Below, in pieces: positions 1 through 39,844 of a stretch of DNA of 39,844 nt. The notes under the pieces are model-generated. The model was given only the letters and a program-made list of their open reading frames with translations, was not told where the DNA came from and did not search any database. The stretch comes from Candidatus Altimarinota bacterium (GTDB taxonomy: Bacteria > Patescibacteriota > Gracilibacteria > UBA4473), in the NCBI GenBank assembly GCA_021736215.1, contig JAIPGI010000011.1, forward strand, positions 1-39,844, in the 5' to 3' direction. The position numbers were made by a program, and so were the translations under genes. Positions within the stretch are counted from its first letter, which is position 1; every line of letters starts with the position of its first letter.

Positions 1-2
1 GG

Positions 3-3000
3 TTCGGAGATTACAACGGAGCTACTAAATTCGACGGCTCAAACTGGGTATATTTCAATAGCTCTAATAGTAGTCTTATCAGTAATAGAGCTATTTCTAT
101 AGCTCAGGATCAAAATAATGTTCTGTGGTTGGCTCAGGGTATTACTTCCGGCGGTCTTTCTGCATATGATGGTAATACATGGTACTTATACAACAGCCTT
201 AATAGCGGTTTGAGCAACAGTCTTGTGTTTCGTGTTATCGTGAATCCATTCGATAACACTAAATGGATTCATACAGGAGTAGATATTTCTATATTTGACG
301 ATTATCAATGGACACATCTCAATGCCATAGATGAAAATGGTAATAATATTGGTGTAGGAGGACCATTCATTGACACTCATAATAACAAATGGTTCTGGAG
401 CTCGAATGCAGGAGCCTTTAAGTTTGATGGTCAATGGACACAATTTAATAAAACAAATAGTGGAATAATTGATAATTGGGTATTTGATATTGCCGAAGAT
501 AAAAATGGAAATATTTGGTTCGCTACCGCCACGGGAGCATCTAAATTCGATGGAAATAATTGGGAAAATTTTGATATCCAAAATAGTCCCATTTCCACAT
601 ATTTATTTTCTGTAGAAGTGGATGTAAATGGTGATATCTGGTTTGGAAGTGTGAATCAAATACATCGATTCCAATCTCCCCAACCTCAACCCACTTCTAT
701 TTTATCAATCAAAGTATCTGGTTCATCTCTCATTAAGAGGGTAGCCATTTCCTCATCCAAAGAATTTGATGAGATAGGCACTCAATCAGAAGAGATGTTA
801 CGCACAGTTGAAATAGGACAAGACAATACGGCTTATTTCAGTGAAGAAATAATTCAAGATTTTGGAAATAATATTCAACGCCTTGATCTTCTTACTGAAA
901 ATAACCAACTTATGGGACACATCCTCTTCGAGTTTAAGCAAGAAGACCTTCAAAATGGAAAGACCATTGATCTCTTCCTACGACTTCATCCTGATCTTTC
1001 AACCAATAGACTCGATTATCCTGGGTGGGAGTATTACAGTGATACTTATGTAGAATGGCCTACCTCTATGTTAATTGCTCCACAGAATTCTTTTGACTCC
1101 ATAAAAACTGATCAGAAGCCAATACTTCTTGTGCACGGGGTTTCTGGATCATATCCCTATTGGTACGACACTCCAAAACAACTGGAAACAAGCAACCAAT
1201 ATGATATTTGGCAGTTTTATTATCCTTACGATGGAGAAATCGAAACTTCTGGCATCATGGAGCGACGAGCTATTGATGATATTTTGGATCAAAACATTAC
1301 AAATCAACAGTACTCTGTTTTTCGTGTTTCTGTGGTTGCTCACAGTATGGGTGGCCTTGTAACCCGTTCCTATATTCAAAGTTTGAATGGAGGAGAAAGT
1401 AGAATCAATAAATTCATGATGTTAGGGACACCAAATAATGGGTCGTATAGTGCGTATCGTATTTACTATACTCATATGCCAGATGAATTTGGATTTCTTT
1501 TTGGAAGTAATAAAGATGATCAAGCACCTGCCTATTTACAGATGACATCTGGAAGTAGTTTTTTAACTTCTTTGAACAAAGAACAACTATCTCAAAGTCT
1601 TTCAACTTTAGTAGTTGCTGGGACTCAAGATTTTTCACTTGGAATTCCTCATAATGAAATTTTAAACCAAGATGATGGTTTGGTATCGGTATCTAGTGCT
1701 AGTTTATTAAATTATCCAATTCCCTTATCTATTACTCCACTTACACATACTTTTACAAATCGGAATTTAACTAATTCATCTTCTAATATCGTTATGAATT
1801 TCCTTTCTGATTCCTACTCTTTTGAAACTTTCGCACAACTACCCGAAATTACTGGTGCTTGGAAAAATTCTATCGATCCCCCACTCAAAGTGCCTACAGA
1901 GAACTTTGATACTGAAAAAGGAATGTTGGTTTTTTCCATTGATGGAAGTCATCAAGAAAAGCTTTTTCTTCAAGAAAATGGGGATGGAGATATTAAACTT
2001 TCTCATCATCATTTTACGCAAGGCATCTATCAACTTCAAAAAGTTCCAAAAACAGATAATTACTTTGGTCTCAATACTAGCGGTCTCAATGACCTCGGCA
2101 TTGGATTTACTGAAGGAAGTCACGACTTAATATTCCAATATTATGACAGGTATCTTTCTCGTTGGATTAAATATAAAAAATCAGATTTGGAATTTCACTA
2201 TCTTCAAACAAACATGAAAGATCTTATCCTTTCCGATGGCGAATTAGCCATTCTCAATTCTGAAAACGAATTACAAACTGGCAGCAACAATTCACTCGCC
2301 TTTGCAAAAACAAACTCTATTTCCAATATTCAAGAGAATATCAAAACCTACATCATTGATGGAGCAACTACTGGAGCCGTGTTTCTAATTAATGCTGAAA
2401 CTGGGGAAAATAATTTCAGTCAACATAATATGAAATTGGTTTCTCCGAGTGGCAGAGAAATTGACCCAGTCGTTGCATCCACTGATCCAAACATCGAATT
2501 CAAGGAAGATGTTACAGAGGGATTTGCTTTTTATTATATAGCAAATCCCGAAATAGGAACATGGACACTCCAAACCAATGAAGCCGTTCAAACAGTCACG
2601 AGTGTGCCAATAGTCAGCCAAGCAAGTGTCAATATTTCCGTGACAACTGGAAACTATTTCACTGGAGATCAAATTCCCTTCTCTGTGACAACTTCTGCAA
2701 ATACTTCTAATCCAAGCCTGAATGTATCAGTCCAAAAGCAAAATGGTTCAATATGGACTTCGGTTGGAAATGCTTCTATAAGCGCCGTAAATGACACTTC
2801 CTTCACTGGGGACGCTGTCGTAGGTCTACAAGGAACATATCGCCTACAGGCGAATCTCACAGGAGAATTAAATGGAGAATCTTTCACGAGAATTGACATC
2901 TCTGAATCGTTCTGGGTACAACAACTCGTTCTTCCCGAAATCAGAGTGGATATTTCTCTAGAAAATTCCGTCTTTTATCTCGGTGATACAGCAACCTGCA

Positions 3001-4178
3001 ATATCACAATATCAGGAGATTACAATAATCCTGATGTGACATTTTCTGTATGGAAAAAAGACAGCTTAGGTGTATGGAGAGACTTTGATGATGGAGTAGT
3101 AACTCGTTTAAATTCTACTCATTATAAAGGACAATTCATTGCTTTAGAAATTGGAGAATACCGATTTCGAGTAGAAGCTACTGATATTGTTGATGGATAC
3201 TCTGTACAGGATAGTGATTATGAATTATTCAATGTTATTTCATTACCCGAAATTTTATTATCGTTATCAATACCTGACTCTTCTCTTTATGCAGGAGATT
3301 CTACTCTTTGTACGATTCTACTAATCCCAAGTTGTGAAAATCCAATGTTTGTCTTCTTTATTCAGAAACAAAACACTGTAGACGATGATATCCTTGTTTG
3401 GGAAAATAAAGATACATTGGAAGTAGAAACGATAAACGACACTCTGTTTACGGTAAAATTTGCTCTTGCTAATACGGGAATCTATCGCATCCAAGCAGAG
3501 ATTACTTGTACCATAGATGGAAAGGAATTGGGCACAGAGGATTCTCTTTCATTTTCAGTTATTCCACTTCCTCCAATGCAATTATTTCTTTCTATGGTCG
3601 ATTCAGTGTTTTATCAAAGCGATACAATTTCTTGTAAGATTGTGTTTTCTGGAATCCTCGAATCTCCACAACTAAATCTCTCGCTCTGGAAATATAACGA
3701 GGATAGTTGGAATAGTATTCAAGTGATACAGACAATATCTATCGATGATACGACCTTTATCGGATCATTTATAAGTGCTGATACTGGAAGTTATCAATTC
3801 AAAGCATTCTTGAGTGGTTTGGTGGATGAACATTTGCAGCAAGTATCAGATTCTTTATTTTTCTTGGTACTGCCTGATACGATAACTACTGGAGTCTCTT
3901 CTCAGAACATTCCACAAGAATTTTCCCTGAAGCAAAATTATCCCAATCCATTTAATCCTTCGACAATCATCGAATATTCCATTCCCACCCAAAGCCATGT
4001 GGAACTAAAAATATTCAATATTCTCGGACAAGAAGTACTGACACTTGTAAATGGGATAAAGGAAATTGGAAATTATAAAGTCTTTCTCGATATGACACGA
4101 TACCCATCCGGTGTATATGTTTATCAGATAAGGGCTAGCAATTTCCGAGAAGTGAAAAAACTTCTCTTCATCAAATAA
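3..4178 (+). CDS. Large exported protein: propeller + serine hydrolase + Ig repeats + T9SS sorting domain (5' partial)
   Basis: The frame is open to the left edge, so the gene starts outside the window; a TTG at 129 is not its start. The first ~220 visible residues hold propeller-type repeats of the form KFDGxxW...F followed by D-x-N-G-x-I-W-F (two-component-regulator propeller type). A hydrolase domain follows (nt ~1110-1760): LLVHG oxyanion-type motif, nucleophile elbow AHSMGGL with Ser codon 1344-1346, a likely Asp in NQDDG (~1665-1680) and His codon 1746-1748, as in lipase/PGAP1-like esterases. Four Ig-like repeats (~2620-3890) each begin near a Y-x-G/S-D-x-x motif. The last ~80 residues (from ~3925) contain NYPNPFNPST, FNILGQEV and YPSGVYVYQI, the hallmark of the type A C-terminal domain that directs type IX secretion in Bacteroidota and relatives. 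No T9SS machinery lies in this window, and such a domain is unexpected beside patescibacterial-like genes. Confidence 0.9.
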   Translation, partial: FGDYNGATKFDGSNWVYFNSSNSSLISNRAISIAQDQNNVLWLAQGITSGGLSAYDGNTWYLYNSLNSGLSNSLVFRVIVNPFDNTKWIHTGVDISIFDDYQWTHLNAIDENGNNIGVGGPFIDTHNNKWFWSSNAGAFKFDGQWTQFNKTNSGIIDNWVFDIAEDKNGNIWFATATGASKFDGNNWENFDIQNSPISTYLFSVEVDVNGDIWFGSVNQIHRFQSPQPQPTSILSIKVSGSSLIKRVAISSSKEFDEIGTQSEEMLRTVEIGQDNTAYFSEEIIQDFGNNIQRLDLLTENNQLMGHILFEFKQEDLQNGKTIDLFLRLHPDLSTNRLDYPGWEYYSDTYVEWPTSMLIAPQNSFDSIKTDQKPILLVHGVSGSYPYWYDTPKQLETSNQYDIWQFYYPYDGEIETSGIMERRAIDDILDQNITNQQYSVFRVSVVAHSMGGLVTRSYIQSLNGGESRINKFMMLGTPNNGSYSAYRIYYTHMPDEFGFLFGSNKDDQAPAYLQMTSGSSFLTSLNKEQLSQSLSTLVVAGTQDFSLGIPHNEILNQDDGLVSVSSASLLNYPIPLSITPLTHTFTNRNLTNSSSNIVMNFLSDSYSFETFAQLPEITGAWKNSIDPPLKVPTENFDTEKGMLVFSIDGSHQEKLFLQENGDGDIKLSHHHFTQGIYQLQKVPKTDNYFGLNTSGLNDLGIGFTEGSHDLIFQYYDRYLSRWIKYKKSDLEFHYLQTNMKDLILSDGELAILNSENELQTGSNNSLAFAKTNSISNIQENIKTYIIDGATTGAVFLINAETGENNFSQHNMKLVSPSGREIDPVVASTDPNIEFKEDVTEGFAFYYIANPEIGTWTLQTNEAVQTVTSVPIVSQASVNISVTTGNYFTGDQIPFSVTTSANTSNPSLNVSVQKQNGSIWTSVGNASISAVNDTSFTGDAVVGLQGTYRLQANLTGELNGESFTRIDISESFWVQQLVLPEIRVDISLENSVFYLGDTATCNITISGDYNNPDVTFSVWKKDSLGVWRDFDDGVVTRLNSTHYKGQFIALEIGEYRFRVEATDIVDGYSVQDSDYELFNVISLPEILLSLSIPDSSLYAGDSTLCTILLIPSCENPMFVFFIQKQNTVDDDILVWENKDTLEVETINDTLFTVKFALANTGIYRIQAEITCTIDGKELGTEDSLSFSVIPLPPMQLFLSMVDSVFYQSDTISCKIVFSGILESPQLNLSLWKYNEDSWNSIQVIQTISIDDTTFIGSFISADTGSYQFKAFLSGLVDEHLQQVSDSLFFLVLPDTITTGVSSQNIPQEFSLKQNYPNPFNPSTIIEYSIPTQSHVELKIFNILGQEVLTLVNGIKEIGNYKVFLDMTRYPSGVYVYQIRASNFREVKKLLFIK

Positions 4179-4253
4179 TCACACCAATACAAGAACAATA
4201 ATTTGTCGGTCGCAGATTCAAAATCATGCTTCCAACATTAAATCTTTCTTAAG

Positions 4254-4290
4254 AAAACCCTGGTTGTTTTGCAATCAGGGTTTTTCTCTT
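4254..4290 (+). terminator. Rho-independent terminator of the T9SS-type gene
   Basis: A 13-bp stem (4254-4266 with 4272-4284, one G-T pair) closes a 5-nt loop and runs into a T-rich tail (TTTTTCTCTT). It lies 75 bases after the stop of the upstream gene. Confidence 0.85.
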
Positions 4291-4304
4291 TAGGAAAAAA
4301 GAGT

Positions 4305-4310
4305 TAGAAT
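4305..4310 (+). promoter_or_regulatory. -10 element directly before the 182-aa gene
   Basis: TAGAAT ends 6 bases before the ATG at 4317. The -35 region at the usual distance (TTTTCT, 4282-4287) is poor and overlaps the terminator tail. The placement matches the near-leaderless arrangement seen at pilT, dnaE and secA in this window. Confidence 0.4.
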
Positions 4311-4316
4311 TCGGAT

Positions 4317-4865
4317 ATGCAGATTCAAGAATCTTCTCTCTCTCTCTCTCTCTCTAATTTTACTTTCTCCCAACGAGTTAAGTTTATGGTGAAAACGCTT
4401 TTGTGGTTGGCATATATATTTTTAATAATGTTTTTACTTAATATAAATATAGAAAAACCATTGGTAGGATTTTTGCATCCCTACTTTGCAATTTCCTTCT
4501 CTGCTTTTTGTGTAATGTTTCATTACATAACAAAAATTTTATTTAAAAATACAAAATATTTTACATACAAACTGATAGCTAGAGATATTCTTGTACTATT
4601 ATCGATATTTCTCGCTTATAACATATTTGTTATAGAATCCGTAAAATACTCAGGATGGCCGTGGGGTAATAGCGAACTAAAATTATTTATCTCACTTGTA
4701 ATAGAAGTTTTGATAGGACTCGTAATTTTTGTTAGACTATTAAACATCCTCATTCAAAAACATCTAACAAATAGAATAGTATACAATCAACATTCTTTTG
4801 CTCTTGGCGCTCTATTATCAATATTAACTTCTGTTTTCTACTTTATTTATGAAAACTTTATTTAA
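4317..4865 (+). CDS. Polytopic membrane protein, first of a tandem pair, with TC-repeat near its start
   Basis: A 182-residue unrecognised integral membrane protein with about four to five hydrophobic helices separated by short basic loops. Residues 6-13 alternate Ser and Leu because the DNA is a TC dinucleotide run. The ATG at 4317 follows a -10-like TAGAAT by 6 bases; an in-frame ATG at 4386 (residue 24, just before the first helix) would omit the repeat. The end overlaps the next gene by 17 bases. The protein resembles that neighbour along its length: MQI(Q/R)(E/D)S start, a central RD(I/F)L motif, and a C-terminal YN(Q/R) then hydrophobic then IY segment. This points to a tandem duplication. 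The region is clearly more AT-rich than its surroundings. Function unknown. Confidence 0.75.
   Translation: MQIQESSLSLSLSNFTFSQRVKFMVKTLLWLAYIFLIMFLLNINIEKPLVGFLHPYFAISFSAFCVMFHYITKILFKNTKYFTYKLIARDILVLLSIFLAYNIFVIESVKYSGWPWGNSELKLFISLVIEVLIGLVIFVRLLNILIQKHLTNRIVYNQHSFALGALLSILTSVFYFIYENFI
4335..4355 (+). repeat. (TC)10 microsatellite inside the coding start
   Basis: Ten uninterrupted TC units (4335-4354) plus a final T lie at codons 7-13 of the membrane-protein gene. Gain or loss of a unit shifts the reading frame, which is the layout of a phase-variable switch. Confidence 0.9.
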
Positions 4866-5382
4866 AATGCAAATAAGAGACTCGTTATTTTCACAGAAAA
4901 TTCTTCAAAAAGAAAACAAAACTATTCTTTTTTTCTTTAGCATATTGGTAATATTTCTTTTATTTAATTATTTTTCATTTTTGAACATTATAAGCACTCA
5001 TTTTTTAATACCATTAGTATTATGTTGTACGCTACTTCAATTTTTAAGTTGGAATTTTTTCGTAAAAACCGAACACCCTAAATTTAAAATTTTTTTCAGA
5101 GATTTTTTGATTTCTATTTCAATTGCATCATCATTTATTTTTTTTATAAGAAAATCTATCAGTGGACATGGAGGAGAACTAGGAGATATCGTTTATGGAT
5201 TCTATTTTTTGTATCTACTTGTAATTCTAGGAGGATGGTTAATGGTTGGAAGACCGATTTTGAGTTTCCATCAATACACGAAGTATAAAATAATCATCTA
5301 CAATCGCTACACACCTGCTATATGGGCTGTAGTACTTACTATTTTGACATTTGCTCAAGCAATATATCAGAAAATTACATAG
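4849..5382 (+). CDS. Polytopic membrane protein, second of a tandem pair
   Basis: A 177-residue unrecognised membrane protein with about five hydrophobic segments. It overlaps the previous gene by 17 bases, so the two are probably translated from one message. A second in-frame ATG at 4867 gives an N-terminus (MQIRDS) that aligns with that of the neighbour (MQIQES), so 4867 may be the real start. It ends about 107 bases before the convergent giant gene. Composition is very AT-rich, partly because of Phe, Ile and Leu codons. No catalytic motif is visible. Small paired integral membrane proteins of this kind could be transport, immunity or envelope proteins; the sequence does not decide. Confidence 0.75.
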   Translation: MKTLFKMQIRDSLFSQKILQKENKTILFFFSILVIFLLFNYFSFLNIISTHFLIPLVLCCTLLQFLSWNFFVKTEHPKFKIFFRDFLISISIASSFIFFIRKSISGHGGELGDIVYGFYFLYLLVILGGWLMVGRPILSFHQYTKYKIIIYNRYTPAIWAVVLTILTFAQAIYQKIT

Positions 5383-5466
5383 AAGATCCTTTCCCCATGG
5401 ACGCGGGACAAAAGGCGTAAAAATAAAAATTCCTACAGTCTGTTCCCGCAAATACCACAAAACAAT

Positions 5467-5489
5467 ATTGAACACATTTTTTGTTCAAT
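5467..5489 (-). terminator. Stem-loop directly after the giant gene
   Basis: ATTGAACA (5467-5474) pairs with TGTTCAAT (5482-5489) around a 7-nt loop, starting at the base after the stop codon of the minus-strand giant gene. The downstream tract on the minus strand (ATTGTTTTG) is only moderately T-rich, so termination is plausible but not certain. Confidence 0.5.
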
Positions 5490-8400
5490 CTATTGTAATT
5501 CTAGAAGCGGAACACTGCTTTCGGTAACCCCCATTCCAAACTCTCCTACGACTTTTCCTCCAGTCACCAACTCAAACACCACTGGGTCGATTTTTTCTAT
5601 GGCACGTTTCATCTGCAAAGAAACATCTGCTCCATCCAATATATAAAAATCACCACGAGCGTCGAGTACTCCAAGCGTCATAGCTGTCTGAGTATCAATA
5701 AGTGCTACCCCGCCATGAATAAATGGAGCTTCGTAGGGCAAATCTCGAAAAGTATACCCATCCTGACTTTCAATGTCTCGCACCCATACATTGTTCTGGG
5801 GGATTTCTGACCCCGATGAGAGTATTTGTACATCATTAACGTCGCTTTGTTCAAAAGACACATATGCCAACGTCTCCCCCCTCTCGTCATGGATAAGGAG
5901 TCTCAGAGGATGTTCTTCTGTTGCCGCCTGTACTACAAATCCTAGACGATCATCCATTACCATTGGACGACCATTGGAAAGAATCTCTACAACGGTACTT
6001 TCTTCTTTATTTTTTATTTCTACGCCCCCAGAAGTATTGAGTTCCGAAAATTGGAAGTTTCCTTCCTCCCCCGAGAGGACCGGATCATTAGAAACCAATC
6101 CTTCACCACTCCCCTCCCTCATTCGTTCCCCATATAGAGGAACTTCTGACGTTCCATCTTTTACTTTTCCAACAATGGATTTGTCTCTTTCAGAGGCCTC
6201 ATACAGTGATATCTGTGGAACCGAAACTGTCATGACAATATCCTGACTGGATATATTCCCTGCCTCGTCCTCAACATTGAGTGTTACCGTAAATTCTCCC
6301 GTTAATTCGTATGCTGGCAACTTTACATTGAGAAGTGATCTAACATTTTCCATTGAAGGAGCAAAATCCTTATCGTTTTTATAATTTTCATCCCCATCAC
6401 TATCTTTTTCTGGATACAAATCCCACCATACGCTTTTGATTTCTTGATCGTCGTATGTCTGTGTCGCGTCAACTAAAACCTTTTGGAACACATTGGTTTG
6501 TATATTTGTTCCCCCCTTTATGGAAATATTCGGAGGAGTCGTATCATCAGAAAGCTGTGGATCATGGAGAAATTTTGGGATGAAGAAACTTTTTCCATCC
6601 CGTCCAAAAGCCTGAAACCATCCATAATGATTCCCGAGTGGAATATTTTTCAGGAAATCTACTAACATTTGTTCTGATTCAAAATAGTGAATCGAATATT
6701 TCTCATTTCCCAGAACCTTAACAAGTGTTCCATCAAATAATTGTATTTCGAGAGCATCATTGGGGCCAAGCTCGAATCGAGCCCCTTCTGGTAAGTAGAG
6801 ATTTCTTCTTGGATCCATTTTTTCTAATTCTTCAGTAGAAACTCTTTCCACCGCTCCCCGTGTCAAACATACTTCTGCATACTCCACCATAGTTTCTTCC
6901 CCTGCATGCAATACTATTTCTCGGAATTCTTCCTCCTGTCCAGGACGAGGTGGAACTCGAATTTCCATTCGAGAATTATCTTTGAGTCCCACTAATATCG
7001 ATTCTGTGGCATAAAATGGTTTTTCTGTACTTGGATTTTCACAGTCTTGCTGCGTCAGGAGAGGAATTTCTTCGGGAGGGGAAGCGTAAAGAATCGGACT
7101 TCCAGTAATAGATTTTACTCTTGTTGTCATGGGTCGAATTTCATATTTTTTGGATTTCTTTCTTACGAGAAATGCATTTCTATCCCACAGTTTTGATTTC
7201 CTATCCTCTAATTTACTCTGTATTTCAAACACGACATCCGGTCTTTCACTTATCCCCCATTCAAAGTAAGAGATATCATCCCATATTCTTTTGAATTCTC
7301 CAGAGAATCCTTGTATTGATGTTTCTGAATTCAATGATTGAACAGGAGCAAACTGTTCTTTGAATTTTTCCCATGTCCATTCATAAAGAACACTCTGACG
7401 ATCCTCATAATCTTCACTATATCGTTCTTCATATCGATTGGCACGAGCATCTTGTTCTTCTGTACTTTGTGTCGGGACAACTCTATATTTCAAATACAAT
7501 TCATCATTGAGACTATAAAGGATTTCTCTCTCTCCATCCTGTCCTTGAATATCCGCGAACCAATAGGCATATCGTGAAGGGATTGGGAATTGTGTTACTT
7601 TTTCGTACGTTTCAGTAGCTCCATCAAAATAATAGATAGCAGGATCTTGTTGCATCTGTGCTTGTTCTGTTTCAAATTTCTCAACATCAAATCCTTCTGG
7701 AAGTGATGTTGGAACCAATCCGACATCAATAGTTGAAACAAGCCAACGACCAAATCGCGTTGATGCGATAGAAGATATTAATGGACTTGAAAAATGGGGC
7801 ACAAGTGATCCAAATGCAGATGCCACTAGCTCTTTTGTTTCTGTCGTTATAAGTCCCCCGCCCTTACTTTGTGCAAGTAAAAATTGGATTTGTTCCTGAG
7901 ATTGTTTCACGAATTCCTCTTGTTCCCTTTCAAGAGACGCGTGACGCGATAGTTTATCTAAATCTATGCTTTGAGTTCGTATTGTATAATGAGGAGTTTT
8001 CGAAAAATTTTCAGACGGTAGAAAAAACGCTGAAGTTGGGGTATCTATCTTCGTTGCCTTGCTAATTTCTGCAATGGTTTCATTGGAAATCTGTGCCAAT
8101 TTATCTACTTGTTGAAGTGATTCAAGTGTTGCGATAAATGAGTTTTCTATTTTTACGGTTATATCCGAAGAACCACTCGATGAACCATCAGAAGAAGTGC
8201 TCAACGAAGGAAGTGTTAGTGCCGCTCCAGAAAAATCTAATCCAAAGAGTTTTGATCTATTTGTGATCTGAGACACATAGGCTTTGACATGCCATTCTGG
8301 GACAGGAGCAATCCCCATAACCAAGAGACACGTCAGTTTTAAAAATGCTTTTGGTATTTGAACAATAGCTTCTATAGGAGAGAGGATATTTGGGATCTTT

Positions 8401-11400
8401 GGCGGAGAAGGAATTGTTGGCAAGGGTGGCAAAGAAAGAGTTGGTAAATCAAAATCCAAGGACAACTTGGGCATAACAGGAAGTTTTGGCAACTTCGGCA
8501 ATAGTGGAAAGAGCGCTAAATATTTTGAAAGATTCGGTACAGTTAAAGAAATGTTCGAAAGCCCTGATATTGAACTAAGTGGTGGAAATTTAAATGGCGG
8601 CAACATATCCGGTAAGGAAAAAATATCAAGTTGTACCGGTTCAAATACAATCTCCGGAATAACAATTTCATTTCCGAATGTTAATCCCGAAAAATCCAAA
8701 TTCACATTGGGAAGTTTTGGAGGCTGAATAACAGGAAAATCCACCCCACTCAAGAGAATCCTCAAAAGCCATTCGTGCATTGTCCCCCTATCCACAGAAC
8801 AGCTCGGACAACTGATACTGAAATTTTGAAAAATCTTAGGAATTGCCTCCCATGATCGAAGAATACTCTTGAATACCAAACGGAATTGTCCCCATCGTTC
8901 TACTGCTTTTTCTGTAGATTTCATCCAATTTGAGAAATAATCTGATGTTATTTCTGATTGCTGAACTATCGTTTCTACAGATTTTTCTATTTTAGCTGGG
9001 ATTTCTTTAAGAGAAACTACTGATATATCGTATCCTTCCACCGCGGAAATATTCTTTTCAATGTTGAGAAGCATCTCATCTGCGTTCTTTAAGTATTCTT
9101 CAGCCGCTACTTTTATTTCCAGATTTTCTGAATAATTTTCGATCTTGCTGACAGCATCTTCACGCCAAACTTTGTATTGATTTTTCCATTCTTTGTACTC
9201 ATCTTTCATCCCTTGAACATCGTCCTTTGTAACACTAGGATAAGAAATAGTTACCTTCCTTCGTTTGATATCTACAAAAGGAGAATGTGTTGCTTTTTGA
9301 AATATATCGCCTCCTTCGCGAAGCGCTGTTTCTGTCTCATCTTGAGAAGATGTTTCAGGAAATTTAATATCAATAATTGGCATTTTGATATTCGAAAGAG
9401 CTTCATATTGCTTATCAAGCCATCTTGTTACAATATCAGCAGATTCAATACTCTTATTTGTAATTTCGAATTTTACTTTTGGAATGAAGCTCGATTCATT
9501 TTCATCTTTCCCAAAAGACATTCCCCCCACCCCCGAATTTGGATTGGACGAACAAACTCCCAATGCTCCAAGAATTGAAGGCGCAACCACAAAACAAGTT
9601 GGGATAAACACAGGTGGTACCATATTCACCGGATACGACCCGAGACAAATTCCTAGACCTACTGCCCCCGTGGTCGTGGGCATTACATACATCCTAAAGA
9701 AAGAATTAAATGGCCCTTCAATATATTGTTTCCCAATAGGTGATCCTGGCCACAAAAATGGAATTGGTCCAACTGGTGTATAGAGTGTGGTCGGAAATGC
9801 CAAGACCGGAAATCCTGGATCAAATCCCCCTGGAAACCCCAGTGGCGGTGCATATATGGTTTCTGATCCTGGTGCCAAAAACGTCTTGGAGATAATAGGA
9901 AGCCCACATCCTCCACCACAAGAAGTACTATTGAGAGTATTAACAAGCATCATAAGTCCCGCATCAACTCCTCCTTCAGTCGCTGATGATTCGTACATAT
10001 CTGGATACCCATCGCCATCGGAATCTGTTTTAAGAGGTGCCAAAAGTTCATCAGCAACTTCCGTATCGGATGCACTACTCACAAAATCATCAACTGTCGG
10101 TATTGTTAGAGAAGAAATATCCAATATTTCCAATATATGTGGAGGAGCTTCAAATTTAGCGATTTTCCTCATATCATCTTCTTTGAAAGGAATGAGAATA
10201 TCGTCCAGTGTATCCCCCCGAAAATAGTCATCAACAAAATACTTAATAGGAGGCAACTCTCCTACTGTCATTTTCCATTCTAAAAGGACTTTCTCATGAT
10301 CGGAGATTCCCCCACCCCGTATTAAAGTTTCTCCGTTACACAGAGGAACCTCTTGAACGGGATCCTGAGAACACCCTTGGCAAGATATGCTCTTTTTTTC
10401 TAGATTTAATCCTGCGAAATGAGGAATCACTATTTGAAGGTTCTCTAAATCACTATCACTTTCGATGGTTAGACGAAGATCAATAGAAGTTCCGGGAAGA
10501 AGCGTTTGTTCTTCTGACGACTGACCAAAATCAACAGTTGCATTGATTCTATTATTCCGAGAGAGTGGAACAAATGATCTTTCGGGACTTGTTTCTGAAC
10601 AGAAATAATCTTCCTCCCCATCACTTTTTATCTCATCCTCTAGTCCACCATAATCAATCAAAAATTCCGATAAATATTTATATTTATTGGGATCTATATA
10701 CTCATCTTCTGGTTTTTGATTTTCAGAAACATTGTACGTTTCCGTAATTTCCCCAAGAGAAGAAGCAAAACAGTATATTTTTTGGGGGACTCCAAATCCA
10801 TTTTCTATCCCCAAAATTTTCCAAAGACAATTATCACTATCTAGAACGACAAGATCTCTGTACATATCACCATCTAGTTGTGCTCCTTGAATTTCAGAAA
10901 TCCCTTTCTCTAGTCCTAAATCTATATTCTCTCGAGCGTACGTTCCATTGATATTTTTGTGAACAATTGTTTTTCCAGCATCATTCACTTGAAGCAAATC
11001 ACTAAACTCGTCTCGATCATTATCAAATGCAACAAGAGCTTTTGCCCCATCTCCAAAACGCAGGATTGGTCCAGTGCTTCGGAAATTATCATTCTCCATA
11101 TCATCTTGATAGAGTGCAAATAGCAAATTCCCTACACGAGCAAATATATCTTCATACCCATCCCCATTAATATCTCCGTTTAGAATCTGATCGATAGGAC
11201 CATCTTTGCTTTTCCACAATTGCTTTCCGATGTCTTCGGTAAGGTTGAGGTTTACTTTTGGATTTTCCGTAGCAACAGTGAGTGTCGGATCTCCGAGCAA
11301 TATAAAAGCATCACTTGCCGCCCACTGAGTAGAAAGCCCAATTGAATTTCCTGCAGAAAAATATGTACCTGGTTTCCATTCGTCTTCCCATACGATACCA

Positions 11401-14400
11401 AGTTCCTTGGTTGTTGCGTCTTCTGCTGATTTTTTAGAAGATCCGAGAATTTTGTTAACACTTTCTTTTTCTTCGGGATTCACAAAGAAAATTCCCTGAG
11501 GATTATTTGTGGAAAATCCAGTGAATCCCTTCTGAAGTTGAATATCAAAAGCATTTTTTTGTACCACTATTCCCGACTCATCCCCTTGATTTTCAAAATC
11601 ATCTACAATCGATATGTTTGTTTTGTCTAGAACAAAATAAAGTGTTCCTACTATTGTTTCCGATTTTTTAACCTTCCAAATGAATATCGATTGATTCTCC
11701 GATGTGAGCGTCATATCTCCCACTTGGAAATGAATTCCTCCCTGACTAGAGAGCGTTAATAATGGCTGATTGAAATAAGAAATCGTTTTCCCACTCTGAG
11801 TAAAATCCTGTGCAAGTGATGCCTCTGGAACAAAATACAAGCCTTCTCTTTTTCCGACGGATGATGTGATTTGTAATTCTGGTTCTGTTCCAAAATGAAG
11901 TTGAGCCGTAGCCAAAGATTTATTTCCAGAAAAGAGTTCCACCGTAGCCATATCAGCAAAACGAAATTCTCCCATAATATCCGATGAAATTTCTCCTGTT
12001 GCGCTCAAAAATCCAAATCTACTTTCCGGATTTGGATTGGTCATAAGTGTTCCAATAGCTTGAGACTTCCCAGAAAAAAGATACGCATTTCCCACGTTTT
12101 GACCTCGGACCATATCCCCTCCCTCAAACCCGAGCATCAGTGTAAAAAGTGTTTGTGGTGTAAGCGCACGCAATTCTGAAATCGTAAAATACTGCGTTAC
12201 ATCAAAATCAGTAACAGCAGGGGTTAATGCCTCGCTTTCGGTGGTAAGATATACTTCTCCATTTGAAGTTCGTGGGGACACTGTTACTCTTTTTTTTCCA
12301 TTTTGTAATTGCACCGTTTCACCTTCTTTTATAGTAATAATGGTATTCGGAGAAGATGAAATTCCAAGTCCTGCTTGTCCTTCTAGGTAGAGCTGTTCTC
12401 GCCCGCCACTACTGATAACGTCCAAACTCTTGAGTTGGTCAATATCTTCTGAAGTAATTCCCTTCGTTTCATTAATCTTGAAAGAAATATCAGAAGAAAA
12501 ATCTTGAACCGTATTTCCATACGTATCTATAACTTCCATATCGAGATTAAGTTTTTCTCTTCCATCTTTATTGAGTATTTTTCTGTCTGGAGAAAGTAAT
12601 ATTTTTTGTGCTGTTCCTGGTAAAATCGTTATGTTAAACGGACTACTCGAGAATCCTGGCGAAGCTAACCTGAATGTTGCTTTCCCCGCACGCATTCCAG
12701 AACGTATTTGAAATTCTCCAAGTCCATCACGAAGTGTAAATTTGGAGGGAGCCTCTCCTATTCCTCCTGGTTCATTAATAATTCCAACATCAAATGTGCC
12801 TGTAATTTTCTTTCCATCGGACGCTTCCCCCCAAACAAGAACGTTCACAGGAGTATCATCTTCTACAGAAATAATGTCTTGAGAAATTTCTGTTCGGAGT
12901 ATTCCATTTTTGAGAATAACAAATTCCTGTGTCGATAGTTTTTCTTTTCCAAGAGTATCTGACCAAACTTGAAGTTTTGCTATTTTTGCCTCTGACTGAG
13001 GACGAATCGAAAGAATTCCCGCTCCTGATACTTGTGTTTCGAGGGAAGAAGTTTGTGTTCCCTGAATTTCCAATCCCTCTCCAGACCAAGAGAGTGTCTG
13101 AGGGATATCTTTAATACGGTTTCCAAATTTATCCTCCAAAAGGACTTTGAGGGAAGAAAATTGTTGAGTTCTTACCAAATAGGGAGAATCTACATCAAAT
13201 TCTAAATTATCTGGAATATCTGGAATAATATCCAAGTGTACATGATACTCTGGTAATTCTTTTTCTTGATCCTGTAGGACAATATCTGCCTTTCCTGCAC
13301 GTTCTCCTGGAAAAAATAAAATTTCTGCCGCCCCCTTCTCAAGTACCGTGACATTGTTTTTTTCAAAAGTCCCCCATTGGGAAGAAAATTGTATTTGCTT
13401 CCCATCATAAGAAGAGACAATATTTCCATTTTCTCGAAGCTGTATCTTTAGACGAACGCCCTCTTTCTTCCCCGCAACAACCTCTCCATCCTCTGCAAAT
13501 CCAGAAAAAGCGAACTTACTCACCTGAACAGGAATTTCTGATGATTTTATATTTTTTATCTGGGCAAAAATTGAAAATTTTCCTCCCACATTGTTTTCTT
13601 TCGGAAAGAGATAAAATTTTGCTTTTCCTGCTACAACTTTCTGAGACACAGATGGTTGTATTGTGAAAAATTTTTCTGCATCCGAACTAGAGAATTTCAA
13701 ATTCACTTCTGAATCAAAATCTGAAAACACTGGTCGCCCCGCTTTATTGAGTGATACGACCTCAATGGCAATAGGATTTACTTCTTGCGCCGATATGCGA
13801 ATACTAGAAGGAGTAATTTTTAAAGCGGAGACTTCATCAAGTGATGTTTTTTCTAAAAAAGGAGAGTTTACAATAGGAGCTGATCCATCTTCGGGAAAGA
13901 ATGATCGAATTGGTTTTTGGGCATTGGCTTTCGTTTGTTCAGCATAACACTGAATTTGTGAAACAAAATCATCACTTGCACATTGACTCTCTATTTGCTC
14001 TTTCCCGAGGAATGTTTTTTCAAAATCCTCTCCCAAGAATGTTTGTATCGTTTTTTCTCCTTGCTGAAATTCATTTGCTGTTCTTTGTGTTGACAAAAAG
14101 GCCTCCTCGTTGGGATCTACTCCCTGCTCAAAAACCATCTGAAATCCGTTATCAGAAATAACGTCTGCTTCAGCTTTTTCTCCCAATATTTCTACAAATT
14201 CATATCCATGAAAAGCATCATCAAAGAAAAATTTCTGAGCTTCTTCCAGGGGACCAAATGCTTTTTCAAACACTTCTCTATTTTTTTCATCAAGAGATTT
14301 ATCAATCCAAATAATATTATCAACGACTCGATCAAGATCGTAGGAATTCACAACTCCCTCAAGAAGACTTTCTGAAATTACGGCTCCTGTTTCATAGAAG

Positions 14401-16703
14401 CGCACTATCTTTTCTTGAGGAGTAATAGTATCCAATAGCATCGGAACTGGAGGAATCCCAACAAGTCCCCACTTGGTCCATGTGCAAGACTCATCCCAGT
14501 CGATACGAGTTGTAAAACTATCAGGATGAGTAGTTGACTTCGTATATTCCCGACAAATATCTTCATCGATAGGCACTCCCATGTCATCGTAACACCCGTA
14601 TCCCACAGGAGGTTGACACTTCGTTCCTGGCCAATCTAACGGAGTATCTGCACTGAGTCTTGCATTACTCACTGTGTTTCCAGCCTGCGTCAAAGAATTT
14701 ATTTCTTGAATTTTTTGCTGAAGCTGGTTTTGGATGTATGCCTTAAGAAGAATTTTGCGTTCAGGTTCGGACGCATCCATGTAGAGTTCTCGAAGATTAA
14801 ATACATTGAAGTAATCCAATCTATGAAAATTTTTCGCGTGATCATAAAACGAAAACCCTCGCGGATCATCCACGGGGAGACTCATTGTCGACATTGACTC
14901 AACCTGAGCTGTCAAAGTTTCAGGACGTGGTTCATTGTGGATCATGAGAGAATCAAATCTCTGTGCCACATCTGGATCCTCATCGAATGTATCTATGATA
15001 GATGAACACCCCTTGGATCCTTGATTCCCTTCTGTTTTCTCAGTGGTTCCCGCATAAGAAAAAACTGGGAGTTCCGCTCCTCGATGTTTACTTAAATCAA
15101 TCCATTGCGATCCCGTATTACAGGTATCGTACGAATACGAAAAGGTATTAGAATCAACCTTAAGATTGAGAGCACAACATCCCGCATATTGGTCTGCATC
15201 TTTTTCGTCTTGAGAAGCACTTGAATGTTCGCAAAGTGGTGACTGGAAACTAGATTGCGCCGTCCGTACATCATAGGTACGATTCGCTTCTACCATTTGC
15301 GAATAGGGATATGAGGTATCTCTCGGACTTCCTCTCAAAAGAGAACAATCTTCACTATCCATACTGCTTCGGGAGACTCCGTTCCAAAAGAGTGGTTTTC
15401 CATAAGGTTGTAAAACCGTTTCTGCAAAAAGAGCATCCGTTGTATCGGGTACCGAAATATTTTCGGAAATATTTTTTTCCACAAGCTGTGCATTAAGCGA
15501 ACTCTCTATATTGTCGTTTATACTTTTAAGAAAAAGTCCTGCCGCCTCATCCTTGCGGGAAACAAGAGAAATTGTTGTATCAATGTCTTTGGGATCCCAC
15601 CGATCTGCCACTCCAACCATAGAATTTACCTGCGAAAGATATTGTCCCCACGCTTCAAAATACCTTTTGAGTAAATTTTCTATGGGATATTTTGTTTGTA
15701 CATCCGGCATTTTTATGGCATCCCCAGCCATATTAGGAAGTTCGCTCGGAGCAACATTTTCTGGTAATAATCCGAGGGGGATTGCTTCATTAAACTGGGC
15801 ATCAAGTAACAAATCAGCAAACCAATATTTATTGAACCTCAGGTATATAGCGTCTTCTAAGTGGAGAATATAATTTTCATAACGTTTTTTCATTTCCTCA
15901 TTCATGCCTTCCTTTTGGCGGGGTAAATCCATATAAAACACTTTCTTTCCAAAGGATTCTGTTCCCTGATGAACTGCATGATTCGCATCAAAATACGCCA
16001 CATACTGGTCTTCTCGAATGTCTGCTAAATCATCTTCATCATAACCCTCCCCTGTCCCGATATCTGATCGTATCAGTCCATGCCAAATCTCTGGTTCTTC
16101 ATCACCTCCCCCTTGATACACAAATCTATTTTTCTGTGTGTCCCAAAAGTAAGAAGGTTTTTCAAAATCCGTATAGGGATATATAGTTGGCCAAAGATTC
16201 TCATTTTTTTCGATAATCGGAAGAGGGACTTCTCCGATAAGGATCGTTCCAATAAGCTGTGATTTTCCATCATTTTCAAGTCCCGAAAAATACAAAGCGG
16301 CATTCCCTTCGTAAATATCTAATGGAGATGCATCACGAGGAATCGGAATAAAAACAACTTTCCCGTCAGTTTTTTCTTGAACATCCCGAGCGTATCTTTG
16401 AATTTTGGATTCAAGGGTGTTATTTCGGAGAAGCGAATCCTCCACGAGAATCGATATTAATTTGAGTCGTTCCACAGGAGGAACTGTTGTTTTATTTTTT
16501 TCTGATAAAAAATCTAAAAAAGCCGCTTGAACCGTCGACTGAAAGCTGAACAATACAAAAACCCATAATAATACAACAGAAAAGAATTTTTTCGCTCCTC
16601 CCCTCTTTGTTATTCCCAACACAGGTTGCAGGAATCTAAAACTTAAAAACCTGTCAAGCCAATGACACTGTGGATTGTTTTCTTTTTTTAAGTAAAAAAG
16701 CAT
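5490..16703 (-). CDS. Giant secreted multidomain protein (~3740 aa)
   Basis: An unrecognised giant exported protein. A signal peptide is clear: a basic segment with GGAKK, then a ~17-residue hydrophobic core and a VQA cleavage site. The start is uncertain. ATG at 16703 is used here; TTG at 16763 (20 residues longer) and GTG at 16622 (which would give an ideal 34-residue signal peptide) are alternatives. Along the chain (approximate residues): two Cys-rich stretches (450-565 and 690-745); several Ig/invasin-like beta repeats (960-1450); an FG-GAP-like stretch with D-x-N-G-D-G-x-x-D calcium loops (1830-1950); a D-S-D-G-D-G-x-x-D loop (~2225); a Gly/Pro-rich Cys-containing hydrophobic region (2260-2400); a helical region; a Pro-Leu-rich tract (2730-2775); a FecR-like beta region (~3235-3335); and a PKD/Ig-like module with another acidic loop (~3390-3500). 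No C-terminal anchor or sorting motif is evident. It closes a minus-strand cluster with a VirB6-like protein and is probably a surface-exposed or extracellular structural component. Confidence 0.85.
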   Translation of the reverse strand: MLFYLKKENNPQCHWLDRFLSFRFLQPVLGITKRGGAKKFFSVVLLWVFVLFSFQSTVQAAFLDFLSEKNKTTVPPVERLKLISILVEDSLLRNNTLESKIQRYARDVQEKTDGKVVFIPIPRDASPLDIYEGNAALYFSGLENDGKSQLIGTILIGEVPLPIIEKNENLWPTIYPYTDFEKPSYFWDTQKNRFVYQGGGDEEPEIWHGLIRSDIGTGEGYDEDDLADIREDQYVAYFDANHAVHQGTESFGKKVFYMDLPRQKEGMNEEMKKRYENYILHLEDAIYLRFNKYWFADLLLDAQFNEAIPLGLLPENVAPSELPNMAGDAIKMPDVQTKYPIENLLKRYFEAWGQYLSQVNSMVGVADRWDPKDIDTTISLVSRKDEAAGLFLKSINDNIESSLNAQLVEKNISENISVPDTTDALFAETVLQPYGKPLFWNGVSRSSMDSEDCSLLRGSPRDTSYPYSQMVEANRTYDVRTAQSSFQSPLCEHSSASQDEKDADQYAGCCALNLKVDSNTFSYSYDTCNTGSQWIDLSKHRGAELPVFSYAGTTEKTEGNQGSKGCSSIIDTFDEDPDVAQRFDSLMIHNEPRPETLTAQVESMSTMSLPVDDPRGFSFYDHAKNFHRLDYFNVFNLRELYMDASEPERKILLKAYIQNQLQQKIQEINSLTQAGNTVSNARLSADTPLDWPGTKCQPPVGYGCYDDMGVPIDEDICREYTKSTTHPDSFTTRIDWDESCTWTKWGLVGIPPVPMLLDTITPQEKIVRFYETGAVISESLLEGVVNSYDLDRVVDNIIWIDKSLDEKNREVFEKAFGPLEEAQKFFFDDAFHGYEFVEILGEKAEADVISDNGFQMVFEQGVDPNEEAFLSTQRTANEFQQGEKTIQTFLGEDFEKTFLGKEQIESQCASDDFVSQIQCYAEQTKANAQKPIRSFFPEDGSAPIVNSPFLEKTSLDEVSALKITPSSIRISAQEVNPIAIEVVSLNKAGRPVFSDFDSEVNLKFSSSDAEKFFTIQPSVSQKVVAGKAKFYLFPKENNVGGKFSIFAQIKNIKSSEIPVQVSKFAFSGFAEDGEVVAGKKEGVRLKIQLRENGNIVSSYDGKQIQFSSQWGTFEKNNVTVLEKGAAEILFFPGERAGKADIVLQDQEKELPEYHVHLDIIPDIPDNLEFDVDSPYLVRTQQFSSLKVLLEDKFGNRIKDIPQTLSWSGEGLEIQGTQTSSLETQVSGAGILSIRPQSEAKIAKLQVWSDTLGKEKLSTQEFVILKNGILRTEISQDIISVEDDTPVNVLVWGEASDGKKITGTFDVGIINEPGGIGEAPSKFTLRDGLGEFQIRSGMRAGKATFRLASPGFSSSPFNITILPGTAQKILLSPDRKILNKDGREKLNLDMEVIDTYGNTVQDFSSDISFKINETKGITSEDIDQLKSLDVISSGGREQLYLEGQAGLGISSSPNTIITIKEGETVQLQNGKKRVTVSPRTSNGEVYLTTESEALTPAVTDFDVTQYFTISELRALTPQTLFTLMLGFEGGDMVRGQNVGNAYLFSGKSQAIGTLMTNPNPESRFGFLSATGEISSDIMGEFRFADMATVELFSGNKSLATAQLHFGTEPELQITSSVGKREGLYFVPEASLAQDFTQSGKTISYFNQPLLTLSSQGGIHFQVGDMTLTSENQSIFIWKVKKSETIVGTLYFVLDKTNISIVDDFENQGDESGIVVQKNAFDIQLQKGFTGFSTNNPQGIFFVNPEEKESVNKILGSSKKSAEDATTKELGIVWEDEWKPGTYFSAGNSIGLSTQWAASDAFILLGDPTLTVATENPKVNLNLTEDIGKQLWKSKDGPIDQILNGDINGDGYEDIFARVGNLLFALYQDDMENDNFRSTGPILRFGDGAKALVAFDNDRDEFSDLLQVNDAGKTIVHKNINGTYARENIDLGLEKGISEIQGAQLDGDMYRDLVVLDSDNCLWKILGIENGFGVPQKIYCFASSLGEITETYNVSENQKPEDEYIDPNKYKYLSEFLIDYGGLEDEIKSDGEEDYFCSETSPERSFVPLSRNNRINATVDFGQSSEEQTLLPGTSIDLRLTIESDSDLENLQIVIPHFAGLNLEKKSISCQGCSQDPVQEVPLCNGETLIRGGGISDHEKVLLEWKMTVGELPPIKYFVDDYFRGDTLDDILIPFKEDDMRKIAKFEAPPHILEILDISSLTIPTVDDFVSSASDTEVADELLAPLKTDSDGDGYPDMYESSATEGGVDAGLMMLVNTLNSTSCGGGCGLPIISKTFLAPGSETIYAPPLGFPGGFDPGFPVLAFPTTLYTPVGPIPFLWPGSPIGKQYIEGPFNSFFRMYVMPTTTGAVGLGICLGSYPVNMVPPVFIPTCFVVAPSILGALGVCSSNPNSGVGGMSFGKDENESSFIPKVKFEITNKSIESADIVTRWLDKQYEALSNIKMPIIDIKFPETSSQDETETALREGGDIFQKATHSPFVDIKRRKVTISYPSVTKDDVQGMKDEYKEWKNQYKVWREDAVSKIENYSENLEIKVAAEEYLKNADEMLLNIEKNISAVEGYDISVVSLKEIPAKIEKSVETIVQQSEITSDYFSNWMKSTEKAVERWGQFRLVFKSILRSWEAIPKIFQNFSISCPSCSVDRGTMHEWLLRILLSGVDFPVIQPPKLPNVNLDFSGLTFGNEIVIPEIVFEPVQLDIFSLPDMLPPFKFPPLSSISGLSNISLTVPNLSKYLALFPLLPKLPKLPVMPKLSLDFDLPTLSLPPLPTIPSPPKIPNILSPIEAIVQIPKAFLKLTCLLVMGIAPVPEWHVKAYVSQITNRSKLFGLDFSGAALTLPSLSTSSDGSSSGSSDITVKIENSFIATLESLQQVDKLAQISNETIAEISKATKIDTPTSAFFLPSENFSKTPHYTIRTQSIDLDKLSRHASLEREQEEFVKQSQEQIQFLLAQSKGGGLITTETKELVASAFGSLVPHFSSPLISSIASTRFGRWLVSTIDVGLVPTSLPEGFDVEKFETEQAQMQQDPAIYYFDGATETYEKVTQFPIPSRYAYWFADIQGQDGEREILYSLNDELYLKYRVVPTQSTEEQDARANRYEERYSEDYEDRQSVLYEWTWEKFKEQFAPVQSLNSETSIQGFSGEFKRIWDDISYFEWGISERPDVVFEIQSKLEDRKSKLWDRNAFLVRKKSKKYEIRPMTTRVKSITGSPILYASPPEEIPLLTQQDCENPSTEKPFYATESILVGLKDNSRMEIRVPPRPGQEEEFREIVLHAGEETMVEYAEVCLTRGAVERVSTEELEKMDPRRNLYLPEGARFELGPNDALEIQLFDGTLVKVLGNEKYSIHYFESEQMLVDFLKNIPLGNHYGWFQAFGRDGKSFFIPKFLHDPQLSDDTTPPNISIKGGTNIQTNVFQKVLVDATQTYDDQEIKSVWWDLYPEKDSDGDENYKNDKDFAPSMENVRSLLNVKLPAYELTGEFTVTLNVEDEAGNISSQDIVMTVSVPQISLYEASERDKSIVGKVKDGTSEVPLYGERMREGSGEGLVSNDPVLSGEEGNFQFSELNTSGGVEIKNKEESTVVEILSNGRPMVMDDRLGFVVQAATEEHPLRLLIHDERGETLAYVSFEQSDVNDVQILSSGSEIPQNNVWVRDIESQDGYTFRDLPYEAPFIHGGVALIDTQTAMTLGVLDARGDFYILDGADVSLQMKRAIEKIDPVVFELVTGGKVVGEFGMGVTESSVPLLELQ

Positions 16704-16820
16704 TCCTGAAAATTGTGGGTTTGTTTTCTTTTGTATTTTGCCTTTTTGATGCAAAAAACTCAAACAAGTTTCTTACTTATTCTCAATATAAAATTAACAG
16801 TTCCTCGGAATAATGTTTTA

Positions 16821-19800
16821 TTACGCTGCTAGAGAATATCCTGCACTCACTCCTCCATGTTCGGAACAGTATCTATTGAGAGCTTCTTCCAGTGCTGTTG
16901 TATTAGTAAAGTATTTTTGTGTACCTTGTTCTCGAGCGAGAAGATTTTGGACTTTTTCTCCATATTGATTTTTATATTCTTGTGATGCTTCTCGATCGGT
17001 CCAGTTTGCCCCATACTTATCTGCTAAACTAAGATCCAAAAGTTCATAATAAGCTTTATCTTCACCTTTCTGATCAAACAGATTCTTCATAAATGAATTA
17101 ATTTTCTGTTTATTAGGTTCTGCCTTGATGGCATATCCAGACTCCGTATCCCAATCGTGCTTAGTAAAAATAGCCGTATTATTTCGTTTGAGTCCTGCAA
17201 AATTTCCTTGTAATGTTTGGGTTGCGGTAAGCGAAACCTTGAGATTGTATCCCACATCCAGAAGGTGCTTTCGTTTCGCCTTGAGCCAATCTGGATTATT
17301 GCCCCATGTTTGATCTCCTACTTCGATCAAATGTTTTTTATGCTTCATATACATGTCGAATCCTGATAACCAACTACGCCAGAAGTCTGGTGATTCTTTC
17401 TTTTTCTGCACAGAATCCAATGTAAGTGCCTCGTTTACTTGATCTTGTGTCCAAGCGGCTTGATAGTTGACCCCATCATCATGATCGGGTTGATCAAAAA
17501 ATCGTCCCATACGTTGTACACGCTGGACCGTGTCGGGACACTCGTTAATTACTTCGTAGAAAAATGTTTCTGTATTGGATCGTATAGATGTGTTGTTTTT
17601 GAAGTCGTATGTGCCATTTCCGCTTCCCAACATATCTTTCCATGCTTCATAATCGGTAAAATTCCATGGCCTTACCTGTCCAAGCCCTGCAGGAACAATT
17701 CTTCCATTTTTTTTGGGAGCTCCTTTATCTACCAAGAATTCAGAATGTGGAAATCGTGCCAAGAAATCATCTCCGATACGCGTCATAATTTCTCGCGAGA
17801 GAATAGGTTTTCCAGTGCTTGGATTTTTGACCGTTAATCCCATGACGAAGTAATACCATCGAGCATCTGGTTGTCCGTTCATTTTTCCTAAACGGAACGC
17901 TTCGAAAAGGAAAGCTTCGTATTTTGCGGGATCGACATCGGTCGCATCGCCCTTTTCCCATCGCTGAAGCATTCCCGAGAGAATGGCAATACGCGGTTTG
18001 TCATCGTTTTCATAGAGGGCGAATTCGCGAGCATGACCGTCTTTGACTTTTTTAAGATCGTCCCCGAGCGAAATATCCCATTTCCGATACACATCTGCGT
18101 TCCAAAGTGGAGCACAGGCTGCTTTTACCTTCTCTTTAATTTCAAAGAGACTTAAATACTGATCTTCTGGAATATTAAACGTGACAATATTTTGTACCCG
18201 CATTAGAGCTCTCCATACCGACGGACTATCCCACTGCAAAAATCCTTTTTCTTTCATGAGATTAAAAATTGCACGCATTTCATCTGGGTTTGATGTGCGT
18301 TCCAATACGTCTTCAAGCACCCATCCATCATAATCTCCATACTGAGTCTCAAATTCCTTGACTCGTTGTCCCTCAGATTCTTCTCCCATTCGTTTAAATT
18401 CTTTTCCGAAGTAATTATCTGTTCCAAAAAATTTCATACCCATGGCCGAAACCGCTTTGTCAGATTTTCGTTTCCAATTGGTTTCATTCGCCTGAATACC
18501 TTGTTTGATAGTAGCGTATATATCATAGAGCGAAAAAGATTGTGTACTCCAAACTTTTTTCTTAGCCCCAGCATCTGCTCTATAGTCGTCGAGCCATTTT
18601 GAGAGGGATTTTGATTGTCCTTCTGCTTTTTCTGCCGTCGCTGTAACAATTTCCCATTTTCCCAACTGTTCAAGTTTTTCTAGTTTTTTTTCTGGATCAT
18701 CCCCCTTATATCCATTCATCCAATCCTGAATAAACTGAGGGTCATTAAATTCCCTCCAAATACCTTCAAATTGTTCATTCTGTGCACTATGATCTCGCAT
18801 AACATTCTCTGCTTGAGCTTTGCTGAGTTTATATTTTTGGAAAAAACGTTCATCTTCCAGTTTATCAATATCCATATCAATAATTCTTTTGATGCGATTC
18901 ATATGCTGAGAATAGCTAGAAAAATGTGCTCGAAATTTATCCTGTACTGCTTTAAACCTTTCCTCAAACTCATCTGGTTTCTCATAATATTCATTTTCTT
19001 TCAGTACCTGTAACCCCTTGGAAGGAGCTTCAAATTTCTCCGTAATACGATTGGCCATTTCTGCCCAAAATCCATCACGAAAATCCGAGAAACGTTTCAG
19101 AAGATTCAGATCTTTTACGAGTGCCTGCAAATATCCTGGATTTTTCAGGATATCATCAAATGTTTCCACTTGATCAAAAATATCATTCAGACGAGTCATC
19201 ATTCCCTCACATGCTTTAAAAAATCCTTCTAAGAATGCATCTACTTGAGGACTCGTCCCAAATACCGATCGACATTCTTCTTTCATTTGTTCCAGACGAA
19301 GCGGAATTTCTTTTTTTGCGATTTGCCAACTCGGGATTATTTCATTCTCCCATTGCATAGCTAAATCTTTCCTCTTGGAGAGATATTTTGGATCATCTGA
19401 TTTGAGTAATTCAATTCCTTGGGATATTTCTGGAAACGTTCCTGTGAATTTATAAATGTGGTTATTTATAGCTTCTCGGATATCACGAGTCATAAGTACG
19501 GCTTGTGCCAATTTTTTCTTTCCAGGAATAAATATTTCTTTCCCATCAATATCTATTGCGCGCCCATTTTCAAAAGATATTTTTGAATACTCAAAAACTT
19601 CCTGAAGAGACTTCTTTTCTCGAACATCCGATTCTTTTTCATCATCAAGCCCTAACCCATCAACAACAGCGTCATATTCTTTCTTTTGATCTTCTATTTT
19701 TTTATCAGCACTGATCATCACTTGATTGTAGAATTCTCGTCCTGAATATTGATTTTGTACTTCCTGAACGGAATCGATATGACTGTGTAATCGCTCCCAA

Positions 19801-21971
19801 TGAGTGAGTATATCTTGTTTTAGCTTTTCATCACTTACGGGAATTTTTTCCCGTATTTGTTCTCGAAAATAACGCAAAGCTCCATCCAAAACAGTCGTCA
19901 CCACTTGCTCATCTCCAAATTCTTTTCGAATGTTAAACCCTTGTTCAATGAGTTTATTCTCAAGATTTTTATAATTGAAAACTTTATTGAGATGATCTAT
20001 CCATTCCTGATATTGCAAATCTCCAGTCGAAGAAATATTTATATCCTGTAACACGGCTTCAAATGCCTTATGAAATTTAGTAAAAAATACTTTTTCTCCT
20101 CTGATCAAGTCTGCCGTATCCGCTTCTTGTGAACGGCTGGAAAGAACCTCTATGTCTGCCGCATGGAGAGAATGATTTTTTATTCGATCTGAAAGTCCTG
20201 TGTAATATTTTTTTTGTACGTTCTCTGCGATTTCCTTGGGACGAACGAGAAATTCATTCATCTCCAAATACACTTCATTTTCGCGAATACGCGCAAATTT
20301 CTGATTTTCAAGTTCATCAACTCGCTTTTGTAATTCTGTAATTTTAGCTTGATCTTCTTCCCGAAATTTAAATTTTCTCAGAACGTCGACTTTCGCCTGA
20401 GCGATTCTTTTTTCCAAATCAACAAGTTCTCGTAGTTTTTTTTCTGAGTCGGAAAGTCTTTGTCTTATGGTTGTGATTTGACTTCGTAAGTTTTTTATTT
20501 CTGTTTCTTTTGTTTTATCTTTTTCTAGTTCTTCCAAATTAGTGACTTCCTTTTCTAGTGTTGATTCAAATATTTTTATTTTACTTACTTCTTCTTCTTT
20601 CATTCTTTTAATCACACTGTCGGAAATATCTCCTCCGAGTCGTTCTTTGGCTTCGTCCTTTATTTTTCTATACTTAGAAGAAAGATCTCCTGACTTATCT
20701 TCTTTGAGCACTTCCTCAAACGCACTTTCTTCAAGACTTGATTTATTATCTTTTATTTTTTTAATTTCTTCCTCTAAATCTTGAATAGAATCGCTCTCTG
20801 ACTTCAATGCTTCTGCCCATTTAACACTATTAAATTCCAAACCAAGTGCTTCTCTGATAGAGAATTGGTCCTCTTCTTTTTCCGAAAGAATTTGTTTCAA
20901 CGCATCTAAATGTGATTCAAGAAGCACAGGATGTTTTTTTGCGAAAATCAAAAATTCAGCAATTTTCCCGCGAGATCGAAATGCCTCAAGTGTTTTTATA
21001 AGTCGCATATCTTCTACTTCTGGATCCTCTTTTTCTTCCTCTCCATTGAGAAATTCATCTATCAATTCCCAAGCCAACGTATAATTAGGGTTATATTCAG
21101 TGGCATCTTCTTCTTGAAAGATATTTTTTGTTGCCGCCTCAACAATTGATTTCCAAATTCGAGAATGCTTTTCATCCCCCCACTGATTCTCCTTAGGAAA
21201 CAAGCTATGAATTTCCAAAAGGAGTAATTTTTCTGTACTCGTGAGTGCCGCATGGTTTTCGTCTCCTCGGATAACTCCTTCTATTTCTTTTCTATAATCC
21301 TTGCTCTTGACATTTTTTTCTTTGTTGTAATGAAATTTAAATCGTTCCAAAAGAGGAACTCCCAAATCCATTAATACTTTTTTTGCTTTTTCGAATACCT
21401 CGTCCATGCTTCCATCCGTCTGCAATGCCTCAATGTGGAGGTAACGATAGAGTGAAGCAATTTTTGAAATTTGTCCGGGGGTCATGGACTTTGCCTCTTT
21501 GTCATGCAATAACTCTCGCAACTTATCCCGTTGTTGAGAAAGAAGTAATTTTAGGTTCTCACTCATCTGTGGACTGATAAGCGCCATTAATGCTTTGGAT
21601 TGCTGAATACGGAAGAGCACTCGTGGAGGAACCTTTTCAAGTGAATCCGCTCCCAAACTAAAAAAGTATCCTACCAACGTACGAAACTTCGCCTTTTGGG
21701 TTTCGTTTAATTTTCCATCTTTGACCGCTTTTTCGAGTTCAGCCACGTGACGCAGGGAAAACTGCAGAGGATTCTCCAATATATCCAAAACATTTTTCTC
21801 TTTTTCTTTTTCGGTCGTCAGGGCTTTCTTGGGCTTCTTCGTCTCGGGCTTGGATCCATCACTGGAAGCGGTCCCCGCCCCTTCTGTAGGACCTGCGGGC
21901 GTATTTTGCCAGATCACCCCTTGATACCAAGAGTTCTCAAAGCTTCTAAAGCTATTCAAAATCCATTTCAT
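16821..21971 (-). CDS. Giant coiled-coil protein (~1716 aa), unknown function
   Basis: No signal peptide or clear membrane span; rich in Glu, Lys and Gln, so probably cytoplasmic or membrane-associated. After a Pro/Thr/Lys-rich linker (residues ~25-60) the chain is mainly helical, with a long heptad-type coiled coil at about residues 390-570. The C-terminal third is more globular and Trp/Tyr/Asn-rich. I chose ATG 21971 over ATG 21983 because the latter overlaps an extended -10 (TGCTATAAT), and because from 21971 the N-terminus (MKWILNSF..F..S...G) aligns with that of the 736-aa protein in the same cluster. It sits between the VirB6-like gene and the secreted giant with no terminator before the giant, so a joint role is likely. 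Function unknown. Confidence 0.85.
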   Translation of the reverse strand: MKWILNSFRSFENSWYQGVIWQNTPAGPTEGAGTASSDGSKPETKKPKKALTTEKEKEKNVLDILENPLQFSLRHVAELEKAVKDGKLNETQKAKFRTLVGYFFSLGADSLEKVPPRVLFRIQQSKALMALISPQMSENLKLLLSQQRDKLRELLHDKEAKSMTPGQISKIASLYRYLHIEALQTDGSMDEVFEKAKKVLMDLGVPLLERFKFHYNKEKNVKSKDYRKEIEGVIRGDENHAALTSTEKLLLLEIHSLFPKENQWGDEKHSRIWKSIVEAATKNIFQEEDATEYNPNYTLAWELIDEFLNGEEEKEDPEVEDMRLIKTLEAFRSRGKIAEFLIFAKKHPVLLESHLDALKQILSEKEEDQFSIREALGLEFNSVKWAEALKSESDSIQDLEEEIKKIKDNKSSLEESAFEEVLKEDKSGDLSSKYRKIKDEAKERLGGDISDSVIKRMKEEEVSKIKIFESTLEKEVTNLEELEKDKTKETEIKNLRSQITTIRQRLSDSEKKLRELVDLEKRIAQAKVDVLRKFKFREEDQAKITELQKRVDELENQKFARIRENEVYLEMNEFLVRPKEIAENVQKKYYTGLSDRIKNHSLHAADIEVLSSRSQEADTADLIRGEKVFFTKFHKAFEAVLQDINISSTGDLQYQEWIDHLNKVFNYKNLENKLIEQGFNIRKEFGDEQVVTTVLDGALRYFREQIREKIPVSDEKLKQDILTHWERLHSHIDSVQEVQNQYSGREFYNQVMISADKKIEDQKKEYDAVVDGLGLDDEKESDVREKKSLQEVFEYSKISFENGRAIDIDGKEIFIPGKKKLAQAVLMTRDIREAINNHIYKFTGTFPEISQGIELLKSDDPKYLSKRKDLAMQWENEIIPSWQIAKKEIPLRLEQMKEECRSVFGTSPQVDAFLEGFFKACEGMMTRLNDIFDQVETFDDILKNPGYLQALVKDLNLLKRFSDFRDGFWAEMANRITEKFEAPSKGLQVLKENEYYEKPDEFEERFKAVQDKFRAHFSSYSQHMNRIKRIIDMDIDKLEDERFFQKYKLSKAQAENVMRDHSAQNEQFEGIWREFNDPQFIQDWMNGYKGDDPEKKLEKLEQLGKWEIVTATAEKAEGQSKSLSKWLDDYRADAGAKKKVWSTQSFSLYDIYATIKQGIQANETNWKRKSDKAVSAMGMKFFGTDNYFGKEFKRMGEESEGQRVKEFETQYGDYDGWVLEDVLERTSNPDEMRAIFNLMKEKGFLQWDSPSVWRALMRVQNIVTFNIPEDQYLSLFEIKEKVKAACAPLWNADVYRKWDISLGDDLKKVKDGHAREFALYENDDKPRIAILSGMLQRWEKGDATDVDPAKYEAFLFEAFRLGKMNGQPDARWYYFVMGLTVKNPSTGKPILSREIMTRIGDDFLARFPHSEFLVDKGAPKKNGRIVPAGLGQVRPWNFTDYEAWKDMLGSGNGTYDFKNNTSIRSNTETFFYEVINECPDTVQRVQRMGRFFDQPDHDDGVNYQAAWTQDQVNEALTLDSVQKKKESPDFWRSWLSGFDMYMKHKKHLIEVGDQTWGNNPDWLKAKRKHLLDVGYNLKVSLTATQTLQGNFAGLKRNNTAIFTKHDWDTESGYAIKAEPNKQKINSFMKNLFDQKGEDKAYYELLDLSLADKYGANWTDREASQEYKNQYGEKVQNLLAREQGTQKYFTNTTALEEALNRYCSEHGGVSAGYSLAA

Positions 21972-21981
21972 GTGTCTAAGC

Positions 21982-21990
21982 ATTATAGCA
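21982..21990 (-). promoter_or_regulatory. Extended -10 promoter before the 1716-aa gene
   Basis: TGCTATAAT on the minus strand, 10 bases before the ATG at 21971. No good -35 is seen, which an extended -10 can tolerate. Transcription from here would give a leader of only a few bases. Confidence 0.55.
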
Positions 21991-22055
21991 TAAACAAGCC
22001 CTTTCTCCTAGATTGATGGGGTAGTTTTGGCTTTACCCAAATTGTGAAATATTTT

Positions 22056-22064
22056 ATTATAACA
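22056..22064 (-). promoter_or_regulatory. Possible second extended -10 upstream of the 1716-aa gene
   Basis: TGTTATAAT on the minus strand in the 180-bp gap between the VirB6-like and 1716-aa genes. It would give a leader of roughly 75-80 bases holding a GGAGAAAGG purine tract. The -35 match is weak. Confidence 0.3.
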
Positions 22065-22151
22065 AACACTGTTTTTTCAGGAAAGTCCTATGAAAAAGGA
22101 AAACGTTGTCAAATACCATTTTTAAACTAGGTGAATAGTATTTTTTAACTC

Positions 22152-24449
22152 TTACTCCATACTTATTTTTCCAGTCGTATTATCATACTTCACTTCATCA
22201 CCAGAAAATCCAAGTGATTTTATCAAGTCGTTTCGATTTGCTTCATTTCGAAGATGTGCTGCAAATTGACTGTTTGATAAATTTTTATTAATTTCCTGAA
22301 CAAGAGCTCCTTTTTGCTTCTTTCTATCATTGAGATCCTTAGCAGATACTTTTGAAAAAGAAAATGTTTGTTTTTCTCCTTTTCCTTCTTCCGTTGGAGT
22401 TAGAGAAACATTGATTGTTGGTGATTTATCATCCTTCCCTCCTAATTCAAACTTGGTGGAAAGATTCTCGGCAGAACTACTTCCTTGTTTTTTCATTTGT
22501 TTTAGAGCTAATACAACTCGTTTTATATTATTTTCATCGTCTGCCACAGCCCCAGCATCTGTAAGAATGTTTGTAGCAAGTTTTTCATAATCGCTCTCTT
22601 TAATTTTTTCTAACTCAGAAATCTCAATGCCTGAATTATTTAAAATAGTTTCAACATTATCAACGGTTGCACCACGCGCACCATTTAGGATGTCTTGGTT
22701 CGTCTTAAGGACATTCGCATCATATGTTCCACTAGAACCGTATCCCAGGATTGTTTTCTGATCCTTTTCCTCTGAGACATTAACTGATTTCTTGGTGTCA
22801 TTTTTTGTTTCAGTCCCCTTATCAGTCAAGTTTTTAACATCAAACTCTCCTCCTGAGGCAGCCAATGGCTTAAATAATTCTTTTGCAATTTCTTGTCTTT
22901 CTGTCTCACTCTTCGCATTTTTCAATCGGTCAATAATCGCAATTTGCTCGGCTGTTGAGAATATTCCTTTCATTTTTTTGATACTATCCTCGGTTAAAGT
23001 AGCCGTGAACCCTGCTTTTTGCATCTCTTTGAATATTCCTTTTTGTGTTGTTATATTACCGACAGCTGCGTTAATCGCTTCAGGGATGCGCCCAAGTGAT
23101 GCCAAAGAAACGTCTTGTCCATTTGGCAACTTGAATATCTGTCGGTCGACCGTCGCCGCACGAGCGGCGAAAGTTCCAAATTGTTCGGTTCCTGTCTTAA
23201 TGACATCAGTAATTCCTTTAGCGACCGATTTATCAATAGCCCAAAACGCTACCTTCCAAAAAACAACAATCGTTGCAATCTTCCAGAGAAGCCCCGCTCC
23301 TCCTTGGGCAAGGGAACTCAACGATAGACCTGGTTTGAATATTACAATATCTGGGTCGGAAACATCAAGAAATGCTGATCCCTGCATAGCAACCATCATT
23401 ACAAAACAAACTGCAAATGCTGCGGCAATTTTGAGCGGCATGATGAGTTGTGCAACGACAATTTCTTTTACTTCCGAACCTTCTCCATCGGCAAATCCCA
23501 TTACCCATCCAGCAATAATAATCGGAGAAAATACCATTGCAATCCAGAGTACAACTATACGCGCTAACATGGCTACAAAAACGGCCAAGAGGGCCGACAT
23601 ATAAGCAATAACCAAAATAGCAGAGAAAATAACGTGTTCAGAAACATTAGTCCAACTCTTCGTTCCAACTGATAGTTTGACCATCTGTTCGAGACCTTGG
23701 AATTGAACAGCAAAAGCCATGATAATGTTATTGGACGTAGAATCATTTGGAATTTTTGTTGGATCCATACTTCCTAAACACTCACTACTCCCTTCACCTC
23801 CTGGACACAGCGTTTTATTTATCCAATAAGAAAAGGGCTTACAATCGGCCGCATTTCCAGAACACTGCTCCCCATTTGAATTTATTTTATTATCGTCTCC
23901 ATCCAACAGATCCTTAAGGGTTGAAATCTTTTTTGCTTCTGAAGCCGTATCGGTAATTGACAAAATAGACACCATTCCGACATTCACTGCATCGATAATG
24001 ACGCGAAATCCAAGAAGTGAAAAATTTATCGCTACCAGTGCGATGATAACTTTTGGAAGTTTTTCTTTGATAGTCCAGTTTCCGTCTCCACCAAAAGAAA
24101 ACAAATTCGTAAATGCTAAAAAAAGCAATACCACAACAAACCCGATATTAGTAAAATTTCGGATAATGACCCACATAGGTCTAATTGCTGACATAGGTTC
24201 TGGTCCTGTAATATAATCTGTTCCCATAACCTTCCCTCCAACTTCCAAAAGTTTGAGTGTCAAAAACACCAAAACATTCACGAGTACTGATATAAATCGT
24301 CCGAAACTTTTAAGCACATCATCTTCTGTTCCTGTCCCCGTCCCTTCAGCAAAGGCAAATCCGTGACCGACTACTTGGACGACAACAAAAGCTATAAGGC
24401 ATGGAAGCCACACCGAAGGAGAAAGAATCCGTTTCAAAAATAATTTCAT
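22152..24449 (-). CDS. VirB6/TrbL-like polytopic membrane protein (765 aa)
   Basis: An N-terminal signal-like helix ending in AFA is followed by several hydrophobic segments (about residues 50-75, 90-115, 125-155, 260-310, 330-355 and 385-405), then a long hydrophilic C-terminal half (about residues 415-765) rich in Lys, Glu, Ser and Asn. The membrane part resembles VirB6/TrbL proteins, the inner-membrane channel subunits of type IV secretion and conjugation systems. Between helices a loop at about residues 190-225 carries four cysteines, probably outside the membrane and disulfide-bonded. A -35/-10 promoter lies 11 bases before the ATG and no Shine-Dalgarno is seen. No VirB4 or coupling ATPase is present in the window, so a complete type IV system is not shown. 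The large soluble tail is unusual and may bind the neighbouring coiled-coil proteins. Confidence 0.75.
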   Translation of the reverse strand: MKLFLKRILSPSVWLPCLIAFVVVQVVGHGFAFAEGTGTGTEDDVLKSFGRFISVLVNVLVFLTLKLLEVGGKVMGTDYITGPEPMSAIRPMWVIIRNFTNIGFVVVLLFLAFTNLFSFGGDGNWTIKEKLPKVIIALVAINFSLLGFRVIIDAVNVGMVSILSITDTASEAKKISTLKDLLDGDDNKINSNGEQCSGNAADCKPFSYWINKTLCPGGEGSSECLGSMDPTKIPNDSTSNNIIMAFAVQFQGLEQMVKLSVGTKSWTNVSEHVIFSAILVIAYMSALLAVFVAMLARIVVLWIAMVFSPIIIAGWVMGFADGEGSEVKEIVVAQLIMPLKIAAAFAVCFVMMVAMQGSAFLDVSDPDIVIFKPGLSLSSLAQGGAGLLWKIATIVVFWKVAFWAIDKSVAKGITDVIKTGTEQFGTFAARAATVDRQIFKLPNGQDVSLASLGRIPEAINAAVGNITTQKGIFKEMQKAGFTATLTEDSIKKMKGIFSTAEQIAIIDRLKNAKSETERQEIAKELFKPLAASGGEFDVKNLTDKGTETKNDTKKSVNVSEEKDQKTILGYGSSGTYDANVLKTNQDILNGARGATVDNVETILNNSGIEISELEKIKESDYEKLATNILTDAGAVADDENNIKRVVLALKQMKKQGSSSAENLSTKFELGGKDDKSPTINVSLTPTEEGKGEKQTFSFSKVSAKDLNDRKKQKGALVQEINKNLSNSQFAAHLRNEANRNDLIKSLGFSGDEVKYDNTTGKISME

Positions 24450-24460
24450 AAAATCTTGTT

Positions 24461-24489
24461 ATTATACATCAAATAAGCGTTGAAATCAA
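24461..24489 (-). promoter_or_regulatory. Promoter of the VirB6/TrbL-like gene
   Basis: TTGATT (24484-24489), 17-bp spacer, TATAAT (24461-24466), then 11 bases to the ATG at 24449. The predicted leader is about 4-5 bases. Confidence 0.65.
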
Positions 24490-24516
24490 TACGAAATCCT
24501 GAATTTTTGATCTTTG

Positions 24517-26727
24517 TTATGAGAAACTTTTTTCAACTTTTTTCACAGTACGCCAGTCCCAGCCAACTGCATCTTTTTCGTTAATTCCAGAAAATTGCAA
24601 CTCCCCTCCCTGCATTCTGAATTTTACATCAAAGCTTTTATCATTGTACTTCACTGTGGCTTCCAGTCCCGCATCTTTTTTTGATTTATTTTTGTAAAGG
24701 ATATCCTCGAAAGCATATTCTTCTTTTCCTTTCTGGTCTTTTGTATTTTCTATTTTAAATTTGTAACTGAGACCTTTTTTCTTTTGACCTTTGTTGTCTA
24801 AAACCATCTTTCTAAATTCATTGTAAGAATCAATGACCATAAAATGTTGGTCGTATAAAACTCCTTCAGCTTCTCCATCAAATTTTCTAAAAACATCTCG
24901 AGCATCCTTAATGGTTTTTTTCTTTGAATCCAAAATATCATTAAATGCCCTATCTTTCTTGAGTCTCTCCATAAAATCTTTTTGCTTTTGGCTTGGATTC
25001 TTATCATTTATCCATTTATTCAAAAAATCTCCGGATTCCTTCTCTGTGATTACGTTTTGATCCTGGAGAGCATTCATTGTTCCTCTGAAATCTCCCTTTT
25101 CTATCATAGCCTTGACTTTTTTTGGGTTAAATTCATCCGTTGATTTGATTTCATTTTCACCTCTTTTTAATTTCTCTTTTGCTTTCCCGTACAATTCAGG
25201 AATTTTTTCTTTAAAGATCCAAGATCCTCCAACTGCCAACATGGAGAGTCCATAGATAATCATTCCTCCCCAGAGAGCGAGTTGTACCCCATTTCCATTT
25301 GTACCATTGAACATAAATCTATCTATTCCTGTTTTTTGTTCTTTTACCATTTCTGGAGTGAGAGTATCTCCAAACATATTATCCATAGTGAAAGATTCCA
25401 ATTTTCCTTCGTCTTTTTTCTGCCCATATTCTTCTACTTTTTTCCAAAATGCATTTCTTACCCTTTCATCAGGATGTTCATTAAAGTACCGATACATATC
25501 ACTGTTATAAATAGACAAGAAGTTTCGTCGCATTTTGGCAACCCATCCTGTTGGTTGCATTTGATCGAGCTGTTCTCGATTGAGATTCATTTCTGCCAAA
25601 TTCAAATGATCCATGCTCTGAACAAAGAGTTTTGCGGCATTATCTATACTTTTATCTTTGTCATCAGCCGTAAACGGAATCTTGACACCATCGTTATTTT
25701 TTTCTTCGAGTGCTGCTTTTTTATCATAAAATTGTTTGAATTTCTCCGGCATGAATTTCCGAAATTCTGGCTGTTCTTCTATTTTTTTATAAAATTCAGG
25801 ACTATGCACCCGTTCATTTAACTCTTGTGAAGAAATTTTAGCATTTCCTCCTCCCCAATCTTCGGGGAAAATATAACTCAATCCTTTTATGATATTTCCT
25901 TTAGAAAACTCATCTACAATTTCTCCCGTAGCAAGTCCCGTGGCTGTATTAAAAATGGTATCAACAGGATTTTTTACAATAGTTTTCCATCCGATATTCT
26001 CCAATGTCCATTCCGCTCCTCTGAGCACTCCTGAAGCAATATGATCATTTAGAAAAATGGCTCCACCAATACCTGCTAGCCACGCTTTGGTTTTGAGAGA
26101 GGCATCTGTAAAAAAGTTTGGAGCAAACCAGAATGTCACAGCTGCCCCAAGCGTTCTTTTGATATCGATGTCTAAAGCCGCTCCACCTAAATCAGAAGCT
26201 ACGTCTCCTGCCTTTTCAAAAAAACCTTTATTATTTTCTTTTATTTGATCTGCTGTTTGCTGTGTTTTTTCCACTTCTTTTTTTATATCAGGATCTTCTG
26301 CCAGTTCGTTTTGTATTTTTTTTACCTCTTCTTGAAATTCTTTTTCTTTTCCGCTTTTTTTCAGATTTTCAAGTGTTTGTAATTTCGACTTAAGAATTTC
26401 TTTATACTTCCCCTCAATCGTTTTATTTAAGTTTTTAATTTGAGGATCAATCTCTGTACGTATTTCTTTCACTTTTTTATCGATTTCTTGTTTTTTTTCT
26501 CGGTCTTTATCCGCCTGCAATCGCAGTTCTTTGATTTTACGCATCGTCTCAACACTCGTCTCTTTTTTTTGTTCAGTGACCACTTCTTTTTTGAGTTCTG
26601 TTTTTTCCTTGTCCGTTTGAACAAAAGATTCGGTAACCCGATCTTTTTTCTCAATGTTTTCAAACACAAATCGCCCCTCTGATAGAGATCTTTTGAAATT
26701 TGAAATCTGAGAAAATAAGAATTTCAT
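24517..26727 (-). CDS. Coiled-coil membrane protein (736 aa), unknown function
   Basis: Residues ~30-170 are a Lys/Glu-rich coiled coil. A moderately hydrophobic region follows at ~190-235 and a clear membrane helix at ~485-510 (ALWGGMIIYGLSMLAVGG). The C-terminal ~200 residues are charged and mixed alpha/beta. Its start lies one base after the stop of the 173-aa gene, so the two are almost certainly translationally coupled. The first 24 residues share spacing with the N-terminus of the 1716-aa protein (F, S, G and a final N in register), suggesting a common targeting or docking element. No enzymatic motif is visible. Its place just before the VirB6-like gene suggests a scaffold in the same membrane assembly; that is inference. 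Confidence 0.8.
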   Translation of the reverse strand: MKFLFSQISNFKRSLSEGRFVFENIEKKDRVTESFVQTDKEKTELKKEVVTEQKKETSVETMRKIKELRLQADKDREKKQEIDKKVKEIRTEIDPQIKNLNKTIEGKYKEILKSKLQTLENLKKSGKEKEFQEEVKKIQNELAEDPDIKKEVEKTQQTADQIKENNKGFFEKAGDVASDLGGAALDIDIKRTLGAAVTFWFAPNFFTDASLKTKAWLAGIGGAIFLNDHIASGVLRGAEWTLENIGWKTIVKNPVDTIFNTATGLATGEIVDEFSKGNIIKGLSYIFPEDWGGGNAKISSQELNERVHSPEFYKKIEEQPEFRKFMPEKFKQFYDKKAALEEKNNDGVKIPFTADDKDKSIDNAAKLFVQSMDHLNLAEMNLNREQLDQMQPTGWVAKMRRNFLSIYNSDMYRYFNEHPDERVRNAFWKKVEEYGQKKDEGKLESFTMDNMFGDTLTPEMVKEQKTGIDRFMFNGTNGNGVQLALWGGMIIYGLSMLAVGGSWIFKEKIPELYGKAKEKLKRGENEIKSTDEFNPKKVKAMIEKGDFRGTMNALQDQNVITEKESGDFLNKWINDKNPSQKQKDFMERLKKDRAFNDILDSKKKTIKDARDVFRKFDGEAEGVLYDQHFMVIDSYNEFRKMVLDNKGQKKKGLSYKFKIENTKDQKGKEEYAFEDILYKNKSKKDAGLEATVKYNDKSFDVKFRMQGGELQFSGINEKDAVGWDWRTVKKVEKSFS

Positions 26728-26728
26728 T

Positions 26729-27250
26729 TTATAACTTTAGTGCCCGAATCCAAAGATCAAGCAATCCTTCTTTTTTGTCTTCCAATTCAAGCAAATCTAC
26801 CCGAGCGAAGTTTTTTCTGAAAAAATCTGGTGTCTGATTTCCCATTTGAAGAATTATTTTTTGATCTCGACGTTTATTTTCAAATTGCAAATTCAACAAA
26901 GAAGCGGTCTCATCATACACAAACCAATATCCAGATAATTTTTCCAAAGAAATAAGTTTGTTATCAATAAATACCGCTCGCTCAGTTACACGAACTTCGT
27001 GGTCTTCATTTCCTTGTTTATGAACATAAAAGTACATTGCCAAAGCGAGTAAAAAAGTCGCTGAAGCGAGCTTGTCTCCCCAACCTCCGCCTTGGAAAAG
27101 CATTAACACTGCACTTCCAAAAAAAACAATGCAAAAAATAGTGAGCCACAACCACCCACGTTTATGTGGATGATAGTTACAAGCCGTCCAAGAAAATATT
27201 TCTTTTCCAGGATTAAAAGCTTCATTAATAGTATTTTTTTGATTTTCCAT
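26729..27250 (-). CDS. Two-helix membrane protein (173 aa)
   Basis: A hydrophilic N-terminus (~35 residues) leads to two adjacent membrane helices (WLWLTIFCIVFFGSAVLMLF and LASATFLLALAMYFYV) and a ~100-residue C-terminal domain probably on the cytoplasmic side. The open frame extends upstream to 27355, but that extension translates a palindromic repeat and crosses the promoter, so I reject it. ATG 27250 is preceded by GAGGAG (27261-27266), one of the few Shine-Dalgarno-like sites in the window. The layout recalls small PrgI-type proteins found beside TrbL-like genes, but I see no decisive motif. It is the first gene of the cluster and is coupled to the 736-aa gene. Confidence 0.75.
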   Translation of the reverse strand: MENQKNTINEAFNPGKEIFSWTACNYHPHKRGWLWLTIFCIVFFGSAVLMLFQGGGWGDKLASATFLLALAMYFYVHKQGNEDHEVRVTERAVFIDNKLISLEKLSGYWFVYDETASLLNLQFENKRRDQKIILQMGNQTPDFFRKNFARVDLLELEDKKEGLLDLWIRALKL

Positions 27251-27266
27251 GAAAATTTTTCTCCTC

Positions 27267-27295
27267 ATTATAGCACAAAAGAAGCTTTTTCTCAA
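27267..27295 (-). promoter_or_regulatory. Strong promoter of the 173-aa/736-aa operon
   Basis: TTGAGA (27290-27295), 17-bp spacer ending in TGC, TATAAT (27267-27272): an extended -10 with a good -35. The start codon is 16 bases further on, with GAGGAG between them. Confidence 0.75.
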
Positions 27296-27314
27296 GCAAA
27301 AAAAACACTCTTTT

Positions 27315-27351
27315 GTCATTGCGATCCCGCGTACGCGGGAGTGGCAATCTC
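27315..27351. repeat. REP-like palindromic intergenic element
   Basis: The outer arms ATTGC (27318-27322) and GCAAT (27344-27348) enclose a perfect 16-bp palindrome, TCCCGCGTACGCGGGA (27325-27340). The GTCATTGCGA...GTGGCAATCTC framework is a common form of dispersed bacterial palindromic repeat. It is far more GC-rich than its surroundings. It lies between the nucleotidyltransferase stop and the promoter of the 173-aa gene. Confidence 0.8.
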
Positions 27352-27361
27352 TCACCCAAAA

Positions 27362-28360
27362 CTAAACTTTTAAAATCGTTCCTTTTCGTATGAGTTTTTG
27401 ATTGATATCAAGTCCTTCTAAGTCACAATTTTCATCAAGAATAGATCGAGATATATGACAGTTTCTCAATCTACAACCAGGATAGATAATGGAATCCAAT
27501 ATTTGACAATTGGTTATCTGGGCTCCCTCTCCGATAAAAACTTTTCCCGAAAATAGATTCCCTTTTTCTTGAACATTTTTATCTTTTTGAAGATTTTGTT
27601 TCTGCAATTTTCTATGAGCCTCCAAATAAGTCTCAAAACTCCCAACGTCAAACCACTCCCCACCTACTTTTGCAGCAAGCACTGTTTTTTTGCAACGCAA
27701 AAATTCTGTAAAAATAGACCCCAAAGCGTCCGGGGATTCATTTGCAAATATATGCAAAATTGGGAAAAGATTGGAGCCAATGCAGGCAAATCCAGTGGAA
27801 ACAAGACGGGATTTTGGTTCTGAAGGTTTCTCTTCAAAATTAATAATTTCCGTGTTCTGTATTTTGTATTTCGAATTTGACATTTGATCCCTGTTCTCTG
27901 CTCTCTGATTTTTGATTTCTATCACTCCAAATTTTCGAGCCTCCTCCAAAGTTTCTACTTCTCGAACAGCAATACAGGATTCATATACTGAACACATTAT
28001 TTGTTCAATACGAAGTTCTGGTAAGAGATTGTCTCCCGCAAAAACAAACACATTTTCTACAATTTTAAATTCTCGAATTGCTACGGATAAAGCACGGAGT
28101 GCTCCTAGCTTTTCCCCATCGGAATATGCATCTTCGCAAAAAATCTGTACCCGAGTTCTCTGACATTTCTGGCATTCTTTTTCAAAATCTTTTTCAAATT
28201 TTTTATTGGTCAAAAGATAGACGTCAGCGTCTTGTGGAATTTGGTCAAAAATGTGCGCCAAAATAGTTTTCCCATCCAAAAGAAGGAGCGGTTTCGCTCG
28301 CTTTTCGGTAAGTGGCCACAATCTCGTTGCAAATCCTCCCGCCAAAATCAAAACTTTCAT
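27362..28360 (-). CDS. Sugar-phosphate nucleotidyltransferase (332 aa)
   Basis: Probably activates a sugar phosphate with an NTP (glucose-1-phosphate thymidylyltransferase or mannose-1-phosphate guanylyltransferase type) for surface polysaccharide synthesis; the exact substrate cannot be read from sequence. Motifs: LILAGGFATRLWPLT...KPLLLL at the N-terminus (nucleotide-binding loop), FAGDN at ~107-111 (metal-binding Asp), FEEKP at ~175, STGF at ~187 and GEWFDVGSFETYLEA at ~233. The last ~60 residues form a left-handed beta-helix-like tail (GKVFIGEGAQITNCQILDSI and following). Residues ~150-171 are an odd hydrophilic insert encoded by a heptamer DNA repeat, placed between GVIEI and IINFEEKP, which are normally separated by only a few residues. 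A -10-like TATACT lies 8 bases before the ATG, just beyond the preceding terminator. Confidence 0.88.
   Translation of the reverse strand: MKVLILAGGFATRLWPLTEKRAKPLLLLDGKTILAHIFDQIPQDADVYLLTNKKFEKDFEKECQKCQRTRVQIFCEDAYSDGEKLGALRALSVAIREFKIVENVFVFAGDNLLPELRIEQIMCSVYESCIAVREVETLEEARKFGVIEIKNQRAENRDQMSNSKYKIQNTEIINFEEKPSEPKSRLVSTGFACIGSNLFPILHIFANESPDALGSIFTEFLRCKKTVLAAKVGGEWFDVGSFETYLEAHRKLQKQNLQKDKNVQEKGNLFSGKVFIGEGAQITNCQILDSIIYPGCRLRNCHISRSILDENCDLEGLDINQKLIRKGTILKV
27848..27911 (-). repeat. Degenerate heptamer tandem repeat inside the nucleotidyltransferase gene
   Basis: Read on the minus strand, about nine consecutive 7-nt words follow one another, for example AATCAGA, GAGCAGA, GAACAGG, GATCAAA, TGTCAAA, ending TACAAAA, TACAGAA, CACGGAA. 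They total ~63 nt, a multiple of three, so the reading frame stays open. Confidence 0.75.
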
Positions 28361-28375
28361 CGAGTATCAGTATAT

Positions 28376-28403
28376 AAAAAGCTCGCCGAGAAGCGAGCTT
28401 TTT
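28376..28403 (-). terminator. Terminator between the 244-aa secreted-protein gene and the nucleotidyltransferase gene
   Basis: AAAAAGCTCGC and GCGAGCTTTTT form an 11-bp perfect stem around a 6-nt loop, with runs of A and T on either side, so it can act in both directions. It separates two minus-strand transcription units. Confidence 0.85.
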
Positions 28404-28446
28404 ATTCAAATTTTGCAAAGATTTATCTTGTAGGATAATCCCTTTA

Positions 28447-29181
28447 TTACTGGCTCTTCAAAAACTGGAATACCCGTCCATATCTATTTACCTGTCGGGT
28501 GAGATTTCTCTCTCGACGTTGAACTTGTTGCAATGTTTTCTGAAGCCATGCTCCTCGATTTGTATCAACTGCAGTACCGGTTGTTGTCATTTCGGGAAGA
28601 GCTATTTCTGTTTCCGCTTCAGGCAATGCCATTTCCGTTTCTATTGCCTCAACAGTAGGAACTTCCATAACCTCATTAAAGGAGGGTTGAACTTCTGTTC
28701 CTGCTTGTCCGAGTTTATTTACTTTGCGATCCAAAAAACGAACTTTTGCTGATTGACGTTTGAGAGAAGGAGAAGTTTGTACTTGTCTTGGTGGCATAAT
28801 TACAGGAGAGGGAATCGCCATATCCGAACCTTTTTCTATCACCCGTGGAATCTCTGTTGGGACATCCTTCAAACAATTGTCACCACAGGATCGGAAAGAA
28901 TCGATAGCTGGTGATTGTTTGGCTTCTTCTGATTCTTTTTGATCATCTTCATAACGTGGCATCCTTTGTTCTGTTTTTATAGAAGATGATTTTTGAAGCA
29001 TGCGCGACGTTGTAGTAGCTTCTTTCTCTGAAGACAAATCCTTCTTAAAAATCGAAGTCTGAAGATCTATAGGGTTTATCAAAAAACTATGTCCCTTCAT
29101 ACGAGCATTGTTTTGTAAAGCCAGTGAAGATGCAGGGATAAGTAATAAAGCAAAAACGGAAACGAAAACTAGTTTTTTCAT
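28447..29181 (-). CDS. Small secreted protein (244 aa), unknown
   Basis: Has a clear signal peptide (MKKLVFVSVFALLLIPASSLA). The mature part is polar, with one Cys pair (CGDNC, ~residue 100), a short repeated acidic motif (EMALPE, EIALPE at ~195-210) and a basic helical C-terminus rich in Arg and Gln. ATG 29181 gives a textbook signal peptide; a GTG at 29211 would add ten residues. A -10-like TGTAAT lies 7 bases before 29181, with a poor -35. It lies downstream of the similarly small, basic, exported 160-aa protein, and a strong terminator follows. No family recognised. Confidence 0.75.
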   Translation of the reverse strand: MKKLVFVSVFALLLIPASSLALQNNARMKGHSFLINPIDLQTSIFKKDLSSEKEATTTSRMLQKSSSIKTEQRMPRYEDDQKESEEAKQSPAIDSFRSCGDNCLKDVPTEIPRVIEKGSDMAIPSPVIMPPRQVQTSPSLKRQSAKVRFLDRKVNKLGQAGTEVQPSFNEVMEVPTVEAIETEMALPEAETEIALPEMTTTGTAVDTNRGAWLQKTLQQVQRRERNLTRQVNRYGRVFQFLKSQ

Positions 29182-29255
29182 GTGCAAAATTACAAAAGAA
29201 AGTAAATGCACCGTTCATTGTAGAAGAATTTTTTTAAATGCAAATAAAATTCCCT

Positions 29256-29738
29256 TTACTGCATTTTTTTCTCCTTGAAAAATTGTTTTCTTAATTCACT
29301 TTTATAATTTGAGAATCTCCCCGCATTTTGAGAAAAATCTTTCTTCTGGTTTGCCTCCTCCTTGGAAAATGCTTGTTGGTATTTATTCGCGTTTGTTGAG
29401 GTTTGAAGTCTTTTTTGTGATTGTTGATTTAATGTTTTTCGTTCTTTTGAGTATTGCAAAACTTCTCTCGCCCGAGCTTTTGCGCTCCCTGTATATTCAG
29501 GAAATAATCGTTTTTTTTGAATACGGGATTGCTGAAATGATTTTTGTCTACGAGTGTAATACTCGTCCATTCGATCAGGACTGATTGTATTTTCCTTAAT
29601 AGAGAGCACTTGACTTGGTGGCAAAACATCTTGATTTTCCACCGATGCTTCCTGACCAAAAACAAGAGTTGGAAACAAAAGAAATGAGAAAAACGGAAGC
29701 AGTAAAAACGTTTTCATGGGATTGTGAGGAAAGTACAT
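29256..29738 (-). CDS. Small basic secreted protein (160 aa), unknown
   Basis: The signal peptide (MKTFLLLPFFSFLLFPTLVFG) is followed by a polar chain of Lys, Arg, Gln and Ser with predicted helices and several Gln-rich stretches; no Cys. Two starts are possible: ATG 29738, 5-7 bases after a -10 element and so suited to leaderless translation, and ATG 29717, where the signal peptide proper begins. It starts just after dnaE, and its promoter overlaps the end of dnaE. Together with the next gene it forms a pair of small exported proteins, perhaps envelope components. No family recognised. Confidence 0.7.
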   Translation of the reverse strand: MYFPHNPMKTFLLLPFFSFLLFPTLVFGQEASVENQDVLPPSQVLSIKENTISPDRMDEYYTRRQKSFQQSRIQKKRLFPEYTGSAKARAREVLQYSKERKTLNQQSQKRLQTSTNANKYQQAFSKEEANQKKDFSQNAGRFSNYKSELRKQFFKEKKMQ

Positions 29739-29743
29739 TTTCC

Positions 29744-29773
29744 AGTGTATACCTTTTTTTATTTTTATTTCAA
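29744..29773 (-). promoter_or_regulatory. Promoter of the 160-aa secreted-protein gene
   Basis: TTGAAA (29768-29773) with TATACA (29746-29751, spacer 16) or TACACT (29744-29749, spacer 18). The ATG at 29738 follows within 5-7 bases. Confidence 0.55.
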
Positions 29774-32700
29774 AATTTTCTGGATTTTCTCCTGATCTTT
29801 TTCTCCTAATTTTATACGAAAAGGAAGTGGGATCTTCTGTCCATTCATATAGATTTCTACCGCAACCCCTCCAACATCTATTTTGAGGCTTTGTAAAAAT
29901 ATTTTTAGAGAACGTACTTTTTCTTTGAGTATTCCTTCCGGAATTTTAATAACCAAGGGAGGAAGTGATTTTAAGTCGGATTTTTCTTCTTGTAATGATA
30001 ATTCTTCTTGTTCGCCGTTCCATTTCCCCACTTTTTGAAGATTCCCCAATTGGATTTCATCAACAATCATATTGAGTTTCCCATCTCGCTCTTCGATTTT
30101 CCCTCGAACACGCAAGAAAGCATCCAATTCAAATACTCCTGCAGGGATACTGTCATAGACTTGAGGGAAAATAGCTGTTTCCATTTTCCCTGATGTATCT
30201 TCCAACTCTAAAATAGCCATGTTTTTTCCTCTCCTCGTAAGGATTTTCCGAACATCCGTGACAATACCATGTATAGTTCTTTTTTTCCCTACGTCTTCAG
30301 TATCAGATAACGTCCCTATTAACGTACCGTATTTTTGAAAATAATCATTGAGCCCCCGAAGTGGATGATCCGTAACAAAAAGTCCGAGGCTTTCTCTTTC
30401 CCAACGCAATATATCATCTTTGGTGGCAACGGTATTCCGGAGGGTGAATTCCACAGCACTCGTATCTACTCCACCAAAAAGACCCATTTGTCCTGCATTG
30501 GTTTTGTTCTCGTGTTCTTTGGAAAATTGCACTAAATCTTCAAGGGAGTCAGCAATAGCTTTTCGATCTCCAAAACTATCAAACGCTCCAGAAAATGTAA
30601 GCGCCTCAAGTGTTTTCTTATTCATTAATTTGGCAGGCACTCTTTTTGCAAATTCTTGCAAAGACCCAAATGCCCCATTGGCTTTTCGTTCAAAAATAAT
30701 TTGATCAACGGTTTCTTCCCCCAAGCCCTTAATAGCAGTTAATCCAAAACGAATTTTTTTATCTCGTATTTGCTGTTCTCCAACATCAAGGGAAGCCTGT
30801 CGCCGATTCCCCTCCTCCTGAATGACTGTAAAATATGATCCCGATTGATTTATCGAAGGAGGCAAAACTTCAATATTCATATCTCGACACTCATTCATTT
30901 CAAGGACAATACGGTCCGTATTGTGTCGATCCGTCGTCATCATAGCCGCCATAAATTCAACTGGATAATTCGCTCTGAGATATGCCGTTTCATAGGCAAT
31001 TCTGGCATAACATACTGCGTGGGACCTATTAAATCCATACCCAGAAAACGGAACCACAATTTCATCAAAAATTTTTATAGCAAGTTTTTTATCGTATCCT
31101 TGAGCAATAGCCCCATCAATAAATCGCTGTCTTTGTTTTGACAGAATGGATGCGATTTTCTTTCCGATAGCTTTTCTCAAGATATCCGCTTCTCCCAAAG
31201 AAAATCCCGCAAATTCCCGAGCAATTTTGAGAATCTGTTCCTGATACACAGCGATTCCATACGTTTTTTTGAGGATGGGTTCAAGTATCGGGTGCATATA
31301 CACTATTTTTTCGGGATGATGTTTCCCCTCAATATAGGTTGGAATATATTCCATAGGACCCGGTCTATAGAGCGCATTCATAGCAACCAAATCCTCAAAT
31401 TCTGTAGGTTTTAGTTCTCTTAAATACCGTCTCATCCCCGCTGATTCAAACTGAAAAACTCCCGTTGTCTCCCCTTCTGCAAGCATGCGAAAAGTTTTTT
31501 CGTCATCAATAGGAATGCTCGACATATCGAGTTCTTCTCCCGTGGTTGCTCGAATATTATTGACTGTTTTTTCTAAAACTGACAGGTTTTTCAATCCCAA
31601 AAAATCCATTTTCAAAAGTCCCACATGTTCTAGTTGCTGGTATGGAAATTGCGTAATTTTTATTTTTTCATCTCCTGGCGCCCATTGTATAGGAGTCGAT
31701 TGACGAAGATCATTTTGTCCGATGATTACCGCACAAGCATGTACTGACACATGCCTCACGCATCCTTCAAGTCTATAGGCAATGGTTGATACCTTTTTGA
31801 GTTGATCATTCGTTTCGATGAGTGTTTTGAAGTCTTTTACTTTCTCCGCCATTTCCAGTGTAAATCCTGGACGATTTGGCAAGAGTTTAGTCAGTGCATT
31901 CATCTCGGCAAAAGGAACTCCTAGAGCTCTTCCGACATCTTTGAGGGCGGCTCGAGCAGACATAGTCCCAAATGTACAAACACGCGACACTCTTTCATCT
32001 CCATACTTCTCCACAACATACTGCAAAACCTCATCTCTCCTTTCATCAGAAAAATCAATGTCTATATCTGGCATCGAAATTCGTTCAGGATTGAGAAATC
32101 GTTCAAAAAGTAACTCATATTTCAGAGGATCAACATTGGTAATCCCCAAGAGATAAGAAACAATCGATCCAGCCGCCGATCCTCTTCCCGGACCTACTGC
32201 AATACCATTTTCACGGGCAAAATGGATAAAATCTGCCACAATAAGAAAATAGGCTTCAAATCCCATTTTTCCGATAACAGAGAGTTCATATTCAAGACGT
32301 TCCAAAACACTTTTTGGATAATTTTTTCCATATCGTACTTCTAAATTTTTCTCACAATCCCCCCGTAACTGAGAGGCTTCTGTTTCTCCTTTCTTTACTT
32401 CAAAATGAGGTAAGAGGTTTTGATCAAATTCCAATTTGAGTTCCACTTGTTCAGCAACTTCGAGGGTGTTTTGTCGACATTGTTCGAGAAAATCTTTATC
32501 GATATATCCACTGAGTTCTTTTTCTATTTCTTCAAATGTTTTAAACCAATTCCCCTCGGCAAATTTTACACGACCAAGATCTGATACTTTTATGTTTTTC
32601 CCGATACAAAAAAGAACATCTGCCGACTCTTCATCTTCCATTTCAAGGAATCGAGCATCCGAAGTGACAATTGGCATACATCCAGAAGACCGGGATAATT

Positions 32701-33280
32701 CTGAAACGAAAATATTTAATTTTTTTTGATTTTCATTTTTTCTAGACACCAGTTCGCACAACACATTCTCTTTCCCGAATATTTTTCTAATACGATCAAA
32801 TACCTCAATGGCTTTTTTTTCGCCCTGGTCAGAAAATGCTTTTCCCAACAAACCACCCGTCGCCCCAGTGAGAACGAAAAGACCTTTTTTATATTCCTCG
32901 AGTAATTCCCAATCTACTCTTGGTTTATAATAAAATCCCTCCAAGTACGCATATGAGAGTAATTGTAACAGATTTTTATAACCCTCTGTATTTCGCGCGA
33001 GAAGGACTATGTGCCCTTCTCGTCCATCCATTCCTGCACGACGTTCAAACCGAGAATCCGAAGATACCGCTATCTCTACTCCCAAGATAGGTTTTACATC
33101 ACCAATACGCTGAGCTTCTTCATAAAATTCTAAAAGCCCATATCCCCCACCCGTATCAGTCAAAGCCACCGCTGGATACTGCCATTCTTTGGCTTTGGTT
33201 AATATTTTCGTAGGAGAAGCCGTCGCCTCCAACAGCGAATAAAAAGAATGTGTGTGTAAATTCACAAAAGCCTTAGGCAT
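29765..33280 (-). CDS. dnaE: DNA polymerase III subunit alpha
   Basis: Replicative polymerase, ~1171 aa, full length for the DnaE family. Domains in order: N-terminal PHP domain (HTHSFYSLLEA at 9-19), polymerase core with the catalytic motif PDIDIDF at ~404-410 (two metal-binding Asp), fingers and beta-binding region, and an OB-fold at ~1000-1040 (IHGIVTDV...GKMETAIFP). The PHP metal site looks degenerate: the usual TDHG is TDTG at 41-44, and the expected NDxHY reads SDARF, so PHP exonuclease activity is doubtful. The start is ATG 33280; the longer frame from TTG 33316 begins exactly on the -35 hexamer. No Shine-Dalgarno is present; a promoter ends 7 bases before the ATG. Confidence 0.97.
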   Translation of the reverse strand: MPKAFVNLHTHSFYSLLEATASPTKILTKAKEWQYPAVALTDTGGGYGLLEFYEEAQRIGDVKPILGVEIAVSSDSRFERRAGMDGREGHIVLLARNTEGYKNLLQLLSYAYLEGFYYKPRVDWELLEEYKKGLFVLTGATGGLLGKAFSDQGEKKAIEVFDRIRKIFGKENVLCELVSRKNENQKKLNIFVSELSRSSGCMPIVTSDARFLEMEDEESADVLFCIGKNIKVSDLGRVKFAEGNWFKTFEEIEKELSGYIDKDFLEQCRQNTLEVAEQVELKLEFDQNLLPHFEVKKGETEASQLRGDCEKNLEVRYGKNYPKSVLERLEYELSVIGKMGFEAYFLIVADFIHFARENGIAVGPGRGSAAGSIVSYLLGITNVDPLKYELLFERFLNPERISMPDIDIDFSDERRDEVLQYVVEKYGDERVSRVCTFGTMSARAALKDVGRALGVPFAEMNALTKLLPNRPGFTLEMAEKVKDFKTLIETNDQLKKVSTIAYRLEGCVRHVSVHACAVIIGQNDLRQSTPIQWAPGDEKIKITQFPYQQLEHVGLLKMDFLGLKNLSVLEKTVNNIRATTGEELDMSSIPIDDEKTFRMLAEGETTGVFQFESAGMRRYLRELKPTEFEDLVAMNALYRPGPMEYIPTYIEGKHHPEKIVYMHPILEPILKKTYGIAVYQEQILKIAREFAGFSLGEADILRKAIGKKIASILSKQRQRFIDGAIAQGYDKKLAIKIFDEIVVPFSGYGFNRSHAVCYARIAYETAYLRANYPVEFMAAMMTTDRHNTDRIVLEMNECRDMNIEVLPPSINQSGSYFTVIQEEGNRRQASLDVGEQQIRDKKIRFGLTAIKGLGEETVDQIIFERKANGAFGSLQEFAKRVPAKLMNKKTLEALTFSGAFDSFGDRKAIADSLEDLVQFSKEHENKTNAGQMGLFGGVDTSAVEFTLRNTVATKDDILRWERESLGLFVTDHPLRGLNDYFQKYGTLIGTLSDTEDVGKKRTIHGIVTDVRKILTRRGKNMAILELEDTSGKMETAIFPQVYDSIPAGVFELDAFLRVRGKIEERDGKLNMIVDEIQLGNLQKVGKWNGEQEELSLQEEKSDLKSLPPLVIKIPEGILKEKVRSLKIFLQSLKIDVGGVAVEIYMNGQKIPLPFRIKLGEKDQEKIQKILK

Positions 33281-33285
33281 CGGGG

Positions 33286-33355
33286 CAATTATCAATGAAC
33301 AATCCGTCTTCGTCAAAAACTTCGACGCGATAAATGAACAATTATCAATTCAAAA
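33286..33355. repeat. Two short heptamer-repeat runs at the dnaE/unknown-gene junction
   Basis: CAATTAT-CAATGAA-CAATCCG (33286-33306) and TGAACAA-TTATCAA-TTCAAAA (33335-33355) are 7-nt tandem words of the same family, separated by ~28 bp. They share the 9-mer ATGAACAAT (33295-33303, 33334-33342) and the 11-mer CAATTATCAAT. Confidence 0.6.
33288..33316 (-). promoter_or_regulatory. dnaE promoter, near-leaderless
   Basis: TTGACG (33311-33316), 17-bp spacer, GATAAT (33288-33293), then 7 bases to the dnaE ATG. The -10 lies within a heptamer-repeat run. Confidence 0.7.
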
Positions 33356-33864
33356 TACTTGTTGACAAAAATATTTATAGTTATAAAAAAACATTGATGT
33401 CTGTGAAATATATAGAGAATGATCTTTCAGGAGGAGTTGGTCCAGATCCAATAGAAACCGAAAATTACAACAAGAGAACTAAAACGGCCATCATTGAGGG
33501 ACAAAGGATAGTTCTACACTACTGTGTACAAAAAGATTACCTGCTTATCTCTTTGGATGTTTATGAAGGGAAAAAAGACGAAGGCGATTTAGAAAACGCA
33601 CAAATAAAGTTACGACCTAAGATATCTCATTGGGAATTTAAAAAAAACATCCACAACTTGTTCCCAAACAAAAAACTTTCATTTATAGAAGATATCGTAG
33701 AGTTCATAGAGGAAAAAATACCAAACTGTTCTTCTTATTTTATAAAATCCACATCCGACTCGTTAGATGGAAAAAGTGGAGTAAAGGATTTTTATGCAGA
33801 GGCAAATAAATTATTCGATAAGGTAATATCGGACATTGAGGAAGTCAGAAAAAAAATGAATTAA
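33334..33864 (+). CDS. Unknown hydrophilic protein (176 aa, orphan)
   Basis: A soluble protein with a mixed alpha/beta first half and a charged helical C-terminus (FYAEANKLFDKVISDIEEVRKK). No signal peptide, membrane helix or recognised motif. It is the only plus-strand gene between the giant gene and secA. The first nine residues (MNNYQFKIL) translate a heptamer-repeat word, so the true start may be ATG 33397 (residue 22); TTGACA at 33362-33367 with a weak, closely spaced TTATAA (33381-33386) just before 33397 is compatible with that. Both sides carry 7-nt tandem repeats, which suggests a gene inserted between dnaE and pilT. Its AT content is a little higher than that of its neighbours. Confidence 0.6.
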   Translation: MNNYQFKILVDKNIYSYKKTLMSVKYIENDLSGGVGPDPIETENYNKRTKTAIIEGQRIVLHYCVQKDYLLISLDVYEGKKDEGDLENAQIKLRPKISHWEFKKNIHNLFPNKKLSFIEDIVEFIEEKIPNCSSYFIKSTSDSLDGKSGVKDFYAEANKLFDKVISDIEEVRKKMN

Positions 33865-33866
33865 AA

Positions 33867-33900
33867 TTATTCATTATTCACTACTCATTACGCATTGTCC
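33867..33900. repeat. Heptamer tandem repeat between the orphan gene and pilT
   Basis: Consecutive 7-nt words TTATTCA, TTATTCA, CTACTCA, TTACGCA and TTGTCC fill almost the whole gap between the two convergent stop codons. Confidence 0.75.
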
Positions 33901-34971
33901 TTACTTCACTCCATTGGCAATCAGTATTGATTTTAATTGATCTTTATCCTGAGCGTATTCTATGGCTGTTTCTTTCGTAATTTTATTGTTGATAACAAGT
34001 CCAGCCAAAGATTGTTCAAACTGTACCATGTATCCAGAAGAATCGGTTTGAAGGACGTTTTGAATTTGATAAATTTTATTCTGTCGGATGTGGTTTTGAA
34101 TGGCATAATTTGTACTTAATATTTCATATGCCAATATCAGACTTTTCCCATCAGCGGCAGGGAGTAGTCGTTGAGAAATAATCATTGTCAAAGTCGTTGC
34201 TAACTGTGAACGAATTTGATCCTGATGTTCAGGGGGAAACACGTCAATAATACGAGTAATTGTTTCTGGACCGTTGTTGGTGTGAAGAGTTGAAAAAACA
34301 GTATGTCCAGTTTCGGCCATAGTCAATACCGATGAAATCGTTTCTAGATCTCTCATTTCTCCCACCATTAATACATCTGGGTCTTCCCTGAGACCAGCAA
34401 TAATACCATCTTTAAAATTCAACACATCTCTTCCTACCTCCCTCTGCTGAACCATACTCTTACTAGAAGTCAGCAAATATTCTACTGGATCTTCTACGGT
34501 AATAATGTGTTCTGTTTGTAGATTCGCTCGCTCCTGTATCATAGAAGCAAGTGTTGTGGATTTTCCCTCTCCCGTCGGTCCAACAATCAAAACTAATCCC
34601 TGTTTCATATGAAGAAAGCGATCATAGACAAATTTTGGAAATCCCAAACTTATAGAAGGACGAATATTTCGAGGGATAATTCTAAAGGAAGCAGAAACCC
34701 CATATTCTTGAAAAAAAGCATTTCCTCTCAAACGCAAACCAACCTGTGTCACAGCCAAGAAATCTACTTGGCGTCTATTTTTCAAAACTTCCTTGTGTTC
34801 AGGCTTTAGTAACGGATCAAGTATTTCTTGAATTTTCTCCGATTCCAAAGGCTTGTCGTCTAACGGAATCATCTGTCCTGTAATACGCAAAAATATTGGT
34901 AGTCCTGGGGAAAAATGAATATCCGATGCGTTTTGTTTTTCTGCGTAGGCGACAATTTGTTCAAAGTCCAT
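33901..34971 (-). CDS. pilT: Type IV pilus retraction ATPase PilT-like (356 aa)
   Basis: Hexameric secretion-type ATPase that retracts type IV pili at the inner membrane. N-terminal PAS-like region with SDIHFSPGLPIFLRITG; Walker A GPTGEGKST at ~130-138; Asp box ITVEDPVEY; Walker B region REDPDVLMVGEMRDLETI; His box AETGHTVFSTLHTNN; and the C-terminal PilT-type region with QRLLPAADGK and YEIL. Length fits PilT (about 340-370). Start ATG 34971 is chosen because a near-perfect promoter ends 6 bases upstream; the longer open frame to 35079 runs across that promoter and reads an implausible Cys- and Trp-containing leader. No other pilus gene is in the window. PilU or another PilT paralogue cannot be excluded. 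Confidence 0.92.
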   Translation of the reverse strand: MDFEQIVAYAEKQNASDIHFSPGLPIFLRITGQMIPLDDKPLESEKIQEILDPLLKPEHKEVLKNRRQVDFLAVTQVGLRLRGNAFFQEYGVSASFRIIPRNIRPSISLGFPKFVYDRFLHMKQGLVLIVGPTGEGKSTTLASMIQERANLQTEHIITVEDPVEYLLTSSKSMVQQREVGRDVLNFKDGIIAGLREDPDVLMVGEMRDLETISSVLTMAETGHTVFSTLHTNNGPETITRIIDVFPPEHQDQIRSQLATTLTMIISQRLLPAADGKSLILAYEILSTNYAIQNHIRQNKIYQIQNVLQTDSSGYMVQFEQSLAGLVINNKITKETAIEYAQDKDQLKSILIANGVK

Positions 34972-34977
34972 CTTTTT

Positions 34978-35006
34978 ATTGTACCACAGAAAGAACTTCT
35001 TTTCAA
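34978..35006 (-). promoter_or_regulatory. pilT promoter, leaderless
   Basis: TTGAAA (35001-35006), 17-bp spacer, TACAAT (34978-34983), then AAAAAG and the ATG. The expected transcription start coincides with the start codon. Confidence 0.75.
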
Positions 35007-35101
35007 GGATGGATTCCCCTTTTTGAATGGATCGTTCTTCACAATGAACGCAAAAATAACCCCAATTTATATTCTCCATTTTCTTTTCTCTTTTCTATAA
35101 C

Positions 35102-36268
35102 CTAGGCGGCAATGCTTGGTCGTTCCATCACGGGAAGCATAATTTCACATTTTTCTTCTTGATCCGGATCCAAGAGGGCCTTATATGTTATCCTTCGTTT
35201 GTTCCCAGGACCCCAATCGGAGTCTCCAGAAGTTATTCCATGAACCAAGATTTTGGAAACTTCCTTTTTTACAAGAAATGAAATTTGATCGGTAATTCTT
35301 ATTACTTCTGACTTCACAGGTTCTTTACTAGTCATACTTATGAGATTGCTTAGTCCTTCGGTAAAAATAGGATTGAGATTATCTATAGCTGAACGCTCCC
35401 AAGAAGGAAGTCTTGGATCTCCAAACAATTTTTGGATTTCATTTTTTATATCTCCACTTTGGAATTCCGATATTTCCTGATAAATACCCATAACGATAGT
35501 TTCTAATGTTCCAGATTTTTCTCCGGAAAGATTTTCAAAGTTTTCAAGTAGAGCCGTAAAATTATTTTGAAAATTTAAAGACATGGTTACATCCAAAAAT
35601 TCTTTCAAAATAAAGATATCTAGAATTTTTCGAAATTCTTTTGTGGCAGGCGTATCGGCTTTGGGAAGAGCAATTGCAAGTGTATTTAATCCATTTTTTT
35701 GAGCGATTTCATACATTCGATATTCGAGAAGTCGTTTTAATTCATGGGGATATCCAGGCATTTCTTCATCAAAAGAAAAGGAAACACAACGAGTTTGTTT
35801 ACCTAAAATGCCAAACTGATGAAGCATTTCAATCATTTTGAGATGTGATTCCGCATAAATCTGAATACCCGCATCGATAATTTTTTGAGGAAGTTCTTTA
35901 AAAGGAATTTCTAATTTTCTGTACTGCAGCAAAAGCGGTCGGATATCTTTATCTTGAAGAACTTTTCCAAATCCCGCCTGAGTCTGAATGACTGCGTCAA
36001 GGGGCTCCCTATTTAATTGTTGTTCGAGTGAAGAACCTATTTTTTGGTAATTGGAGAGAGTTAAGTCCACGTTGTCTGGATACATTTCTCCCGAGTGCTC
36101 AATAAGAGTCGCTTCATTCTCATTAATGTATTTTTGAAATTGTTCACCCGTAGGATTTCTTCCCACAACAAAAACATTGTGTTTCTCCCCTTTTAATTGC
36201 TCCAATAAAGCTCCTCCATACCCATTTTCTCCAACTCCACAAATGAGAATGTTTTTCTTTTCATTCAT
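35102..36268 (-). CDS. SDR-like Rossmann-fold protein, probably degenerate (388 aa)
   Basis: The N-terminus (ILICGVGENGYGGALLEQL) has the GxGxxGxG spacing of a dinucleotide-binding Rossmann fold. QTQAGFG at ~95-101 sits where short-chain dehydrogenases have NNAG, and GYPHELKRLLEYRMYEIAQ at ~172-190 sits where they have YxxxK, here with one extra residue. So the fold resembles an SDR but the catalytic motif is altered. The C-terminal ~170 residues are unrelated to SDRs and unrecognised. A weak promoter (TTGACG at 36300-36305, 17 bp, TAAAAG at 36277-36282) ends 8 bases before the ATG. It precedes pilT on the same strand by ~130 bases and is divergent from secA. Function unknown. Confidence 0.7.
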   Translation of the reverse strand: MNEKKNILICGVGENGYGGALLEQLKGEKHNVFVVGRNPTGEQFQKYINENEATLIEHSGEMYPDNVDLTLSNYQKIGSSLEQQLNREPLDAVIQTQAGFGKVLQDKDIRPLLLQYRKLEIPFKELPQKIIDAGIQIYAESHLKMIEMLHQFGILGKQTRCVSFSFDEEMPGYPHELKRLLEYRMYEIAQKNGLNTLAIALPKADTPATKEFRKILDIFILKEFLDVTMSLNFQNNFTALLENFENLSGEKSGTLETIVMGIYQEISEFQSGDIKNEIQKLFGDPRLPSWERSAIDNLNPIFTEGLSNLISMTSKEPVKSEVIRITDQISFLVKKEVSKILVHGITSGDSDWGPGNKRRITYKALLDPDQEEKCEIMLPVMERPSIAA

Positions 36269-36276
36269 CGGAGTGT

Positions 36277-36305
36277 CTTTTAAATTATAAATACATTTTC
36301 GTCAA
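36277..36305 (-). promoter_or_regulatory. Possible promoter of the SDR-like gene
   Basis: TTGACG, 17-bp spacer, TAAAAG, 8 bases to the ATG. The -10 is weak; the spacing repeats that of the other near-leaderless promoters. Confidence 0.4.
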
Positions 36306-36567
36306 TATTGTTTACGAGACGACAATCCCTCCATAAAAAGTTCTTCCTTCTATCGTCATTCTGGCCTGCCTGCCAGAAAGATTGTCCGGAATTTGATGCG
36401 TAGAGATTGTCCTTGTAAGCATTACCACTTACCTTTTTCCATTTTCCCGCTGAGCTGTTAGATACAAGATATTTACTTCATGGGACTCAGGACAAGCCGG
36501 AGTGGCCACTCCCCTGTGATTTACGTTTACAAAGAATTTCGCGCTCTTTTTCTCTTGATTCTCTGAT
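36306..36567. other. Non-coding divergent region with palindromes, upstream of secA
   Basis: This is most of the 336-bp gap between the SDR-like gene and secA, with no convincing gene. It holds a hairpin TCTGGC-ctgcct-GCCAGA (36360-36377), preceded by CGTCAT as in the REP-like element at 27315, and a perfect 14-bp palindrome GGAGTGGCCACTCC (36499-36512). These look like decayed dispersed repeats. Confidence 0.6.
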
Positions 36568-36596
36568 TTGTCTGATTACACTGCGCGCGTTATCAT
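36568..36596 (+). promoter_or_regulatory. secA promoter, near-leaderless
   Basis: TTGTCT (36568-36573), 17-bp spacer, TATCAT (36591-36596), then 8 bases to the secA ATG. No Shine-Dalgarno sequence is present. Confidence 0.6.
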
Positions 36597-36604
36597 CGGT
36601 TCAC

Positions 36605-39280
36605 ATGTTACAAAAGGTATTGGACTCAATTTTTGGGAATTACAACGAAAAACAATTACGTCAATTGCATCCATTGGTAGAAGAAATCAATGCCCACGAA
36701 CAGGAATTTCAATCTCTCTCCGACGAAGACCTCAAGCAAAAATTCGCACACTGGCGCGAAACGCTGACTACCAATCCAGAAAAACGAGAAGATCTGTTGG
36801 CAGAGGTTTTTGCTGGTGTCAAAAATGCTTCCAAAAGACTTCTGGGGAAAAAATTTGAAGTGCGGGGCAAAGACCAAGAATGGAATATGGTTCCCTATGA
36901 TGTACAACTTATTGGTGGAATCGTGCTTCATCAGGGAAAAATCGCCGAAATGAAAACAGGAGAAGGAAAAACATTGGTATGTACACTTCCAGTCATTTTG
37001 AACGCTCTGACGGGAAAAGGCGTCCATGTGGTAACTGTCAATGACTACCTTGCACAACGAGACAGTGAATGGATGGCTCCTCTGTATGAATTTTGTGGAC
37101 TCAGTGTTGGTGTAGTCGTCCACGGGAAAACAAATCAAGAACGGTCCGAGTCCTATCATTCTGATATTACCTACGGAACCAATAATGAGTTTGGATTTGA
37201 TTATTTGCGGGACAATATGGCGCAAGCCCCTGAAGATTTAGTACAACGAGAATTGCACTACGCTATTGTGGACGAAGTAGATTCGATTTTGATCGATGAA
37301 GCAAGAACGCCATTGATTATTTCCTCTGCCGCAGAAGAATCTACTGCCAAATATCTTCAATATTCCAAAATTATTCCGCAACTCGTCGAAAATGAGGATT
37401 ACAACATCGATCTGAAATTAAAAGCCGCTACACTAACTGAAAAGGGAGTGTTAAAATTAGAACAGATTTTGGGGAAACCGGATCTTTTCACCGAAGGAGG
37501 ATTTGAAGAAGTTCACCACATCGAAAATGCTCTTAAGGCACAGGTTATTTTTGAAAAAGATAGAGACTATGTTGTTCGTGATGGACAAGTTTTGATTGTT
37601 GATGAATTCACAGGACGACTTATGCCTGGACGCCGATACTCTGATGGACTTCATCAAGCACTGGAAGCCAAGGAGAATGTAGAAATTCAACGCGAATCAA
37701 AAACTCTTGCAACCATTACCTTTCAAAATTATTTTCGCCTGTATGAGAAACTTTCTGGTATGACAGGAACGGCCGAAACCGAAGCCGAGGAATTTGCAAA
37801 AATTTACAGTCTCGACACGCTTGTTATTCCAACTAATCAACCTTGCATCAGAAAAGATTTATCTGATAAGATTTTCAAAAATGAAAGAGGGAAATTTCTT
37901 GCTCTCGTACGAGAAATAAAGAATCTTCACGAAAAAAGTCAGCCAGTTTTGGTGGGAACTATCAACATTGATAAATCCGAAGTCCTTTCTGAACTTCTTA
38001 AGCGAGAAAAAGTCCCTCATGAAGTGCTCAATGCCAAACAGCATGAACGGGAAGCCGAAATTGTCGCTCAAGCTGGTCAACCAGGAGCCGTTACGATCGC
38101 TACCAATATGGCGGGACGAGGAACGGATATCAAGCTTGGAGAAGGTGTAGTAAATGCGGGAGGATTGGCTATATTGGGAACAGAACGACACGAATCTCGA
38201 CGAATCGATAATCAGCTCCGAGGACGATCAGGACGACAAGGAGATCCTGGATTTTCCCAGTTTTATATTTCTATGCAGGATGATTTGATGCGTCGTTTTG
38301 GTGGAGAACGAATGTCCGCATTGATGGAACGCATGAGCGTTCCAGATGACGAAGCTATTGAAAATCGTATGATTTCTAAATCCGTGGAAAACGCTCAGAA
38401 AAAAATAGAAGGATTCCACTTCGATTCTCGAAAACACGTGGTTCAATACGATGATGTGATGAATGTTCATCGTGAGCGAATTTATGGTCGACGACGAAAA
38501 CTTCTCGGTTCTGATCTAATTCTCGAAGACATTGAAACAATGATTCGTGAACATGCCCAATATATTGTTGAGGTTCACTGCCCAACTCCTGAAGCGGACG
38601 CTCGCTGGGATGCCAAAGAAGTAGCCGAGACAGTGAATTCCATCCACCATATGGAAGGAAATCAAGGACATGAAGACATTTTGACGGTTGAAGAACTGGA
38701 AGCCTTTCAGCATCGAAGCGACATGATTGAGAGCGTTACCAATTATTTACTTGCCGCATGGGACGAAAAGAAAAAAACACTCCCTCCAGAGATGGTGGAT
38801 CGTATTAGTAAGTATGTAGTCTTACGTTCTATTGATGATTTATGGCTTGAACACATCAATCAGATGACTAGTCTCCGTGACTTGGTAGCCCTTTCTGGTT
38901 ATGCACAAAAAGATCCAGTAATGGAATACAAACGCGAAGCATTTGAGATGTTTCGACGGCTTTTGATAAACATTCGTATGACTTCTATTCAAAATCTCTT
39001 CCGCATAGAATTCAAGGAAGACATCCGAATGGAAACCGCTGATTATTCGGATGTAAAAACCAATGAAGATCAAATCGAAGGAAATCTTACCAACCCGAGT
39101 TCTGGCTCGGGAACCCGGGTTGATGCAGAAACCAATGAGAAGCATTTCGCCTCAGAAATTCCTGGTCGATCAGTCGTGGCTGAAAAATTGGGGAATAAAT
39201 ACAAAAATGTTGGTCGCAATGATGCTTGTCCTTGTGGGTCAGGAAAGAAGTTCAAGAAATGTCACGGACAAGGGGTGTGA
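36605..39280 (+). CDS. secA: Preprotein translocase ATPase SecA
   Basis: Motor of the Sec pathway, pushing unfolded preproteins through SecYEG at the inner membrane. 891 aa, normal length. Walker A MKTGEGKTL at ~117, DEVDSILIDEARTPLIIS at ~222, NMAGRGTDIKLG at ~501, LRGRSGRQGDPG at ~537, and the C-terminal zinc/SecB-type motif CPCGSGKKFKKCHG at the very end, followed by a TGA stop. ATG 36605 follows a TATCAT -10 by 8 bases and no Shine-Dalgarno is present. The linker before the zinc motif contains an exact 30-nt palindromic GC-rich segment (39092-39121) read as ten codons. This gene would export the secreted proteins of this window. Confidence 0.98.
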   Translation: MLQKVLDSIFGNYNEKQLRQLHPLVEEINAHEQEFQSLSDEDLKQKFAHWRETLTTNPEKREDLLAEVFAGVKNASKRLLGKKFEVRGKDQEWNMVPYDVQLIGGIVLHQGKIAEMKTGEGKTLVCTLPVILNALTGKGVHVVTVNDYLAQRDSEWMAPLYEFCGLSVGVVVHGKTNQERSESYHSDITYGTNNEFGFDYLRDNMAQAPEDLVQRELHYAIVDEVDSILIDEARTPLIISSAAEESTAKYLQYSKIIPQLVENEDYNIDLKLKAATLTEKGVLKLEQILGKPDLFTEGGFEEVHHIENALKAQVIFEKDRDYVVRDGQVLIVDEFTGRLMPGRRYSDGLHQALEAKENVEIQRESKTLATITFQNYFRLYEKLSGMTGTAETEAEEFAKIYSLDTLVIPTNQPCIRKDLSDKIFKNERGKFLALVREIKNLHEKSQPVLVGTINIDKSEVLSELLKREKVPHEVLNAKQHEREAEIVAQAGQPGAVTIATNMAGRGTDIKLGEGVVNAGGLAILGTERHESRRIDNQLRGRSGRQGDPGFSQFYISMQDDLMRRFGGERMSALMERMSVPDDEAIENRMISKSVENAQKKIEGFHFDSRKHVVQYDDVMNVHRERIYGRRRKLLGSDLILEDIETMIREHAQYIVEVHCPTPEADARWDAKEVAETVNSIHHMEGNQGHEDILTVEELEAFQHRSDMIESVTNYLLAAWDEKKKTLPPEMVDRISKYVVLRSIDDLWLEHINQMTSLRDLVALSGYAQKDPVMEYKREAFEMFRRLLINIRMTSIQNLFRIEFKEDIRMETADYSDVKTNEDQIEGNLTNPSSGSGTRVDAETNEKHFASEIPGRSVVAEKLGNKYKNVGRNDACPCGSGKKFKKCHGQGV
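39092..39121. repeat. GC-rich palindromic segment within secA
   Basis: CCCGAG (39094-39099) pairs with CTCGGG (39106-39111) and is followed by the palindrome AACCCGGGTT (39112-39121). It spans exactly ten codons (NPSSGSGTRV) of the variable SecA C-terminal linker. Confidence 0.6.
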
Positions 39281-39329
39281 TATCCTGTTTCTTAACATGG
39301 TTGAAAAATCATATAAGTGCTCCAATTGA

Positions 39330-39400
39330 TTTTGTCGGAGCGAGTGTTAGGAAAAAACATCATGAAACCAGTGGGCTATGCCACACTGGTTCCGACAAAA
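39330..39400. repeat. Nested inverted repeats at the secA/Rhs junction
   Basis: The outer pair TTTTGTCGGA (39330-39339) and TCCGACAAAA (39391-39400) encloses the inner pair AACCAGTG (39366-39373) and CACTGGTT (39384-39391). The segment spans the 3' end of the Rhs-like gene and the gap before secA. It could act as a terminator for the convergent genes, or be a recombination scar. Confidence 0.5.
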
Positions 39401-39842
39401 GAGCTCTTTCTCCCCAAGAATATTGCTCTCCTGTGAACAGGGATTTTCCTGTCGCAACGATAGCTAAATCATTAGCATCTCCTATCACAGGTGATACTTC
39501 TGCAGCACTAGCAAATCCTTGATCATGGGCCACATATGCAGCATATGCTGCTAGAGCAATAGGAATAAGTGGGCTATTTCCTTTTGGATCTATATATTTC
39601 AATGGATTATTCGTCACATAGCTATATCGATTCAAACTTGGCGGATTCTCTAACTTCCCCTGCCATGTGTCTCTAGAAATAAATCTTCCAATTCCAGAAT
39701 TGTAATAACGAGCGCCATAATAATAAAGTCCTGTCTCGTCATCTTTTTCCTTGCCCGTGAACTTGTAGTCATTGTCCTCCCCCGATACCAAATCATCAAT
39801 CCTCACATCTCCAAATGGATAATAATCCTGTAACTGTGCCAA
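39360..39842 (-). CDS. Rhs-repeat protein C-terminal part with pre-toxin domain, toxin missing (5' partial)
   Basis: The frame is open to the right edge, so the gene begins outside the window. It contains the Rhs core signature: YYPFGDVR, YKFTGKEKDDETGLYYYGARYYN, IGRFISRD, SLNRYSYVTNNPLKYIDPKGN. After the core, an Ala-rich segment leads to PVIGDANDLAIVATGKSLFTGEQYSWGERAL, which matches the pattern of the pre-toxin TG domain that normally precedes a polymorphic toxin. The protein ends only about ten residues later with TGA, so no toxin domain is present. Rhs proteins form a shell that encapsulates the C-terminal toxin and serve contact-dependent competition or as surface proteins. Here the toxin tip seems lost or swapped out. 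No immunity gene is visible between it and secA. Confidence 0.85.
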   Translation of the reverse strand: MAQLQDYYPFGDVRIDDLVSGEDNDYKFTGKEKDDETGLYYYGARYYNSGIGRFISRDTWQGKLENPPSLNRYSYVTNNPLKYIDPKGNSPLIPIALAAYAAYVAHDQGFASAAEVSPVIGDANDLAIVATGKSLFTGEQYSWGERALLSEPVWHSPLVS

Positions 39843-39844
39843 AT

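Follow-up and report, generated by a model that had tools for sequence, protein, structure and literature searches.

A type A type IX sorting domain on a probably laterally acquired FCB-type hydrolase in a patescibacterium without detected type IX secretion machinery

We have found that a patescibacterium carries a gene whose product ends in a type A sorting domain of the type IX secretion system (T9SS), and we propose, with a probability of roughly 0.8, that this gene encodes a surface or secreted hydrolase of the Bacteroidota/Ignavibacteria (FCB) type that was gained laterally, sorting tail included. The gene lies in the window (the whole stretch of 39,844 nucleotides analysed here), which constitutes the entire contig C15 of genome G000 (1.01 Mb, 93% completeness), and the host, judged from its sequence, is a tiny symbiont-type patescibacterium without indications of either an outer membrane or a type IX secretion system. 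The observation of an orphan T9SS tail is confirmed as real and is not an artefact, and for the class the best reading is that FCB secreted proteins were repeatedly acquired by lateral transfer together with their tag.

The reading frame of the tail gene is open over 1391 residues with no stop inside (Table 1). It is truncated by the contig edge, and its first ~88 codons are located on contig C9 (10915-11198), the right end of which (11177-11198) is identical to the first 22 nucleotides of the window; this 22-mer is present at only these two sites of the genome and the reading frame continues across it. The C9 piece encodes a Sec signal peptide with a hydrophobic core (MKSLTILFIVFFSTLLYAQ), predicted by reading the sequence, and further propeller (Reg_prop match of 2.1e-6). 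The order of the protein is signal peptide, propeller (Reg_prop, 4.7e-10, with the best stretch at residues 154-176 of the ORF), PGAP1-like alpha/beta-hydrolase (2.1e-7, 31.4 bits against a cut-off of 24.3), four repeats and sorting domain. The hydrolase appears to keep a Ser-Asp-His set, with Ser448 (AHSMGG), Asp558 (DDG) and His582 as the candidate triad (nucleotides about 1344, 1674 and 1746), and is predicted to be enzymatically active. Self-BLAST of the repeat region returned the self match only, and the repeats were then confirmed by segment alignment, in which all six pairs scored 100-147 against shuffle maxima of 43-52, with 0/300 shuffles as high for each pair. The first-pass annotation had described these segments as Ig repeats; their tandem repetition is real according to the shuffle test, but no Ig family was named in the window protein by the Pfam search.

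Table 1. Features of the window and the basis on which each was placed.
Feature	Position	Strand	Basis or remark
Overlap of contigs C9 and C15	1..22	+	assembly break inside propeller repeats
Putative secreted hydrolase of FCB type ending in a type A T9SS sorting domain (P0001), 3' 1391 codons	3..4178	+	HMM matches; in-frame contig overlap
Two-component-regulator-type propeller blades	3..677	+	Reg_prop; right edge by eye
PGAP1/lipase-like alpha/beta-hydrolase	1098..1802	+	PGAP1 match, lipase matches in PDB; edges by eye
Four tandem ~104-residue beta-rich repeats (Ig-like by eye), residues 874-1291	2622..3875	+	segment alignment
Type A T9SS sorting domain at the C-terminus (TIGR04183/PF18962), predicted to fold as a beta sandwich of seven strands	3906..4175	+	
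Terminator-like hairpin, AAAACCCTG...CAGGGTTTT, T-rich end, 3' of the tail gene	4254..4284	+	by eye
Two small hydrophobic ORFs between tail gene and conserved block	4317..5382	+	
Native block: giant ORF, 1720-aa, 765-aa and 208-aa ORFs, NTP transferase, 160-aa ORF, dnaE, pilT and secA ORFs	5490..39280	.	synteny with G001:C2

The C-terminal domain had been called a clear type A T9SS sorting domain from the letters alone, and it indeed scores over both curated cut-offs, with TIGR04183 at E=5.7e-11 and 42.2 bits (cut-off 23; residues 1313-1388) and Pfam Por_Secre_tail (PF18962) at 33.7 bits (cut-off 27), and is placed at the extreme C-terminus, only three residues separating the end of the match from the stop. 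The window protein shares with the T9SS type A proteins of Bacteroidota, Ignavibacteriota and other FCB phyla this ~80-residue C-terminal domain and the Sec signal peptide, and with their tails the NYPNPFNPST and G-Y-Y motifs and a Lys-rich end, the identity to Ignavibacteria tails reaching 56%; it differs from them in that neither SprA nor Omp85 was detected in its genome. Among the best 80 tail matches from the genome collection, all but two have FCB-group titles. The structure model of the tail (pLDDT 84) has seven strands, and likeness in both profile and fold was found to the substrate C-terminal domains bound in the translocon (8glj, 8glk, 8gl6 and 8gl8) and to that of mirolase (8qb1), including a sequence profile match to PDB 8glj (E=0.0017) and a fold match to 8glk_D (Z 8.2, 75 residues, rmsd 2.5). 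As Ig-like folds of unrelated proteins match the model equally well, the fold alone is not decisive and was not used as proof.

The tail is not a peculiarity of this genome. The tail HMM matched in 30 of the 145 relatives of the class, and in 25 of these the best match is C-terminal; the weak matches in the other five (G095, G043, G060, G109 and G098, the last at 13 residues from the stop) were set aside as not C-terminal. The match in G198 showed no tail by eye. Outside the class, 9 of 14 matches were set aside for the same reason, and C-terminal tails occur in at least five more families. Some relatives within the class read UGA as a sense codon, which provides an internal clock. In four UGA-recoded relatives the tail genes (n=8) use TGA at 0/561 Gly codons, compared with 402/1274 in their neighbours, which indicates that they came from donors with the standard code; for the body of one of these UGA-free genes, matches were found in 73/296 genomes of the phylum to which G151, titled Bacteroidetes, belongs. 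Because the genome of the window uses the standard code, this clock is valid for the relatives and not for the window gene itself.

The origin of the window gene was traced through its body. Residues 200-1286 have matches in 22/395 genomes of the Stygiobacter phylum, four of them long, and all four long homologues (G660, G684, G519 and G750) end in tail-like domains; in the class there was no long homologue, the body matches being pieces of the propeller or a single short piece of the hydrolase, and a search of genome_contigs with the full protein gave no close relative (15 pattern matches, none confirmed). The four FCB homologues share with the window protein a signal-peptide-like start, a PGAP1-like domain at 30-35% identity, a long C-terminal body and a sorting-type tail. 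They differ in that Gly takes the place of the triad serine in three of the four, so the ancestral fold was not necessarily enzymatic, and in that the tails of three belong to another subtype (18-22% identity). The combination of domains had been regarded as unusual, and this is true only in part: the FCB homologues likewise unite the hydrolase with a long C-terminal body and a sorting-type tail, and the propeller was demonstrated only in the window protein. Codon usage of the window gene is mildly odd (24/1000 mixed-gene nulls were as far off, and 0/300 with a narrower null), but over 700 codons the native secA and giant ORF are equally odd, and we dropped it as a clock for transfer. The donor is not named, as the branching of the tail tree (99 rows by 92 columns, one of 80 FCB tails being left out for an unknown residue) gave no resolution. 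Long body homologues found only in FCB genomes, the FCB titles of the best tail matches and the UGA-free tail genes of recoded relatives give good support to the lateral transfer of the whole gene, one of the possibilities raised at first.

An assembly join near 4200-4320 had also been suspected, and an FCB gene joined to a patescibacterial contig by chimerism or binning contamination could account for a gene placed both at a contig edge and at a break of synteny with the same-genus genome G001, which has no copy at the corresponding site. The two small hydrophobic ORFs that follow had no match in Pfam, nor by tblastn in those parts of G001 that were searched. In the set of relatives, G120 (1.9 Mb, 350 contigs) looks contaminated, and the tail of G011 is on a 7.2 kb contig. 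Against this stand the same-genus synteny to the right of the suspected join, the unique in-frame contig overlap to its left, and a second sorting-type tail gene of G000, on contig C2, which in G000 and G001 alike is flanked by hppA and NAD kinase. Moreover, in the one-contig genomes G048 and G057 the tails are internal and flanked by UGA-recoded genes, and the tail gene of G057 itself contains three in-frame TGA, so that we consider an artefact very improbable. That second syntenic gene could speak for an old patescibacterial gene inherited vertically, an explanation to which we give similarly little weight, given the patchy distribution of the tail (C-terminal best matches in 25/145 relatives), the UGA-free copies in recoded genomes and the lack in the class of long body relatives of the window protein.

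The searches for Sov/SprA and PorU proposed by the first-pass annotation were run, and no SprA was found in any of the 145 class relatives, the own genome included, compared with 10/10 FCB control genomes, nor in eight chosen genomes with tail matches. Omp85 was likewise found in 0/145, own genome included (7/14 controls). Peptidase_C25, the PorU-type sortase, gave no match in the own genome; it matched in 3/145 relatives, two over the cut-off, and the sole strong match is in G120. As neither a T9SS translocon nor Omp85 was detectable, the recipient cannot use the tail as a type IX address. A real but divergent T9SS with an outer membrane would fit the full-strength tails with signal peptides, but we hold it to be extremely unlikely in view of the 0/145 counts for SprA and Omp85 against their controls. 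The first-pass suggestion of a different host lineage, namely an FCB bacterium, has in its favour that the tail family is called exclusive to FCB in print (PMC4737851); it is scarcely credible for a 1.01 Mb genome (93% complete) in a phylum whose other listed members have 0.6-1.4 Mb, in a class that includes UGA-sense genomes, and with no SprA or Omp85 in it or in any relative searched.

Under lateral acquisition, the protein would be exported by Sec across a single membrane, as its signal peptide suggests, and the tail would be neither threaded nor cleaved, because no SprA and no C25 sortase were found, and may persist as a folded Ig-like cap at the C-terminus of an enzyme that is displayed on the cell surface or released. 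The same import would have been repeated in the class, and the imported gene broken in some recipients, broken copies of tail genes being present in G071 and G048. In the genus of the window, conservation of the second gene is higher in the tail (57/90 identical residues, 63%) than in the body (136/438, 31%), and a local role, whether retained or newly acquired, is possible for the domain. Furthermore, in G342 a tail with 47-59% identity is common to four signal-peptide proteins whose bodies are at 21-32%, several of them not BLAST-alike, and these tails group together in the tail tree (94/97). This higher conservation of tail over body suggests that the tail is not simply inert and counts against an inert cap. 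It is possible, though we advance it tentatively, that patescibacteria have re-used the tail as an anchor, an adhesin or an address for T9SS-independent surface display, which the C-terminal position in 25 of the 30 class genomes with a match also favours; these data come from a single pair of orthologues and a single genome, the conservation may reflect no more than slow evolution of compact Ig folds, and the broken copies argue against re-use. That the tail is now a working address or anchor without a T9SS, either in a patescibacterial display route or on proteins handed to an FCB host and displayed by that host's own T9SS, is in our opinion rather unlikely; in the latter case the type of tail would be a fingerprint of the host lineage.

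The sorting domain is described as exclusive to the FCB superphylum in PMC4737851, and has accordingly served as a mark of lineage. No report of T9SS-type tails in CPR was found in the open-licence papers searched; those that mention type IX secretion together with CPR or Patescibacteria use the terms in unrelated contexts or appear to be community or MAG studies. With C-terminal tails in 25/145 genomes of the class and SprA and Omp85 in none, an annotation that relies only on the tail would label proteins as T9SS substrates in genomes in which no T9SS is found. UGA-free islands in UGA-recoded genomes offer a code-based clock for the import of genes from FCB neighbours, and the pattern of tails suggests that the partners or hosts of these symbionts are FCB bacteria.

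The gene at the left end of the window encodes a protein in which a profile search found a Reg_prop propeller, a PGAP1-like alpha/beta-hydrolase and a type A sorting domain of the type IX secretion system (T9SS), here called the tail, whose score (42.2 bits; cut-off 23) bears out the first-pass annotation. The alignment offers a candidate Ser448-Asp558-His582 set in the hydrolase, and residues 874-1291 form four tandem repeats of ~104 residues each, with all six pairs scoring 100-147 and each above all 300 shuffles. The window spans the whole of contig C15 (39,844 bases), one of 17 in a genome totalling 1,010,508 bases, with 93.4% completeness and 0.45% contamination. The last 22 bases of its contig C9 are the first 22 of the window, a 22-mer found nowhere else in the genome, and C9 continues the reading frame, supplying MKSLTILFIVFFSTLLYAQ, by eye a Sec signal peptide, and one further propeller blade (Reg_prop, 2.1e-6). 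Because of this overlap and the continuous frame, we place the full gene at ~1,480 codons and the contig break within its own repeats. Further upstream C9 carries more bacterial genes, by eye riboflavin and V-ATPase genes.

Coordinates of the window features and of individual tail genes in related genomes
Feature	Location	Strand	Observation
Tail gene of the window	window 3-4178	+	1391 residues; frame open at contig edge
Two small hydrophobic ORFs	window 4317-5382	+	adjoin tail gene; odd codon usage; no Pfam match
Giant ORF	window 5490-16763	-	3757 residues; ~50% identity kept in same-genus genome
RHS/YD-repeat-like fragment (by eye)	window 39360-39842	-	runs off right contig end
Tail gene of G057 (one-contig genome)	L036 5698-6657		in-frame TGA at 3/30 Gly codons vs 46/229 in neighbours
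Tail gene of G121 (UGA-recoded)	L044 1704-5984		UGA-free; peptidase C10, I69 inhibitor, PKD and Ig domains
Tail gene of G071	L047 1902-6371		two in-frame TAA; UGA-free
Second tail gene of G048	L038 5961-9623		three pieces; UGA-free

An assembly join beside the gene, suspected earlier, is not supported, since nine of the 17 window ORFs tested match contig C2 of a same-genus genome (G001) in kept order (the giant ORF, the 1720-aa, 765-aa and 208-aa ORFs, NTP transferase, the 160-aa ORF, dnaE, pilT and secA; 32-80% identity against fetched stretches), and contig C2 of the window's own genome holds a second tail gene, between proton-pyrophosphatase and NAD kinase (gene names by eye), that has the same place in G001, where an additional one lies on contig C6. 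Seven of the 17 ORFs had no match in the fetched stretches (the two small membrane ORFs, the 736-aa, 254-aa, 176-aa and 388-aa ORFs and the RHS-like fragment), and the match of the tail ORF was confined to its C-terminal part. The neighbour of the giant ORF in G001 is instead a ribosomal/TPR block, so the window gene stands at a synteny break.

The sorting domain has been described as exclusive to the FCB superphylum (PMC4737851), and we found no report of it in CPR bacteria in the open-licence literature searched. FCB-group titles appear on all but two of the best 80 of at least 575 confirmed tail loci in the genome collection. Residues 200-1286 of the window protein have matches in 22 of 395 Stygiobacter-phylum genomes, four of them over long stretches, and all four of these homologues end in tail-like domains. 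Among the 145 genomes of the class, the only matches to the part ahead of the tail (the body) outside its own contigs were to fragments of the propeller or, once, to a 117-residue stretch of the hydrolase. Codon usage of the gene is mildly odd at most.

Matches to TIGR04183 (E<=1e-3) occur in 30 of the 145 class genomes, including the window's own, with 28 over cut-off and the best match C-terminal in 25; many tail proteins of the class have signal-peptide-like N-termini by eye. An even draw of 379 genomes from the phylum gave 20 with a match (10 over cut-off), 14 of them outside the class, where the match was C-terminal in five. The direction of transfer can be read in some families of the class that use UGA as sense, in which ORFs beside the tail genes are long only if TGA is read through. 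At eight tail-gene loci of four such genomes (G048, G121, G143 and G071) TGA stands at 0/561 Gly codons, versus 402/1274 in neighbouring ORFs of at least 200 aa on the same stretches, a contrast that is understated because the neighbour set still holds zero-TGA pieces of imported genes. On these counts, the donors of the UGA-free genes were standard-code bacteria. The body of one UGA-free tail gene, which bears SprB repeats, has matches in 73 of the 296 genomes from the phylum to which G151, titled Bacteroidetes, belongs. A ninth gene, that of G057, looks native or old. Gain of tails in the class has probably been recurrent.

The first-pass annotation had proposed a check for T9SS genes in the same bin, and neither SprA nor Peptidase_C25 was found there. 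The SprA translocon (TIGR04189) was found in none of the 145 class genomes and in none of eight chosen genomes with tail hits; as the built-in controls gave no signal, the search was run on ten FCB genomes traced through their tail loci, and all ten were above cut-off. Omp85, a marker of the outer membrane, gave 0/145, with 7/14 controls positive. Its absence, the small genome and the UGA recoding seen in the class point to Patescibacteria as the probable phylum, with a Gracilibacteria-like class. Peptidase_C25 matched in three of the 145, strongly only in G120, a 1.9 Mb bin of 350 contigs with this peptidase and six tail matches on small contigs (L006, L050 and L061), which is probably contaminated by Bacteroidota.

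The tail may be useful to its recipients and kept for a role there. In the syntenic pair formed by the second tail gene of the window's genome and its G001 counterpart, it is better conserved than the body (57/90 vs 136/438 identities), and G342, a genome of 0.7 Mb that does not belong to the class, has four secreted proteins (L154, L169, L172 and L173) with one tail family, 47-59% identical, on diverse bodies (21-32%); these tails cluster together in the tail tree, in which branching elsewhere is unsupported. However, the broken genes of G071 and G048 indicate that some imports are decaying. The window protein would be exported by Sec, and its tail would stay uncleaved and may act as an Ig-like cap.
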